Under the pieces are notes generated by a model. The model worked only from the letters and a program-made list of their open reading frames with translations. It did no database searches and was not told the origin of the DNA. The position numbers and the translations under genes are program-made. Shown here piece after piece: positions 1-64,000 of a DNA stretch of 64,000 bases. Positions within the stretch are counted from its first letter, which is position 1. Each line of letters starts with the position of its first letter. Source of the DNA: Promethearchaeota archaeon (GTDB lineage Archaea > Asgardarchaeota > Lokiarchaeia > Sigyniarchaeales > SOKP01); NCBI GenBank assembly GCA_016930515.1, contig JAFGGO010000085.1, positions 1 to 64,000 of the forward strand, in the 5' to 3' direction.

Positions 1-389
1 GAAATTTTTTGAACTTTAAAAATAATTGCTTATTATTTGGTTTCGTTGAAGAGTGTTTTTTTAACTTATCTTAATCTTAAAAAATAAGAAAATCAATCCG
101 TTTCGTTATTCTTCAATACGTTCATATCTTTTTTTAAATAAAGTAATAGTTAATTGTCAAGCTTAATATTTCATTATATCATGGTCCCAAAAAAGCATTT
201 CTTCTCGGTCTATGATTCAATGTTTAAAATTATTCTTTTCTTACAACGGCACCTATTTTATCATACAATGCTTGGGATTTCGAAACGATTTCAGAGATTT
301 GGATTTCTACTTTCCCTGTTCTTTCACGATTAAGTCAGCTCTTCTGGAAAGCTAAATAAATAATAAAAAAAATTGTATTAGAAGTTAAT
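1..389. other. Gene-free AT-rich stretch
   Basis: No open frame with protein-like composition was found on either strand. The stretch is very AT-rich and lies downstream of the ferric-reductase-like gene. No clear palindrome or repeat was seen. Confidence 0.5.
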
Positions 390-1004
390 TTAGATCTTTC
401 CAGATTTCTTTTTTTTTTTCATTTTCAAAGCCACGTATCTCTTGAATAGCAAGGCTCCAATCGAAATAATGGTCATCGCAGTATATATTGTAAAAACCAC
501 TGGGTTTTGAAAATCCGTCCCAATGATGACACCGTGAATGTAAGCAAAAATGAGGGCAATGTAGTTAAGGGCGTGAATGTATCTCCAGTAATTTTTGGCT
601 TTTTTCCTAAGTGCTCCAGCTACTACCGAAATATATATTAAAATGAGCGCTGGTCTGCCAGCCAATCGCCAAAACTCGAACCACGGGTAAATCACGGGAA
701 TAAACACCGCTAAATCCATTTTGGAAATGGCAAATCCGATCGGATGGAGCGTCACGAGTACGAGTCCCATTATCGAATAAACATGGTGGATTTTTATAAA
801 GGGTTTCCCGAACGCTTTATAGAGCTTTTTAATCAGCGCTGATAAGAGGGTTGCCATAAAAAGGCAAAAAAATCCTAAAAGTGCCCCAAATCTGATGATG
901 AATTGAAGCAAATCTTCTGAAGTTAGTCCCACGAGAAGTCCAAGAGCCAACGCAACCATCATAGTCGCGAATACGACGATGTAAAAGTTGATTTTTGTTG
1001 ACAT
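390..1004 (-). CDS. Ferric-reductase-like transmembrane protein
   Basis: The 204-residue protein is almost entirely hydrophobic with about five to six membrane helices. It carries the paired histidines of the ferric reductase-like transmembrane domain (YedZ/MsrQ/NOX-type cytochrome b fold): HH at about 73-74 and H at about 87, then H at about 143 and H at about 155 on a later helix, which would hold b-type haems across the membrane. No FAD or NAD-binding domain is attached and none is encoded next door, so the electron donor is unknown. The C-terminus is a lysine-rich tail. The membrane haem domain is well supported by the motif spacing; the substrate is not known. Confidence 0.75.
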   Translation of the reverse strand: MSTKINFYIVVFATMMVALALGLLVGLTSEDLLQFIIRFGALLGFFCLFMATLLSALIKKLYKAFGKPFIKIHHVYSIMGLVLVTLHPIGFAISKMDLAVFIPVIYPWFEFWRLAGRPALILIYISVVAGALRKKAKNYWRYIHALNYIALIFAYIHGVIIGTDFQNPVVFTIYTAMTIISIGALLFKRYVALKMKKKKKSGKI

Positions 1005-1334
1005 AGATAGAATATTTGGTTAAGCAAATATAAAAATTATTCTATAAAGAATAATTAAGATGTTTTCAATTATTCTAGAGGATTTTCTTCGAGATTAACA
1101 AATTCTAAATCAGGTATTGAAGAGCAACTTTAACGATTTTTTTACAAGGGAAATGCCATTTTTAGGGTAGAAAACTATATATTATCCTATACGATTATCA
1201 ATAATAAAAAAAGGAGATTATGTCCCTTTCTTTCAAGGTGAAATAAAATTCTATTAGAAGAAGAACGCTTTTTTCTTGACTTATTAAAATTTAATCCTAA
1301 CTCTAATATCGTTTCGAAATTTAACCAAGAAATA

Positions 1335-2138
1335 TTGAAAGGGACATTGAGCAAGTACACGCTACAAACCAAGGAAAGGTCTTTCTTTTTTTCTCCCTAC
1401 CTCTGGAAAGCTTTAATAGCAGATTTATTGAAAACGATAAGCGATCCTTTAGTTGTCAAAAGATTATATGAATTAAACGCAAATTTGGAAAAAATCACGC
1501 AAGAAGTTGCGAATGGCTTTAAAAAAGCGTTACCAATTGAAAGCCTGTATCTATACGATTGGCAGGTAAGCTTCTTGCCTGAAAGCATCGAGACGCTTAC
1601 AGAGATAAAGGAATTAAGCATATATTCGGATGTGGACGACGACAAGGAAATACCCCTTAAGGAGTTGCCGGAAAATCTTGATAAACTTGTTAACCTCGAA
1701 GAATTATTCGTTCAACACACTCAATTGGAAGAGTTTCCCGAAAGCGCCTGCGGTCTCAAAAATTTGAAAAGATTGGAGCTTAGTTTGAACCACATTTCCA
1801 CCTTACCAGAAAGGATAGGAGAATTAAAAGAACTCGAATATTTAGACCTAACTCAAAACGCAATAGATATAATTCCTGAGACTATAGGTCGATTGAAATG
1901 CTTAAAGGAGCTAATCTTGGTCGACAACCAACTCGCAAACCTTCCAGAATCGATTGGAGGCCTTGATTCTCTTGAAGTCCTGGACTTAAGCGACAATTGC
2001 GAGTTGGAATGCTTACCTGATACTATCACTCGATTAAAAAACTTAAAAAGTGTCTCTCTATTAGGTTGTGATTCCTTATCACTAAGTTCGGAGCAAGAGA
2101 ACTGGCTCTATAACTTGGACGGTGAACTGATGTTCTGA
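1335..2138 (+). CDS. Short leucine-rich repeat protein, 5' end uncertain
   Basis: The C-terminal two thirds contains about eight leucine-rich repeats of roughly 23 residues with the LxxLxLxxNxLxxLPexIgxL pattern, predicting a curved interaction surface. The TTG start at 1335 has no Shine-Dalgarno. The frame stays open upstream to 1242 with protein-like sequence (NKILLEEERFFLDLL). A good AAGGAG site precedes an ATG at 1220 that lies in another frame and stops after eight codons at TAA. A frameshift near 1239 would join MSLSFKVK to the rest. The gene is therefore either frameshifted (mutation or sequencing error) or starts at a weak codon. The binding partner is unknown; similar LRR modules are abundant in Lokiarchaeia. 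Confidence 0.75.
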   Translation: MKGTLSKYTLQTKERSFFFSPYLWKALIADLLKTISDPLVVKRLYELNANLEKITQEVANGFKKALPIESLYLYDWQVSFLPESIETLTEIKELSIYSDVDDDKEIPLKELPENLDKLVNLEELFVQHTQLEEFPESACGLKNLKRLELSLNHISTLPERIGELKELEYLDLTQNAIDIIPETIGRLKCLKELILVDNQLANLPESIGGLDSLEVLDLSDNCELECLPDTITRLKNLKSVSLLGCDSLSLSSEQENWLYNLDGELMF

Positions 2139-2556
2139 ATCGTGTCTGGAAAAGCATTATTGATTAATATTCGTGCTTATATTTTTGAATGATTGAATGC
2201 TAATCCTTGTTTCAAATTTTGATTTCCACTCGTGAACAAGAAGCGATCTTGTTAGCCCGAGTTCAAGTATATCTTTTTTTCATCACAAGAAAGTATAAAA
2301 AATAAAGATAAAAGAAAGAAAAAGAAAAAAAGAAAAAATCTTGAGATTTATTCCTTGAACTTCTCTCTCTTTTAACGAAAAGAACACAATCGTTCTGATA
2401 ATTAACTTTTAATAAACAAATAAAAAAAAATAAATAGGTAATATTTTAAATTACTCATGTTCGTTCCTTCCTCGTGGTCATAGGTGAAAATCAAGTTATT
2501 TTTTGATTAGTCTATCGATTTCATCGCCCCTTGAAGACTTCAAGAGGGCTTTAATC
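2139..2556. other. Intergenic region downstream of katG and the LRR gene
   Basis: Convergent intergenic stretch with no supported gene. It is AT-rich with several A-rich runs. The only clear structure is the inverted repeat at 2526-2549, listed separately. Confidence 0.5.
2526..2549 (-). terminator. Hairpin just after katG stop
   Basis: GCCC/GGGC arms followed by TTGAAG/CTTCAA around a single-base loop form a ten-base-pair stem with a small internal loop, eight bases past the katG stop codon. It is the strongest inverted repeat in this intergenic region. No long T-run follows on the minus strand, so it may stabilise the 3' end rather than terminate transcription. Confidence 0.4.
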
Positions 2557-4773
<2,217 letters not shown>

Positions 4774-4875
4774 TTATAATTTGAGATTTTTATCAATATA
4801 TCTATAAAAAATTTAGATCATTGATTTGTTATTTCAGTGTAGTTTTAATCCTATCTATTATAACTTATTTAATCA

Positions 4876-4886
4876 ATAATCATTAT
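4876..4886. promoter_or_regulatory. Candidate PerR/Fur box
   Basis: ATAATCATTAT is an odd-centred palindrome matching the central eleven positions of the bacterial PerR consensus (TTATAATNATTATAA). It lies between divergent katG and the Fur-family gene, where a shared operator would be expected. Binding is inferred, not shown. Confidence 0.45.
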
Positions 4887-4910
4887 CATATAGAATTGCT
4901 TACTAATCCA

Positions 4911-4922
4911 TAATAATTATTA
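4911..4922. promoter_or_regulatory. Second palindrome in katG-fur intergenic region
   Basis: TAATAATTATTA is a perfect twelve-base palindrome, 24 bases from the first box and about 80 bases before the regulator's start. It could be a second operator or simply AT-rich promoter sequence. Confidence 0.3.
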
Positions 4923-5003
4923 AAAAAGCTTATCTTTATATTCTAAAAGTAATTTTAATATTAAGGATTATAAATTGAAATAAAACAAGATTAAGTGATC
5001 TTG

Positions 5004-5417
5004 ATGGAAAGCAAAGAGATAATAAAAATCCTTAGAGATAGGGGATTGAAAGTTACGGTTCAACGATTAGCGACTTGTAAATACGTGTTAGCAAGACAGG
5101 ATCATCCTTCAGCAGATCAAATATATAGCGCTTTAAAAATTGATTATCCTACCATTAGTTTAGGTACTATTTATAAGACTTTAAGTTTAATGAAAGACCT
5201 ACATCTCGTTCAAGAATTAGGCTTTAAAGATGGAACGATTAGATACGATCCCAACTTGAATCTTCACATTAATTTAGTATGTACAAGTTGCGGAAAAATT
5301 CACGACTATAAACCAGAAAATATTGAAGTTATTTGGAAAAAACTGCTTTCAAATTTACATGTGAAACCTGAAGGTCAAAGAGTCGATATATATTATAAAT
5401 GCTCGGACTGTTTGTAA
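5004..5417 (+). CDS. Fur/PerR-family metal-dependent repressor
   Basis: The protein of about 137 residues has the Fur layout: an N-terminal winged helix (VTVQRLATCKYVL, then HPSADQIYSAL and TISLGTIYKTL) and a C-terminal dimerisation domain. It has two CxxC pairs (CTSC and CSDC) for the structural zinc. The histidine-rich strand HINLVCTSCGKIHD supplies metal-sensing ligands. Divergence from katG makes a peroxide sensor of PerR type the most likely identity. An alternative in-frame GTG start lies nine bases upstream at 4995. The C-terminus ends directly after the last cysteine pair, as in many PerR proteins. Assignment to PerR rather than Fur or Zur rests on context. Confidence 0.88.
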   Translation: MESKEIIKILRDRGLKVTVQRLATCKYVLARQDHPSADQIYSALKIDYPTISLGTIYKTLSLMKDLHLVQELGFKDGTIRYDPNLNLHINLVCTSCGKIHDYKPENIEVIWKKLLSNLHVKPEGQRVDIYYKCSDCL

Positions 5418-5600
5418 TATGAATAAGAACCAATAAAATTTTTAAATTCATTCTTAAGGACATTTCGTAATATATTCAGGATATTTATATATAAATCCAT
5501 ATTTGGACATGATATATTGATAACTATTTTCCTTTCGTGATTATATTTTATTCCATTCCAAAAAATAAAAAAAAATTGATTGAAAAAAATATATTTAGAC

Positions 5601-6077
5601 CTAGAGGGTTTCAGCAAACAAGGTGGAGTCGTAAATTGTAGTTCCAGGATCGTCAGATACGCCCCATATTGTAATCACGTGAACTCCAGAAAGCGAAGCA
5701 TTTATATATTGCATGGATATGGAGAACGTAACGATACCCCCAACACTATCCGTTCTAGAAGCCGCAGCTTCAATTCCTGTATATACTCCATCAAGATACA
5801 TGTGAAGATATATATAAAGACCATCAACTCTAGCCGTACAGGTGAATAGAACGCGTAGGGTCTTACCTGCTTTAACATTTACCGATAAAGAGATGTCGGT
5901 TATAGCCGTATACGAGGAATAATATACGCTTTTTGCATCTTCTTCCACGTCGTACCAAGTATCAGTGATTTGAGATTGTAAAGTTAGATTTTGATATAAA
6001 GTGTACCCCGCAAGACCTACTCCTACTATACCTATGATAATGCCAATCACGGCTGCGACATTATTACTTTTTCCCAT
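5601..6077 (-). CDS. Membrane-anchored extracytoplasmic hypothetical protein
   Basis: The first 28 residues form a glycine- and isoleucine-rich membrane anchor, followed by a heptad-like linker and a roughly 115-residue beta-rich, Thr/Ser-rich domain of the kind seen in exported archaeal proteins. GAGGT eight bases before the ATG supports the start. There are no catalytic motifs, and the family was not recognised. An N-terminal anchor with an outward-facing beta-sandwich is the simplest reading, possibly a cell-envelope component. Confidence 0.7.
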   Translation of the reverse strand: MGKSNNVAAVIGIIIGIVGVGLAGYTLYQNLTLQSQITDTWYDVEEDAKSVYYSSYTAITDISLSVNVKAGKTLRVLFTCTARVDGLYIYLHMYLDGVYTGIEAAASRTDSVGGIVTFSISMQYINASLSGVHVITIWGVSDDPGTTIYDSTLFAETL

Positions 6078-6362
6078 TATTTTTACCTCATTAAACTTGT
6101 TATAAAATAAAGAAATTGAATGAGGTAAGTATTGATGCTCAATTATTTAAACTTTAAGGTTTTTGTATTTCTTTTCTGTCATATAATAATCTATTTTTTA
6201 GACTCACGTGGTTTTAGCGAATGTGAATTTAAAGTAAGCGAAAAAGTTATCATTTAATAGACTCCATTCTCTCATTGGCAATAACCGTTTTTTTCACTCA
6301 GGATTTGGAATTCGTTTAAGCCACTCGAGTAATTATAATGAGATTATAAATAATATCTCGTA

Positions 6363-6854
6363 TTAGGTCGGTGAGCGACTTTCTGAAAATTTTCTTAATT
6401 CAGTAATGACGCCGTGAGCTGCCAAGAATAAATCCGAGAAGGCGTCATTTCCTTTTCCAAGTTTTTTTCCGGTTGATGCATATGAGAAGTTTCCATCAAA
6501 TGTTAAAAAATAAAAGTTCACTGCGCCTTCAGAGGGTAAGGGGTATTTCGTCGTTTCTTGACCTTTTTCGTAAAAAACTTGCGCTCCCGTGAGAAGAATT
6601 TCCGAAGCTTTTCTAACATCCTCGTGCTCGCCGCCCCCAAGTATTCCTCCTCCATTACTAAAATAGAGACTGGTGGTTCCGTCAATTAAAACGACAAGCG
6701 TGTACGAGGCACTTAAAATTCCGGTTTCCATGACGATTCCCCAAACTGGGAAATTACATGTCTCTTTGCTTATTCCTATATCCGTTGGATTCAAGCCAAA
6801 AACCATATTACGCAAACCTAAGAATACTTCTTTGTTGTCGTTTGACTTAGTCAT
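6363..6854 (-). CDS. Conserved hypothetical protein with Gly-rich loop
   Basis: This 163-residue soluble protein has alternating hydrophobic strands and a glycine-rich segment (SNGGGILGGGEH, about residues 67-78), followed by an amphipathic helix. The pattern is that of a small conserved alpha/beta protein, but I cannot name the family. The glycine-rich loop is not a canonical P-loop because no GKT/GKS follows. It stands alone between two minus-strand surface-protein sequences. Start at the ATG at 6854; no strong Shine-Dalgarno is visible. Confidence 0.65.
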   Translation of the reverse strand: MTKSNDNKEVFLGLRNMVFGLNPTDIGISKETCNFPVWGIVMETGILSASYTLVVLIDGTTSLYFSNGGGILGGGEHEDVRKASEILLTGAQVFYEKGQETTKYPLPSEGAVNFYFLTFDGNFSYASTGKKLGKGNDAFSDLFLAAHGVITELRKFSESRSPT

Positions 6855-6947
6855 GGGTAATATAAAAATGCAAATGTAATAAAACTTCTAATTCGCATCC
6901 TATAAATTAAAGAACTTTAAAAGGTAATTATATAAGTTTTAATAAAC

Positions 6948-7207
6948 TCACGTCTTTTTAATACGAAATATTAGGATTGAAGTGATAACTGAGACCGAGA
7001 TAAACGCACAAATCAAATTGAAATCGCCAAAGGGGATTAAATTTCTCACTTTTTGATCGATAGAATTGTCATTATCGGCGATATAATTATCAAGCTCAAC
7101 GGTATTTGGACCACCTTGCTCGACTGTTTCATCTGACCGCCATCATTGGAATCAATACCATCTAACAAATAAACACCCACGATTGAATTATTACAGTGGT
7201 AACTTTT
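6948..7207 (-). pseudogene. Degraded C-terminal end of a surface protein
   Basis: On the minus strand an open stretch reads VGVYLLDGIDSNDGG, then shifts frame near 7140 to SDETVEQGGPNTVEL and continues to a C-terminal tail LIPFGDFNLICAFISVS, a membrane helix and a short basic end (RIKKT). The tail matches the second fragment at 9518-9736 (IPFGD-xx-LI-hydrophobic helix-KK). This looks like the sorting/anchor end of an exported protein whose upstream part has been lost. A frameshift and the absence of a start make it non-functional as it stands. Confidence 0.6.
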
Positions 7208-7275
7208 TTAATTTCTATGTGGAAACTGGAGTAAAAACCAAATATATTAATCAAGATCAAATATAATTTACATGT

Positions 7276-7773
7276 ATGGAATCGTTTCACGATAGTATGG
7301 TTGAATACAGAAGCCAACTAAAGAAAGGCAAGATTCAGAGAGCGTATCGAGGATTAATGGATTATTATGGATCCTTGCGATCGCATTTTCAAAAGAACCA
7401 TCCCGAACACGCCGTGCCGGGCAACACTTATTTTGGATACATGGATATGACCTATTTTGCCGTTAATCCGCTTTTATTGAAAGCTCGAAAATTAAGGATT
7501 GCTATCGTGTTCCTGCACGAGGAGTTCCGGTTTGAAGCGTGGTTGGGTGCTTACAATAAAACCATTCAGAAAGAATACTGGGACTTGGTAAGGCAAAAAA
7601 GTTGGGACAAATACCGGGTTCCCTCGAGTTTAGAAGGAGTTGATTCCATCGTGGAATGTAATTTAGTTGAAAATCCAGACTTTCGGGATTTGGAAGCGTT
7701 AACCACGCAAATCGAGACGGGAACGATGAGATTCGTGAAGGATGTAGAAGATTTCTTGTCTAAATTAATATAA
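7276..7773 (+). CDS. DUF7000-like conserved hypothetical protein
   Basis: The 165-residue protein has an N-terminal helical part (YRSQLKKGKIQRAYRGLMDYY) followed by the strongly patterned block GYMDMTYFAV...LKIAIVFLHEEFRFEAWLGAYNK. I associate this pattern with a family of uncharacterised bacterial and archaeal proteins (DUF7000, from memory). There are no transmembrane segments or known catalytic motif. The start is ATG 7276, with an AT-rich leader and no Shine-Dalgarno, consistent with a leaderless or short-leader transcript. Function unknown. Confidence 0.75.
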   Translation: MESFHDSMVEYRSQLKKGKIQRAYRGLMDYYGSLRSHFQKNHPEHAVPGNTYFGYMDMTYFAVNPLLLKARKLRIAIVFLHEEFRFEAWLGAYNKTIQKEYWDLVRQKSWDKYRVPSSLEGVDSIVECNLVENPDFRDLEALTTQIETGTMRFVKDVEDFLSKLI

Positions 7774-7915
7774 CTTGTCAAAATTTAAAAAATATGTTTT
7801 AGATTATAATTAAAAAAACTCAATAAGAATCCATAATTGTTGTATAAACGGGGAGTTTATTCAAAATCACTTCTAACTTATTGTATTTAAGGATATTTTA
7901 TTTAAGTTGTTTTAC

Positions 7916-8158
7916 TTAATAACGAAAAGATTTGTGTTGTCTTGGAGCGTGGTGAGTTACTACTACCTCGCTGGCTTGAGGTCCCTTGGCACCTTGTGAT
8001 ACTTCAAAAGTGACTTTATCTCCTTCGTTTATTGTCTTAAACTCGTCTTTATCGGCCTTGATTGAAGAGAAGTGAACAAATACATCAGTACCTTCTTCTG
8101 ATTCTATAAATCCGAAGCCTTTTTTGTTGTTAAACCATTTTACTGTTCCATTTACCAT
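7916..8158 (-). CDS. cspA: CspA-type cold-shock protein
   Basis: The 80-residue single cold-shock domain binds single-stranded nucleic acid and acts as an RNA chaperone. Both RNA-binding signatures are present: KGFGFI (RNP1) and VFVHF (RNP2), preceded by the canonical [17 protein letters not shown] opening. The ATG at 8158 is chosen because it gives the family N-terminus and has AAGG upstream; an upstream in-frame ATG at 8200 would add 14 residues foreign to the family. The tail [12 protein letters not shown] is basic and unusual. Cold-shock domains are typical of bacteria and patchy in archaea, so acquisition from bacteria is likely. Confidence 0.95.
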
Positions 8159-8498
8159 ATTTAAAACCTTGTTAAATAAACAAGCATCGCCATCATGCAA
8201 TTTGAATGCTTGTTAATTCTATTAAGCATTGATCTGTATTAAGTTTTTTGGTGGTTGGTTTGGGGTGATACTTTTTTTCTATTATTTTTAGTAGTAACAA
8301 TATAGATAACGATTTTCATTGAATCTAGATTCGACTCGTAATATTTTCTAATTAGAGACACAATTATGATCGGTTTAATATATATTTTTTTTCTAATTCG
8401 GTTTTATTTTGCTTGATATGGATGTGGCATTCGATAAATAAAAAAAACCTACATGATTACCTTATTATTATACAAATCTCATCTTTAAAATTACTATT

Positions 8499-9428
8499 AT
8501 GGCCGATGCGAATTATATTTTTTTATTATCGCTTTCAGTAATCCTGTTAGGATTTATATTGAAAAAATTAAAGATAATTTCCGAAGACAATGGAAAGGTA
8601 ATCGTGAAAATTATTTTTAACGTCACCTTGCCCTCGTTAATTTTGAATGTCTTGAGTTCCGTCGTGTTTGACGTAACTCTCTTGTTATTGCCCATGATTC
8701 CACTTATGTTCAGTTCTATCGTCTTGATTGTTTGTTATTTCGTGTTTAGATCGCATCCGAAAGACATCAAGAGCATGATATTCATGACGGTCATAGGATT
8801 TAACATGGGTAATTTTGCGTATCCTTTAATAGAGAGTATATGGGGGGAAGCGGGCTTGAGATATATCGTATTTTTTGATATTGGAAACGCGCTTGTCATA
8901 TTTATCGTGATAGGGTTTATTGCCTCGTTTTATTCTGAAAAACAAGCCATTGAAGGCAACGAAACCGTGTATAAAACTACTTTTTTGCGCGTGGTTAAAT
9001 CTCCGCCGTTAATTGCCGTTTTTATCGCCTTAATCGTTAATTTAAGCGGGTTGACAATTCCCTTATTCATTCAAGATTTTTTGGACATCCTTTCGAGAGC
9101 AAACATGGCGCTTACCTTGCTAAGTTTGGGCATTTTTTTAAATTTTCGGTTTGAAAAAACCGAGTGGAAGACGATCGGAAAAATCTTGGTCATTCGCTAT
9201 TCTTTTGGCTTAATGGCAGGTCTTTTCTTGTTCTTTATCTTGCCTTTTCCCTTGCTCTATCGCACGATCGTGCTCATAAGTTTGATTCTCCCGATGGCCA
9301 TGGGCACGATTCTTTTCGCAGTCGAGTATGGTCATGACGAAAAAATCGCAGGAATGATAGGAAATATCACGTTAATCATCAGTTTCGTGATGATGTGGAT
9401 CATTATTTTAATTATAGGGGTTATTTAA
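8499..9428 (+). CDS. AEC-family permease (auxin efflux carrier-like)
   Basis: The 309-residue integral membrane protein has about ten helices in two halves separated near residues 145-165, the layout of the auxin efflux carrier/malate permease (AEC) family. The conserved N-terminal region LKKLKIISEDNGKVIVKIIFNVTLPSLIL and the NMGNFAYPL segment are typical. Substrates in the family are organic anions such as malate; nothing here fixes the substrate. It is followed by a minus-strand pseudogene and is not in an obvious operon. Confidence 0.85.
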   Translation: MADANYIFLLSLSVILLGFILKKLKIISEDNGKVIVKIIFNVTLPSLILNVLSSVVFDVTLLLLPMIPLMFSSIVLIVCYFVFRSHPKDIKSMIFMTVIGFNMGNFAYPLIESIWGEAGLRYIVFFDIGNALVIFIVIGFIASFYSEKQAIEGNETVYKTTFLRVVKSPPLIAVFIALIVNLSGLTIPLFIQDFLDILSRANMALTLLSLGIFLNFRFEKTEWKTIGKILVIRYSFGLMAGLFLFFILPFPLLYRTIVLISLILPMAMGTILFAVEYGHDEKIAGMIGNITLIISFVMMWIIILIIGVI

Positions 9429-9517
9429 CATTTAATTTTCAGGATTTTGAACGACTTAAAACTTCATGTGAGTGATATATCATCTTTATAAAAAAAAATG
9501 ATAAGAATAAATTTTCA

Positions 9518-9736
9518 TTATTTTAAATGACGCTTTTTAACGATTACGATTGTTGCTGCTATTGAAATGCAGATAAAAATCAAGTAACCATCGCCAAACG
9601 GGATTCCATTTATTAGAACACCGATGGTTGTGCTCTCCAAGATATAAGTATATAACAATGAGCCATTAGCTAAGAAATATTCAACGCTAGATGCTATTCC
9701 GGCGGAATTATAGGTAATGACGATTTTATGATTATT
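9518..9736 (-). pseudogene. C-terminal fragment of a surface protein with TM anchor
   Basis: A 72-codon minus-strand frame without a start codon reads KIVITYNSAGIASSVEYFLANG and ends in GIPFGDGYLIFICISIAA, a single membrane helix and VKKRHLK. This is the end of an exported beta-rich protein with a membrane-anchoring tail of the same type as at 6948-7207. The rest of the gene is absent, so it is a truncated remnant. Confidence 0.6.
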
Positions 9737-9826
9737 TTAATAATTTTACTAGATGGATTTATTAAAGTCTATGAATTCATATGGGTCTACAAATATTTTA
9801 AAAACTATTTTTGGTTCATTTTCTTC

Positions 9827-10462
9827 ATGAGCATGAAAAGTGATATAGGCGATTTTTTTAAATTAAACCCAGAACATGTTAAAATGGCTTGTAAAATAGC
9901 AGGAGACGCTTTCCAGGAGGATCCATTCACGAAGTTCGTGTATCCTGACGAGAATGTCCGAAAGCAAAAACTACAACATGCTTTTTTAATGCCCTATACT
10001 TATGGTATAAGACATGGAATGACTTACGCCACCTCTTCTAATCTAGAAGGAGTGATAATTTGGTTGCCTCCCGGCAAGATTTATGCTTCTACTTGGACAA
10101 TGATGAAATATGGTGGTTTTCGCACGATATTTAAAGTCGGATTTAATATCAAAGCATTGAAAAGAAGTATAGCTGTATTCGCTTATATGGAAGCAAGACA
10201 TAAACACTTGGTCCCTTACGATCATTGGTATATCCAAAATTTAGCCGTCAAACCAAAGGAACAAGGAAAAGGACATGGAAGCTCGCTCATTCGGGCAATG
10301 TTTAAGAGAATCGATCCTGAAGGATTACCTATCTATTTAGAAACAAATAACGAGAGAAATATATCGTTATATCGTAGACACGGATTTGAAATCCTCGAAC
10401 ATTCAATAATTCCTAATACCGACAATGTACCCCTTTGGTGCATGCTGAGAAAACCAATATAA
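9827..10462 (+). CDS. GNAT-family N-acetyltransferase
   Basis: The protein is about 211 residues. It has the GNAT acetyl-CoA-binding motif A: strand WYIQNLAVKP followed by EQGKGHGSSLIRAM (QxxGxG), then the C-terminal NERNISLYRRHGFEI segment. The substrate cannot be read from the sequence. ATG 9827 (MSMKSD) or 9833 is preferred over the upstream ATG at 9728, which adds about 33 very hydrophobic residues overlapping the end of a pseudogene. No Shine-Dalgarno is visible. Confidence 0.9.
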   Translation: MSMKSDIGDFFKLNPEHVKMACKIAGDAFQEDPFTKFVYPDENVRKQKLQHAFLMPYTYGIRHGMTYATSSNLEGVIIWLPPGKIYASTWTMMKYGGFRTIFKVGFNIKALKRSIAVFAYMEARHKHLVPYDHWYIQNLAVKPKEQGKGHGSSLIRAMFKRIDPEGLPIYLETNNERNISLYRRHGFEILEHSIIPNTDNVPLWCMLRKPI

Positions 10463-10559
10463 GCTCGTTAGCCAAGTCTAATGACAATTTTTGAGTACAA
10501 TGATAACTTTATCAATTTCAAGGAAAAGCTGTTTAAATGTGATTCTTTATAATTATAAG

Positions 10560-10823
10560 TTAAAAGAAATTTCTCGTCTTGATCCTGTATACTGAAAGCC
10601 CTATTGGAACGAATAATAAGCCAATGGCAAGATATAAACATATATCTATCAGCAAGGTTAGTGATGCGGCCGATCCGAAAAAATTAACTGTATTTGATGT
10701 GCCCCCTGCTCTTAAATAAGCCTGGATGGAAAATAAAAAATGTGCTGATAAAAACAACATTAAAGACACCACGACGCTAAAGACCTCAAAGATTGACGAT
10801 ATTACTCCGTTTTTTTTCATCAT
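10560..10823 (-). CDS. Small membrane protein with two to three helices
   Basis: 87 residues: a short basic start (MMKKNG), a hydrophobic helix at about 10-35, a polar Gly/Thr/Asn loop, a second helix at about 52-78, and a basic tail RIKTRNFF. The charge pattern places the termini inside. No family was recognised. It is isolated between gene-poor stretches. Confidence 0.6.
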   Translation of the reverse strand: MMKKNGVISSIFEVFSVVVSLMLFLSAHFLFSIQAYLRAGGTSNTVNFFGSAASLTLLIDICLYLAIGLLFVPIGLSVYRIKTRNFF

Positions 10824-11471
10824 GTTTTAATCCCTAATCCCCTATTATTTCCATTTGTTGTTGAATCATTTAAGAATTGTATTAACAGTATACCCTTTTC
10901 GTTATAATAACAAAAGTCTCTAAAAAAATCATTGAGAAAGTTGGTTGGACGAATCACAGCAACGAACATTTTTTCGAAGAAATAAATAAAAGAGGGATTT
11001 TTTAGAGTGTATGTTTATAAAAGAAATACACACTAAAAACGGCAAGCTAAAAAGAGAGGAAACATATCATAATATTTTATTATCATTGGGTAGTATATAG
11101 AATTTTATAATTTAGATAGTATAAAATTTCCGAAAACATACATTAATTAAATTTTCTTGAAATACTTCGATCTTCAATATAAACCATAATACTAAAAAAC
11201 TGAATTGATTTTTTCATTTTACACTATTGTAAGTAAATAAGATAATATTAAATAACTATTCAAAAGATTAATAAATATATTTCCTTAAAAGACAGTGGTT
11301 GTTATTAATGTTTTTATTTAAAAGGGGGAGAACGATTTTTTTAAAAATCTTTCAATAAGACGATTTTAATAGACTCCTTTGAGTAAAACCTAAATTTTTT
11401 AGGTCATTTTTTTAGTTTATATCCTAATTCAAGAAGGAATAAAGATAACAAATTTTAAGGTAATCAATATC
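10824..11471. other. Gene-poor AT-rich stretch
   Basis: No solid gene is present. A 29-codon plus-strand frame at 11011-11100 (starting MFIKEIHTKNGKLK) resembles in outline the beginning of some transposases but has no continuation. A GTGTAT/ATACAC inverted repeat spans 11007-11031. The rest is AT-rich leader sequence before the HAD gene. Confidence 0.4.
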
Positions 11472-12092
11472 GTGAAAGTATCGCCGATTAAGGCCATCGT
11501 CTTTGACTTGGGTGATGTCTTAATTGAACATTCTTTTACCCGAGCGTTCCTTAAGTGGTCTGAATTGACCCAGATTCCCCAGGATCTATTTCAAGAAGGA
11601 TTTAAATACGAAGATCCCTTGATGGAGAGATTTGAGCGTGGGCAAATCTCCGCTGAAGATTTTTTTCAACATTTGACTCAAAAATTAAATATAAACTGGG
11701 CATTTTCCGAATTTAAACAGGGATGGCTTCACGCGATTGACGAGGTAAATCCTGAATCGTATACGCTTTTAGAAAAATTAAAAGCTCGTTTTGAATTACA
11801 CGTCCTCTCAAATACTAACGAGTTACACGCTAAGGATATACTAGTGCGTTTTCCCAAGCTATTTGCGTATTTTAACCGGATTTTTTTTTCGAACGAATTA
11901 TACGCGCGCAAGCCTGAGAAAGAAATTTATCGAAAAATGATTGAGCAACTTGATATGCCTCCCGAACAAATCTTATTTATTGACGATAACGAAAGAAACC
12001 TTATTGGAGCATCCGAGTTCGGGATTCAAACCGTTCAAATGCAATCTTATTCTCAGTTATATATTTCCCTGAAAAATTTCGCAATCATTTAA
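11472..12092 (+). CDS. HAD-superfamily hydrolase (YihX-like)
   Basis: This 206-residue phosphatase-type HAD protein has a helical cap. Motif I is IVFDLGDVL with the nucleophilic Asp at about residue 12; motif II is HVLSNTN; motif III is the lysine of ARKPEKEIY; motif IV is ILFIDDNERNL. The DLG form of motif I matches the YihX/GPP branch, whose members dephosphorylate sugar phosphates or small metabolites. Start is GTG 11472 with AAGGT about eleven bases upstream. It converges on and overlaps the following minus-strand gene by 36 bases at its 3' end. Confidence 0.9.
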   Translation: MKVSPIKAIVFDLGDVLIEHSFTRAFLKWSELTQIPQDLFQEGFKYEDPLMERFERGQISAEDFFQHLTQKLNINWAFSEFKQGWLHAIDEVNPESYTLLEKLKARFELHVLSNTNELHAKDILVRFPKLFAYFNRIFFSNELYARKPEKEIYRKMIEQLDMPPEQILFIDDNERNLIGASEFGIQTVQMQSYSQLYISLKNFAII

Positions 12093-13112
12093 TTTATCGT
12101 TTTTGCGAACTCTTGAGAGCTCTATCGTTCCTAATAAAATAAGGACCATGCTAATCACGACAAAATGGAGATTGAAACAAGAAAGGAGTCGAACAGGAAC
12201 AATTGGGCCATATACTGTAAAATAAATACCAAGGTAGAAGATTTGGGATAAGCATAATAGACAAGAACTCGCAATTCCTAAAATCAATTGCGTTTGTCTT
12301 TCGAGTGTTTGAAATTTTACGATAAGAAGGATCAAAAGGACCAGAGCAGCAATTATGGGTATTGTTTGAAGAAGGCTCAAGGGATCAAAACCAAAAAGAT
12401 ATGCGTTAGGTCCGTTGCTGGAAATTTCTACTCCTAAAAAGATGTACGCGTAATATAAGAAAGGAGGATTTGTATAAAAATTAATGTATGCGAAAATAGG
12501 AAGGAAAAATTGTAATATTAATAATAAAGAAAGAACCATAAATATTCTACGAATGAGGATAATCGAAGGTTTAATTTTATCATCTCTTGATGATGCCCCC
12601 TCCAATTTGCGACTAGGGGATTTATCGATTTTTCTCGAAATGTGAATGGTTATTACGCTTGTTATTATGGCGTAAAAGACTATTATCAAAATACTTGTAA
12701 GATAAAAACGATTTAGGCAATTTACACAATATCTTAGGCACATGAGCGGATATATGATCAAGGTTAACAAGAATAGAAAAGAAGCAACGAGACCGAGAAT
12801 TAATTTCGCTTTTCGCTCGAGCTTATTGAGTTTTATTGTTAGTACAAAAAATATCACGATGGCAGGAATCACTGGAATTGTATGATAAAGATCTCCCGTA
12901 AAAAACCACCAGTGAAATTTACCCGTGTTGTATTCGTAGAAGAAATGCAGTCCATAGAATCCAAACCAATAAAATCCCTCATAAAAAAACTCAAGATGAG
13001 TAGGAAGAAACAGCAATTGAACTATTAACGCGACTCCAAGAATTAAAAGAACTTTTCTTGTATATGCATTTTCTCCCTTGAAGATTTTCGTCTTTTGGTT
13101 CAATTCGAGCAT
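12057..13112 (-). CDS. Eight-TM protein with internal duplication
   Basis: The 351-residue membrane protein is built from two homologous halves of about four helices each. A loop-plus-helix signature repeats: LERKAKLILGLVASFL near residue 97 and LERQTQLILGIASSCL near residue 270. Each copy is preceded by a periplasm-facing loop rich in Phe, Tyr and Pro. A polar linker (SPSRKLEGASSRDDK) joins the halves. No family was recognised; the duplication suggests a transporter or channel-like scaffold, but no pore motif is evident. Its 3' end overlaps the HAD gene tail to tail. Confidence 0.7.
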   Translation of the reverse strand: MLELNQKTKIFKGENAYTRKVLLILGVALIVQLLFLPTHLEFFYEGFYWFGFYGLHFFYEYNTGKFHWWFFTGDLYHTIPVIPAIVIFFVLTIKLNKLERKAKLILGLVASFLFLLTLIIYPLMCLRYCVNCLNRFYLTSILIIVFYAIITSVITIHISRKIDKSPSRKLEGASSRDDKIKPSIILIRRIFMVLSLLLILQFFLPIFAYINFYTNPPFLYYAYIFLGVEISSNGPNAYLFGFDPLSLLQTIPIIAALVLLILLIVKFQTLERQTQLILGIASSCLLCLSQIFYLGIYFTVYGPIVPVRLLSCFNLHFVVISMVLILLGTIELSRVRKNDKLNDCEIFQGNI

Positions 13113-13376
13113 CTTTAATTGCCCTTCTCTTGTCCTATTATTAAGATGTAGTTCACTATTTATAAAGGCATGGGGGTAAAAAGTGAAGTACTGAGCAGAT
13201 TTTCATCACATGAAACGCAATGCTTTCGTGGATGGATGAATTATCCTAAGCATTTTTATTAAAATAATTCATTTTGTTGAATATCTCTTTTTTAGATGTT
13301 GGATCGTTCTGAAAATGTCCATTAATTCAAATTAAAATTTATCAAAATGAACCTCTCAAAAAATAGGTAAAATAAC

Positions 13377-15461
13377 TTAAATGCTCGTCGTGCTTATTGT
13401 TGCAAATAGCGCTGGGTGATCAGATTCATGTCCTCCCGTGTAATGGATGCTGGTTAAGGAAGAGTTTAGATGAGACGAGACGAAGATATGGTCAATTCTT
13501 TCGGTTGGTATTTCTCGTTCTCCTGGAAGGTTGGAATCGACAATTGCGTTAGCTGGATGAGTAGCAAGCACGATTTCCCAGGCGTCGTAGAGCTGAGCGA
13601 CGGTAATATTATATTGCTCCGTTCTCGGTTCAAAATTAAAATCTCCCATTAATAACACATTTTCCTTCCCCTCAGTAATGGTTAGGATGTTCTGTTGTTG
13701 GACGAGTTGGGTCGTGTCACCTTCAGAAGAGTTTTCGTAATTCCCTAAATGAGTCACGAAAACGTTAAAGGTAGTCGTTCCAACGGTAATTTGCGCCCAA
13801 ATGGTTGCTGTTTGTTCGCCAACGCATTTCATGTAAAAGGTGCGAGCGTGGTGGATGGGATACTTCGATAATAAGGCAATGCCAAAGGTATTAGTAACCG
13901 TTTTAGGCCCGTAATACGAGTAATATCCAATGGTGTTACTAATGTATCTCACGAAATCAGTATTACCGTTCGCAATCCGAGCGGTATCGGACTCTTGCAA
14001 TCCAATGATGTCGGGATTTAAATTTTGAATTACGGCACATTGACCTTCAAAATTTACACTTCCACCATCGGATGCTCCCTGCTGAATATTGTATGTCAAA
14101 ATAGAGAGTGTACCATCTTTTCCAGGCGGTTGTACGAATGGAATCTCGAGAATGATTCCTCCTACGATCGTGCCAAGCATAATTATTAGGATAATACTAA
14201 ACTTCTTTATCCTTAATGCAAGGTCTTCGAGCGAAGAACTTGGAAAGGTAAAAAATGGTTTTTTTACAACCAGAAAGGGTAATATCAATACTATTCCGCT
14301 GATTAAAAACACGAACCAAATCATGTCCTTGAATAACGGTCCAATAACGGGGATATAATCCCAAACAGGAACAAAGACCGCAGAAAGGATTATGACTAGG
14401 ATGAATAAGGCCGATAAAGAAAACGACCTTCCCATGTTTCGAATTGAAGGCTTTTTTTTAAACAATTCTTGAACGAGAAGCGTGAAATCCACGAGGATGA
14501 TTGGCGACAACAAGAGCATCGCGTATAAGACGCCTAAATTGAAGACCGTAGTCTCAGGCGGGAAATAAGGATATGTGGATACGAGGGCGAACGGAATTTG
14601 ATTGAGCCCTATGGTAAGAACGAGCGTTAACACAAACGCACCGTTCCACAATAAAACCACGATCGGAGGGAGTTTATTGAAGAAATGAGGCTTCAAGTAG
14701 GCAACCGCGATAAAAATCGTAAATACCAAGGCGAGTACGGTCGTGATCGCGACGATATTTCCTTCCGACCACCTTGCAATTACCGTGGGACTACTGAAGG
14801 CAAAATAACACAGGATTAAAACGCTCGTTAAACCCAAGCAAAGAACCGAAAGTCTCGATTTCGTTTTTTTCTCTCCTTCATTAATCTTATTTTTGGGATT
14901 AGCGCTTATTTTATTTTCTTTTTCAAGACGGAGCAGATCCAACGCCATTATCGAGGAATAAGCTGCGAGAATCCAGCCAATCCATTGGAACCAAAACGAT
15001 AAAGTTAGATCGATCGAGGAACCAAGCGTTCGAAACAGTATTGACAATATTAAACCAGCAGCCAAGGCAATTCCCAGCGTTAATGCGTTTTTTTCGCGTT
15101 TGCTTGAAGCTGTTTTTTGCAAGTATGCGGGTAGAAAAATCAAGAAACATCCCGTACCTAATCCCGTTAAAATCACTTTTATTTGCGTATCAAAAAATGG
15201 ATATAAAATCCTACTAACAACCATTATTTCTACGAGAAGTACTGAGATTTTATCTGGAAAATCGTCCTTAAATGCAATGAGAACGATGGGGGCTAGCAGG
15301 AACAAGATTGCCGCAATACTTTCGTTTATATCCGTTTCAATGAGATTTAGTAAGTAAATTGATTCCACGAAATCCGTTAAATGCTGGAAAAAGAACAGAA
15401 ACAGAATCCCTAATAAGACAATTTCAGAATAATACTTTTTGATAAATTTGTCAAGAGCCAT
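13377..15461 (-). CDS. CWH43/PGAP2IP-like membrane protein with EEP domain
   Basis: The 694-residue protein has about 11-13 membrane helices over residues 10-435, then a C-terminal endonuclease/exonuclease/phosphatase-fold domain on the outer face. All key EEP residues are visible: Asn in LTYNIQQG, Glu in IGLQESDT, His in FVTHLGN, Asp-Asn in LMGDFNFEP, and Asp681-His682 in SDHPALF. The layout and length match eukaryotic CWH43/PGAP2IP, which act in GPI-lipid remodelling; the SYYGPKTV and ALLSKYPI blocks also recall that family. A lipid phosphodiesterase role at the membrane is inferred. Bacterial membrane-linked EEP proteins are the alternative. A TATA box at 15486-15493 suggests a short-leader transcript. 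Confidence 0.8.
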   Translation of the reverse strand: MALDKFIKKYYSEIVLLGILFLFFFQHLTDFVESIYLLNLIETDINESIAAILFLLAPIVLIAFKDDFPDKISVLLVEIMVVSRILYPFFDTQIKVILTGLGTGCFLIFLPAYLQKTASSKREKNALTLGIALAAGLILSILFRTLGSSIDLTLSFWFQWIGWILAAYSSIMALDLLRLEKENKISANPKNKINEGEKKTKSRLSVLCLGLTSVLILCYFAFSSPTVIARWSEGNIVAITTVLALVFTIFIAVAYLKPHFFNKLPPIVVLLWNGAFVLTLVLTIGLNQIPFALVSTYPYFPPETTVFNLGVLYAMLLLSPIILVDFTLLVQELFKKKPSIRNMGRSFSLSALFILVIILSAVFVPVWDYIPVIGPLFKDMIWFVFLISGIVLILPFLVVKKPFFTFPSSSLEDLALRIKKFSIILIIMLGTIVGGIILEIPFVQPPGKDGTLSILTYNIQQGASDGGSVNFEGQCAVIQNLNPDIIGLQESDTARIANGNTDFVRYISNTIGYYSYYGPKTVTNTFGIALLSKYPIHHARTFYMKCVGEQTATIWAQITVGTTTFNVFVTHLGNYENSSEGDTTQLVQQQNILTITEGKENVLLMGDFNFEPRTEQYNITVAQLYDAWEIVLATHPANAIVDSNLPGEREIPTERIDHIFVSSHLNSSLTSIHYTGGHESDHPALFATISTTSI

Positions 15462-15485
15462 GTTTATAATATATACCTAAGGCTA

Positions 15486-15493
15486 TATATAAA
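15486..15493 (-). promoter_or_regulatory. Archaeal TATA box before EEP-domain gene
   Basis: TTTATATA on the minus strand lies about 25-32 bases ahead of the ATG at 15461, with no Shine-Dalgarno between them. The spacing would place transcription start close to the start codon, fitting a leaderless archaeal mRNA. Confidence 0.45.
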
Positions 15494-15584
15494 TCTTGGT
15501 TCTCGATCAATACAATGGTAAATCATATATCGAAAAAGGTCATCATTGGAATGTTAACGCTTTTTATTCCCATGAGGATTTATT

Positions 15585-16331
15585 TCACCTTTTTTTTAAT
15601 TCTAATATTGGAATATTATTCTTGTCTGATGCTTGAATTGGTTCGAGACGCGCCTTATCGAGGTCAAGCAAGGAATATTGGTTTGTATCCAAACAAATAG
15701 CGAAACCACCGAGAAACGAGCACCATTTACCCTCGCTTCGAAAGTCAAAAAATCCTTCTCTTAATGCGATGACGAATATGTCGTGAGAGACATGAATATT
15801 GATGGTACCTTTTTCCCCGTTATTGAGGGTCTCAATGGTTTTATCGTAGACTTTTCTCGAATAATCTGCAAGGGAAACGATTTCTTCAGAAGAATAACAC
15901 CCATCGCGCCAGCGTTTTATGAATTCAAAACCAGGATGTTTAATCGCTTCAGACGCGATCAAATTCCCTGCTAATAACACCTCATTTAGAGGGCTATATG
16001 TTCCAATGACTGCGCTTTTACCGCCGATCTCTCTGAATCCCTCGTTTATCAGTTCAGCCGTTTCCACGCATCTCGGAGAAGGACTGTGATATGTGCGTAT
16101 CCTTTTTTCCTTGGGAAGCAAGCTCCCGAATATCTTAGCAATCTCTCGACCCATTTCCGTGAGTCTTAAGGTTCTCAACTCCTTTGCGTCATTGGTTTCT
16201 TTTCTATGAGAGTGCCTTAAAAACAAGACGATCTTGGCGTTTTGAGGGGTCATTCTAAGTCCTTCGATAAGCTCTCTCGCTTGAAAGCTCCACTTTGATT
16301 CCTTCCAGATGGATTGATACTCCTTTTTCAT
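15585..16331 (-). CDS. Histidine phosphatase superfamily protein
   Basis: 248 residues with the branch-1 histidine phosphatase signature LFLRHSHRKE (RHxxR; phospho-acceptor His), the downstream YHSPSPRCVETAE segment holding the second catalytic Arg, and the late His in INIHVSHDIFV. It should dephosphorylate a small phospho-substrate or phosphoprotein. ATG 16331 is preferred over 16367 because GGAG lies six bases before it. It runs in the same direction as the membrane EEP gene but ends 124 bases upstream of that gene's start. The substrate is not determinable. Confidence 0.88.
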   Translation of the reverse strand: MKKEYQSIWKESKWSFQARELIEGLRMTPQNAKIVLFLRHSHRKETNDAKELRTLRLTEMGREIAKIFGSLLPKEKRIRTYHSPSPRCVETAELINEGFREIGGKSAVIGTYSPLNEVLLAGNLIASEAIKHPGFEFIKRWRDGCYSSEEIVSLADYSRKVYDKTIETLNNGEKGTINIHVSHDIFVIALREGFFDFRSEGKWCSFLGGFAICLDTNQYSLLDLDKARLEPIQASDKNNIPILELKKR

Positions 16332-16576
16332 AAAGCACTCCATTTTATTAAATTTCTTGAAATTCAAATAGTTATTGTTTCATGGAATAAAATGTAGTCT
16401 AAGAGTGTAATATTGAAGCATTTTTAATTATAGTGAAATATTAATCTCATTAATTATGAATATAATCAATCTTCAAAAGTCAATTTTATTATCGATATTT
16501 TTTTTTCCCTTTTATCGAGTGCATCAATCATTTAACGATTAAGAGACTTCAGAAAAGAAAACATCAGATAGACAAA

Positions 16577-16753
16577 TTAAAGGGTAATTTGTTCGCCACA
16601 ATTACCGCAAAATTTTTTTCCATCTGAGATGAGTGTTTTTCCGCATTTAGGGCACGATATAATCGTGGAAAGAAATGCAATAAGGAGATCTAAGACTTGT
16701 TTAGCACTTTTTTTCCCAAATGTTGAGAGTTTATCAGCATCAAATTGAATCGT
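16577..16753 (-). pseudogene. Zinc-ribbon ORF lacking a normal start
   Basis: A 58-codon open frame ends CPKCGKTLISDGKKFCGNCGEQ, a clear four-cysteine zinc ribbon, preceded by a predicted amphipathic or hydrophobic helix (KSAKQVLDLLIAFLSTII). There is no ATG, GTG or TTG in frame; the first codons after the upstream stop are ACG and ATT. It lies 27 bases after the activase gene on the same strand. It is either a remnant of a longer protein, a gene using ATT as start, or a small operon member with a frameshift. Confidence 0.5.
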
Positions 16754-16780
16754 TTAAAAATTTCTCGTCGCAACTTTAGA

Positions 16781-17707
16781 TTAATTACCAATAGATACCA
16801 CTAAGCCAATACCTTCAATAATTTTCTTTAATTTAAGAATGTGTTCTTCATCAGGCGCTCTTTCGTCAGGACAACAATAAGATCTACCCAATTGTTCGCA
16901 TTTCGTTTTTCCTCCTTCGTGATAAGGTAGCAGGGAAACTTTTTTCACACCTATATTCTTACCCAATATTGCAATCTCCTTTATATGAGATTCAGAATCG
17001 TTGAATCCAGAGATTAATGGGATCCTCAACCAGACCTGATTGCTTTTTGCTGTTTTCCGTAGGTTCTCCAATATAAGGTCGTTGTTAACGCCAGTTGTTT
17101 TTTGGTGTTTTACAGGGTCTAAGTGTTTGATGTCAAAGAGAACTAGATCGACATGTATCAATACCTCTTGTAATTTTCTCCACGGTGCGTATCCCGTTGT
17201 TTCCAATGCCGTGTGAAGTCCTACTTTTTTGCATTCGGTTAAAATTTCCTTTGCGAATATGTTCTGGGACAGTGGTTCTCCTCCTGATATCGTAACGCCG
17301 CCGCCCGAATTCTCGTAAAAGGGTAAGTCTTGTACGAATTCTTCCAAGACATCCCGAACTGTTGCTTGCCACCCGCATTTATTTAACGAGTGATAAAGGC
17401 AACTATCGACGCATATCAAGCACGAGTTGCATTTATTCCAATCGATTGTTCTCTTGTCCTGTCCTGATATAGAGATCGCTCCTTGTGGACAAACCTTTAC
17501 GCAAGCACCGCAACTCTTACAGTTGATGTCCCGAACCATAAGATTGATGGAAAAATCCTGTGATTCGGGATTTGAACACCATGGACACCGTAAAGGGCAC
17601 CCTTTTAAAAATACGGTTGTTCTAATTCCTGGACCATCGTGCACGCAGAACTTTTGAATGTTAAAAATTAACCCTTTTGGTTCTATCTCCGTCTTTGAAT
17701 CCTGCAT
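16781..17707 (-). CDS. Glycyl radical enzyme activase (radical SAM)
   Basis: This enzyme uses S-adenosylmethionine and a 4Fe-4S cluster to abstract hydrogen from the glycine of its partner enzyme. The radical SAM motif GCPLRCPWC supplies C37, C41 and C44. An inserted ferredoxin domain has two four-Cys sets (C63/66/69/73 and C93/96/99/103), typical of activases for non-PFL glycyl radical enzymes. SGGEPL follows. The ATG at 17707 has AGGAG 14 bases upstream; an in-frame TTG at 17737 is possible and adds ten residues. It lies 71 bases downstream of the glycyl radical enzyme on the same strand, so the pair is an operon and a functional couple. Confidence 0.93.
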   Translation of the reverse strand: MQDSKTEIEPKGLIFNIQKFCVHDGPGIRTTVFLKGCPLRCPWCSNPESQDFSINLMVRDINCKSCGACVKVCPQGAISISGQDKRTIDWNKCNSCLICVDSCLYHSLNKCGWQATVRDVLEEFVQDLPFYENSGGGVTISGGEPLSQNIFAKEILTECKKVGLHTALETTGYAPWRKLQEVLIHVDLVLFDIKHLDPVKHQKTTGVNNDLILENLRKTAKSNQVWLRIPLISGFNDSESHIKEIAILGKNIGVKKVSLLPYHEGGKTKCEQLGRSYCCPDERAPDEEHILKLKKIIEGIGLVVSIGN

Positions 17708-17778
17708 TGATAGATTTAGTCTCCTGTTTTCGTGCAATTCGACTGTTATTCAAAAATGCTAAGCTTTTTAATCGTGTA

Positions 17779-20187
17779 TTACCTTAGACTTTGTTCTGTC
17801 CGGGCTATGATGTGATCCTGTAAACCTGACGATAAGTCTACGAAATAAGCGCTAAATCCTGCAACTCGCACGATGAGGTCGCTGTACTGTTCTGGTTGGG
17901 CCTTTGCTTGTAATAGGGTTTCTTTATCGACGATATTAAACTGGATGTGTGGGATGTTTAGCGCTTTCCATGTTTTTAGGTAGCTGAGAAACATTGGCTT
18001 CAAATCATCTTCCAAGAACTTGGGGAGGAACTTTTGATTGAGCAAGTGATTATATGTGTCCACGGTGCTAATCTTGGAAACTGACTTTAATACTGCTGTG
18101 GGGCCTTTCTTGTCTCTTCCTGGTGCTGGTGCTAAAGTAGAATCTGCAAACGGCTCGCCATCGTATCGACCATCGGGGGTAGCTGGAGTGTCGTTGGCCA
18201 ATCCGTATGTGGCAGATACAGCGCTCCCGTCGCCTCTATGCGAATGTCCGAATGGATCTTTAACTAATTCCATGGCTGCTTCGCCTCGAGCTTGCACTTC
18301 TCGAGCGATTAAATCGGCGTAATCGTCGTCGTTACCGAATTTTGGAGCATCAAGACAAGCTTGTCGCACCTCTTCACGGCCTTCCCAATTGTTGTCTATG
18401 ATCTTTATTAACTCAGGAAGGGTGACTTTCTTATCTTCAAAAACAACTTTTCTAATAGCAGTGATGGCGTCTGCCACGTTCGTGCCTCCAATAACCTGTG
18501 AGAAATGGTGGATCATCGAGTCGTAAACCCACTTACGACATTCCTTCCCTTGCTCGATGCAACCGTCTAAAATTGCCGAATAAAAGGGCCGGGGGGCGTA
18601 TTTTGCTAAGAGCTCGTTGTTGATTCGCTCGAGGTGTTCTATCTTGCCCATAAAGAAGTTCACCTGCTCGGCGTAGGCATCAAGCACGTCTTCCCACCTT
18701 TCGAAAGTTGCGGGATCTCGAGTTTTGGCTCCGTGTTGCTCGCCTGTTTCTGGATTAATTCCTTGATGAAGCGCCCACCACAAGCATTTCGGCAATACAA
18801 AATACCCTACCGATCGGCGAACGATATTCTTTCCGGGAATCTCGATGTAAACGCACCCAGATACTGCGTATTGCTTGGCATCGTGCGTTGGAACGCCCCA
18901 TCGTTCGTAAAGGGGAATCAACGCCTCGTCGTTAAATAAAGAGGGATAACCAATACCAGTTTTAATGACCTCGATCGCCTTGGAATATACATCGTCGGGA
19001 GTTCCTTCGTGGATCCTCAATGCAATGCTCGGTTCTATAATTTTTAACGATTTAGCCGCTTCCATGGTCAAATAAGTCAGGTCGTTCGTCACATCGTTGC
19101 CATTTTCATCCGTTCCACCAATGGTAACTGCCTGCAAAGACGCCACGCCTCCATATACGGAACTTACAGTTGGAGAATACACCAAACCGAGTTCATTGAG
19201 TTTGATCCAAAGCAATTGCAGAATTCCTAGTGTCTCTTCCTTAGTGATGCGCCCTTCTTTCAAATCCATTTCGTAATAAGGTCCAAAAATTTTATCGATT
19301 CGGATACCGATCCCCAATGTGGAATATTCAAGATAACGCACGAGGTGAATGAAATAAAAAAATTGGACAGCTTCGATAAACGTCCTTGGTGGGTTGGCAG
19401 GAACCCTTTGGCAAGTCTCGGCAATCTCTTCGAGAACCCTTTTGCGTGGGCCATTTTCCTGCTGTTCAGAAGTCTTTTTAGCTAAAACAGCGTAGCGATT
19501 TGCAAAATAGATTACTGCTTCCAATGATATGATCGCTGCTTGGAGAAAATCTTTCTGTTCCATGTAATCCCCAGGGATTTCTTGGTCCAATTCGGATATC
19601 TTGTCTTTAATTTTTGAAATTAAACCATTTAATCCCAACTTGAATAATTTTTCGTAATTTGGAATGCCCAACTCGGAAAGTTGACTCCAGAGAAAGGTTC
19701 CCTCGTAGATCCAATATTTTTTCAAATCCTCAGGTATTATTGCTTTATGGCGGTCGCTTATTGCTTTATCTTTCCAATACGCGCAAAGCTCGTCTAATTC
19801 TTTTCTTCCCTCTTCGTCAAGTAATGACTGTCCAGCTTCGCTGTTTACCAAGCGTTGTGGTGATTTCCAATTCTGTTCGATTGGATGAAAAATCCCGTTT
19901 GGGTCCGCTGTCTGATATCCAACGATTCTTTCGTATTCTCGGATGAAGATGTCCATGTTGTTTAGGATATTGGCCAAGGCCTTAGCTCGTCGTAGAACCA
20001 TTGACTCTCCTTCTGTTTCCTTGTAAGATTCTGTCATCAACCTTGATCTCTGTAAATCCAGACGAATCTCAGGTCGAAACATTCCGCGCTTAGAATCATC
20101 GTCAACATTACCTCGCTTAATGTTGCGAATGGCGCGGCTAACGACCTTTTTCCGAAGCTCTTTGGGCGCTAGATTTTGCACTTGCAT
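17779..20187 (-). CDS. Glycyl radical enzyme, PFL-like, substrate unknown
   Basis: The 802-residue enzyme has the ten-stranded-barrel glycyl radical layout. The C-terminal radical loop is VRVAGFSAYF with the radical on Gly777. The thiyl cysteine is Cys445 in YAVSGCVYIEIPGKN. Glycerol/diol dehydratases, choline lyase and hydroxyphenylacetate decarboxylase carry GCVE at this point, with Glu two residues after Cys; here that position is Tyr, so those activities are not supported. Two cysteines (CC) as in pyruvate formate-lyase are also absent. A decarboxylase-like or C-C bond-forming member is possible. GAGGT precedes the ATG by eight bases. Oxygen-sensitive anaerobic metabolism is implied. Confidence 0.92.
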   Translation of the reverse strand: MQVQNLAPKELRKKVVSRAIRNIKRGNVDDDSKRGMFRPEIRLDLQRSRLMTESYKETEGESMVLRRAKALANILNNMDIFIREYERIVGYQTADPNGIFHPIEQNWKSPQRLVNSEAGQSLLDEEGRKELDELCAYWKDKAISDRHKAIIPEDLKKYWIYEGTFLWSQLSELGIPNYEKLFKLGLNGLISKIKDKISELDQEIPGDYMEQKDFLQAAIISLEAVIYFANRYAVLAKKTSEQQENGPRKRVLEEIAETCQRVPANPPRTFIEAVQFFYFIHLVRYLEYSTLGIGIRIDKIFGPYYEMDLKEGRITKEETLGILQLLWIKLNELGLVYSPTVSSVYGGVASLQAVTIGGTDENGNDVTNDLTYLTMEAAKSLKIIEPSIALRIHEGTPDDVYSKAIEVIKTGIGYPSLFNDEALIPLYERWGVPTHDAKQYAVSGCVYIEIPGKNIVRRSVGYFVLPKCLWWALHQGINPETGEQHGAKTRDPATFERWEDVLDAYAEQVNFFMGKIEHLERINNELLAKYAPRPFYSAILDGCIEQGKECRKWVYDSMIHHFSQVIGGTNVADAITAIRKVVFEDKKVTLPELIKIIDNNWEGREEVRQACLDAPKFGNDDDYADLIAREVQARGEAAMELVKDPFGHSHRGDGSAVSATYGLANDTPATPDGRYDGEPFADSTLAPAPGRDKKGPTAVLKSVSKISTVDTYNHLLNQKFLPKFLEDDLKPMFLSYLKTWKALNIPHIQFNIVDKETLLQAKAQPEQYSDLIVRVAGFSAYFVDLSSGLQDHIIARTEQSLR

Positions 20188-20234
20188 AATATTAACCTCT
20201 GGATAGTATAAATCCCAATTGTTTTAAAATTTTT

Positions 20235-20247
20235 TTAACAGTGTTAA
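20235..20247. promoter_or_regulatory. Palindrome upstream of glycyl radical operon
   Basis: TTAACAGTGTTAA is a perfect 13-base odd-centred palindrome 48 bases before the ATG of the glycyl radical enzyme. It could be an operator for an anaerobic or substrate regulator. No regulator gene is adjacent. Confidence 0.35.
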
Positions 20248-20367
20248 CTTTGCATAATATGGTTCTAAGGAATGATTTATTATCCTGAATTATGAGAACA
20301 TTTAAAAATTTATTTGAATATTAAAGCGCTATTTATCATTTTGGCTAAAATAATTAACTTAAATGAT

Positions 20368-21162
20368 TTAATCAGGTGGTACAGTATGATAAAGTATGAC
20401 ATTTCGCTGCCAATCCCGAATGACCAGTGCCCAGATTTCGGGCTCATTCACTTCATTCCCCTTTTTCAGTCGCCCTCGTTTTCTCCCTAGAGCCTCCGTG
20501 AATTCGTCGATGTTCGTAAAAGATACATCATATGCTTCTTTCAGTTTTTCAGGGGTTGCTCGGTTATAAATCTCCTCAAAGACTGCTTGTGAGTTCTTGA
20601 TCTTGCTGACCTTGATGGCTCCCTTGAGCGCTAAGCTTATTTCGTCTTCTGTCTCGTCGTAGGGCACGACACCTGGTGTGTCAAGAAGGTAGGTGTTGCT
20701 CCATCCAGGAAGTTTTAAAAGTTGGAGTCCTCGCGTGGAACCCGCTTCGGATGATTTTTGGGCGGTTTTTTTCTGCTTGAGAAGCGCTGTAATGATGCTA
20801 CTCTTGCCTGTATTTGGATATCCTACTACAAGGATTTTATTAACTGATTCTGGATCTCTATAACGTAAGATCTGGGATTTGAGAAAATTAATGCCGTCTT
20901 TCTTGAGCGCGGAGGCGTAAAAACAGAGGAAACCACGCTTTTGGAAATAATGAAGCCAAGATTGAAGAATATCCGGAGTTATCAAGTCCGCTTTGTTGAG
21001 AACGAGGATAAATCTCTTGCTCGGGCATTTCTGACGAATATACTCCTCTATCGCAAGGGGATATGTTCCCTCGGGATCGCGAGCGTCCAAAACCACGAGT
21101 ACAATTGTTGCATGTGTCTTGATTGCATTAAAGATATCGCTCCAAGCTTTAGGGGTTTTCAT
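20368..21162 (-). CDS. Circularly permuted GTPase (YlqF/Nog2/NOG-like)
   Basis: The GTPase motifs occur in the permuted order G4 (NKAD, about 57), G1 (GYPNTGKSS, about 114-122), G3 (DTPG, about 161), the signature of the YlqF/YawG family that assists large ribosomal subunit assembly. TTR-like switch residues (STRGLQ) precede G3. The C-terminal helical domain ends in a region with RKRGRLKKG that could contact rRNA. The 264-residue length fits the family. It probably functions in ribosome biogenesis in the cytoplasm. Confidence 0.9.
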   Translation of the reverse strand: MKTPKAWSDIFNAIKTHATIVLVVLDARDPEGTYPLAIEEYIRQKCPSKRFILVLNKADLITPDILQSWLHYFQKRGFLCFYASALKKDGINFLKSQILRYRDPESVNKILVVGYPNTGKSSIITALLKQKKTAQKSSEAGSTRGLQLLKLPGWSNTYLLDTPGVVPYDETEDEISLALKGAIKVSKIKNSQAVFEEIYNRATPEKLKEAYDVSFTNIDEFTEALGRKRGRLKKGNEVNEPEIWALVIRDWQRNVILYHTVPPD

Positions 21163-21445
21163 GACAAATCGCTCGATTTAAATGAGTTCAATAAACGCGA
21201 GTTAATTGTAAGGAAGAACTCGCAAGATGGTTCACCAGAGAAATTAAATTTGCCAAGAGCAAAAAAGTTTTCTAAGGAAAATATCAAATACTATGTAGAG
21301 ATAACAAAAAGTTTAAATAATTATTGGTATTATATACACTACTAACCATCCAACTCTCAAGTTCCATGGTTAAGTTTTCCCAATTGAGTCGGAAGGTTAT
21401 TTTATTAATTTTAAATCACATAGGATCAATTATGGTCATTCAAAA

Positions 21446-22885
21446 ATGAAAACACTGTTAATATATCCTCCCTTTCCCTACGGAAAAGGAATGGGATCGA
21501 TAATCTGTAGCCCTCCATTGAATTTATTATTATTGGCAGGGGCTGTTCCCGAACATGAGGTAGATGTCCTTGATTTGAATGTGAATAAATCATATGGATT
21601 CAATAAGATGGAAGAAAAATTCGGAAATTACGATTTAATTGGTGTCACGTGCATGTCTTCCACTTTAAGATTAGTTTTACAGATCTGTAGTATTGCAAAG
21701 AAAAAAGGAATTCCCACTCTCGTAGGTGGATTTCATCCTTCATTGGATCCACAAGTAATCGAAGATCACGATTGTATTGACATGATCGTCAGGGGAGAAG
21801 GCGAAGAAACCTTTAGAGAACTCTTAAATGGAAAACCAAAACCAGAAATATTAGGACTTTCTTATCGAGAAAACGGAACGGTACATCACAACCCCGATCG
21901 ACCGTTCCTCAAGAATTTAAACGAATTACCGCTTTCCCGAAACGAACTTATCAATCCGCAACCCTATCACTATTTATGGCTTCCGGCGTGGGTTATCGAG
22001 ACATCAAGAGGGTGTTCTTTCCAATGCGATTTTTGTTGCGTCAATCAATTTTACAATTGGACTTACCGAACCAAAACTCCAGAACGGGTTATTCAAGAAT
22101 TATATCAAGTTCCCTCCGATGTTAAATTAATCTTCTTTGCGGACGATAATTTCACCTTAAATAAAAAAAGAGTATTTCGCATCTGCGAACTAATTAAAAA
22201 AACCCGCCTCAATAAAAAATTTTTGTTTGTATGTCAAGCAAGGGTTGCAGATTTGGCAGATCACCCGGATATGGCTCGCGAAATGCACGAAAGCGGGTTT
22301 GTTTGCGTTTTTCTGGGTGTTGAAAGCCTGAAGCAAATGGCGTTAGATCGCATGAATAAAGGGTACTCTCTTGAAAAAATTATTAGCTGCGTTGATAACT
22401 GCCATAAAAACGGAATTTTAGTCTTCGGCTCGTTTATTATCGGGAATATTGGGGAAACGGAAAAAGATACCAGAAAAACTTTTAAAATGATGAAATTGCT
22501 TGATTTTGATTTTATCATGACGATGCCAATTACGCCTTTTCCCGGAACTAACCTAACGAAAGAAGCCATGGAAAAAGGTTGGATGGAAAAGGATTTCACA
22601 TGGGCAGATAGAAAGATTGGCGAGTCAATACCAATCATGAAGACGCCAGATCTAACGAGAAAAAAAATTCAAGAATTACTATCAGAGAGCTATCGATCTT
22701 TTTACAACGATATAAAATATTTCATCAAAAAATTCGCCTTTCCCAGCGGAACGATCAGCAGGAACTCAAAAAGTTTTAAATGGACGAGGAAATACGCCTT
22801 CAAATTTATTAAAAACGGACTTACTCGTTTCGTGTTTCGTTTGGAAACCATCGTGGACGAAGTGTACGAAAAAGCAGAAACATGA
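21446..22885 (+). CDS. B12-binding-type radical SAM enzyme
   Basis: The 479-residue protein combines an N-terminal Rossmann-like cobalamin-binding domain (about 1-150, with LVGGFHPSL and the RGEGEETF segment typical of class B enzymes) and a radical SAM core with the CSFQCDFC cluster motif at C190, C194 and C197. The usual DxHxxG cobalt-ligand motif is not intact, so cobalamin may bind base-off without His or not at all. Such proteins carry out methylations, cyclisations or lipid modifications; no neighbour indicates the substrate. It starts at ATG 21446 and is followed by a 12-T run that probably terminates transcription. Confidence 0.88.
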   Translation: MKTLLIYPPFPYGKGMGSIICSPPLNLLLLAGAVPEHEVDVLDLNVNKSYGFNKMEEKFGNYDLIGVTCMSSTLRLVLQICSIAKKKGIPTLVGGFHPSLDPQVIEDHDCIDMIVRGEGEETFRELLNGKPKPEILGLSYRENGTVHHNPDRPFLKNLNELPLSRNELINPQPYHYLWLPAWVIETSRGCSFQCDFCCVNQFYNWTYRTKTPERVIQELYQVPSDVKLIFFADDNFTLNKKRVFRICELIKKTRLNKKFLFVCQARVADLADHPDMAREMHESGFVCVFLGVESLKQMALDRMNKGYSLEKIISCVDNCHKNGILVFGSFIIGNIGETEKDTRKTFKMMKLLDFDFIMTMPITPFPGTNLTKEAMEKGWMEKDFTWADRKIGESIPIMKTPDLTRKKIQELLSESYRSFYNDIKYFIKKFAFPSGTISRNSKSFKWTRKYAFKFIKNGLTRFVFRLETIVDEVYEKAET

Positions 22886-22886
22886 A

Positions 22887-22898
22887 TTTTTTTTTTTT
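22887..22898 (+). terminator. Oligo-T terminator after radical SAM gene
   Basis: Twelve consecutive T residues start just after the stop codon of the radical SAM gene. Oligo-T tracts are the usual archaeal transcription termination signal. Confidence 0.6.
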
Positions 22899-23052
22899 AA
22901 TTCTCTCATTATATTTAATATTTATATTCTCGTTTATTAAGCATAAAACATATAGAAGAGAATAATAAAATAGAGTAAAATTTAATAATACAATTCGACA
23001 AAAATAGTTTTTGTAATATCACTCACTTTTGATGGAAATTGTTATGATACAA

Positions 23053-23511
23053 TTATGATTTTAGAACATCGAAATAAATCATCAAATTAAATAGCATTCC
23101 TGCCACTATAGTGAACACATAAGATAATAATTCGATAAAGATATTTCTCGAAATTGCGGCCGTAAGGGATCCAAGAGTAATTAAGATGGATTGCAAGAGG
23201 AACAAAATCTCATATTTCTAGTTTTTTTCGATCTTCGGTTTGCCTTCCTTTGACCCAAAATATCAAGCCAGTAATCATAAATGCAGATATCATGATCCGC
23301 TAAAATGAATGTATTAGCTATAGGAGCGTACGAAAAAAGCATTGCGAGTAAGAACCAGCTATAATAAGGGGTGAAACTTATAATTTTTATATCTATAAAC
23401 AAGTAAAATTCCAATGCATATAAGCAAACTAACACTGATAATTCCAATTATAACTCTCGTTAAAAGAATAGGATCTGTCTTAATAATTACTATATTGTCT
23501 GGTTTTGAAAC
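23053..23511 (-). pseudogene. Frameshifted multi-TM membrane protein gene
   Basis: Three overlapping minus-strand frames each encode plausible membrane protein sequence that joins only with frame changes. Frame one (23359-23511) reads TRVIIGIISVSLLICIGILL. The second (about 23225-23400) reads YYSWFLLAMLFSYAPIANTF and later DYWLDILGQRKANRRSKK. The third (23053 to about 23225) reads YEILFLLQSILITLGSL and ends MLFNLMIYFDVLKS. Together they suggest a four-to-five-helix protein of about 150 residues broken by at least two frameshifts. No start codon is apparent and the family is unknown. Sequencing error in homopolymers is an alternative to decay. Confidence 0.55.
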
Positions 23512-23608
23512 TTAGGAATCAACTTTATTTTATATACATCCATTGATAAATGTTAATATTTTGACTCATATTTCTACTAACGATAAATAATGGAAAAATA
23601 TAATTCAA

Positions 23609-24043
23609 TCATGTGCCACTATATAAATCGTTATAAGCGCTCCCGTTTCCTAAAGCAACAAGGTTAAAGTAGTGCATCGCATCCTCTATTAATTTCTTTA
23701 ACGCTTTAAGTTTATCCTTTGCAGGAGCATCAACAGTATACGATCCGTAATCTGGAACTTTAATTCCTCCGCAATTGTAAACCCTTGCTTCGCTTTCCAC
23801 CTTTCCAATACCATATTCTTCCCAGTTTTGAGTGTATCCCCTAAATGTGAGTTCGATTTTCTTCATGGCGTGAATTTCTTCGCACCTTGACACGAATAAT
23901 GCCTTAACAGCTAAATCAGAAACGCATTTTTTGACGAATTTCAACACGCTAAGATATAAGATTTCGTAGAGATCGTAATCAACATTATCAATCAAGTCGT
24001 TGCATTCCTCTAAATACTTTCTGGCTTCTTGTAGCTCTCTCAT
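23609..24043 (-). CDS. Hypothetical soluble protein
   Basis: 144 residues: a helical N-terminus (MRELQEARKYLEECNDLID), a central hydrophobic helix with LYEILYLSVLKFVKKC, a strand-rich middle (ELTFRGYTQNWEEYGIGK), and a helical end. No membrane segments or catalytic signatures were recognised. The start ATG is preceded by GGAATGAG, a weak Shine-Dalgarno. It has no clear operon partner because the flanking genes face away. Confidence 0.6.
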   Translation of the reverse strand: MRELQEARKYLEECNDLIDNVDYDLYEILYLSVLKFVKKCVSDLAVKALFVSRCEEIHAMKKIELTFRGYTQNWEEYGIGKVESEARVYNCGGIKVPDYGSYTVDAPAKDKLKALKKLIEDAMHYFNLVALGNGSAYNDLYSGT

Positions 24044-24339
24044 CTCATTCCATTAAGTGAATATCGCATTTACCCTCGGTTATTATGATCATAATTTGTG
24101 TTTTGCATATATTAGTGTTTCGTAAAAGGAGTAAAAAAAAGAATTTTATTAAGAGAATCTTTCAAGTTGATGCTAATCGTTAAGATCGATGCAAGGATTG
24201 TTTTTGTCTCGAAACTTATCTAAACAACTTTATTTCTCGATTTAGAGCTTTATTTCATACCAAGATTAAAAGAAATATCGTTCCGAGAGCAAAAAATAAT
24301 TCCAAAAATTATTGATTAATAATATTTTAATGATTTATC

Positions 24340-25143
24340 TTGAATGAAAAACATTTTTTTTGTTCAATTCTTTTCGATATAGAAACAGGATGTGATAATT
24401 TTAACTTGACCATTCCAAGCTATATTGAAAAGGCTAATGTCATGGATGTTAATATCTATCACATTTGGGAAGATTATATTGATTTAGAGGATCTCATTGG
24501 ACCTGTAGAAAAAGAACTGATCGAACGAATTCAAAAACTCTCGAGAAGAGCGGCTTATTCCTTGCTTCTTGCATCCTCAGAATGGATCTTTCATCGCTTC
24601 GATCTTATTATCGACGACGCCCTGCCGCTCCACGCGATCGAGGTGAATTGGGCACAAGTCGTTGACAAGCACTACGCCATTCGATGGTATGCGTTTGAAA
24701 GAAAAGAAATGTTAGGTCCAGTGCGAGGTCCCTTATGGGATGCAATAATCATTGTAATGGATGAGGGAGATATACTTTGGTACGATCAAGACCAATCCTT
24801 TTATGTGGGTAGAATGCTCAAACTCGCAGAGCACGTGATTCCAAACAAGAAGATATTTATCGAATGGAGGAATGCTGTTATGAATCGCCTTTTGGTGTCA
24901 TTTCCTCTCTCAAAGGAAGATCCGTTTGGTCCTCCCGTACCTCGTGAAGCTTTTGATCCGGAGCGAGCGTTCGATCTAAGTGAGATCGAATCCTTGATAA
25001 ACAATTACCTGGAACAACTCGATCCTGAAGATAACGATTTTCTCAACACGCCTGATGAGATGATCCAAGCTGGATTTGAAGGAACGCCGTGTATTTTTAA
25101 TTTAAAGCAAGATTTCGAATGGAGAACAAAATTAAATCTTTAA
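24340..25143 (+). CDS. Hypothetical acidic protein upstream of Smr gene
   Basis: 267 residues, acidic, with no transmembrane helices. A central part (RRAAYSLLLASSEWIFHRFD...WAQVVDKHYAIRWY) looks globular and alpha-helical, followed by GPVRGPLWDAIIIVMDEGD. I recognise no family. The start is TTG 24340, and an earlier ATG is not available in frame. The last 25 bases overlap the start of the Smr-domain gene, implying co-transcription and translational coupling. Confidence 0.7.
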   Translation: MNEKHFFCSILFDIETGCDNFNLTIPSYIEKANVMDVNIYHIWEDYIDLEDLIGPVEKELIERIQKLSRRAAYSLLLASSEWIFHRFDLIIDDALPLHAIEVNWAQVVDKHYAIRWYAFERKEMLGPVRGPLWDAIIIVMDEGDILWYDQDQSFYVGRMLKLAEHVIPNKKIFIEWRNAVMNRLLVSFPLSKEDPFGPPVPREAFDPERAFDLSEIESLINNYLEQLDPEDNDFLNTPDEMIQAGFEGTPCIFNLKQDFEWRTKLNL

Positions 25144-25400
25144 GGTGCCTGTTACCATTGAAAATCGACTTACACGGATTGGAATTGATTGGAGCAAAAG
25201 AAGAACTTGCTCTTCAGCTTGAAGAATGCCAAGTTATGGGCGTGAAAGAAGTTATAATAATTCACGGATATCAACACGGTCAGATATTAAAAAATTACAT
25301 TCGCTCGGAAAGATTTTTAGAAGAAATGCGAAAAGAAGGGTTGAAATTAAAAAGAAAAAGATTCGTAAATCTTGGAGAAACTGCTTTTTATTTGCTCTAA
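25119..25400 (+). CDS. Smr-domain protein
   Basis: The 93 residues contain an Smr (MutS2 C-terminal-like) domain: strand and motif IDLHGLELIGAKEELALQL, then VIIIHGYQHGQILKNYIRS, where the HGxxxG-type loop is expected to contact nucleic acid. Smr domains bind or nick DNA or RNA, for example in recombination control or rescue of collided ribosomes. It is a stand-alone domain with its start inside the upstream gene. Confidence 0.85.
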   Translation: MENKIKSLRCLLPLKIDLHGLELIGAKEELALQLEECQVMGVKEVIIIHGYQHGQILKNYIRSERFLEEMRKEGLKLKRKRFVNLGETAFYLL

Positions 25401-25405
25401 AGGTG

Positions 25406-26296
25406 CTAATTTTTTTTATGTTGGTTCACTGGAGTATTGTCTTCTCTCTCGTTTTTATTATTTTGAGTAAAAATGGGAATTATGTTGTCAATTTTTAGCG
25501 TGGAGAAAATTGCTTGATTGTTAGCGTGGCTTGAATCGATGACTCGTTTGTGCTCTTGGTAAAATTGGTAAGTAGCATCTCGAAGTTTCTTGCGTAACTC
25601 GATGGAATTGTAATCGCATATGAGTATACCCGTGATACCTTTATAGGTCTCGAGTAAAATGGAGCGCTTGTCTTTTTGGATGTTACGCATTTTACCGGAT
25701 CTTTTTATGACCTCGTTAGTCATCATTGAGATGGTGGTTAAAGCTCCTCCGTAGATGTCAATTAAGTCGCGATCGATCTTGTCATTTAAATTCTCGCGAA
25801 ACACGTGACGTGAAATGATGGTGCTGTTGTAATTGTCCATGAACAATATTATCTGAGGTTTTGCTTTTCTGAAATACGTGTTGTTCCACATCATTACGTC
25901 CCTAGTGGATATGACTCCTGCGGGTTTTCCCTTGCTTTCGATGAGTACTCGCTTGTACTTTCGTTCTGTCATAAACCTGATAACATTGTCAACTGTTTCC
26001 TCCTCATTTATCGTTTCAACAGGACCTCTCATCACATCGGTAACCGAAACATCAGCAAGATTGCCTTGATTCAATCCTTTTTTGTAAAGAAACCGTACGA
26101 TATCGGCTTGTGATACTATATAATATTGTCCCTTGTTTCTTTCCGCTATAAAAACCGCTGAAATATCGTTTTCATAGATTAAAGCTACTACGTCTTTGAG
26201 TAGCGCATTGGTATCAACCATTATCACGTGAGGGGTCATAATTTCCCGTGCAATTGCCGAATCGCTATTATTTTCTCTAATAAAAAATCCACTCAA
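25406..26296 (-). CDS. Tandem CBS protein with longin-like C-terminus
   Basis: The 296-residue protein begins with two CBS motifs (about 14-70, AREIMTPHVIMVDTNALLKDV; and about 85-140, VTDVMRGPVETINEEETVDN), a pair that usually senses adenine nucleotides. Residues about 147-255 have a different profile: a strand QIILFMDNYNSTII, DIYGGALTTISMMTNEVI, then a basic hairpin and GITGILICDYNSIELRKKLRDATYQF. This resembles the longin/roadblock-type domains of Asgard archaea. A nucleotide-sensing module coupled to a GTPase-associated scaffold is inferred. The start is TTG without a strong Shine-Dalgarno. Confidence 0.75.
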   Translation of the reverse strand: MSGFFIRENNSDSAIAREIMTPHVIMVDTNALLKDVVALIYENDISAVFIAERNKGQYYIVSQADIVRFLYKKGLNQGNLADVSVTDVMRGPVETINEEETVDNVIRFMTERKYKRVLIESKGKPAGVISTRDVMMWNNTYFRKAKPQIILFMDNYNSTIISRHVFRENLNDKIDRDLIDIYGGALTTISMMTNEVIKRSGKMRNIQKDKRSILLETYKGITGILICDYNSIELRKKLRDATYQFYQEHKRVIDSSHANNQAIFSTLKIDNIIPIFTQNNKNEREDNTPVNQHKKN

Positions 26297-26556
26297 ATTG
26301 AGTTCATTTTTTTAATATTTCAATTAATAAAATCGTCCTTAATTAAAAAGATGCTCGTAAATTTCTGATGATCTTATCGAGCAGACTTGAAGTGAAAAAT
26401 AACGCAAAATAACGATAAGTCTTGATATCTATTAGTATTTGAATGGTTTTAAATCACTTTAAATTATGGCTAATCATAAAACCTGCATCCACATGTAATG
26501 CTTTACATTTAATTGGCGAAATATTTTTTAAATCAAGGATGCTACAACTATATAAC

Positions 26557-27852
26557 ATGAACCCGATTGCGATAATTGTTATTTTGGTCTTATTTTCAAT
26601 CGTGATGGTGTTTTTTTCGCAAAAAAAAGTAGATTATTTCCCCATTGCGCTCGTCGTAGGTGCTGTGATAATTATATATCTATCCATGCTTGACGTTAGC
26701 GAGCAAGATATCCTTGGTTTTATTAGTTTTAAGACCTTAATCTTCATTTTTGCGATGCAAATAGTTGTTTATTACGCAACGAAAGATCATGTTTTAGATT
26801 ACATTACTATCAAGTTGATTCACGTAACGAAAGGAAATAATCGGCTCATGTTTTATGTGATCTGTCTTTTTACGGCTTTTATTGTTGCTTTTATCGAAGA
26901 CTTGACTTTATCTTTGATAATGATACCCTTGATCTATCGGGCTTGTCGCATATTAGACATTCCCGCTGGTACTTACATGATGGGTATGACAATCACGATT
27001 AACATCGGTGCTATCCTGACACCAGTGTCGAGCCTGAAAAACTTGATAATCGGCGAGGAGTTCGGATGGGGTTTTGGCGAATATTTTGCAAATATGGGCT
27101 TATTGTTCCTGATAACTCTCGTTGCCACGCTCGTGCTCTTGGATGTTTTCGTGTTGAAAAAAGAAGAAAAACCAACCAATTACAACAAACAGTTATTACT
27201 TTCAATGATTGACCCAAAAATGGTAATCCAAGACAAAAAATATTTCTCAACAACCATAGTTGTCTTGATTTTAACTTTCGGGCTTTTATTAGTTGGAATC
27301 GAGCCCGCTCTCGTGGCTGTTCTCGCTGCGGGCATTCTCCTACTTGTTCACTATAAAGACGGTGATTATTCCGATCTTAACGAGAATATCAGCTGGAAAA
27401 TCATCATCGTGTTTGCTATCCTTTTTATTCTTTCAAACTCTTTGAGCTATTTTGGGTTTTCGGGACTGATTTCTTCTGGGCTCGTAGAGCTGTCCAACAA
27501 CAATATATACTTGGCCGTACTCATCACGCTCTGTGTTTCCACGCTATTGTCCGCATTTTTAGCTGGAACCCCCGTAACAATCATTTTACTCCCAATTGTA
27601 TCGTCCATCGTGGTTACTGGTGGTTTTTTTCCCAATCCCATTATTATAGCTTTCGTGAGTGGAGTGAACATGGCAGGAAACTTCCTCCCGCAGGGTTCTG
27701 CCTGCGATCTACTCACGCTCACGCTCGCAAAAAAATATGGTGTGAAGAACTTGGACTATCGGAGATTATTAAAGACGGGATCCTTATTCGCAACGCTTCA
27801 TTTCTTAATAATTTTAATATATACAATGCTTTACACGCTTATTTTATTATGA
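26557..27852 (+). CDS. NhaD/ArsB-type ion permease
   Basis: The 431-residue protein has about 11-12 membrane helices and belongs to the ion-transporter superfamily (NhaD, ArsB, CitMHS). Conserved features include AFIVAFIEDLTLSLIMIPLIYRA and a second half-motif VNMAGNFLPQGSACDL, resembling helix-break motifs in the two inverted repeats. It may exchange Na+/H+ or move arsenite or a carboxylate; sequence alone does not decide. ATG 26557 (MNPIAIIVIL) is preferred because the longer reading from 26443 adds a non-homologous stretch. It is divergent from the CBS gene. Confidence 0.82.
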   Translation: MNPIAIIVILVLFSIVMVFFSQKKVDYFPIALVVGAVIIIYLSMLDVSEQDILGFISFKTLIFIFAMQIVVYYATKDHVLDYITIKLIHVTKGNNRLMFYVICLFTAFIVAFIEDLTLSLIMIPLIYRACRILDIPAGTYMMGMTITINIGAILTPVSSLKNLIIGEEFGWGFGEYFANMGLLFLITLVATLVLLDVFVLKKEEKPTNYNKQLLLSMIDPKMVIQDKKYFSTTIVVLILTFGLLLVGIEPALVAVLAAGILLLVHYKDGDYSDLNENISWKIIIVFAILFILSNSLSYFGFSGLISSGLVELSNNNIYLAVLITLCVSTLLSAFLAGTPVTIILLPIVSSIVVTGGFFPNPIIIAFVSGVNMAGNFLPQGSACDLLTLTLAKKYGVKNLDYRRLLKTGSLFATLHFLIILIYTMLYTLILL

Positions 27853-27884
27853 TAAATGCATCACCCTTATCGAAGTGATTAACA

Positions 27885-28373
27885 TTATTCTTCGGGATTA
27901 AAAAACATCCTCCTTCCAGAATGAGCGTATTTGAAATGATCCATGTATTTATTAATTTCGGGATGAATCTCCTTCAAATCGTCGTTCTTCAACATGTTAT
28001 TAAAAATATTTTTTATCGTAATGTAAAGTTTGGGAACGAAAGTGTCTATTTGGGAAAGTTGGTAGGCAAGCTCTCTAACAGAAGAGTAATCCATGTTCAG
28101 GTTTATTTTTTTAATTTTAATTTTTTCTATGATTTTCCTTTCTAATTTCCTTCTTGAAATATTACTCCACACCAATTCATAAATGAAATAATTAACGCTC
28201 TGAACTGCTTCTGTTAATAATGCTATACCCGTAGCTAATGCGATGCTTCCAGTAAGTGCGTATGTAGTTATTGTTCCAAGTCCAATTGTTATAGATCTAT
28301 AGATCACGCTCTTGACTAAACTCTGTTTCCATTCGATTGGTTTCTCTTGCTTTTTCTTATTTATATGACTCAT
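27885..28373 (-). CDS. DUF2061 membrane protein with extra domain
   Basis: Residues 18-70 form the DUF2061 two-helix unit: SLVKSVIYRSITIGLGTITTY followed by TGSIALATGIALLTEAVQSVNYFIYELVW. DUF2061 proteins are small inner-membrane proteins of unknown function. Here the unit is extended by about 90 cytoplasmic residues, first basic (RRKLERKIIEKIKIKKI), then helical. The extension is not part of the usual family. It converges on the NhaD-like gene. Confidence 0.8.
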   Translation of the reverse strand: MSHINKKKQEKPIEWKQSLVKSVIYRSITIGLGTITTYALTGSIALATGIALLTEAVQSVNYFIYELVWSNISRRKLERKIIEKIKIKKINLNMDYSSVRELAYQLSQIDTFVPKLYITIKNIFNNMLKNDDLKEIHPEINKYMDHFKYAHSGRRMFFNPEE

Positions 28374-28639
28374 TAAAACTTCATTTTCCGTGTTTCAAAG
28401 GGATAGTAAACTCAATTTTATTTGATTAGATAATTTATAATTTTTTAGTTTTTATCTTGATATTTAATCCTTTTTTAAAAATTAATTAATTCATAATTCG
28501 TTTATTGCTCCTGACCATTAGATTTTTTTTCATTACTAAAATCTGCTATGAAAGAAAGTTCTCACTCACTATAGTCGTTAATAAACCATCCATCTCCCTC
28601 TGAACTCTTGCTATCAAAATAATTCTGCCACTTAATTAA

Positions 28640-29160
28640 CTATTACCGCCCAGTTTTCGCTTTTTCCAACCGCCCATGCCCTCAAATTCTTCTCCCTTGC
28701 TCAAGATTGGGATAACGCTTCTCTCTGAGTCTTTCCAAGAGAGTGGGACTCTTGTAGGGTTTACCATATTCCGCGTGAATAACATTCATCAATTCCTTTA
28801 GTTACCCCCTTTTAATCGATTGGATTGAGGATGGAAAGACGATAAATGTCAATATCACCTACAACCAGCTCGTATTTTGACAGGCATATCAATATGTTTT
28901 GCCCTTGGCAGTTTATGAGGTTTAAACATAGGTTCACTTTATTTTACCATAAGTATTCTACTTTGCTCCTAATCGAACTGTAGACTTCTCATACGGTTCA
29001 TTGTTTCCGAAGCTTGGAACGATTCATTACTGATAACTTTCCTTCGTGTAAGTACATTCGTCCATCTTGAAGCTGATTTTTGAATCGATAGTTTTTCATA
29101 TCAAACCATTTGGTTATAATTCAAGTCTCGTATTTATTCACATAGCTTTATATATCACAC
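28640..29160 (-). other. Structured remnant, possibly retroelement or IS debris
   Basis: Read on the minus strand, the region opens with GTGTGATATATAAAGC (compare the GUGYG start of group II introns). It has a GTTCC/GGAAAC hairpin at 29004-29020 and a second hairpin at 28975-28999 (GAAC-GTA-GA/TC-TAC-GTTC). A broken coding frame follows: MFKPHKLPRAKHIDMPVKIR near 28930, then MNVIHAEYGKPYKSPTLLER near 28790. No reverse transcriptase motif remains. A decayed group II intron or insertion sequence would explain the mix, but the identification is weak. Confidence 0.3.
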
Positions 29161-29320
29161 GACACCGGCAGTCTTATTTGTATTTGAGATCTCATCCAAT
29201 TTGCAGAGGAACAAAATTATTTGCTAACACAAATGCCTTATATTAACTAATTATAACTAAGGAAAGATAATATAAAAAGGTTAAAATTGAAATGAAAAAA
29301 AGATTTATTAATTTTTAAAT

Positions 29321-29519
29321 CTAATCTGGCTCGTTATGTTCATTGTCTTCCGGTTCGTCGTCAAGAACATCAGAAAATTCCTCTAGCTCTTGTTTATCGT
29401 GGAAATAATACCTACCCTTATTAAATAGTAGTTTTTCGTTTTCAACTTCTTCTATATGTTTTCGAAGTGTTCTTATTGCGTTCAGATTCGTTTTTCATCA
29501 CCTTCTTGATATTCACCAT
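29321..29519 (-). pseudogene. Short coding remnant, winged-helix-like, frameshifted
   Basis: The minus-strand frame NLNAIRTLRKHIEEVENEKL continues LLFNKGRYYFHDKQELEEF and ends in an acidic tail at a TAG. The frame has no start codon. An ATG at 29519 (MVNIKKVMKNESER) in another frame would fit if a single-base shift occurred near 29490. Composition and helix pattern look like real protein, perhaps the end of a winged-helix regulator. Confidence 0.45.
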
Positions 29520-29846
29520 ATATAGTTTAAACGAAGTATTTAATAGTTCTTCAAATAATTTAGAATCGCTTAATCGTTAAGCATGAAAATTTCTAAGTCT
29601 AACGAGCGTTATACTTTAAAAAATAAAGAAGTGAAATCATGACTAAAAATAAGATTTTCGACAGTCTAAAGCTCCCAAAGCACGACTAATCGTTTTTCAT
29701 GATTTTTCTATTGATCTCCTTCTTTATCATCATTACCTTGGACCCGAAATTTCTCTCTTAAGATCTATAATAGTGGAATACTTAAGTAAGATATACCTAA
29801 ACTCTAACAATGATATAAAAATTACCTTTTATTACATTTGAAAAAA

Positions 29847-31370
29847 ATGCTTGAAAAACCAATACAATCTGTAGAAGATTATAAGCAAAGCTTGCGGAAC
29901 AGAAAGCTTAAAGTGTATTTTTTCGGAGAATTAGTTAAGAATATCGTCGATCACCCCGTAATTGCTCCTTCTATAAACGCCGTTTCTAAGACTTACGAGT
30001 TGGCTTTCGAAGACGAGGAGCTCGCAACAGCATATTCGTCTATTTCGGATAAAAAAATTAATCGTTTTTTGCATGTGGCCGAAAAACCAGAAGATTTGGT
30101 ATTTCAGAATAAGATGCAAAGACGCCTAGGACAGCTCACGGGTACTTGTTTCCAGAGATGCGTTGGCATGGATGCCATCAACTCCCTTCATTCCATCACC
30201 TACGAAATTGATGAGAAATACGGTACTAATTATCACAAAAATTTTCTTTCGTTTCTAAAAATGGCACAAGAATTAAACATCGTCATTGGAGGTGCGATGA
30301 CAGACCCAAAGGGCGATAGAAGTAAGAAACCATTTGAACAGGAAGATCCCGATCTGCATGTTCATGTCGTCGATAGAGACGAGAAGGGAGTATTCATTTC
30401 TGGAGCAAAAGCACATCAAACTGGTTGCCTTAACTCACATTGGCTTCTCGTAATGCCCAATGGAAGTTTAACGGAGCAAGATAAGGATTTTGCCTTTTCA
30501 GGCGCCGTTCCCGTTGACGATCCAAATATTACTTACATATATGGTCGCCAATCAAATGATTTGCGCCACTTAGACGGTTCGGAAATCGATACGGGGAATT
30601 TTTCATATTCTGGTCAGGAAGCCTTAATAGTCTTCGATCGCGTGTTCGTACCCTGTGAGCGTGTGTTTTTAGACGGTCAATACGAGTTTGCAGGAACGCT
30701 CGTAGAACGATTTACCAATTATCACCGAAGAAGTTACGTTTGTAAAAGCGGTCTTGGGGACGTGCTTATTGGTGCGACAGCAACCGCAGCAGATTATAAT
30801 GGTGTGCCGAACGCTTCCCATATTAAGGATAAACTCGTTGAAATGACCCATCTTAACGAAACGATATATGGCACGGGGATCTCTTCTTCGAATCAAGCGT
30901 ATCGATTGAAATCGGGAGCTTGGATGTGTGATGATGTGCTAGCAAATGTGTGCAAGCAACATGTGACAAGATTTCCATATGAGATGGGTCGATTAGCCCA
31001 AGATATTGCCGGAGGTCTAATGGTCACCCTCCCCTCCGAAAAGGATTTTAATCACGATGTAGCTGGGCCCCTACTAGAAAAATACTTTAAAGGCAGGAAA
31101 GGCGTGCCTGTGAAACATAGGGCAAGAATCTTCCGCTTGATCGAGAACATGACTCTTGGAAGGAACGCCGTTGCGTATCTTACAGAATCAATGCATGGTG
31201 CTGGATCACCTCAAGCTCAGCGGATAGTTCTTTTCAGGAAGATGGATATTGCTTACAAGAAACTCTTGTCGCAAAATCTAGCAGGCATTCCAATAGATCG
31301 AAAAGAGTTGGTTAAATTTCCGGAATATTACAAGAGGGTCTTTAATAAGTCCATGAGAGATGAAAAATAA
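29847..31370 (+). CDS. 4-hydroxybutyryl-CoA dehydratase-like flavoenzyme
   Basis: The 507-residue protein of the 4-hydroxyphenylacetate hydroxylase/AbfD superfamily has the acyl-CoA dehydrogenase-like FAD fold. The dehydratase branch carries a 4Fe-4S cluster with ligands CxxxC plus His and Cys; here CFQRC (C101, C105), H293 and C299 (NYHRRSYVC) are present, favouring dehydratase over hydroxylase. The His-Cys spacing appears one residue shorter than in the clostridial enzyme as I recall it. The likely reaction is 4-hydroxybutyryl-CoA to crotonyl-CoA, or a related oxygen-sensitive dehydration. ATG 29847 or TTG 29838 are possible starts. It stands alone on the plus strand. Confidence 0.85.
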   Translation: MLEKPIQSVEDYKQSLRNRKLKVYFFGELVKNIVDHPVIAPSINAVSKTYELAFEDEELATAYSSISDKKINRFLHVAEKPEDLVFQNKMQRRLGQLTGTCFQRCVGMDAINSLHSITYEIDEKYGTNYHKNFLSFLKMAQELNIVIGGAMTDPKGDRSKKPFEQEDPDLHVHVVDRDEKGVFISGAKAHQTGCLNSHWLLVMPNGSLTEQDKDFAFSGAVPVDDPNITYIYGRQSNDLRHLDGSEIDTGNFSYSGQEALIVFDRVFVPCERVFLDGQYEFAGTLVERFTNYHRRSYVCKSGLGDVLIGATATAADYNGVPNASHIKDKLVEMTHLNETIYGTGISSSNQAYRLKSGAWMCDDVLANVCKQHVTRFPYEMGRLAQDIAGGLMVTLPSEKDFNHDVAGPLLEKYFKGRKGVPVKHRARIFRLIENMTLGRNAVAYLTESMHGAGSPQAQRIVLFRKMDIAYKKLLSQNLAGIPIDRKELVKFPEYYKRVFNKSMRDEK

Positions 31371-31540
31371 TCAAGTTATGGGTTTGCACCAAATTTTAGC
31401 GTTCAGAATTAGACGAGAGAAATTTTTACTTGGAGAAAACCACAAGATTAAAAAATCACGCGCTTCTTTAGAAGTAAACCAAATATATCAAATTAATTTT
31501 TAAACTTGAGCGTTGGTGATGGAAAACGACTCAAATAACC

Positions 31541-33037
31541 GTGTATGATGGATTAGACAGTGTTGGGGGAAACAAGATTTACCTGGAAGAAAAGGGTAAA
31601 GGAGTATTTCTTGATTTTGGGCTCAATTTCAAGGCTTATAATCAGTTTTATAAGAATTTCCTAAGCGAACGGGCAATAAGAGGTGTACACGATCTTTACA
31701 TGCTCGACCTGATTCCTAAAATCGATAATTACAGGTCTGACTTGATTCCTAGGGATCTTAACCTTAGCAGGCACCCAAAATTAAATGTAAAAGCCGTTTT
31801 CATTTCGCACGCTCATAAGGATCATTACGGAAATCTGGGATTGCTCGATGTAAATATTCCTGTCATTGGGTCCTCCGAGACCTTGGCACTTTTGAAGGGT
31901 CTTTCGGATGCCTCCACGCCTCAGTTAGGCTCTGATGTCGTGTATTATGCTGAACGGAGCGCAATACGAGAAAACGCATCACTCATAAGTGCTCGTAAGA
32001 ACTTCAAGCAACGTTCGCTTGTATGTACCAAAAGATCCTCTCAACTCTATGAGTTCCTCTCATTGAAAAGCAAGCATTCAAAAAACATCGAAGAGGGCCG
32101 AATAATTTCTCTCGACTCTTTTTCGCTTCCCTTTGAGGTACGCGCTTACGAAGTGGATCATTCAATATACGGATCAACGGCATTCCTCCTCGAAGGAGAT
32201 ACCACCGTTGCTTATACGGGAGATTTCAGGGTTCATGGAAAACATGCTAAAAAAAGCGAAGACTTTTTTTCAGAAGCTCGAAGAGCAAGCGTGCTTGTAA
32301 TAGAAGGGACGAGGGCAAATAGCTCAGAACGGACTGACACGGAAGAAGACATCTTTCACAATTGTCTTGACAAATGCGAACAATCAAAAGGTTTGGTCGT
32401 CGCAAATTTTTCCTCAAATAACCTTGAAAGATTAGAGATTTTCCGTGAAGTGGCAAATTCTGTTGACCGTCAACTCGTAGTTTCACCAAAGGAAGCATAT
32501 TTACTGAAGGCTCTTGAGCAAGCGGACGATATTGATCGAGCAAGAGGTGTTGCCGTTTACGATGCCATACGTTCAAAAACACCGTATTGGGAGGCTAATT
32601 ACCTTGATGACCTTGAAAAAGTTGATAAAAATCAAATCCACGCAAATCCTGAATCATATATCGCTTGCTTTTCCTATTGGGCTCTCAACAACCTCCTTGA
32701 TATTAATGTACGCCACGGTACTTATATCTATTCCTCGGTACGAGCTTACGAAGAAGAATCGGAATACGATTTCTTGCGCCTGTATAAGTGGATGAGGGGT
32801 GTTTTTGGATTCGAAATCGTGGGATTTGATGTAATCAAGCGTCAAGGGAGGAATGTCCCTTGCTTTTCAAAGGGATATCACGCTTCAGGACACGCAGGAA
32901 CGGAAGATTTGCTAAAAGCAATTGAAATCGTGGATCCAGATGTTTTGATTCCGGTTCATACGGAAAATCGAGTTTGGTTCGAAAAATCGTTTGATAATGT
33001 TGCTCCTTGCGAAAAAGGAAAACCATTGATTTTATAA
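31541..33037 (+). CDS. Beta-CASP metallo-beta-lactamase nuclease, RNase J-like
   Basis: The 498-residue protein has the full set of MBL/beta-CASP motifs: HAHKDHYGN (motif 2), His in YEVDHSIYGS (motif 3), AYTGDFRVHG (motif 4), then LVIEGTRANSS, YHASGHAGTEDL and IPVHTENRVWF (beta-CASP motifs A, B, C). These proteins are zinc-dependent RNA endo- or 5' exonucleases. The reading frame opens at 31520 and the first usable codon is GTG 31541, but VYDGLDSVGGNKI looks like the first strand of the domain, so a few residues may be missing. An ATG at 31519 is out of frame. It is probably an RNA-processing enzyme. Confidence 0.88.
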   Translation: MYDGLDSVGGNKIYLEEKGKGVFLDFGLNFKAYNQFYKNFLSERAIRGVHDLYMLDLIPKIDNYRSDLIPRDLNLSRHPKLNVKAVFISHAHKDHYGNLGLLDVNIPVIGSSETLALLKGLSDASTPQLGSDVVYYAERSAIRENASLISARKNFKQRSLVCTKRSSQLYEFLSLKSKHSKNIEEGRIISLDSFSLPFEVRAYEVDHSIYGSTAFLLEGDTTVAYTGDFRVHGKHAKKSEDFFSEARRASVLVIEGTRANSSERTDTEEDIFHNCLDKCEQSKGLVVANFSSNNLERLEIFREVANSVDRQLVVSPKEAYLLKALEQADDIDRARGVAVYDAIRSKTPYWEANYLDDLEKVDKNQIHANPESYIACFSYWALNNLLDINVRHGTYIYSSVRAYEEESEYDFLRLYKWMRGVFGFEIVGFDVIKRQGRNVPCFSKGYHASGHAGTEDLLKAIEIVDPDVLIPVHTENRVWFEKSFDNVAPCEKGKPLIL

Positions 33038-33215
33038 ATAATATTTAAAAGAATTGAGAACTCTTATTAGATAATTTTAAATATTTAATAACGAGCTTAG
33101 ATAGTACTAATTCTATCAAAATTAAAAATATGAAGGTTTAAATTTAGGGGTTTTGATTATAACAGTATTAATTAGGATTAAAGCTCGGTAAAAATTAGAA
33201 AAGAATGAGGAGATC

Positions 33216-34388
33216 GTGTCGGAATTTATCGTTTTAAGTGCAATGTCTTCGGTTCTCGATATGGGTTCTGTCGTGATATTTGCATTTGTTTCTAAAAAAC
33301 TTCCTATCTTGAGATCTTGGTTTATAGCAAGCATTTTTTATGGAATAGCTTCTATTTTTAATCAAATTGAAAATTTTTTTCCTCAGATTGGTGATATTTC
33401 GACAATAGTATATTTATTTTATTTCCTTGCCGTCGTCGCGATATCTTTGGGAGTTTTCTGGGATTATTATAATACTTTTTTAAGACAGAAAAAAGAACAT
33501 ATGCACCAATCTCCTAAATATGTTGCTTCAATGGTGGGTATAATTCCAATCGTCTTTTTTTTAGAACTATTCATGCTCGTGCTTCTTTTAATAACAATTT
33601 CCTTATTATTCAAGCTTTATCTCAAGCGGAGAACTCCTACTCAAGCATTTTTATGCCTTTCGCTCGGTGGAGCCTTGTTAGTATTAATTTCAATTATCCT
33701 CCAATCGTTCGATGTCGTGAACGCCAATCAATTCGCTATAGGAATTAATTTAATGTATTCTCTCTTAATCCTAATCACGGGTATCGTAGCTTTCCTGGAA
33801 AAAGGAATGATTGAATCTAATAAAAACTTAAAAAAGACTAAGAGTACATTGGAGAAGACTGCAAATACGTTAATGGGGGTTTTAGGCGCAGCGTCTAGTG
33901 CAAGTCTTCATGCCGTAAACATCGCTTCTGAATTGGCTTCTACAACTTCTGGCGTGAACGCTGAAGCAGAAGAAATATCGAGATCAGTCCACAAGGTTTT
34001 GAATTTGACCGACAATGTAGTGGGAAATTCAATGCAAATTAAAAAACTCCTGACAATTCTAAAGACGATTGCGGGTCGAACGAATCTATTAGCCTTAAAC
34101 GCCAGCATAGAAGCTGGTAAGGCGGGAAAACACGGTATGGGGTTTGGAATTGTTGCAGATGAGGTAAGCAAGTTAGCAGAAGAATCAGGAAACGCCGTAG
34201 AAAGTTCTAGCACGATTGTCGAAGATATTTTGAACAAAATAGAAGAAACGAACAAAGCGATGAAGGGTATATTCACTTCTACCGAACAACAATCGATTTC
34301 TTTAGAAGAAATCTTGAATACGGCCCGTCGTTTGGAAAAATTGGCAGAAAATTTAAAATTAACCTTAAGCGTGAAGGATTCGATCTAG
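33216..34388 (+). CDS. Membrane chemoreceptor-like protein (MCP signalling domain)
   Basis: Residues 1-200 carry six or seven membrane helices with short loops rather than an extracellular sensor, then a coiled coil and the methyl-accepting chemotaxis signalling hairpin (about 284-325: [20 protein letters not shown] then [20 protein letters not shown]). The tip matches the CheA/CheW-contacting sequence closely but carries substitutions such as EAGKAGKHG for EAARAGE. No HAMP domain is present. No CheA, CheW or response regulator is encoded in the window. GAGGAG three bases before the GTG supports the start. It is probably a membrane-state or redox sensor with an unknown output. Confidence 0.85.
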
Positions 34389-34569
34389 TTAAGTATTATA
34401 ATTCAAAGACCTTCTATAACTCTTATTTTTTATAAAATAAAACAATTAGCGACTATTCTTTATTTTAAATGTTCTATGATGAAAACTTGTATTTTATAAA
34501 CGCAGGATATTTAATTCAATTTAGGTTCTTTTCACATAAAGAAGATTATCATTAGAGGAGTCTATTAAA

Positions 34570-35019
34570 GTGTTAAAAGAAGGAGATGTGGCACCACAAA
34601 ATATCGAACTACAGGATCAAGACGGAAACCTCGTAAAATTAACCAATTTCAAGGGCAAGAAGGTAATAATGTATTTTTATCCTAAAGATAATACTCCGGG
34701 CTGTACTACCGAAGCTAAAAATTTTCGCGACTCCATCAAGGACTACGAGGGAAAGGATATAGTCATTATTGGAGTAAGTGCTGATTCAGTGAAATCACAC
34801 AAGAATTTCCAAACGAAATACGCACTTCCATTCACTCTACTTTCCGATCCTGACAAGATTGCTGCGAAAGCGTTTGGAGCGCTAGATGGGGGAACGGTTA
34901 AGAGACGAACTTGGTTGATCGATGAACAATGGAAGATTGAAAAGGCGTTCGAGACGGTCTCGCCCTCGAAACACAACGCAGAATTGTGTACTTATTACGG
35001 CATTAAGCCTCCAGCTTGA
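34570..35019 (+). CDS. bcp: Peroxiredoxin of Bcp/PrxQ type
   Basis: This 149-residue thiol peroxidase reduces hydrogen peroxide and organic hydroperoxides. The peroxidatic Cys45 lies in YPKDNTPGCTTEAKNFRD. The resolving cysteine five residues later, common in E. coli Bcp, is replaced by Lys, leaving a late cysteine in AELCTYYG as the only other candidate. It may therefore work as a 1-Cys or atypical enzyme. AGAGGAG nine bases before the GTG fixes the start. With KatG it gives the cell two independent peroxide-removing enzymes. Confidence 0.93.
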   Translation: MLKEGDVAPQNIELQDQDGNLVKLTNFKGKKVIMYFYPKDNTPGCTTEAKNFRDSIKDYEGKDIVIIGVSADSVKSHKNFQTKYALPFTLLSDPDKIAAKAFGALDGGTVKRRTWLIDEQWKIEKAFETVSPSKHNAELCTYYGIKPPA

Positions 35020-35041
35020 AATCTTCAATTTTTTGGATTTT

Positions 35042-35343
35042 ATGTCAATCAACCAATATTGTGATATAACATTAAAAACAATCACACAATTAAATAGAAC
35101 GGTTTGATTGGATCTATTTCTGAGGAACAATATGAAAAAACTTTAACTATCGAAAATAAGCGAGGCAAGGTTGAAAATATCACTTGGTGCTTCATGATGC
35201 ACTTGTTCAACCATCAAACGCATCACATGGGTGGTCTCGCCGTCATTCTTGATCAGATGGGTGTAAAAAACGATTTTTCCAACCTGCTATGGAAGGAATC
35301 TTTTTCACTACTTGAATATTCGTTTACTATTTATTATATTTAA
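35042..35343 (+). pseudogene. Decayed DinB-family gene
   Basis: A fragment beginning MSINQYCDITLKTITQLNRT (35042-35107) resembles the first helix of DinB/YfiT-like four-helix metalloproteins. A second frame from 35104 gives the C-terminal part, with MMHLFNHQTHHMGGLAVILD, whose histidines are the family's metal ligands, and DQMGVKNDFSNLLW. The middle helices are missing, so an internal deletion and a frame change have inactivated the gene. Confidence 0.6.
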
Positions 35344-35539
35344 GATGCGATTTATAATTCAATACGAATATCCTGATTTTTATTATATTAATAGAAGAGA
35401 CCTCTATATACAAACCCTTGAGACGACAATTATCCAAAGCAGCATATCTGCATATTTTTTATTCTCAAAAATAAAAAGAACAATAATGGGCATGGTATCG
35501 TTTTGGTGGGACTAAAGAACAAAGAAAAATCTAATATGT

Positions 35540-37042
35540 TTAAAGTATATTTCGTTTTTGGAATTTGTAAACACTTACTTTCTTTCCGATAATAAAAAAC
35601 ATTTCTTTAGAATCGTGCTTCTTTATAACTTGTAAACCCGCCTTTTTTATTAATGCTTTGAGCTTTCTCATGGGAGGCAATCGGTCTTCTGAAGTTATGG
35701 ACTCAACATTCTTGTGAACTGAATTGATTTTCTTGCGCGATTGAGAGTGCGCAACCATGAGGTGTCCATCTGGTTTTAAAGCCTTGACAAGGATATTTAA
35801 TGTTTTTTCTTGGTCTAAAAAATGTGGAAAGCACGAATAACACAATATCGCGTCGAATTCACCTTCGTACAAAATGTCGTTCACGTCTCCAACGACAAAT
35901 TCTACATTTGAATGTTTTTCTCCGTATTTTTTTTTGGCTATGGATATCATGGTTTCTGAAATATCCATTGCCACGATTTTACCGCCATTGGTAATGTGCT
36001 TGCCTATAAATGGTAAGGTGATACCCGTTCCCGTCCCCACATCTAAAATACATGCGCTATGTTGAAGTTTTAATTCCTTAACAATGGAATTTACTTTTCT
36101 AGGATCGTGATATACTTGTTCGTCCCATCCCTGAGCGTGTTCGTTAAAATACATTCTTACTTTATTGAGGCTTCGCTCTACTGGTTCTTTATCCTGTTTT
36201 TTTAAAATTCTTTTTTTTCTCTTGGGAGATATAATCACGGATATGGCAAATGTTCCCGACGAAAATATGATGATCGAAGAAGATATGGGAAAATCCACCG
36301 TTAAGGACAAAAAAATTCCTCCAATGATGGTTAAAACACCAATTATTGGAGATACAATGAATAATTTCTTAGTATCGTAGATGTATTGGTGCGCAGTAGA
36401 ACTGGGATTGACGATCATTGCGTAGACCAAGAAGGCACCGATGATGTTAATAGAAAACGAAACGGCTATAGCCGTGGCAAGTAATACCAGAAACTTGAAA
36501 AAATTTACAGGTATGCCTGCTGCTTGAGCCACTTTCTCGTTCAACATGATACTCATGAATTCCTTGAAAAAAAGAATTAAAATCACGATTACGACGATAT
36601 TAAGTACAATGAGTACTATCATTTCTTGTTCGTTTAAACCAAATAAGCTTCCCCATATGATATTCATGGCACTTCGTCCAGTGACACCTTCGGGCATTTG
36701 ACTAATGAATATAAATCCTAAAGCGATCATTAAAGAAAACATGATTCCAAGAATGATGTTCGAATCTAACTTGGTCTTGTTTGATAACGGTCCGAGTAGA
36801 AACGCAATGAGTATTGTAAAAACAGATGCCACGTGTACGGGATCTATCGGGCTTCCGTAAGACGCTAGCAATAAGCCTAAGGCTGCTCCGGCAAACGCCG
36901 TGTGACTCATGGTAAATCCTACCGATGTTATTTTCATATGCACGACGAACGTGCCAATGAGGCTCAAGGCAAATCCCGCCAATACGGCGCTCAAGATTAT
37001 TTTTATCATGATGCTAGTTGGTAAGATAACAAAATATAGCAT
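35540..37042 (-). CDS. Metal ABC permease fused to SAM methyltransferase
   Basis: Residues 1-275 form an ABC-3 (ZnuB/MntB-type) permease with about eight helices: GFTMSHTAFAGAALGLLLAS near the start, GIPVNFFKFL and the family segment INIIGAFLVYAMIVNPSSTA. After a basic linker (SPKRKKRILKKQDKEP), residues about 290-490 form a class I methyltransferase: ILDVGTGTGITLPFIGKHI (motif I), IVAMDISETMI (acidic loop), EFVVGDVNDI and AILCYSCFPHFLD. There is no stop codon or internal start between them, so this is a true fusion. AAAGGAG eight bases before the ATG supports the start. The methyltransferase may act on a metal-linked or metalloid substrate. Confidence 0.9.
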   Translation of the reverse strand: MLYFVILPTSIMIKIILSAVLAGFALSLIGTFVVHMKITSVGFTMSHTAFAGAALGLLLASYGSPIDPVHVASVFTILIAFLLGPLSNKTKLDSNIILGIMFSLMIALGFIFISQMPEGVTGRSAMNIIWGSLFGLNEQEMIVLIVLNIVVIVILILFFKEFMSIMLNEKVAQAAGIPVNFFKFLVLLATAIAVSFSINIIGAFLVYAMIVNPSSTAHQYIYDTKKLFIVSPIIGVLTIIGGIFLSLTVDFPISSSIIIFSSGTFAISVIISPKRKKRILKKQDKEPVERSLNKVRMYFNEHAQGWDEQVYHDPRKVNSIVKELKLQHSACILDVGTGTGITLPFIGKHITNGGKIVAMDISETMISIAKKKYGEKHSNVEFVVGDVNDILYEGEFDAILCYSCFPHFLDQEKTLNILVKALKPDGHLMVAHSQSRKKINSVHKNVESITSEDRLPPMRKLKALIKKAGLQVIKKHDSKEMFFIIGKKVSVYKFQKRNIL

Positions 37043-37121
37043 TATTTTTTCTCCTTTTACATTGTTCTACTTTTTATTTTATTGAAATATTTTTTACCAT
37101 ATCATTAATTTTTCGTTTGAA

Positions 37122-37970
37122 TCATTCAACATCAACCATGAAATGGCAATAAGCTTTAAATTTCTCCGATTTAATTGCTTCTTCGGTTTTATTGTCCAAG
37201 ACTATCCTACCTTTTTGAATCATTATTACCCTATCTACTTCTTTTGGAACTGTCGTTCCATGAGATACGCAAAGTACTGTTACATTAGCAAGTTTGTTCA
37301 ATCTCGATAGCATTGCGAATATTTCGTGTCGTGATTTCACGTCTAAATTCGAAAACGGTTCATCTAACAGAAGGATGTTAGGTTCTGCTGCAAGCACGCT
37401 TGCAAGCAATACTTTTTGTTGCATGCCTCCCGAAAGCTTTCCTATAGGCCGATCCCAATAGTCGGCTATTTCTTCTTTGTTCCTCAAAGCATCGAAGCAA
37501 TACCGCACGATCTTCCAATCCGCTTTTGATGGAAACCTGAGCAAACCCATCCGTCCTGAACGAGCCGTCATGAGGGCGTTTTTTACTAAAAAGGGCGTTT
37601 GTGGGTCAAACTCCACTCCCTGAATGAGATAGCCAATTTCTCTTCTTAATTGACGCCCTTTTTTGATTGCAGAGACCCCCTTTACTTCCAGGATTCCTTT
37701 TTCTACAGGGAGCAATCCCAGTATGGTTTCTAACAATGTTGTTTTTCCAGAACCGTTCGGACCCATAATAAATATGAATTCTCCCTCGTTTATTTCTAAA
37801 TTGATATCGTAAAGTGTTGGGAATTTTTCTCCTTCGTAAACGGTATTTACCCCTCGCAACCTAATTAATGGTGTCTTTTTGCGATTGATAGGTTTTTTTA
37901 GAGGTTTTTTGCTTTCAATTGTAACCTGTAGGGCTTCGAGAAAATCTGGATTGTAACTTTTTTCAAACAT
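37122..37970 (-). CDS. Metal ABC transporter ATP-binding protein
   Basis: The 282-residue ATPase has all nucleotide-binding motifs: Walker A GPNGSGKTT (about 75), signature LSGGMQQK, Walker B NILLLDEPF and a switch His in VSHGTTVPKEVD. It is of the ZnuC/MntA type. The first ~45 residues are an extension with basic residues (ESKKPLKKPINRKK) not required for the fold. It lies 79 bases upstream of the permease-methyltransferase gene and 46 bases downstream of the binding protein, forming a three-gene operon that powers metal uptake. Confidence 0.93.
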   Translation of the reverse strand: MFEKSYNPDFLEALQVTIESKKPLKKPINRKKTPLIRLRGVNTVYEGEKFPTLYDINLEINEGEFIFIMGPNGSGKTTLLETILGLLPVEKGILEVKGVSAIKKGRQLRREIGYLIQGVEFDPQTPFLVKNALMTARSGRMGLLRFPSKADWKIVRYCFDALRNKEEIADYWDRPIGKLSGGMQQKVLLASVLAAEPNILLLDEPFSNLDVKSRHEIFAMLSRLNKLANVTVLCVSHGTTVPKEVDRVIMIQKGRIVLDNKTEEAIKSEKFKAYCHFMVDVE

Positions 37971-38016
37971 GATATTTATAAAAAAAAAAATTTACATGTA
38001 AATAAATAAATATATT

Positions 38017-39024
38017 TTATACTTTTTTTGCTTTTCTACGATAGAGTACGATTGATATGGCTACTCCAATGAAAATAACGGCAAATAAGGGAAGCGATAA
38101 CTCCGACCCGATTGATCCACTTGATGGTCTCGGGTCTGGACCGTCGTTCATTGCCCAATGTAGCAATGCCGCGTTAAAATCCAATTGTTCCAAGTACGAA
38201 GTCACGCTGTAAACTCCTGGAAAATTGAGCAAGGCAACGCTTGGAATGCCAAGCTCTTTAGCGGCTTCAGCACCCTGCTCCGTGCCCGATTGGTAATTCA
38301 TTATTATGACTTCTGCATTAGTTTGATCGGCCTCGTTTATTATATCACTAAATTGTGATAGCGTCATGCTGTTATCGTCAACGTTCCAAGAACCAGTAAT
38401 GCTAAATCCTAACCATGTCAAGAAGGCCGTTTGATGGTTCATAATGTAAGCCTTGGTACCCGTGAAATTGTAGATGTTCAGGTTGAGTGTTTCCAACTCT
38501 ATTTTTTTAGCCATAATCTGTTGCTTAAACGATGCGCAGTTTTCGTTAAAGGTCTGATTTAAAATTGGATAAGTGGTGTTAAGATGGGCACAAATAGCAT
38601 CAACAAAAAGAAGTGCATTTGCTGGTGCACCCCATTGGGTATAACCGAGACCTGCGTCAAAACTCAACGAATAAGCGGCATCTAAATTTTCTGCGGCGCT
38701 TAATAATTGGTAAAGGAAGGTAGCGTTCTCAAAACCGTGATAAAACACGATATCGGCAGTGTTTACCAGATTAATATCGCTTGGACTGTAATCGTAATGT
38801 CCAGGACACGATCCGCCTTCGATGATTACAGTGACGGTGCCCTTATCCCCAATTATTTGTTGGGCAAAATCTCTTAGAATCGTCGTTGTTGCGACTACTC
38901 TTACTTCGGGATCTGCGGCGAATCTCAAAGTTGGTTTTTCGTTGATAATATTATCCTGACTTGCAAATCCAATCATTAAAGCGAAGATCAACATAGTAAA
39001 GATTAATTTCAAATTTTTCTTCAT
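38017..39024 (-). CDS. Zinc/manganese-binding lipoprotein-like SBP, membrane-anchored
   Basis: This is the cluster A-1 (ZnuA/TroA) substrate-binding protein of the ABC operon: signal peptide (LKLIFTMLIFALMIGFAS), VRVVATTTILRDFAQQIIGDK, the ligand His in GGSCPGHYDYSPSDI, the His in FYHGFENATF, and the late region MNHQTAFLTWLG containing a His typical of these proteins. A C-terminal helix (LPLFAVIFIGVAISIVLY) and basic tail anchor it to the outer face of the membrane, the usual archaeal alternative to a lipid anchor. The metal is probably zinc or manganese; iron cannot be excluded. Palindromes upstream suggest metal-responsive control. Confidence 0.92.
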   Translation of the reverse strand: MKKNLKLIFTMLIFALMIGFASQDNIINEKPTLRFAADPEVRVVATTTILRDFAQQIIGDKGTVTVIIEGGSCPGHYDYSPSDINLVNTADIVFYHGFENATFLYQLLSAAENLDAAYSLSFDAGLGYTQWGAPANALLFVDAICAHLNTTYPILNQTFNENCASFKQQIMAKKIELETLNLNIYNFTGTKAYIMNHQTAFLTWLGFSITGSWNVDDNSMTLSQFSDIINEADQTNAEVIIMNYQSGTEQGAEAAKELGIPSVALLNFPGVYSVTSYLEQLDFNAALLHWAMNDGPDPRPSSGSIGSELSLPLFAVIFIGVAISIVLYRRKAKKV

Positions 39025-39069
39025 TGTTTTACATTAAAATGTTTATAATAATACTCTTTCGTAATTTAA

Positions 39070-39087
39070 TAATACTTTTAAGTATTA
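39070..39087. promoter_or_regulatory. Palindromic operator candidate for the metal ABC operon
   Basis: TAATACTT-TT-AAGTATTA is a perfect 8-2-8 inverted repeat, 46 bases before the ATG of the binding protein. A second, partial copy of the right arm (AAGTATTA) lies at 39101-39108. The arrangement suits a dimeric metalloregulator of the DtxR/MntR or Zur kind. Confidence 0.5.
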
Positions 39088-39162
39088 CTTTTTCATAATA
39101 AAGTATTACTATATATGAAAACTTTATTCGTTTTAAAGCTAAATAGAAAAATGTTTTTGGTT

Positions 39163-40170
39163 TTATCTTGCCTTGATACCCTTGGAAAGTTCTAGCTTTC
39201 TCTTTTTTCGCTTGATCATTTCCGTAAAGCTTTCGATTCTCGTGAGCAATCCCGCCTCTCCCGAGTGTTCGTCCATGATGATGTCAAGGAACGGTAATCC
39301 AACTACTTTCATGTCTCTCATGATAAGCTCGGAAATGATGCTGTCCGGACCGCACGCAAAACTAATGAGAAAAATTACGCCGTCGATCTCGTCCCGACCT
39401 TCGATTAGAAAATATCTGATAGCTTGCATGATCTCCTCTTCGTGTCGCCAATAGTTCCTGAGTTTATTATTCACGATGACTGGGATCTTGAACAGCTTTT
39501 CAGGTAGATTTTCGAGCGTGATGACCTCAACTCCTTGGTCTTCAAGCTTTTTTTGGAAATCGAGGTTGATATATGTATCAAACACATTATAACTATGTCC
39601 TAATAATAAAAATCTGATATCGCTCTTTTTTGTTCTTTTTGGAAGCGTAAAGGGTCTATCTCGTACAACGAGCCGCAGGGCGTGTATGACTGAAGCACCT
39701 TTTCTCAAGAATTTGTGGTATTCTTCGAAATAACTTTTTGCCGCAGCGTACGCCTCCAAGGATGTCGTCTGGCTTTTGCCTAATTGCTTACCAAGTTCGA
39801 TAACCGAGGTTGATAACGGAAATTCTTTCACGTTCACTTCGAAATTTAAAAGTTTTGGACAATCGGGAAGAATTTTTATGATGTCTGGTAGTGACAAGAA
39901 TTTCGGACAGAAATAAGTATCTTTTACTTCGCTTACATAGCGTGGAACGAATATATAATCGAGGTCGGGATGCTCTCGAATGAGCTGAAACACGTGTCCG
40001 TAGTAAATCTTGATGGGAATGCAAAGCTCTCCGAATCCATGTCTGACGCCTTCCTCTACGATTTTCTTATTCGTGGGCGTGGTAAGTACGATTTCGACAT
40101 TGAGTTTCTCCAAAAGCCTTTTCCAAAACGGGAAATAGCGGAAGTAATGTAGTGCTCTTGGGATGCCCAC
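39163..40170 (-). CDS. Acyl-CoA dehydratase activase-related protein (DUF2229-like)
   Basis: 335 residues from GTG (VGIPRALHYF), with PFWKRLLEKLNVEIV, GELCIPIKIYYGHV (an iron-sulfur-type Cys) and FACGPDSIISELIMRD plus DEHSGEAGLLTRIESF. These are hallmarks of proteins related to the 2-hydroxyacyl-CoA dehydratase system (HgdB/DUF2229 group). The frame continues upstream to 40230 without ATG, GTG or TTG; a CTG at 40209 has GAGGAG eight bases ahead, so the protein may start there with 13 extra residues (LELFEKNQLPKPK). No activase ATPase domain is attached. Role in dehydration or ATP-driven electron transfer is inferred. Confidence 0.8.
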   Translation of the reverse strand: MGIPRALHYFRYFPFWKRLLEKLNVEIVLTTPTNKKIVEEGVRHGFGELCIPIKIYYGHVFQLIREHPDLDYIFVPRYVSEVKDTYFCPKFLSLPDIIKILPDCPKLLNFEVNVKEFPLSTSVIELGKQLGKSQTTSLEAYAAAKSYFEEYHKFLRKGASVIHALRLVVRDRPFTLPKRTKKSDIRFLLLGHSYNVFDTYINLDFQKKLEDQGVEVITLENLPEKLFKIPVIVNNKLRNYWRHEEEIMQAIRYFLIEGRDEIDGVIFLISFACGPDSIISELIMRDMKVVGLPFLDIIMDEHSGEAGLLTRIESFTEMIKRKKRKLELSKGIKAR

Positions 40171-40282
40171 TTTTGGTTTTGGCAGCTGATTTTTTTCGAA
40201 CAGTTCCAGTGCGAGTTCTCCTCGTGTGTATTAATATTTTCTTGGAAATTAAAGTAATATTAAAATGAGTAATAAATAAAGT

Positions 40283-41977
40283 TTAAATTTTGGGGTCGTC
40301 ATAGACTAAAAGCTCCTTGATTCGTTCCATCAAGGAATCGGTGAGCCTCTTTAGCTCGTCGTAATCGGGTATGGGCTTGTCAAAATATTCAAAATGTTCT
40401 GTAAAAGGAGGTCCCATCTTGAACACGCTCATTTTTCCGAATGTTAACATTTTAGCGTTTTTTGGGAATGTGTTTTCCGTGCCCGTGATGCCTACCGGAA
40501 TAATAGGTACCTTTGTCTCGATCGCTAAGCGCATTGCTCCCGTGTGCCCTTCTAAAACTTCGGGACCTCCAACTGTCGTTCCTTCTGGATAAACCATGAC
40601 GAGTTCGCCCTCCTTCAATCGTTCTCGAGCGAACCAATAGGATCCTTCGTCGTGTTCTCCCCTCATGAGGGGAAACGCTAAGTGGGTTCTGATCCAGGCG
40701 TTTACTATGGGCATTTGGAATAAAGATTCTTTAGCCATCTGGTATAACCTTCTCCCCTCTTGTTGACAAGCTACTGCGTTAATGATAACATCCCATTCGG
40801 AATTGTGGTTCGAGCACAAGACGGCAGCGCCAGTTTTTGGGAGGTATTTATCGTAATCAATTCTTTCATAGGGCATGAACGAGTCGCACATGACTCTCTG
40901 GATGAAATTACCGTTAAATTGCCAGCTAAGAAGCTCGAATTGCCTCCTTATACCAAACACATCGGCCGTTTTTATCAGAGACATCCAAGTGTCGTCAATT
41001 AATTGAAGATAGCTCTTCCAGTAATGTTTAGCAATTTGCATGAAGCCAGTTTTTGTCTCCTCGGCATCAAGTGGTGAGCCAATAGAAAGACCCTTTTGTT
41101 GTTTTTTAGCTTTTTTGGCGTATTCTGAAACAGAATAAGCATACTCGTGCTTACCTTCTAGCAAGTCAATAACCTCTTGTCGCAGCTCATCGGATAACTT
41201 TCGTATCATGTCGTAGGTAATTTCGTCTGGATCGCATTGGTTATAAAAGATGGGTTTGCCAACTCGGACGGTGACTTTCGCTGGTTTTACCCAAATGCTT
41301 CCCTTTGGAAGGACTTTTCTCGAACCAATCACTGCTGCGGGTACGATAGGCACACCACATTCTATAGCCAACCTTACCGCACCCGTCTTGAATTGACCGA
41401 TGGTTCCATCCACATTTCGTGTTGCTTCGGGAAAAACTCCGATCCATTGACCACTTTCGAGAATTTTTTTTGATTTTTCCCAGGTTTCTTCCAAGTTATC
41501 CTTATTATGCTCGTAAGCGCCTAAATTAGTAAATAAGGTCTTTACAAGTGGTGTGCGGAAGTTATCTCGCTTGCTCATCCACTGGATTCGGATGTTTTCG
41601 GTCGCAGAGCCAACGAAAAAAGGATCGAAGTGACTTTCGTGATTAGAGATTAAAATCCCTCCCTTTCCAGCGTTATTTCCGTATTGTGGAAAGATATGAC
41701 CTTCAACATTTTGTACATCAATTCTCCAAATAAATCTCGTTGCGGCGTGTATGTATATGTTAGCACCCCACCATTGGAGTTCCTTTTCTTGCTCGTCAAA
41801 ATTAAGGAGGTTAATAAGATTTCTATAAAGCTTGTTTAAAGGATCAATTGGGTTATACTTGAGAACCTGGTTCACGATTTCGTTCGTGGGCTTCTCGAAA
41901 TGTAGTTCATCGTCGGCACGGGGCTTTTCTTCCTGTTCCCATTGCAAGAGGCTCTTGCTTTTTTTTGTTTCTTCCAT
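40283..41977 (-). CDS. Tandem PlsC-type acyltransferase
   Basis: The 564-residue protein contains two complete glycerolipid acyltransferase domains. Domain 1 has NHESHFD (H113-x4-D118) and GVFPEATRNVDG; domain 2 has NHNSEWD near residue 395 and VYPEGTTVGG. Both keep the catalytic HxxxxD and the phosphate-binding E-(A/G)-T motif, so both could acylate lysophosphatidate-like substrates. A Lys-rich linker (about 290, KKAKKQQKGL) separates them. AGGGAG precedes the ATG. Such enzymes make bacterial/eukaryotic-type ester lipids, which is noteworthy in an archaeon. Confidence 0.9.
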   Translation of the reverse strand: MEETKKSKSLLQWEQEEKPRADDELHFEKPTNEIVNQVLKYNPIDPLNKLYRNLINLLNFDEQEKELQWWGANIYIHAATRFIWRIDVQNVEGHIFPQYGNNAGKGGILISNHESHFDPFFVGSATENIRIQWMSKRDNFRTPLVKTLFTNLGAYEHNKDNLEETWEKSKKILESGQWIGVFPEATRNVDGTIGQFKTGAVRLAIECGVPIVPAAVIGSRKVLPKGSIWVKPAKVTVRVGKPIFYNQCDPDEITYDMIRKLSDELRQEVIDLLEGKHEYAYSVSEYAKKAKKQQKGLSIGSPLDAEETKTGFMQIAKHYWKSYLQLIDDTWMSLIKTADVFGIRRQFELLSWQFNGNFIQRVMCDSFMPYERIDYDKYLPKTGAAVLCSNHNSEWDVIINAVACQQEGRRLYQMAKESLFQMPIVNAWIRTHLAFPLMRGEHDEGSYWFARERLKEGELVMVYPEGTTVGGPEVLEGHTGAMRLAIETKVPIIPVGITGTENTFPKNAKMLTFGKMSVFKMGPPFTEHFEYFDKPIPDYDELKRLTDSLMERIKELLVYDDPKI

Positions 41978-42207
41978 TTTTTCTCCCTTCTCGAGTTTAT
42001 TAAAAATATGGAAAAATATTAATAAAAACTAGTTTAATTGTATAAACATTTGTTTGATAGAAGTAGTAGTACGCTAATGAATTTAAATTTTTACACCATA
42101 GTTCTATAGTGGATTAAAGAAGGAAGAAAAGCAGGATTATTAAAGAATTTAACAAAAAAATCCATAAGTATAGCATCGCTCTTATCTATAGGATCTATAA
42201 CTGATGT

Positions 42208-43386
42208 CTACAATTTTATTGCGTAAAGCGGAAGTAAGGAAAAAAGTTCAAGCACGCCCGCCAAGAGCACGATAAACTCTCCTGAAATAGAATTAAATAA
42301 AAAAAGTCCTAAGGGTGCTAGAACGATCTTGGATAAAATAGTCGCCGAAGCCATTACTTGGAACAAAAGAACTTTACCTTCGGAAAGTTCCATCATCATT
42401 GCAAGCAAGGCTATCAAAAAAAATCCAGAGGTAAGTTGAATAATAGAAATGAGAACGAAAAACAAAATAATCCCTGTAAGTGGGGCAATTGTTGTTAATG
42501 CACCGCTTAATAAAACGGTAAAAAGTAATAATTTTTTTTTATCGAATCTTTTAGCATACTTGCCAGCAAAAACGAGACTGATCGCATCGAGAATGATGAA
42601 TATTATCATGATAGTTGGAAATAAACCCTTAGGTTCAGTGGATATGCTTGCAAGCTTTTCAATCGCCCAAGGTTCTAAGACCCACTCGTAAATATTAATT
42701 CCGTAAACCAAAAAGAGGAAGAAGCACATTTTTGCAATGATTCCATGATTGGGTTTTACTTGCTCTCGAGTGATAGATTCTGGGGTAATATTTTGCGTGA
42801 TACCCGTATCTTTCAAAATAAAAAAGACAGGAACGATGCAAACTAGTGAAAGGGTTCCAACAACGAATAAAGTATTCCATGAGGTTAAATTTGTAGGTCT
42901 TACAATGAAGAAATAGATGTTTGAAACGATGGCTCCGATCATTCCTCCTAATTGCATGAAGAACGCATTTTTTTTTCTAATATTATCGGTATTTGATCTT
43001 TGTATGATAATTTTATCAATGATTACATCCATAAAAGCAATAAATAAAAAATTTAATCCGAGAAAAACGCTAAATACGATCAGGAAACTCAAGTTGAAAA
43101 TAAATAATGCAAATGTTATTACGGTTCCAACACCAGCAATGATAAGAACTTTTTTCTGAGTTGAAAAATGCGTTTCTTTTCCTTCCTTGTTAAGGTAAAT
43201 GGAAAAAAGCGGTTTAGCAAGCATGAAAGAATAAGAGGTGTATAAGACCAGTCCAAGGTCGAGACCACTAATGGAAAAGATCTCGTTGAAGTAAATGGGT
43301 AAAAAAGCGTTTATGTAAATGTAAATCATTTGAGCTAAAAAATATGCTGCAAAAAACACTAATTGATTTTGATTATGTATTCTCAT
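42208..43386 (-). CDS. MFS transporter
   Basis: The 392-residue protein has about twelve membrane helices in two six-helix halves with a polar central loop near residue 195 (TQNITPESITREQVK). The loop between helices 2 and 3 is YLNKEGKETHFSTQKK, a degenerate form of the MFS motif A. The ligand cannot be deduced. It is an isolated minus-strand gene with no Shine-Dalgarno, suggesting its own promoter. Confidence 0.82.
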   Translation of the reverse strand: MRIHNQNQLVFFAAYFLAQMIYIYINAFLPIYFNEIFSISGLDLGLVLYTSYSFMLAKPLFSIYLNKEGKETHFSTQKKVLIIAGVGTVITFALFIFNLSFLIVFSVFLGLNFLFIAFMDVIIDKIIIQRSNTDNIRKKNAFFMQLGGMIGAIVSNIYFFIVRPTNLTSWNTLFVVGTLSLVCIVPVFFILKDTGITQNITPESITREQVKPNHGIIAKMCFFLFLVYGINIYEWVLEPWAIEKLASISTEPKGLFPTIMIIFIILDAISLVFAGKYAKRFDKKKLLLFTVLLSGALTTIAPLTGIILFFVLISIIQLTSGFFLIALLAMMMELSEGKVLLFQVMASATILSKIVLAPLGLFLFNSISGEFIVLLAGVLELFSLLPLYAIKL

Positions 43387-43502
43387 CCTAAATCTCGTAT
43401 TATTTTTAGTATTGCATTAACGACTTAATTATTATTGATTTTGTTTTATATAAATAAAAAAGTTTATCCGTAAATGAAGAAGAACAATAAAAGCATTTTT
43501 TT

Positions 43503-43982
43503 TTAGAAATTCAGTGGGGATAAGAATATGGATAAAGCAATAAAAGCCATTGTCGTTCCCAAAATAACGCAGAAAAAATTTGCCATCAGATCGTCGTAGG
43601 GAATTCTGGCTATTCGCACTCGTTTATTTGGGAAGACGGGTACTCCCGAGCAATTTAACGCGTCCAAGAAAATGTGCCCTAAAAAGATAAGATAAACAGA
43701 AATGAAAACAAAAAAACCTAAAGAAGGAGTTACTATCGAAAATGGTGATCCGATCATTATAGCAATAAATAATAGAAGGGGTGAAAATGGCGAATGGGTC
43801 AGAAACCTTCGTTCGTGCTTGAAATATATTTCATGATCGAGCCAATCGTTAGCTTTTCCGGCAAAGTATAACACTGCTAAAATTAACAATAAAAAAAACC
43901 CTAGCGGGTGGAATATGTTATATGTGACGGTTAAAAGGGATCCGAAACCTAACGAGAATGCAATATGGGCGTATTGCTTCAT
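43503..43982 (-). CDS. YdjM-like membrane metal-dependent hydrolase family protein
   Basis: 159 residues with four membrane helices and conserved polar positions on loops: HIAF near the start, DWLDHE, RRFLTHSPFSPLL (about 79-91), GHIFLDALNCSGVPVFPNKR and RIARIPYDD. These His/Asp motifs characterise the YdjM/DUF457-DUF1286 group of membrane-bound putative metal-dependent hydrolases, which may act on lipid or phosphate esters. It is the last gene of the six-gene operon, starting three bases after the preceding stop, with AGGAG 12 bases before the ATG. Confidence 0.8.
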   Translation of the reverse strand: MKQYAHIAFSLGFGSLLTVTYNIFHPLGFFLLLILAVLYFAGKANDWLDHEIYFKHERRFLTHSPFSPLLLFIAIMIGSPFSIVTPSLGFFVFISVYLIFLGHIFLDALNCSGVPVFPNKRVRIARIPYDDLMANFFCVILGTTMAFIALSIFLSPLNF

Positions 43983-43985
43983 GAT

Positions 43986-44324
43986 TCAAATGGCTCCTAA
44001 CCTTTCCTCGATTCTTTTTAATCGAACACTCGCCTGTTTTAGAAGATCGTCTTTTTCCCTTAATTCGCTCATTAGCTGTTCCATTTTCTCACTTTTTTCA
44101 GTTGCATTTTTTGGGTTATATTTTACAACCTCGTTCAAATAGAACGGAAAAAGGTCGCATAATTCTTTATATAAGCTTGCAAGGACTTCGATCGCTTGTT
44201 TTTTGGCTCTCCTAACTTCGATGTTTCCAGAATTGAGCTGATTTAAAGCATTCATCAATTTCGCAATGTATTCCTCCTTAAAGACCGTTTTTTCTAGAAT
44301 TTCTTTAAATAATTCGTCGTTCAA
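43986..44324 (-). CDS. Small coiled-coil protein, operon member
   Basis: The 112-residue, entirely helical protein has a C-terminal coiled coil (about 80-110, KMEQLMSELREKDDLLKQ). It starts at TTG 44324: AAGGAGG in the end of the upstream gene lies eight bases ahead, and the neighbouring ATG is out of frame and stops at once. Its position directly after the large HerA-like gene suggests it is a partner or assembly factor. No family recognised. Confidence 0.75.
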   Translation of the reverse strand: MNDELFKEILEKTVFKEEYIAKLMNALNQLNSGNIEVRRAKKQAIEVLASLYKELCDLFPFYLNEVVKYNPKNATEKSEKMEQLMSELREKDDLLKQASVRLKRIEERLGAI

Positions 44325-44337
44325 ATCATATTCCTCC

Positions 44338-47300
44338 TTAACTAGTGCTCTTGTTTTTTTCTATAATAACTTGTAAATAACTATGTAATTCTTTAATATT
44401 ATCGTAAATTAAAATAACATCATCACTATTTGGGTCCTCCTTAGTTTCAATTAAGCGACATTTGTTCAATATATCAATCGCTAAAAGCGCCCAATCAATG
44501 TTTAAAATTACTCCTAGATACTCAAATAACGATTCCAAAGCTTTATTGTTGAAATCCTTTTCTTTATCACCTTGTGCAATATTAGTCATGAAATTAAGAA
44601 TTGCTTTTTTTTCTTGCTCAAGAGCATCTTTATAATTTCTAGTATTTATTGAACGATAGATCGTAAAAATATCTTGCAAGAACAAAGATATTGAATTCTT
44701 AGCCCGGTTCATGTAAATATTGCGTTTTTCTCTTTTTTCATGATTTTGATCGCGTTCTCGTGGATAAATAATCTCAGGTTCTCTATCCTTAGATTCAAAC
44801 GATATAACCTCTGGGATTTCTAACAAGGCCGATTCTTTCGCTTCAAAATAATCCTTCAACGCTCTTTCGAATTTTTCTCCAACAGAATAGGAAGAACGTA
44901 AAGATTCTGCTCCACTAGCCTCTAAAGGATGTTGTTCTACTAAATAATCGTGCTGAACTAATATTGAAAACAAATCGTCCCTAATCTTGTTTATTTTGTG
45001 CTTAAATTTTCTTTTTTTGACAATTTTTGACGCTTTATTATATATATACTTCATGAGTTCTTCCTTAACTCTTCTTTCACTTAAATTTCCTACCTTATGA
45101 ATAGTTTTCAGTCCATTGAGAAATTTAACGATGTCTTCAACGAAGCCTGAATAAATTTCAAAATCTTTCTCAAACAATGTTTTATTGGCTTGTCGAGCAA
45201 TTTCCTTTTCTGCAAATTCCATATCGTATCCTTGATTCTTCATGAAAGCAACAATCTCTTTTTGGCTTGGGACTCGCAGGTCTTTTAATTCATCGAGATC
45301 TAGCTGAACTGGAAAAGGTTGATCAATATCTGAACGCTTCACAACTATTTCTGCGGGTGTCATCGTAGATAAGTAGTTAATCTGGAAAGTTTCGTTCCTG
45401 CTGGAACTGTAAATACCAGATCCATGAAGCTTCCTGAAATTCATTGAATATCCAATATAAGAAGCGTCGCACTTATTAAATATTCGAAAGGTTGCTAAAT
45501 TCTTGAAAAACGAAAATGCGTGTTCGTGTAAATATCTGGCTTTATTAGCCGAAGCAATCACACCAAAACCAAGGTTAAAAAGACTTCCTAAAAATTTATC
45601 AATTTTGCCATAATTACCCATTTTATTCAAGTATGATTCTTCAAAAAAAGCATCGATGTGAGGGATGACGAGGATCTTTTCTCGCACGCTTTGTCCAACT
45701 GAACTCAAGATATCGGAGTGACGTGAAATGTGAATTATTTTCGCTGCTATTAAAAAAGAAGCAAAAACTTTTCTTCTTATATCGTTCAAAATCGATAAAT
45801 CAATAATAATCGTAGAATCGTCGTTAATGAAATCTAAGGTAGTGATTGCACTTGTACCTTGCTCCGAACTTACAAAAAAAGCCATTTCTTGACCTGTAAG
45901 ATCTTCAAACAATGTCCTCAAGGAATCGGTTGCTGGATTAGTGTTCCATTCGGGATTAGTTTCAATATCTAATTTTATCGAATTTATGTCAAAATCTTTT
46001 TCGAGTTTTGAAATGGATCTTTTAAAAGCCTCCATGATTCGTTCGTCCTTACGGAAGGATATTGAGTATGCATCAGCAACAAAATCCAAGTACGAAGGAT
46101 TTTCTGTATCGTACGGTAAGTCAGATCTTATCAAATCGATGGTGTAGGATTTTCCAAGCTTGAAAAAAGCCAGATTTTCCTCGTATCTCGAGTTCTTGAA
46201 ATGCTTTAGCAATTTAGACCATTCTCCGGTGTGATCGAAGACGATACACGGCACGCTATTTTTAACGAGCTGAATTACGGTTTTCATCATTGCTTTTTCT
46301 TTCATGCCGTCAAACCCATTCAGAAATAATAAGTTTTGTACTTGTTCGAATGTAAATCCGGCTTGAACTTCAGATTCCAAGACTTCGGTGTTAATGGTAT
46401 TTCCCAAAACAACGAAATTTTCGAGATATAAAGGCGTGTTAAACTCGGAAGCAATTTTGACTTCGAGACCCTTTTTGAGTTGTGGAAACAGATCAATGAG
46501 GTTTGTTAATGTTTTACCCTGTTGTAATAAATAAACCAGGTTTGAGCCATTCGTGCGGAAAAACTTATTTTTTAAGAGAGTTAACAAGCATGCAGATAAT
46601 AGGGTTTCATGCTGGGTAAGAGTTATTCTATAATTTGGCAAGCTAGTTTGATATGAATTAATAAGCTCTCTCGCAACTTCGCTTAAAGATACTTCTAATT
46701 CAAGAGCGTTTCTCACGTTCATCTCCGTTACGTGCTTATATTCGCTCGTTGATAAAGTAAAAATGCACCTCCAAATCCCTCCTCTCATGTTCATGAATGT
46801 TTCTCGTTCCATCAATGTTCTTAACGAATTTAAGCTTGTTTGGGTTTTTTGGTTTAATAATTTCCGTGCCTCGCTTTCGAAGCTCTGAAATAGCATTGGA
46901 GCAACCGTTCCTGTATATGTGAAAGGAATCCTTAAGGGAATGATCGATTGAAAAAAACTATCTGGACGCGCTAAGGGTCTATTCTGGAACCCAAAAAAAG
47001 GGGGATTGGCGCGAGCCATATTAAAGAATTTCGTCCCAATGAGGAGTTTTTTGTTCACCAAAGAATAAAGAGTGCTGGGCGTTCCCGATAACCAATAAAA
47101 AAACACATCTTGAAAGGGATTTATGATAGTCATGGAACTATCTTGAAAATTTGAAAGCATAACTTTGAAAAAAATCGACTTCCAAAATAAAATGATATGA
47201 ATAAATGCTACTAACGCCCCCGTTGCGATAGATAAATGAAATCCCGCTCCAATCTTCCACATGAACAAGGTTAGAACTGTAAAAACTAAAATTAAATACG

Positions 47301-48201
47301 TGATTTTCGAGCTATATTCTACTATCAAGCGTCCATAGTCTTGTTTCACATCTTTCGCTGGTGGAACATCAGTTCCTAAGAAGAATGTCCTAAGGGCGTT
47401 TATCAGCTCGAGACCTTTCAATTCGATAATTCTGAAATGATGGAAATTCGCTTTAAATCCCGATTTAGCCGTTGAGATGTATTCATCTAATGTATTCATT
47501 AAATATCTTAACTTGCGAGCGTTTAACATGCCTTTAAAATCGTAATAAAAACAGAAATAAATTGAAGTTTTCATTGAAGAAATTGAGCTTGATATCGAAG
47601 TATTCTTTGAGGTCGTTGCATTTACCACTGGAAAATTAATCAGTGGTGCTTGAATTACTTGATAAGTAAAAGGCACATTTTGGGAATTGAGATATTTAAA
47701 AAAGCTGTTCATGTTGGGATTCACATTTTCTGGTACAATGGAAATCTTAAATATTTTTAATCCAACGGAAATCAAGTCCTTGTGATTACTATAGAAGACC
47801 ACATCAGATCGAGTTTTTAGTTGCCAAAATCTGAAGTTTTTAAAAGGATTAAGTTTGGTAACGCTGCGTAATCTGAAGGTTGAAAAAAAGGCAAGCTTGA
47901 ATATTTCGTCTTTAAAAGCGATTAAAAACAATATCAGACTAAACGAAACAAGTACTAATGTTAGTAATAAATCGTTAAATTCAAGCCAGATATAAACGCT
48001 TAAAAGCGCTAATACTGCGATCACTAATCCACTTTTTATATAAATTATTCTAAGATTCGAATCCTTAAAACAGGGACTAGTTTTCCAAATGTTATAAAAA
48101 TTGGTTGGTTCTTCTACTACGCTCTCGTCCTTGAACTTTTTTCTTAAAACATCGTTAGAACCAAGGGTTTCGTGACCTCTCCCAAGAATTCTATAACTCA
48201 A
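44338..48201 (-). CDS. Large membrane protein with eroded HerA/VirB4-like domain
   Basis: The 1287-residue protein has a duplicated N-terminal module: each copy has a two-helix membrane hairpin (about 52-98 and 300-345) followed by a soluble part with NPF (118; 361), a hydrophobic FW or YW pair, and FF-x-PFTY-x-AP (about 167-185; 416-435). Residues about 600-960 look like a HerA/FtsK/VirB4 ATPase: LYLENFVVLGN, then LLFLNGFDGMKEKAMMKTVI in the Walker A position (no GKT) and CIVFDHTGEWSKLL. ILVIPHIDAFF replaces Walker B. TTG 48201 is chosen: AAGGAGG is seven bases upstream and the start overlaps the preceding stop by four bases. Probably a pseudo-ATPase in a membrane complex. Confidence 0.8.
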   Translation of the reverse strand: MSYRILGRGHETLGSNDVLRKKFKDESVVEEPTNFYNIWKTSPCFKDSNLRIIYIKSGLVIAVLALLSVYIWLEFNDLLLTLVLVSFSLILFLIAFKDEIFKLAFFSTFRLRSVTKLNPFKNFRFWQLKTRSDVVFYSNHKDLISVGLKIFKISIVPENVNPNMNSFFKYLNSQNVPFTYQVIQAPLINFPVVNATTSKNTSISSSISSMKTSIYFCFYYDFKGMLNARKLRYLMNTLDEYISTAKSGFKANFHHFRIIELKGLELINALRTFFLGTDVPPAKDVKQDYGRLIVEYSSKITYLILVFTVLTLFMWKIGAGFHLSIATGALVAFIHIILFWKSIFFKVMLSNFQDSSMTIINPFQDVFFYWLSGTPSTLYSLVNKKLLIGTKFFNMARANPPFFGFQNRPLARPDSFFQSIIPLRIPFTYTGTVAPMLFQSFESEARKLLNQKTQTSLNSLRTLMERETFMNMRGGIWRCIFTLSTSEYKHVTEMNVRNALELEVSLSEVARELINSYQTSLPNYRITLTQHETLLSACLLTLLKNKFFRTNGSNLVYLLQQGKTLTNLIDLFPQLKKGLEVKIASEFNTPLYLENFVVLGNTINTEVLESEVQAGFTFEQVQNLLFLNGFDGMKEKAMMKTVIQLVKNSVPCIVFDHTGEWSKLLKHFKNSRYEENLAFFKLGKSYTIDLIRSDLPYDTENPSYLDFVADAYSISFRKDERIMEAFKRSISKLEKDFDINSIKLDIETNPEWNTNPATDSLRTLFEDLTGQEMAFFVSSEQGTSAITTLDFINDDSTIIIDLSILNDIRRKVFASFLIAAKIIHISRHSDILSSVGQSVREKILVIPHIDAFFEESYLNKMGNYGKIDKFLGSLFNLGFGVIASANKARYLHEHAFSFFKNLATFRIFNKCDASYIGYSMNFRKLHGSGIYSSSRNETFQINYLSTMTPAEIVVKRSDIDQPFPVQLDLDELKDLRVPSQKEIVAFMKNQGYDMEFAEKEIARQANKTLFEKDFEIYSGFVEDIVKFLNGLKTIHKVGNLSERRVKEELMKYIYNKASKIVKKRKFKHKINKIRDDLFSILVQHDYLVEQHPLEASGAESLRSSYSVGEKFERALKDYFEAKESALLEIPEVISFESKDREPEIIYPRERDQNHEKREKRNIYMNRAKNSISLFLQDIFTIYRSINTRNYKDALEQEKKAILNFMTNIAQGDKEKDFNNKALESLFEYLGVILNIDWALLAIDILNKCRLIETKEDPNSDDVILIYDNIKELHSYLQVIIEKNKSTS

Positions 48202-49094
48202 GAGTGTCCCTCCTTCAGATAAATAAACCAATAGATTGCCAAAGTGAATAATATTAGTACAAAAAATAACAAGCTCATTCCATAACACGCTTCGCTAATT
48301 TCGGGATGTAAGATGTTTTGAATCAATAATAGGATGAAAAACAAAATCGATGCGATTGAAGTCCCTAAGAGAAAATAACCCGGTATTTCTTGGGTACTTC
48401 TCTTGTAAAAGATATTTGAAGATATATTTCCTGCGCATTTAATTTTATTGTTATTGTTGTTTTTAAGATTTTCTTCACATGATTTAAGTTGGTACAACTC
48501 TTCGAATTGGTTTTTATCATAACGCTTGTTCAATGAATTTTCCAGGTTTGCTTGTTTTTGTTTAATTTCCCTCAAGAGGAGATTTTTGACTATGTCCGTC
48601 CGTTCTTTTTTAAACGAGAAAATAGAATTCCTATTCTGAGGGAGGGTTAATGAGTTGAATATGAGCATATTATCTGATTTATTTTTTTGAAAAGACTCAC
48701 TTTTTACATGTGAAAAATTTGGCGCTTCTATTTTCCGTAAATCGTAATAAAGGCCGATAAGTTCTGGAATATTTTTAATCGGTATCGACTGACCAGCTTT
48801 TTCGAATACTTTCTCGAGTTTTTTTGTTTTTTCTATCATGTCTGTTTTGAATATACCCTTTCCAAGCTTCTTTTCGATCGAGTCATTAATCATTTCCATG
48901 CAAATCCACGCATTTTTCCCTTGCTCTTCGATGATTTGGGAAAATCCCATTCTAATTCCCGTTTCTCTAACATGATTTATTATCAAATTAATAAAAACAA
49001 TCGATAATTTCTTATTGTTATTTGTTTCTAAACATAATTGTACCAAGTGTCTCAATTTGGCGTCTAATACTCCGTATTTAGGTGTCAGGCTCAT
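48198..49094 (-). CDS. Operon membrane protein with C-terminal hairpin
   Basis: 298 residues: an N-terminal helical cytoplasmic domain (about 1-125, KYGVLDAKLRHLVQLCLETN and FSQIIEEQGKNAWICMEMI), a long polar and Asn-rich linker, and two membrane helices at the C-terminus (about 240-295). AAGGAGAT just before the ATG gives a confident start. Its stop overlaps the start of the 1287-residue gene by four bases, so the two are translationally coupled. No known family; probably a subunit of the same membrane complex. Confidence 0.8.
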   Translation of the reverse strand: MSLTPKYGVLDAKLRHLVQLCLETNNNKKLSIVFINLIINHVRETGIRMGFSQIIEEQGKNAWICMEMINDSIEKKLGKGIFKTDMIEKTKKLEKVFEKAGQSIPIKNIPELIGLYYDLRKIEAPNFSHVKSESFQKNKSDNMLIFNSLTLPQNRNSIFSFKKERTDIVKNLLLREIKQKQANLENSLNKRYDKNQFEELYQLKSCEENLKNNNNNKIKCAGNISSNIFYKRSTQEIPGYFLLGTSIASILFFILLLIQNILHPEISEACYGMSLLFFVLILFTLAIYWFIYLKEGHS

Positions 49095-49096
49095 TA

Positions 49097-49834
49097 TTAT
49101 CTCCTTCTCTTGTTAAATTTATATAGAATATTAGTAGCCAAATCGTTTTTCTGAGTTGCACCTATAGCTATTTCTTCTTCAACAATATATTTATCGATTG
49201 GAACGACTTCTTGATGCTTGAGAATTGCCTTTTCTATTGTAGCCTTTAAAGTTTCCTCATCCGTGTCAAATCTTTTTAAAGTTTGAACTGTAAACACGGT
49301 ATGTGGAAACAATGCAACAAAGGCCAAGATTTGGAGCCCATAACCATAGCTAATGGTGTAGTTTAATTTAAGGTTGTTTTCTAAATCAACAATTTTGAGG
49401 AAAGGAAAATATAAATCATCTGAAAGGACATATTGATAAGGTAATATTACCAAAAAATACCCATTCAATATTATTAATAATAAATTACAATACGCAAATG
49501 GTTGTGATTGTCTTGTTGAGTTAGTTTTTTCGATTGTCTTAAACGCAACACCATAAACACAAATGAAAATAAGTACTATTACAATAACGCTTATTATAAA
49601 ACCTTCTTGGAGAGATTTTGGATGATAACTTTCGTTAGGCGGATCGGCTTTTGAAATACTTGTATTCCATCCAATAAATAGGTTTAGTGTCCAGTCTACC
49701 ATGAGCAATCCATCAGCAGAGTAAGCTTGAAATCGATACCATTCAAAAAAAAAGGAAACAAATAAGATTGCCGTTCCTATTAGGAACATCCATTTGGAAA
49801 AGTCTGCATTACTGCTTTCGGAATTTGTTCCCAA
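49097..49834 (-). CDS. Four-TM operon membrane protein
   Basis: The 245-residue protein has membrane helices at about 13-30, 78-100, 115-138 and 165-185. An outward loop between helices 1 and 2 carries Trp, Asn and Asp residues (WTLNLFIGWNTSISKADPP). The cytoplasmic C-terminal 60 residues are charged and helical and end RRR. It starts at TTG 49834 with GGAGG inside the end of the upstream gene, a rather long 12 bases away. No family recognised; it sits three bases before the next gene. Confidence 0.75.
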   Translation of the reverse strand: MGTNSESSNADFSKWMFLIGTAILFVSFFFEWYRFQAYSADGLLMVDWTLNLFIGWNTSISKADPPNESYHPKSLQEGFIISVIVIVLIFICVYGVAFKTIEKTNSTRQSQPFAYCNLLLIILNGYFLVILPYQYVLSDDLYFPFLKIVDLENNLKLNYTISYGYGLQILAFVALFPHTVFTVQTLKRFDTDEETLKATIEKAILKHQEVVPIDKYIVEEEIAIGATQKNDLATNILYKFNKRRR

Positions 49835-49841
49835 TGATAAA

Positions 49842-51881
49842 TCAATCCTCCAGGAATTTACTATATTTTCGGACCAAATTCTCGTTTAAATCGTTAAGGA
49901 GTTGATTTTTATACGAAGTGAATTCTAATTGTTCGGCTTTTACCTCACTTGCTTTCAGCGTATTTTTTATTTCCAAGTCAGATAGTAACTTAAACTTAAC
50001 GGGATTCAAACCGTGCTCGTAAACAAATTGATCAAGGAAAGGACCTTCTAAACGATCGGCTATTAGAATTAAATCAGAATCGTCAATCTCTAAAGCACGT
50101 CCATATTCTCCGTCATCCTGTTGCTTTTTTAAATTTCGTTGACTTTGAAAAAATGAATATGAAATAAAGGATAGTCCCGAAATCATCAAAATCATCATTC
50201 CAAAACTCACCATCAGAATGGGAAAAGTCATTGAACGATTAACCACGGTAAATAATAGCAATCCAATACCAAATAAGGAAAATGGAATTGAAAATATTGT
50301 TGCTTTTTTTAAAGTTTTATCGCAGCTATTAATATATTCCTCAAGAAAAGTCTCGTTCTTTACAAGCGAATTTGTAATGAAGTGTTTTTTTTCCAAATAA
50401 TCTAATAAATCAGAGAGTTGGGATTCGCTAACCACATGCATATTTTTCTTTTTCTGATAGGCAAAAGGAACTTTCAATGCTTCGAGAAATCTAACATCTC
50501 CTTTTGAAACGAGTATTGGTGTAATTATAGTTTTTATAACTAGTTCTTTTGTTTTTAATATCCTTGTATTACCAGAGAAAGGTTTTTGAACGGATAAATC
50601 CTCTTGAAAATATTTAGATAGATAAGAAAGAACGGATCCTGCCTTATCGATGTTAGATAACAATTTCTGAGTAGTTATTTTTAAAGCCTTAATTCCAGAT
50701 TCTACGAGCAAGCGTTCCTTGTAAGGATTTAACGAATCTATTCCTGCTTTGGGATGATATTTGATCTCTTCTTCTCCGATTTTCAGATCTCCCGTGGTTT
50801 TGGCGAGCTTAATTGGCACGATGAGAACAATCTCCATCAAATCAGACACTTGGACGCTTTTAATCCCAATTGCATCTACTTGTTGGAATAATTCTATATA
50901 CATTGTTTTTCTTGAAGGAAGTAATGAGAAACCTCCAGAATGAAGAAAATTCTCAATTTTTCTGATCAAACTAGAAGATTCTTTCCAATCCAATAGTTCA
51001 TCCTCAAGCTCTGCTCTATTTTCGCTCTGGTTTTCTTGAAACATAGAATTTTTTAGAATTTTTTTTTGAAGAGTGCAATTAGTAACTTGTTGGTTTTTAT
51101 CTTCTTCAAAATCCTCAATGTTGAAATCAGGAAGATTCTCCTCTACAGATTCAGTTTCTATCAAATCATATATTTCTTCAATATCTAGTCTATTCTTAAG
51201 AGAATCATCTATATCTCCCAAAGTTTCAATTTGCTCTAAACTTTTAATCGATGCATTATCAGCATTTAAGGTTAATTTTATATCTATTGATTTTGCATCT
51301 TTTTCTTCAAATTTAGACTTTACAGGAACGAAGTTTTTCAAGCTTTCTTGCTGCATTTGATATTTAGCTGCTCTAATATATTTCTCAGCGGATTTTGCTG
51401 CAATTCCTTTTATCGAGCATAATTGACCGATATTTTTGGACGCTAAATCTTGAAGGGTATGAATTCCTGCTTGTCTAAATAAATTGGCAGTTGTCACACC
51501 AATTCCGTTTATTTGACTAATATCTGTCGTTCCTTTCTTTACGCTCGCCACGAAAGGCTTACTAGTATCTTCTTTAGAATTAACTTCTTTGACGACCATT
51601 TCTTGTTCTCCTTTAGGTGTTATAATATCAGCAACGTCCGCGATAGCTTGCTTCTTGTCCGTATCTGAAATTATAATTTTAACTTCCGATAAAATACTTC
51701 GAAATAAATTTATCCACTTTTTACTCTGAATTTTTTCGGATATTTCGATTCCTTTTCGAATTAAAACGAGCGCTTGTTCGTAATCGAGAGTTTCAATGGC
51801 TTGATTTACGCTATCTTCAAGAATCGTGAGATCCCATTCTACTTCGAGGTCTTGTTCGTCAATTTGATCGATTGTAGTCAT
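49842..51881 (-). CDS. HhH-domain membrane protein, first gene of the operon
   Basis: 679 residues. N-terminal helices (1-75, TPR-like) are followed by a helix-hairpin-helix pair at about 120-172 (INGIGVTTANLFRQAGI, then LCSIKGIAAKSAEKYI), a DNA- or protein-binding fold seen in RadA and Pol beta-type proteins. An acidic disordered stretch follows (about 200-285), then a folded domain (310-510), a two-helix membrane hairpin (about 545-600) and a cytoplasmic end with a possible nucleotide- or peptide-binding fold. AAGGCG precedes the ATG weakly. The mixture of DNA-binding-type HhH and membrane anchoring is unusual. It heads the six-gene operon. Confidence 0.8.
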   Translation of the reverse strand: MTTIDQIDEQDLEVEWDLTILEDSVNQAIETLDYEQALVLIRKGIEISEKIQSKKWINLFRSILSEVKIIISDTDKKQAIADVADIITPKGEQEMVVKEVNSKEDTSKPFVASVKKGTTDISQINGIGVTTANLFRQAGIHTLQDLASKNIGQLCSIKGIAAKSAEKYIRAAKYQMQQESLKNFVPVKSKFEEKDAKSIDIKLTLNADNASIKSLEQIETLGDIDDSLKNRLDIEEIYDLIETESVEENLPDFNIEDFEEDKNQQVTNCTLQKKILKNSMFQENQSENRAELEDELLDWKESSSLIRKIENFLHSGGFSLLPSRKTMYIELFQQVDAIGIKSVQVSDLMEIVLIVPIKLAKTTGDLKIGEEEIKYHPKAGIDSLNPYKERLLVESGIKALKITTQKLLSNIDKAGSVLSYLSKYFQEDLSVQKPFSGNTRILKTKELVIKTIITPILVSKGDVRFLEALKVPFAYQKKKNMHVVSESQLSDLLDYLEKKHFITNSLVKNETFLEEYINSCDKTLKKATIFSIPFSLFGIGLLLFTVVNRSMTFPILMVSFGMMILMISGLSFISYSFFQSQRNLKKQQDDGEYGRALEIDDSDLILIADRLEGPFLDQFVYEHGLNPVKFKLLSDLEIKNTLKASEVKAEQLEFTSYKNQLLNDLNENLVRKYSKFLED

Positions 51882-52044
51882 GTATAGATCGCCTTACAAA
51901 TACAACCGTTATATTTAAAGAAAAAAAGGAAAAAATGGAAAAATGAAGTAAGGTGTTGAAATTTAGATAAAATTATACTCTTTTGAACTTAAGATAATAC
52001 TATAAACAAAATCATCGATAGAAAAATTAATTAATCTGTAATAT

Positions 52045-54033
52045 TTAACGATTGAATTCTATATTATAATTTTCTGTCTCCATATATACTTTCACACCTG
52101 CGTCTTTTAAGGTGTCGAGAATTTTAAAAGATTCAATGTCACCTTGTTCGATAAAGGGGTTGTTTATCAACCACACTTCTTCGAGTGAATTTAAGGAAGA
52201 AAACGAATTGGGAAGCGATATCAAAAGGTTGTTATGCAGGTACAATTTTCGAAGAGATGAAAGGTTGCCAATCGATTCGGGTAGCGTTTCTAGGGCGTTA
52301 TTTTGGAGGGAAAGGATTTCAAGAGATGAGAGGTTTCCAATGGTTTCTGGTAGCTTTTTTAACCTGTTCCACGAGAGATTTAACTCTTCAAGGCTTGCAA
52401 GATTCCCAATTGAGTCAGGAAGTTCACTCAAGCGGTTATCGTAAATTAGTAACTTTTTAAGTGAATTGAGTTTACCTATAGTTTCGGGTAAAGAAGTCAA
52501 GATATTTCTTTCCAGAGAAAGCCCTTGGAGCATTACAAGGTTTCCGATTGATGTTGGAAGCGTGGAGAGTTGATTGTCATGAATCCATATTTCTCTCACT
52601 AGTTCAAGATTTCCCATGGATTCAGGGAGTTTATGTAATTGATTTGATTGGAGGAAAAGGAACCTGAGTGATGCGAGGTTTCCAATTGATTCAGGAAGTT
52701 CCCTTAATTTATTAGTGAATAACCACAGTTGTTGGAGTGAAGTGAGATTCCCAATAGTTTCTGGAAGATATTCTATTTCATTTTTTTGCAGGTATAATAT
52801 TTTAAGGGATAAAAGATATCCAATTGATTCTGGAAGCTCCTTGAGCATGTTCGCTTCTAAATCTAAAGTGAGTAGGTTATGGATGTTTCCAATAGATTTT
52901 GGAACTCTCAATAACCGATTATTTGAGGCTAAAATAACTTGTAATGAAGTAAGATTAGAGATCGTCTCGGGAAATGATTCAAGTAAATTATTTGATATAT
53001 AGATTTTTTCTAAGCAAGAAAGATCACCAAGAGACTCTGGAAGTTCCTTTAATAAATTATTTTGCAGATAAATCCTTTTAAGAGAGCTTGATTTGCCAAT
53101 ATTTTCTGGGAGCGAAGAAATCCTGTTAAATTGAGCCTCCAACGCTTGAAGCGAATAGAGTTTCTCAATATTGTTAGGCAAAGATTCGAGTTTATTATTA
53201 CCTATTGACAAAGATTTTAACGAAGACAAGTTGCCAAGAGATTCTGGAAGGTAAATTAAATTATTTTCGCTAAGATCCAAGATTCGCAATTTTTCAAGGT
53301 TACCGAGAGAATCAGGAACTTCAATCAACTTATTACGCCTTATATTTAATTCTCTGAGCGTTTTAAGGTTGCCCATCCATTCAGGAAGCGTTTTTAATCG
53401 ATTGTGTGTCAACCATAACTTTTTGATGGTAAGGTGATTTTTTAATCCCTTAAGAAGATTGAGATCGGTAATGTACTTTTGTCGAAGGTCTAAAATGTTC
53501 TTGACCGTGGGGATTGATTTGAAGTAATGTTGAATGGATTTTGATACAACTTCGATTTCCTCCTCATTGAAATAGCTTAGATAAGCTTGCTCTAAAAGGT
53601 ATTTAACAACCGAGGGATAACCACTCGATATTCGCTTGGCGATTTCATCTTTAAAGATCTTTTTAGCTAGGGGATCCCCAACTTCTGACAGTTTTTTAAG
53701 CAAGGGAAAAGAAAGATTGCTGTGAAGCAAACGCGTGTCGTAATTATTTTCATTCCAGGTTTGAAGGTTTGAACAATGTCCCCAGAATTCTTGAATTGGT
53801 GTAATATCGTGAATTCCCCCCTCGTATATTCGATTATTATGTAAGGTTTTGAAAATTTCAGATGCTTGATCGATGGTATCTATTTGGTCGTATTCGGATG
53901 CTTGATCCTTAAAAATTTTCAGGACAAGTCTCATGCATTGTAAGAACTTTTCTCCGTTAATGTATATGAAAGTTTTATCGTCTTCAAGTCTTAGCTTTAT
54001 GTAGGCATTGACCGTAAATTCCATGGAATCCAT
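52045..54033 (-). CDS. 19-repeat leucine-rich repeat protein, Lokiarchaeal type
   Basis: The 662-residue protein has an N-terminal domain of about 190 residues (INGEKFLQCMRLVL, EFWGHCSNLQTWNENNYDTR, LLHSNLSFPLLKKLSEVGDP) that I associate with the LRR proteins abundant in Lokiarchaeia. It is followed by 19 tandem leucine-rich repeats of 23 residues with the LPESIGNLxSL consensus, then a short C-terminal cap. The repeats are nearly identical in length and form a bacterial/plant-like LRR solenoid for protein binding. A link to the many small GTPases of such archaea is plausible but unproven. AAGG precedes the ATG. Confidence 0.92.
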   Translation of the reverse strand: MDSMEFTVNAYIKLRLEDDKTFIYINGEKFLQCMRLVLKIFKDQASEYDQIDTIDQASEIFKTLHNNRIYEGGIHDITPIQEFWGHCSNLQTWNENNYDTRLLHSNLSFPLLKKLSEVGDPLAKKIFKDEIAKRISSGYPSVVKYLLEQAYLSYFNEEEIEVVSKSIQHYFKSIPTVKNILDLRQKYITDLNLLKGLKNHLTIKKLWLTHNRLKTLPEWMGNLKTLRELNIRRNKLIEVPDSLGNLEKLRILDLSENNLIYLPESLGNLSSLKSLSIGNNKLESLPNNIEKLYSLQALEAQFNRISSLPENIGKSSSLKRIYLQNNLLKELPESLGDLSCLEKIYISNNLLESFPETISNLTSLQVILASNNRLLRVPKSIGNIHNLLTLDLEANMLKELPESIGYLLSLKILYLQKNEIEYLPETIGNLTSLQQLWLFTNKLRELPESIGNLASLRFLFLQSNQLHKLPESMGNLELVREIWIHDNQLSTLPTSIGNLVMLQGLSLERNILTSLPETIGKLNSLKKLLIYDNRLSELPDSIGNLASLEELNLSWNRLKKLPETIGNLSSLEILSLQNNALETLPESIGNLSSLRKLYLHNNLLISLPNSFSSLNSLEEVWLINNPFIEQGDIESFKILDTLKDAGVKVYMETENYNIEFNR

Positions 54034-54167
54034 CCTTACCCAATTTTAAAATTAATGAACTTAATAATATTTAAATAATCCCTTAAAAGAAATTGCTATC
54101 GAATTTGCGTGTTCAATTCTTTAAAAATCTAATGGCAATATTGGTTCAAAAATATTTCTTTTTTTTG

Positions 54168-54177
54168 TTTATATATA
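54168..54177 (+). promoter_or_regulatory. TATA box of the zinc protein-Hel308 operon
   Basis: TTTATATATA lies 53 bases upstream of the ATG at 54230. That places the expected transcription start about 30 bases before the start codon, leaving room for the GAGGT Shine-Dalgarno eight bases before the ATG. Confidence 0.45.
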
Positions 54178-54229
54178 CTGATAACACATACAAATCAATG
54201 TATTTATCAATAAAACGAGGTATTATAAA

Positions 54230-54541
54230 ATGGTAATAACAGAAAAGAATCTTAAAGATATCGTAAAGTACAAGCAAAACACGAAAAATGCTCATAAATG
54301 CCCATTTTGTAAGAAAAAGATAGAAATTGGAATTGAATATGAAATGTTGAGCAAGTTGAAAGAAGAAAACCGCTTTCCATACCCTCACGTGGTATTACAC
54401 GGTAATCCTCTTCATGCAATGGTGTGCTATATAGATAGTAATTTAACTGTAAGAAATGTGAGCGTCATCAAGAGTGTTGAAATATCTCGCGATTCAGAAA
54501 CATTTGCACAATTGATGAATAAATGGGCAAATCCGTATTAA
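54230..54541 (+). CDS. Small zinc-binding protein upstream of Hel308
   Basis: 103 residues: a basic N-terminus, a Cys pair HKCPFCKKKIEIGIEY, then YPHVVLHGNPLHAMVCYIDS containing further His and Cys residues that could complete a zinc site, then a strand-helix tail. The pattern HGNPLHAMVxYID is familiar to me from uncharacterised Asgard proteins. It starts 14 bases before the Hel308-like gene and is co-transcribed with it, suggesting a partner in the same DNA-repair pathway. The GAGGT site supports the start. Confidence 0.75.
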   Translation: MVITEKNLKDIVKYKQNTKNAHKCPFCKKKIEIGIEYEMLSKLKEENRFPYPHVVLHGNPLHAMVCYIDSNLTVRNVSVIKSVEISRDSETFAQLMNKWANPY

Positions 54542-54555
54542 TTCGGTGAAAAGCC

Positions 54556-57075
54556 GTGGATTTAATCGATTTTGCAAGCGAGACGAAAAAATCGCAACTT
54601 TTAAAGGACAAGAAGGACGAAATTTTTGCCTATATATCTGACGAAAGAATTTTAAGGGCCCTCTTCGAATCAAAAATTTTTAGATTGAGGAATATTCAGA
54701 AGGAAACTATAGAAAAAGGTCTTTTTTTTGGGAAATCATTTTTAATATGTGCTCCGTCTGGGAGTGGAAAAACGCTAATTGGAGAGTTGTGCGCCGTGAA
54801 CACGGCACTTCAATGCTTAGGCAAGGCGGTATATCTTGTTCCTTTTAAAGCTCTTGCTACTGAAAAATATGTTCACTTTAAAAAAACTTATGAAAAATAT
54901 GGCTTGAAAGTGATACTTTCCATTGGAGATTACGACGCTGAAGATTCGGAATTGGCTAGGGCAGACGTGATAGTGACAACATACGAAAAATTGGATTCCT
55001 TGGTCCGAAACTTCCATTATAAGGAATGGATTTTCGAAATTACGAGTATTATTATCGATGAGATTCATATTATTGGCGAAGGCGATCGCGGCCCTCGTTT
55101 GGAGTCCTTGATCGTGAGACTCAACGATTTTTTAAACCACCCCCAGATCGTAGGCCTCTCCGCAACTATTGCGAATCCAGAAACGTTTAATTCTTGGCTA
55201 TCTTCACTCGGAAATATATCTACTCTTATTTATTCAGATCATCGACCTGTGCCTTTGCATTACAACATACTTCGCACTCAAAACAAGGAATCAACTATCA
55301 AGAAATTAACGAGCAAGACATTGGAAGAAGGAGGTCAAGTTGTGGTTTTTTTAAACACGAGAAAAAATACAAGGGAACAGGCCTTTAACTTGAAAGAAAC
55401 CGTAAAACGCTTTATCATAGAAGAAGATCGCCAAAAACTCGTTAAGATAGCTAATGACTTGAAAGAAGTGAAGGGTTTTAATCAAGATTTAAAGAAGATA
55501 CTCCTCAATGGTGTAGCATTCCATCACGCAGGGCTCTTACCAAAGGAACGAAAGCTCGTGGAGGATAACTATCGACAAAAGCTAATCAAGGTACTTTGCT
55601 GTACAACCACGCTTTCGGCAGGTGTAAACATACCTGCTCGAGTCGTCATTTTAAAGAACTTTAAAAAATATGTAACCTCTGGAAAAAGGATTGGTAATTT
55701 CGAGGGTTTTCACGAGAATAGTGATGGATTTACCTACTTTAAAGCGTTTACATCAAATGAGGTCTTTCAAATGCTTGGAAGAGCAGGAAGACCGGGCTTA
55801 GATAGCGTAGGAAGAGGATATATCTTAGTAAAAGATCTTGAAGAGAAAGAATGGGTGGAGGAATATTACTTTAAATCGCTTGATATTCAATCGCTTGAAT
55901 TGATACCTCGATATAACGACCTGCTTTCCTCTCTGAACAATATGAATACTCTCATGGAACAAACCTTATTGAGAGTATATGAAGAAGAAAAAGTTACTCT
56001 CGAAAGAATTGTTTCTTTTTTTGAAAAAACCTATTTTTGGTATAATACCAAGGAAAATGATAGGATGCGTCAAATTCCAATTGAGGAACTATTGATGATT
56101 CGCGAGATCTCAGCATTGAATGTGCTTAAATTGCATTCCCATCCAAATAAAGTAGAGGAATTAAAGAAAAGAGACAATGGTGTAAAAATCACGGGTTTAA
56201 CAAAATCGACGATTAATGGATATGTCAAATCGGAATTTGGCGTTTTCTCCTGCCAGTTCGACATAAATACGGGTGTTCGATGTAGTTGCGGGTTTGAGAA
56301 TGGGATTTCAGATAATTTTGCAAAACAAGAATTTTCGTTTGAATTTTGCGACCATATAACCTTGTTTCTAATGCACCTCCTCAAGCGAGATCAAGGCAAT
56401 TTCTTAAAACACATTAATGATATCGTTCCTAAATCCGTCAAAAATCAATATGTGCTCAATTACTTGTTCGACAAGGGTCTTTTACTTAAGATTGCAGGAG
56501 AAAACATATGTTGTTCAAGATTTGGTCGTTTGATCGTTTCTCTTTATTTATATCCCATGTCCGGAGTGTTAATAAGACATCGTCTTGAAAATATCGAAAT
56601 AAAGACATATAAGGACCTCATCACGGAAGCTTACGGCATACTTAAAGCGGAAAAAAAGGTTCGAGACAACAAGATGCTCCTTCCTGTTGTAGAATACGCC
56701 GACGAGGTACCATTGGATCAAATCATTGAAGATCACGGAATATTTGCCGGGGATTTATACGCGGTTAAGAATAACATGGAACGCGTCATGGTATTCATAA
56801 AAGAAATTGCCAGACATTTGAGCGAAACCGATCCTTCTCTCGTTGAGGTAACTGAAATGGCCGAAACCTTAACTATAAGATTAAAGCACGGAATTAAAGA
56901 GGAGTTATTTGACTTGGTATTGAGGCTTCCAAATGTAGGAAGGTCGAGGGCTCGAATTCTTTACGACGCTGGCTTCCACACAGTAGAACAAGTAAGAAAG
57001 CAGAACTACTACTTGCTTCACAGAAAAACGGGATTAGGCGTTCGAACTTGTAAGAAATTAGTCGCCAAGGAATAA
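54556..57075 (+). CDS. Hel308-like helicase with inserted SWIM zinc finger
   Basis: The 839-residue Ski2-type superfamily 2 helicase has Walker A in APSGSGKT (66-73), DEIH (168-171), LSATIANPE, and motif VI QMLGRAGRPG (405-414); the C-terminus has an HhH-like sequence (RLPNVGRSRARILYDAGFHT). Hel308 unwinds DNA at stalled replication forks. An insertion near residues 566-600 contains C576, C578, C598 and H600, matching the CxC-xn-CxH SWIM zinc-finger pattern, not present in typical Hel308. It starts at GTG 54556, 14 bases after the zinc-protein gene. Confidence 0.9.
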   Translation: MDLIDFASETKKSQLLKDKKDEIFAYISDERILRALFESKIFRLRNIQKETIEKGLFFGKSFLICAPSGSGKTLIGELCAVNTALQCLGKAVYLVPFKALATEKYVHFKKTYEKYGLKVILSIGDYDAEDSELARADVIVTTYEKLDSLVRNFHYKEWIFEITSIIIDEIHIIGEGDRGPRLESLIVRLNDFLNHPQIVGLSATIANPETFNSWLSSLGNISTLIYSDHRPVPLHYNILRTQNKESTIKKLTSKTLEEGGQVVVFLNTRKNTREQAFNLKETVKRFIIEEDRQKLVKIANDLKEVKGFNQDLKKILLNGVAFHHAGLLPKERKLVEDNYRQKLIKVLCCTTTLSAGVNIPARVVILKNFKKYVTSGKRIGNFEGFHENSDGFTYFKAFTSNEVFQMLGRAGRPGLDSVGRGYILVKDLEEKEWVEEYYFKSLDIQSLELIPRYNDLLSSLNNMNTLMEQTLLRVYEEEKVTLERIVSFFEKTYFWYNTKENDRMRQIPIEELLMIREISALNVLKLHSHPNKVEELKKRDNGVKITGLTKSTINGYVKSEFGVFSCQFDINTGVRCSCGFENGISDNFAKQEFSFEFCDHITLFLMHLLKRDQGNFLKHINDIVPKSVKNQYVLNYLFDKGLLLKIAGENICCSRFGRLIVSLYLYPMSGVLIRHRLENIEIKTYKDLITEAYGILKAEKKVRDNKMLLPVVEYADEVPLDQIIEDHGIFAGDLYAVKNNMERVMVFIKEIARHLSETDPSLVEVTEMAETLTIRLKHGIKEELFDLVLRLPNVGRSRARILYDAGFHTVEQVRKQNYYLLHRKTGLGVRTCKKLVAKE

Positions 57076-57200
57076 AAAATTCTTTATTCCAAACCCCTCT
57101 AGTTCTTTTGATAACCCTCACTTTGAATATAGATTTTTTTCTTTATATGTATCAATTGTAATATCATTGTAAAAAATTTATCCTAAGATAAGCGATTCTC

Positions 57201-57503
57201 GTGATTGGCAATTCAACTGAAAAAAAAAAAGATGCCAAATCGGATAATCCAAATATGTCATTACCAGAAGGAAAGGACTTAGTAAAAGAATGCTCTGAAT
57301 CAAGCATTCAAAGGATCAAAAAGAATCTTGTTAAAAAACTAAATATTGAATTGAGCGAAAACTTATCGATAATCGCTCAAATTAACGATTTATTACTTAC
57401 TTCGAATTTAATGCCAGAGGAAAAAAAGCTTGAATATTGCAAAGGTCAGCGCCATTTTATGAAGCAATATTTAAAGTATATTTCGCTAAAATATGGATTA
57501 TGA
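57201..57503 (+). CDS. Small helical hypothetical protein
   Basis: 100 residues: a Lys/Asp/Asn-rich disordered start (about 1-30) then a predominantly helical domain (SIQRIKKNLVKKLNIELSEN and EEKKLEYCKGQRHFMKQYLKYI) with no membrane segments. GTG is the only start candidate near the open frame and lacks a strong Shine-Dalgarno. It sits on the plus strand after the Hel308 gene and converges on the Hef operon. No family recognised. Confidence 0.6.
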   Translation: MIGNSTEKKKDAKSDNPNMSLPEGKDLVKECSESSIQRIKKNLVKKLNIELSENLSIIAQINDLLLTSNLMPEEKKLEYCKGQRHFMKQYLKYISLKYGL

Positions 57504-57561
57504 AATCGAAATTGGATATTGTTTGTGCTAAAAATCCCTCAATGTTATTTTTTTTGTTCCT

Positions 57562-58077
57562 TTATTTCTGGATATAAAATAAATCTTCTTGCGTCTTTTT
57601 CAAAAAACCTTCTCGAAAACAGATATCTATAAATCTTTTAACTTTTTCTTTTGAAATTCCGTGATCTTCGGCAAGCATGTAAATGACATGTTCCGGAAAT
57701 CGTTTAAATCTTTGATCGAGTTTTCTTAAAACCATTTTGAAAAAATCGTATTTAGTAAGTTCTTTGTTGCTATAAATATTATCAAAATTACTCGAATTAG
57801 AAATACTATAATCTCCATCTGCTGAAAAATCTGGAAGTCTACCTGTTTCTTTTAAGGACAAGCTATTTTGCAGTTCAATTAATCTTTTTCTTGCGGCAGT
57901 TGCTCCCTTTATTACTTCTGAAGTCGATTCTAATTGAGTAACTATGTGAAAATGCCCGCATCTCAAGCATTTTTTACGTTTTTGAGTCGTCTTCACAAGC
58001 GAATAATTATTACACTTGAAACAACAAAATACGAAATAGGGAGTTACGTCTTTTTTCCATCCCCTTTCTTTCATCAA
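57562..58077 (-). CDS. Zinc-ribbon and winged-helix protein in Hef operon
   Basis: 171 residues. The N-terminus contains a zinc ribbon (FCCFKCNNYSLVKTTQKRKK then CLRCGHFHI), reminiscent of the archaeal DUF1922 family. A helical region follows (VIKGATAARKRLIELQ), a polar linker, then a winged-helix-type domain (about 105-171, YDFFKMVLRKLDQRF and LAEDHGISKEKVKRFIDICF). It overlaps the end of the Hef-like gene by four bases and is its downstream partner. DNA or RNA binding in replication-fork repair is inferred. Confidence 0.78.
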   Translation of the reverse strand: MMKERGWKKDVTPYFVFCCFKCNNYSLVKTTQKRKKCLRCGHFHIVTQLESTSEVIKGATAARKRLIELQNSLSLKETGRLPDFSADGDYSISNSSNFDNIYSNKELTKYDFFKMVLRKLDQRFKRFPEHVIYMLAEDHGISKEKVKRFIDICFREGFLKKTQEDLFYIQK

Positions 58078-60326
58078 TCCTTCTCCTCATCGTTAATCTT
58101 TTGTTCGTGCACATTTCTCAAGATAAAAAACAGTTCTTCGTGATCGTCAACGCATATGATTCTTAAATCACTCTTTTCTGAAAATTCTATAGCGGCTCTC
58201 TTGAGTGATCTTTTGTGCCCCTCATATTTTTCCTTAAATTCAGAAAAATCAAGAATATTTAATACTAACTCGTATTTTTCGTTGGAAACTTCGTTGAATT
58301 TTTCGACATCAAATAGTTCAATATCCTCGGCTGGATAGATCTGAACAAGTACGTTTTTGCCAATAACCACATGTTCCTGAGATTCAACAAAAATATGTGT
58401 CATGTTCCATTCACCCAATTTTTTCCTCAAACCCCATCTCATGGGGAGGTTCTTGCTTATTGTAAAATCAGCTTGTAACATTATAGGATTCTTATTGATG
58501 GCTTTGATTGTGAAATCTTCTAAGCTAAATTGTTTTGATCCTTTTAATCCCTTAATGTTATTCTTGGAGATATCAGTATTGGTCCCAATATCTAAGTATT
58601 TATGAATTTTAGCCCGCACATTACCCTGCCCCTCTGATATGTTTGATTCCCCAGAAATATTGACTAAAGAACTCGCATTAAAATCAATTTGGTTCTGGCT
58701 ACTAGTACCAATGGATTCGTTAAGTATTCGATTCGAGTTCTTGAGATTGTAATTCATCTTCTTAAGTCTATTGAGTGCAATGTTCAGATAAATTTCGTCT
58801 TTAGAATTCTTTGTATATAGTATGAGGACTCTACCCTTTCGATGACGAGCCGTGCGTCCTTTCCTTTGTATCAACCGAATTTCTGAGGCGACTACATCGT
58901 AGAATATAACGAGATCGCATTCAACAATATCCAATCCCTCTTCTGCCACATTTGTAGCTACTAGAATGTTATATTTTCCTCGTTTGAAATCATCAAGGAT
59001 CTGAATTTGTGTTTTCTGGGATAAACCCGTGTCTTTTTTTGATTTAGTAGCTTGACCGACGAATCTTGCGGCTTTAATAGATTGTATCTTGTTTAATTTT
59101 TCTACAATATTTAATACTGAATTTCGGAGCTTAACGAATACTAAAATTTTTAATTCAGGGCTTGATTGAAGCTCCTTTCTCAAATAATTTTCAAGCACGT
59201 GATATTTAGGATGTATTAACTTTTCTGGTGTGAAATCCTCACATTTTTGAAGATCAATGAAAATTCTTCTTATCTGCTGGTTAGAAGCCAGGATTTTTAC
59301 TGCCTTGGAACTATTTTTTTTCCGAGCGTCACTCCGTAACTTTTCAAGGTATTCTAATAACACATCAAGCCCCTGTTGCTCGACAAGTTCTATCATGTGA
59401 TATAAAATCAACGCTTGAGCGTTAACGGATATTGCTCCATAAGAGCCCGTCTTTTCACCTTCACCCCTGAGTATATCAATTAAGTCAGAGTTAAGCTTTA
59501 CAAGGTCCTTCCTTAAGACTTTCTTTGTTAATGGGCTGGATTCCTTCGATATAAATCCATTTTGGGCGAGATAAATCAACCTTTCTTCTAGGATCTGTTC
59601 TATTGCCTCAACGGAATCTTCCATCAACTGAGTTCTTTCTACTCCGATCTTGAATATATCCATTGGTTTGAGATACGACTTCACATCATTATCTTTTCTC
59701 GAACGGATGTGAATGTTTTCCACGGGCACATGCAAGCTCTCGCATAAAGTTAAAATCTTCTCTTTCGTGGATCCAGGAGATGCAGTTAAGGCTAAAATAA
59801 ATCCGTCTGAATTCTGCTCAAGAAATTTATCCGCAATCAAGATGTACGGATAATCTCCAGAGGCGTGGTGTGCCTCGTCTATTACTAACAAGCAAACTTT
59901 CTTTAAAGCGTATCTATTGCTAACCAGATCGTTTCTTAGGGTTTGGGGGGTGTAAAACAACACCTGTCGGTTCTTAAATATTTCTAACCTTTTTTCAGGA
60001 GGAATTTTTCCCGTGAGGATTCCAAACCTATCTTCGGGAACTTGAAGCTTATATGAGAAAGATTCGTAATGCTGATTGATTAACGGCCGAGTAGGGGCCA
60101 ATATTATAATTTTACTTCCCGCAGGCACCATTGTTAATGTTTTTAACGCTACTAACACGGCAATAACGGTTTTTCCAAGTCCTGTGGGCAACACTACTAA
60201 AGAATTTTTACCCGCACACTTGTCTGCGATTTCAACTTGGTATTTTCTATATTCTATTAATTGATTTTTAGTGTTTTTTTTTTCGAGAGTTTTTTCTTCT
60301 TGAATATCGTTTTTAATATCACTCAT
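58074..60326 (-). CDS. Hef/FANCM-like helicase with eroded C-terminal domain
   Basis: The 750-residue SF2 helicase of the Hef/FANCM/MPH1 group opens with RKYQVEIADKCAGKNSLVVL and LPTGLGKT (Walker A), then VLAPTRPLI-type ILAPTRPLINQHY, VIDEAHH and LTASPGS, and in the second half FVGQATKSKKDTGLSQ and RLIQRKGRTARHRKGRV. A helical insert between the helicase halves (about 205-380) is typical of the family. The C-terminal ~150 residues have the size and position of the ERCC4 nuclease domain of euryarchaeal Hef but no ERK-type catalytic motif is visible. It acts on stalled or branched DNA. It starts at ATG overlapping the upstream stop (TAATG). Confidence 0.9.
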   Translation of the reverse strand: MSDIKNDIQEEKTLEKKNTKNQLIEYRKYQVEIADKCAGKNSLVVLPTGLGKTVIAVLVALKTLTMVPAGSKIIILAPTRPLINQHYESFSYKLQVPEDRFGILTGKIPPEKRLEIFKNRQVLFYTPQTLRNDLVSNRYALKKVCLLVIDEAHHASGDYPYILIADKFLEQNSDGFILALTASPGSTKEKILTLCESLHVPVENIHIRSRKDNDVKSYLKPMDIFKIGVERTQLMEDSVEAIEQILEERLIYLAQNGFISKESSPLTKKVLRKDLVKLNSDLIDILRGEGEKTGSYGAISVNAQALILYHMIELVEQQGLDVLLEYLEKLRSDARKKNSSKAVKILASNQQIRRIFIDLQKCEDFTPEKLIHPKYHVLENYLRKELQSSPELKILVFVKLRNSVLNIVEKLNKIQSIKAARFVGQATKSKKDTGLSQKTQIQILDDFKRGKYNILVATNVAEEGLDIVECDLVIFYDVVASEIRLIQRKGRTARHRKGRVLILYTKNSKDEIYLNIALNRLKKMNYNLKNSNRILNESIGTSSQNQIDFNASSLVNISGESNISEGQGNVRAKIHKYLDIGTNTDISKNNIKGLKGSKQFSLEDFTIKAINKNPIMLQADFTISKNLPMRWGLRKKLGEWNMTHIFVESQEHVVIGKNVLVQIYPAEDIELFDVEKFNEVSNEKYELVLNILDFSEFKEKYEGHKRSLKRAAIEFSEKSDLRIICVDDHEELFFILRNVHEQKINDEEKD

Positions 60327-60901
60327 TATTGCTCAACTTTTACCTCATAGCGATCGACTTTTAAGTTAAACACGGGTTTGTTAAGTCTTTTATAAGAGAG
60401 AATGATGCGACCTAGTTCTAATCCAAGCCTTGAGGGATATATAAGATCGTTTCCGTTCTTGTAAAAAAAATATGGATGATGGTTCTTTACTGCTTGGACC
60501 ATGGCTGATAATTTTGATGAGGTATCTTTAAGGTCAAAACCTTTTCCTCGTTTAATCTCTAAAAAAGCATAAGTCAAATCTCCCAGCTTTTCAGCGTGAT
60601 CTTTTTCAAGCGTGATGATATCCGGAATTTTATCTAGAAAACTTTCGGTCCTCAAATATATAATACCGTTTTCCACGCTCTTTTCTAAAATATGGTTTTT
60701 AAAAGTCGAACGCATTGTTTTTTGCGTTTCTAAGATCAAATCAATTGCTAAATGCGTTTCTTGAGGATTTAAACCGAAGTACCTTGCAAGTTCCGTGAAA
60801 TTAAATTTTTTTTCGTATTTTCCCTCAAAAGAGTTCAAAATTTTTACGATATCTTTAATCTTTTCAATAAGCGAGTAATTTAGATCTGATCTCATTGTCA
60901 C
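60326..60901 (-). CDS. Winged-helix-type protein, first gene of Hef operon
   Basis: 191 residues. Helix-turn-helix-like sequence FTELARYFGLNPQETHLAIDLI (about 34-55) suggests a winged helix at the N-terminus; a second globular part has KNHHPYFFYKNGNDLIYPSR and a C-terminal strand region. It starts at GTG 60901 or ATG 60895, and its TAA overlaps the Hef ATG by one base. It is a probable DNA-binding regulator or accessory factor of the helicase. No family name is certain. Confidence 0.7.
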   Translation of the reverse strand: MTMRSDLNYSLIEKIKDIVKILNSFEGKYEKKFNFTELARYFGLNPQETHLAIDLILETQKTMRSTFKNHILEKSVENGIIYLRTESFLDKIPDIITLEKDHAEKLGDLTYAFLEIKRGKGFDLKDTSSKLSAMVQAVKNHHPYFFYKNGNDLIYPSRLGLELGRIILSYKRLNKPVFNLKVDRYEVKVEQ

Positions 60902-61067
60902 ATTCGTTATTGCTTGAAATTATTTAAAGAAAAAAACTTATTGAATGGTCATCTATAGAAAAATTTCAGAAGATTTTTGAATAGAAAAAAATATCACTTA
61001 TAAAGTGGGGTTCAAATAACTGCATTAATCTATTTATAAAATACAAAATAAAGATACAAAAAAAAAA

Positions 61068-63992
61068 TTAGGTTTTAATCTTGGATTTAAAGGATTTTTT
61101 GAATTTATGAGGAAATCTTTTTCGTAAATCTCCCTTAACCTTAAGAAATATGCCTCCAATGACGAAAGGAGCGATAAGAAAACCCAGTGAAAGCGTTGAG
61201 GCTAAGACCACTTGTTTTTTCTCTTCTTCCTGTCCCTTCAATGCTCCCGATGGTTCAGAATACAATGAAGAAGTCCATGTATGGACTAATTCCGGATGGT
61301 CTAAAAATGGGTCCTCATAGAACATTTCATAGTAATAATCTCCGTATTCAGTTGGAATATATTTCAGGAAATAATTTGTCTGATTAGCATTCTCTGTTTT
61401 AGTCTCGTTTAAGTAAATGCGTTCGATAAAATCGTCGTTTAAATACACATCCACAAAAAATCGGTATCCATAAGGCCCCGATGCCAAGCTTCCGTTCTCA
61501 ACAATTATTTTTGACGATGCTCTAAATTCCACACTTCCGTCGGATATCGTCAGGGCGTTGAAGGACTCAATCGACTCGCAAAATGTTGTAAAGGAGATCG
61601 GAAAGCTCAAGATAACCGTCCCACCTTCGTAAACTTCGATCTTGCCCTCCACGCTCGGATAATTATCGATTGTGATTGGAACGACGATTTGTTGCCAGAA
61701 ATAATTTTCACTTGCACTTAATGAAAACGATCCTAATTGCTCGCTTTCGAAGATAGCCGTATAGTCCGTGGCTATTACATCGTAAATTAATTCACTTAAT
61801 GACACGCTCACATTAACGGTATTACCCAAGGCTATGGTGGCTTCGCACGACACTTCTCCGCGTATCCATTCTGAATTAGCCATTTCACAAATCCAGAAGA
61901 GTGCTTCTTGTTCGATTTCCATTTTTTCCGTGGACAAGTAAAAATCATTGATGTCTTCGAAATATATTTGTTGGACTAAATCCTGAATTAAAGAAGTGTC
62001 AAAATCGTAATCTTTACCAAGGAGATCAAATATCTTGAAGCAATAATAGACACTAGCAATGCTCGAATAATCAAGGCTTTGAATGGCGAAAGATAATATC
62101 TTTTGGTCGTCCAAGGTGTATGTCTCCAATATTTTTAACAATTCCAATGCAAAATAAGTATTTTTTAACACCTCGATCTTATCATCCGTGTAGCGAGGTT
62201 GGAAATACGCAATTCCCCCTTCTTCAACAATGTTTCTATATAAGAACTCCGTGAGCGAATCACAATCGATACCCGAGTCGCTTAAAGAACCCAGATTCAG
62301 GTAATTATAAATTAAGATTAACGACTTGATTCCGTAATAGGTGTATTCGAGAAAAACATTCTCGTCTCTCACATCTGCGGGGGCCCATATTAAGCCTCCG
62401 TTAGGAAGAAATCCCCCGTTTCCATCATATCCTGGCTCTAAGAATTGACAATCAACGATCGATTGAAGGAACCCTAGCAAAGAATACAAATTGTCTAAGT
62501 CATCCAACTTGAATGTGTTTTTCAGGATCTCCAAGGCGAAATATGTGGCTTTATGTGAATAAGGCATACCTATTGCTTGAAAAATTTTTCTATTACCATA
62601 ACTATTTGTTTCGGTAGGAAATGTTTTGAAATACATGCAATCGAGAGCTATATTCACTTGAGAACCGAACATCGACTCTGGGAAGTAATTTAACATACAA
62701 GCGTTGGTGATTTGGTTGAAAATAGCCTCTTTTTCTAATAAAGCAAGATTGTTGTACTTGTTCTCCATTTTAAGGCTTTTAACAATGGAATTGAGAGATT
62801 TTATGGAGGTGTAATCTTTCGAAACAATAGAATAGCCTCCTATTGGGTTCTTGTAAAGATTGAACGAGTTAGCAATTTCATCTAGCTCTAAAGTTGGAAT
62901 CATTGATAGAGATCCCGTGTTATACAAAGATCTTAAGATCGCGTAAGTGAACCAAATGTCGTGGTTGTTTCTGGTGGTTCCGTCGTCCCAATTACCGCGC
63001 TCGTTCCTATGAGATATCACATATTGAATAGTCGCTGTCCTGTCGTAGCTAGAAAACCAAGTCAAATCTGATAATTCCACGGCCATTGCGCTCGCAACCA
63101 AGTTCATTTCCTCTTCTAATCCAATGAACTCTCTCATGGCGAAAAAATGCTCACTCGTCTGATAAGTACTATCCATATATTCCCAAAAATCGCTTAATCC
63201 CATGCTTGCCACGCTTCCAAATATTTCTAAGACTTTAACGCAATAATAAGAAGAAATCGTGCTTTTATCGCTTGGACAAGTTGTATAAATCGATGAAAAT
63301 TTATCGTTTTTAAAACAACCGTTACTCCCGTGAAGAGAATTTATGAATAAGATGATATCGTCCACTTCATCCCCATAGGTTAACCAATCGCTTAAGAGAA
63401 GATCCAAGGTCATGACTGCGTGGAATGTATTTTCTGCCGTTGGAATTAGAAATTCGCTGGCTAACGAAGGATCGTAAGGCCTGCCCATGAATCCGTGTTC
63501 CAGGGGATTGTAACAGCTCCAAATGAAATTAATAGTGTCTTGCGTGTCGATTAGAGATAAATTTCCCAATAAGTAAAGGATTATCGTTGCGTAACAATTA
63601 ACTTCCAGAAGAGACGTAAGTGGGTAGTAGATGCTGAGAAAATCGGTGTCTAAATATCGATCGGAATAAATGTCGCTAAAGAGGTGAGTAGTTGCATTGT
63701 AATGCGCCATGATAAAGTTCACGACATTGTCCTTGTCGATTGCTATTTCTTTACCCAAATACATCAAACTCTGAACGGCGTAGTAAGTGGCGTGGATGGA
63801 TGGATGGTAATATTCCGAAAAATATCCGTCCTGACGGAATTCTTCAATCTTGGCGTCAAGTACTTGTTCCATTATTTGCTGGGTACTAAGACTATGTTTG
63901 ATATAATGCAGATCTTGGTTTGGGTCGCTTTTATAAGCGTTAATCGGGGACATGTTCCAAAACGAAGCAATAATGCCCGTTATAACCAGCAC
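61068..63992 (-). CDS. Large surface protein with alpha/alpha-toroid repeats
   Basis: At least 974 residues, probably incomplete at the 5' end because the frame is open to the window edge. It begins with a membrane/signal segment (LVITGIIASFWNM). Residues about 40-690 hold repeated helical pairs of the prenyltransferase/squalene-cyclase type (IDKDNVVNFIMAHYNATTHL, SLIDTQDTINFIWSCYNP, GGFLPNGGLIWAP), forming alpha/alpha barrels. Two beta-sandwich (Ig-like) domains follow (about 720-920), then a C-terminal TM helix (STLSLGFLIAPFVIGGIF) and a basic tail. An exported, membrane-anchored binding protein or enzyme, perhaps related to alpha-2-macroglobulin-like or cyclase-like proteins, is inferred. 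Confidence 0.8.
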   Translation of the reverse strand: MLVITGIIASFWNMSPINAYKSDPNQDLHYIKHSLSTQQIMEQVLDAKIEEFRQDGYFSEYYHPSIHATYYAVQSLMYLGKEIAIDKDNVVNFIMAHYNATTHLFSDIYSDRYLDTDFLSIYYPLTSLLEVNCYATIILYLLGNLSLIDTQDTINFIWSCYNPLEHGFMGRPYDPSLASEFLIPTAENTFHAVMTLDLLLSDWLTYGDEVDDIILFINSLHGSNGCFKNDKFSSIYTTCPSDKSTISSYYCVKVLEIFGSVASMGLSDFWEYMDSTYQTSEHFFAMREFIGLEEEMNLVASAMAVELSDLTWFSSYDRTATIQYVISHRNERGNWDDGTTRNNHDIWFTYAILRSLYNTGSLSMIPTLELDEIANSFNLYKNPIGGYSIVSKDYTSIKSLNSIVKSLKMENKYNNLALLEKEAIFNQITNACMLNYFPESMFGSQVNIALDCMYFKTFPTETNSYGNRKIFQAIGMPYSHKATYFALEILKNTFKLDDLDNLYSLLGFLQSIVDCQFLEPGYDGNGGFLPNGGLIWAPADVRDENVFLEYTYYGIKSLILIYNYLNLGSLSDSGIDCDSLTEFLYRNIVEEGGIAYFQPRYTDDKIEVLKNTYFALELLKILETYTLDDQKILSFAIQSLDYSSIASVYYCFKIFDLLGKDYDFDTSLIQDLVQQIYFEDINDFYLSTEKMEIEQEALFWICEMANSEWIRGEVSCEATIALGNTVNVSVSLSELIYDVIATDYTAIFESEQLGSFSLSASENYFWQQIVVPITIDNYPSVEGKIEVYEGGTVILSFPISFTTFCESIESFNALTISDGSVEFRASSKIIVENGSLASGPYGYRFFVDVYLNDDFIERIYLNETKTENANQTNYFLKYIPTEYGDYYYEMFYEDPFLDHPELVHTWTSSLYSEPSGALKGQEEEKKQVVLASTLSLGFLIAPFVIGGIFLKVKGDLRKRFPHKFKKSFKSKIKT

Positions 63993-64000
63993 TAAACCAG

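What the first reader, a model, noticed from the sequence alone, without database searches (positions are those of the whole stretch)
43503..51881. Six-gene membrane operon with a duplicated, eroded HerA/VirB4-like protein
Six minus-strand genes are coupled by overlaps or gaps of 2-13 bases: HhH-TM protein, 4-TM protein, TM-hairpin protein, 1287-residue HerA/VirB4-like protein, coiled-coil protein, YdjM-like membrane protein. The Walker A position reads NGFDGMKEKAM and Walker B reads VIPHID, so ATP hydrolysis is unlikely, yet FDHTGEW and fold context remain. All but one of the products are membrane proteins. No ATPase, relaxase or pilin is nearby. It resembles no secretion, conjugation or Ced-type DNA-import locus I know; a membrane-bound DNA-handling or signalling complex is a guess.
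Basis: partly seen in the sequence, partly recalled or inferred. Interest (0 to 1): 0.8.

Follow-up and report, generated by a model that had tools for sequence, protein, structure and literature searches.

The report
Asgard membrane–recombination cluster with dead VirB4/HerA
Asgard archaea, the closest known relatives of eukaryotes, carry a conserved set of membrane proteins built around a DNA-pump protein whose engine has been dead since before the group diversified, and its genes sit beside DNA-recombination enzymes, which suggests an undescribed machine that handles DNA at the cell membrane.

Summary
It is not a local decay product. The missing Walker A lysine is shared by every relative read across the Asgard phylum, while true HerA/VirB4 proteins in the same genome keep GSGKT. 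The pseudo-ATPase tree follows the host families. In Lokiarchaeota the order HhH-TM / 4-TM / TM-hairpin / G4 / coiled-coil is conserved; the YdjM gene is not part of it.

Next to the operon, and next to its relatives in at least 15 families, lie DNA-recombination genes: a Hel308-like helicase with a SWIM zinc finger (window 54556-57075), Hef, RadA/RecA paralogs, XPD-like and XPG/FEN-like enzymes, plus large extracellular proteins. Arbitrary stretches of such genomes rarely have them (2/40 against 41/53). Hel308-SWIM and the operon also co-occur (35/5/5/20 of 65 genomes).

Best reading: a membrane complex on a dead VirB4/HerA scaffold that works with a recombination team, perhaps for DNA exchange between cells. 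Architecture and linkage are well supported; function is inferred. I found no description of it in the open-licence papers searched.

The parts
49842..51881 (-). G1, 679 aa: N-terminal helical repeat-like domain, RadA/Rad51-type helix-hairpin-helix, alpha/beta domain, TM hairpin, C-terminal helices
   Evidence: operon partner in 17 Loki loci
49097..49834 (-). G2, 245 aa, 4 TM, conserved cytosolic tail (consensus QExLDLDKLIAxEEL)
48198..49094 (-). G3, 298 aa, helical domain plus C-terminal TM hairpin; overlaps the G4 start by 4 bases
44338..48201 (-). G4, 1287 aa pseudo-VirB4/HerA: two (TM hairpin + VirB4-NTD-like) modules, dead ATPase core, C-terminal helical region matching the winged-helix-like tail of distant relatives; a GTG at 48288 would give 1316 aa
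46288..46320 (-). degenerate Walker A of G4 (NGFDGMKEKAM)
45652..45669 (-). degenerate Walker B of G4 (VIPHID)
43986..44324 (-). G5, 112 aa coiled-coil protein, follows G4 in most complete Loki loci
43503..43982 (-). YdjM-like 4-TM protein; co-directional here but not conserved with the system
54556..57075 (+). Hel308-like SF2 helicase with SWIM zinc finger (CxC..CxH), intact motif I and DEIH; phylum-wide neighbour of the pseudo-ATPase
54230..54541 (+). 103-aa protein with CxxC pair, next to Hel308-SWIM in several Loki loci
   Evidence: cluster c12, 8 loci
57562..58077 (-). zinc-ribbon protein with C-terminal winged-helix-like region (DUF5817-like), homologous to cluster members in other Asgard families
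   Evidence: (probability 99.9 to the L064 gene, 93.4 to the f8 gene)
58074..60326 (-). Hef-like SF2 helicase (no ERCC4 nuclease domain found)
60326..60901 (-). 191-aa protein overlapping the Hef-like gene; conserved in 4 Loki loci
61068..63992 (-). 974-aa extracellular alpha-toroid protein with C-terminal TM; its ortholog lies just upstream of G1 in L059 and an alpha-toroid protein lies in the L065 cluster
   Evidence: the true start may lie beyond the window end
52045..54033 (-). LRR protein upstream of G1; membership uncertain (LRR genes also precede solitary G4 paralogs elsewhere)

Best explanation
G4 is a conserved pseudo-ATPase of the VirB4/HerA superfamily. It cannot pump DNA itself. 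It sits in the membrane by its TM hairpins and serves, with small TM partners (G1-G3, G5 in Lokiarchaeota), as a scaffold. This scaffold works with a recombination team encoded next to it: Hel308-SWIM and Hef/XPD-type helicases as active motors, RadA/RecA paralogs, an XPG/FEN-like nuclease in other lineages, and a zinc-ribbon protein. A large surface protein encoded nearby may recognise partner cells or substrates. I think it most likely handles DNA that crosses the membrane (uptake or exchange followed by recombination). Shown by computation: fold, dead P-loop, conservation, linkage, co-occurrence. Inferred: scaffold role, DNA handling, and DNA exchange (the weakest step; about 0.4 on its own).
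For: Fold: Foldseek top hits VirB4/TrwK (E 1e-14), HerA 4d2i (1e-11), VirB4 4ag6 (TM-score 0.61 on the target). Walker A lysine absent in every member read, intact in true HerA/VirB4 of the same genome. Pseudo-ATPases set apart from three true HerA-type rows (support 98) and each multi-row family but one a single group; 16 groups need 15 changes, the minimum. Neighbours: Hel308-SWIM, RecA/RadA paralogs, XPD, XPG, Hef within about 10 kb in 15 families, against 2 of 40 arbitrary 20-kb stretches. Nine f8 loci share one operon with RadA-like, XPD-like, pseudo-HerA, Hel308-SWIM, RecA-like and XPG-like genes, the end cut by the contig in two. Co-occurrence of Hel308-SWIM with G3 in 65 Loki genomes 35/5/5/20; 31 of 36 listed pairs on one contig, 28 within 6 kb. 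Helicases and two of three RecA-like proteins keep P-loops.
Against: No channel (VirB6/CedA), pilin or relaxase was recognised. G1, G2, G3 and G5 have no detectable homologs outside the family; other lineages have different small TM proteins. The RecA-like partner is not in this window. The system is patchy: two congeners and several near-complete Loki genomes lack G4. No expression or biochemical data. The neighbour families in the control were chosen because they recur at these loci, and the Fisher test ignores shared ancestry.
Confidence: 0.5

Rival explanations
1. A membrane-anchored repair, replication-restart or chromosome-segregation complex acting on the cell's own chromosome, with no DNA import.
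For: Same neighbours (Hel308, Hef, XPG, RadA paralogs), which by established knowledge act on stalled forks and recombination intermediates; no channel or pilin recognised.
Against: Does not by itself explain the VirB4-type membrane modules or the large surface proteins (M28 peptidase, alpha-toroid, Ig-like) in the clusters.
Confidence: 0.25
2. A defence system that recognises and destroys incoming DNA at the membrane, like HerA-nuclease systems.
For: HerA-type anti-phage complexes are among the closest folds; helicase and nuclease neighbours; solitary G4 paralogs next to LRR genes.
Against: No specific PADLOC match to G1-G5; only generic helicase matches, and one weak hit for a distant relative. 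Tree follows host families with no sign of horizontal spread; defence HerAs, to my knowledge, use an intact P-loop.
Confidence: 0.1
3. A domesticated, degraded conjugation or secretion apparatus that moves proteins or signals, not DNA; the repair genes are neighbours only.
For: VirB4 fold with TM-hairpin modules.
Against: Linkage to recombination genes recurs in 15 families and exceeds background; Hel308-SWIM and the operon co-occur.
Confidence: 0.1
4. A decaying local relic: an inactivated HerA gene without function.
For: The window copy is a fast-evolving member (end branch 0.85) and has lost motif residues kept by its relatives.
Against: Full-length open frames with conserved invariant residues, conserved operon, phylum-wide inheritance.
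Confidence: 0.02

Closest known systems
VirB4 ATPase of type IV secretion systems (TrwK of R388)
   Same: Closest fold; N-terminal VirB4-like domain with TM hairpin before a HerA-type core
   Different: Walker A lysine lost in all members; N-module duplicated; no VirB2/6/8/10, relaxase or VirD4 recognised
Ced/Ted DNA-import systems of Thermoproteota (CedA, CedA1, CedA2, CedB, CedD, CedE; PMC9905601, PMC11868833)
   Same: Small set of TM proteins plus VirB4/HerA-like proteins with TM helices; CedB and CedD together supply the parts of a VirB4 N-terminal domain; Ted loci often hold HerA, Rad50 and ParA-like genes
   Different: There CedB/CedD are described as ATPases powering import; here the VirB4/HerA subunit is dead and helicases/RadA paralogs are encoded beside it; no CedA or pilin found
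HerA-NurA end-resection complex
   Same: HerA superfamily, DNA-repair context
   Different: A true HerA-family protein exists separately in this genome; no NurA identified at this locus; membrane modules added
Shu complex (SWIM protein plus RAD51 paralog; PMC6316741)
   Same: A CxC...CxH SWIM motif protein encoded beside RadA/RecA paralogs
   Different: Here the SWIM motif sits inside a Hel308-like helicase and the set is tied to a membrane pseudo-ATPase; no relation beyond motif and context was tested

Membership tests
VirB4/HerA superfamily (fold) | RecA-like HerA/VirB4 core | tested here: met
   profile continuity with the split Asgard forms
VirB4/HerA superfamily (enzyme) | Walker A GxxGxGK[ST] | tested here: not met
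   absent in all members read; present in L099-L101 of the same genome
VirB4/HerA superfamily (enzyme) | Walker B acidic pair | tested here: not met
   window reads PHID; kept partly only in some distant relatives such as L065 DE
Type IV secretion / conjugation | VirB6, pilin, VirD4, relaxase partners | tested here: inconclusive
   no Pfam match among the neighbours scanned, but small TM proteins can escape Pfam
Ced/Ted DNA import | active VirB4/HerA-type ATPase (CedB/TedB) | tested here: not met
   the ATPase is dead in every member read
Ced/Ted DNA import | CedA-like channel and CedA1/TedC pilin | tested here: inconclusive
Ced/Ted DNA import | DNA-damage induction and DNA import activity | not testable with these tools
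   needs expression and genetics
HerA-NurA | NurA nuclease partner | tested here: inconclusive
   no NurA among scanned neighbours; a separate true HerA-family protein exists at G000 C126
Hel308 helicases | DEAD + Helicase_C + archaeal helicase domain 4, intact motif I and DExH | tested here: met
   window 54556-57075; extra SWIM motif
Known anti-phage defence systems (PADLOC) | specific system proteins | tested here: not met
   no match for G1-G5

The most novel reading that the evidence does not exclude
An Asgard-wide machine, inherited from an early Asgard ancestor, in which a VirB4/HerA motor lost its engine before the group diversified and became a membrane scaffold for RadA paralogs, a SWIM-bearing Hel308 helicase and XPF/XPD/XPG-type enzymes, mediating DNA exchange and recombination between cells: a proto-sexual system in the lineage from which eukaryotes arose.
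Probability: 0.3. Interest if true: 0.95.

Novelty: categorically new. Interest (0 to 1): 0.8.

Why it matters
If right, the lineage that gave rise to eukaryotes carries an ancient, undescribed link between the cell membrane and homologous recombination, built on a pseudo-ATPase. It would give a concrete candidate for how Asgard archaea exchange or repair DNA, a question bearing on the origin of sex, and would show a VirB4/HerA motor retired to a structural role. The category call rests on the combination: the parts belong to known families, but no known system tested here matches the whole. If DNA import were shown, it would be better called a new variant of type-IV-secretion-derived systems.

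Tried and rejected
Local-relic idea: rejected by phylum-wide conservation. YdjM as member: rejected, not conserved. Mobile-element origin: no relative confirmed in viral contigs, and the tree follows host families. Homology of G1-G3/G5 to the TM proteins of other Asgard clusters: profile comparisons gave no support; a resemblance of G1 to the f8 c5 protein and of G3 to HEPN-TM proteins, seen by eye, did not hold. Pilin or VirB6-like assignment of the small TM proteins: no Pfam support. Fold search with G1: only the HhH matched (RAD51/RadA, NusA), nothing at E <= 0.001. Sequence searches of G4 against the PDB gave nothing significant. Known defence system: no PADLOC support. Literature: no report of this cluster found in the open-licence library; subscription papers and preprints were not searchable, so absence is weak evidence. 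An all-against-all profile run hit the time limit; the targeted part was completed.
Full report
1. Observation. The six co-directional genes are present with the stated spacing. The window lies in G000; close relatives with named records are Lokiarchaeota, so the organism is almost certainly a Lokiarchaeon. Pfam gives HhH for G1, a sub-threshold YdjM for the last gene and a marginal HerA central domain for G4 that starts after the P-loop.

2. What G4 is. AlphaFold2 (23-row alignment, 1176 residues, mean pLDDT 72.7, much of the core near 90) and Foldseek return TrwK/VirB4 of the R388 type IV secretion system first (E 1e-14, alignment over most of the chain), then HerA (4d2i, 1e-11), and Thermoanaerobacter VirB4 with target TM-score 0.61. 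Global TM-scores on the query are low (0.2-0.27) because it is long and multi-domain. In other Asgard classes the protein is two genes: an N-module (TM hairpin plus domain, 250-357 aa) and a C-part (dead core plus winged-helix-like tail, 480-535 aa). Profile alignment shows the C-part matches G4 residues ~560-1140 and the N-module matches G4 twice, at ~31-278 and ~350-543. So the Lokiarchaeal form is a fusion with a duplicated membrane module.

3. Dead engine, old loss. Across some 150 aligned stretches (many the same gene fetched twice) the GK[ST] of Walker A is absent in every family member with that region; outside Lokiarchaeota the usual text is GG(T/S)xxER, in Lokiarchaeota usually one residue shorter, NG(T)xxxR(E/D). 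Three HerA/VirB4-type proteins of the same genome keep GSTGSGKT-type loops and serve as positive controls (L099-L101). Two more families (f23, f27) have still more divergent members with degenerate loops, read by eye. In a 59-row tree the pseudo-ATPases separate from those three and the 16 groups need only 15 changes, as expected for vertical inheritance; the tree is a quick one with long branches, and deep order is not resolved. A profile of the C-part hits 175 of 228 Asgard genomes, a count that includes weak matches to true HerA/VirB4 proteins.

4. The conserved unit in Lokiarchaeota. G1-G2-G3-G4 occur in this order in 17 loci, one of them interrupted by an insertion, usually followed by G5. 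YdjM does not recur. Solitary G4 paralogs exist, up to four matches per genome (some fragments), several directly downstream of LRR genes.

5. Neighbourhood. Clustering of neighbours showed a helicase beside the operon. It is Hel308-like and carries a SWIM-type CxC..CxH motif in Lokiarchaeota and in f7, f8, f12, f15, f18 and f23. RadA/RecA-like proteins, XPD-like, XPG/FEN-like and Hef/XPF-like enzymes lie near the pseudo-ATPase in other families. Together, families with at least one such gene within about 10 kb are f1, f2, f4, f5, f7, f8, f10, f12, f13, f15, f17, f18, f19, f23 and f27. Two families without (f11, f29) are known only from contigs of 8-10 kb. In f8 nine of nine loci share one operon, its end cut by the contig in two. 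Control: with the same profiles, 2 of 40 arbitrary 20-kb stretches from such genomes have a hit, against 18 of 27 Lokiarchaeal and 23 of 26 other loci. The families were chosen because they recur here, so the control measures background frequency, not an independent discovery.

6. Co-occurrence. In 65 Lokiarchaeal genomes Hel308-SWIM and G3 are both present in 35, one alone in 5 and 5, both absent in 20 (Fisher 5.5e-8; 0.0002 for genomes at least 90% complete; 0.03 at 95%), without correction for shared ancestry or assembly gaps. Of 36 pairs tabulated, 31 share a contig and 28 are within 6 kb.

7. Other parts in this window. 57562-58077 is a zinc-ribbon protein (DUF5817-like) homologous to genes in the f15 and f8 clusters. 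58074-60326 is a Hef-like helicase. 61068-63992 is an extracellular alpha-toroid protein with a C-terminal TM, homologous to one directly upstream of G1 in L059 (32% identity) and more weakly to one in the L065 cluster. Other lineages have M28-peptidase-like or Ig-like surface proteins in their clusters. G1's HhH is of the RadA/Rad51 N-terminal type.

8. Mechanism. Shown: a dead VirB4/HerA-like membrane protein, conserved, genetically linked to recombination enzymes whose P-loops are largely intact (one of three RecA-like proteins in f8 has lost its own). Inferred: it is a scaffold; it holds or guides DNA; neighbours supply the force. By analogy with Ced/Ted, VirB4/HerA-like membrane proteins of archaea serve DNA import (PMC9905601, PMC11868833), which makes DNA exchange the leading specific guess, but neither channel nor pilin was recognised, and a repair or segregation role on the cell's own chromosome fits nearly as well.

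9. Comparison. It resembles VirB4 in fold but fails the catalytic test, and Ced/Ted in general style but not in tested parts. SWIM proteins with RAD51 paralogs form the Shu complex in eukaryotes (PMC6316741); the co-location here is a suggestive parallel, not evidence of descent. A recent study of Asgard RadA paralogs (PMC12722695) examined RadA/Rad51/DMC1 phylogeny; the passages read do not mention this cluster.

10. Limits. Metagenome-assembled genomes; unnamed families; no search beyond Asgards was possible; the literature library is incomplete; functions are from family membership.

Noticed in passing
L032, L033, L034, L035, L039, L069 and window 52045-54033: LRR-protein genes sit upstream of solitary G4 paralogs in Lokiarchaeota, often directly; in L032 a short CDC48 N-domain-only gene precedes the LRR gene. 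An LRR gene also lies upstream of G1 in the window.
   Followed up: partly
window 35540-37042: One ORF fuses a zinc/manganese ABC-3 permease to a SAM-dependent methyltransferase, near a ZnuA-type binding protein (38017-39024).
   Followed up: no
window 2557-4770: Haem peroxidase family gene with clearly higher GC (about 0.45 against 0.33-0.37 around it), perhaps acquired by transfer.
   Followed up: no
window 13377-15461: 694-aa protein with a PGAP2IP-type Exo_endo_phos domain at its C-terminus, a family best known (from memory) from eukaryotic GPI-anchor processing.
   Followed up: no
L135-L143 (family f8): Nearly invariant operon of about 15 genes with RadA-like, XPD-like, pseudo-HerA, Hel308-SWIM, RecA-like (one without P-loop) and XPG/FEN-like genes plus several unknown families.
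   Followed up: partly
L088: Contig labelled Candidatus Hodarchaeum mangrovi carries a Lokiarchaeal-type G4; transfer or a binning error.
   Followed up: no
L034, L087: G4 paralogs broken into two frames, so some copies are probably pseudogenes.
   Followed up: no
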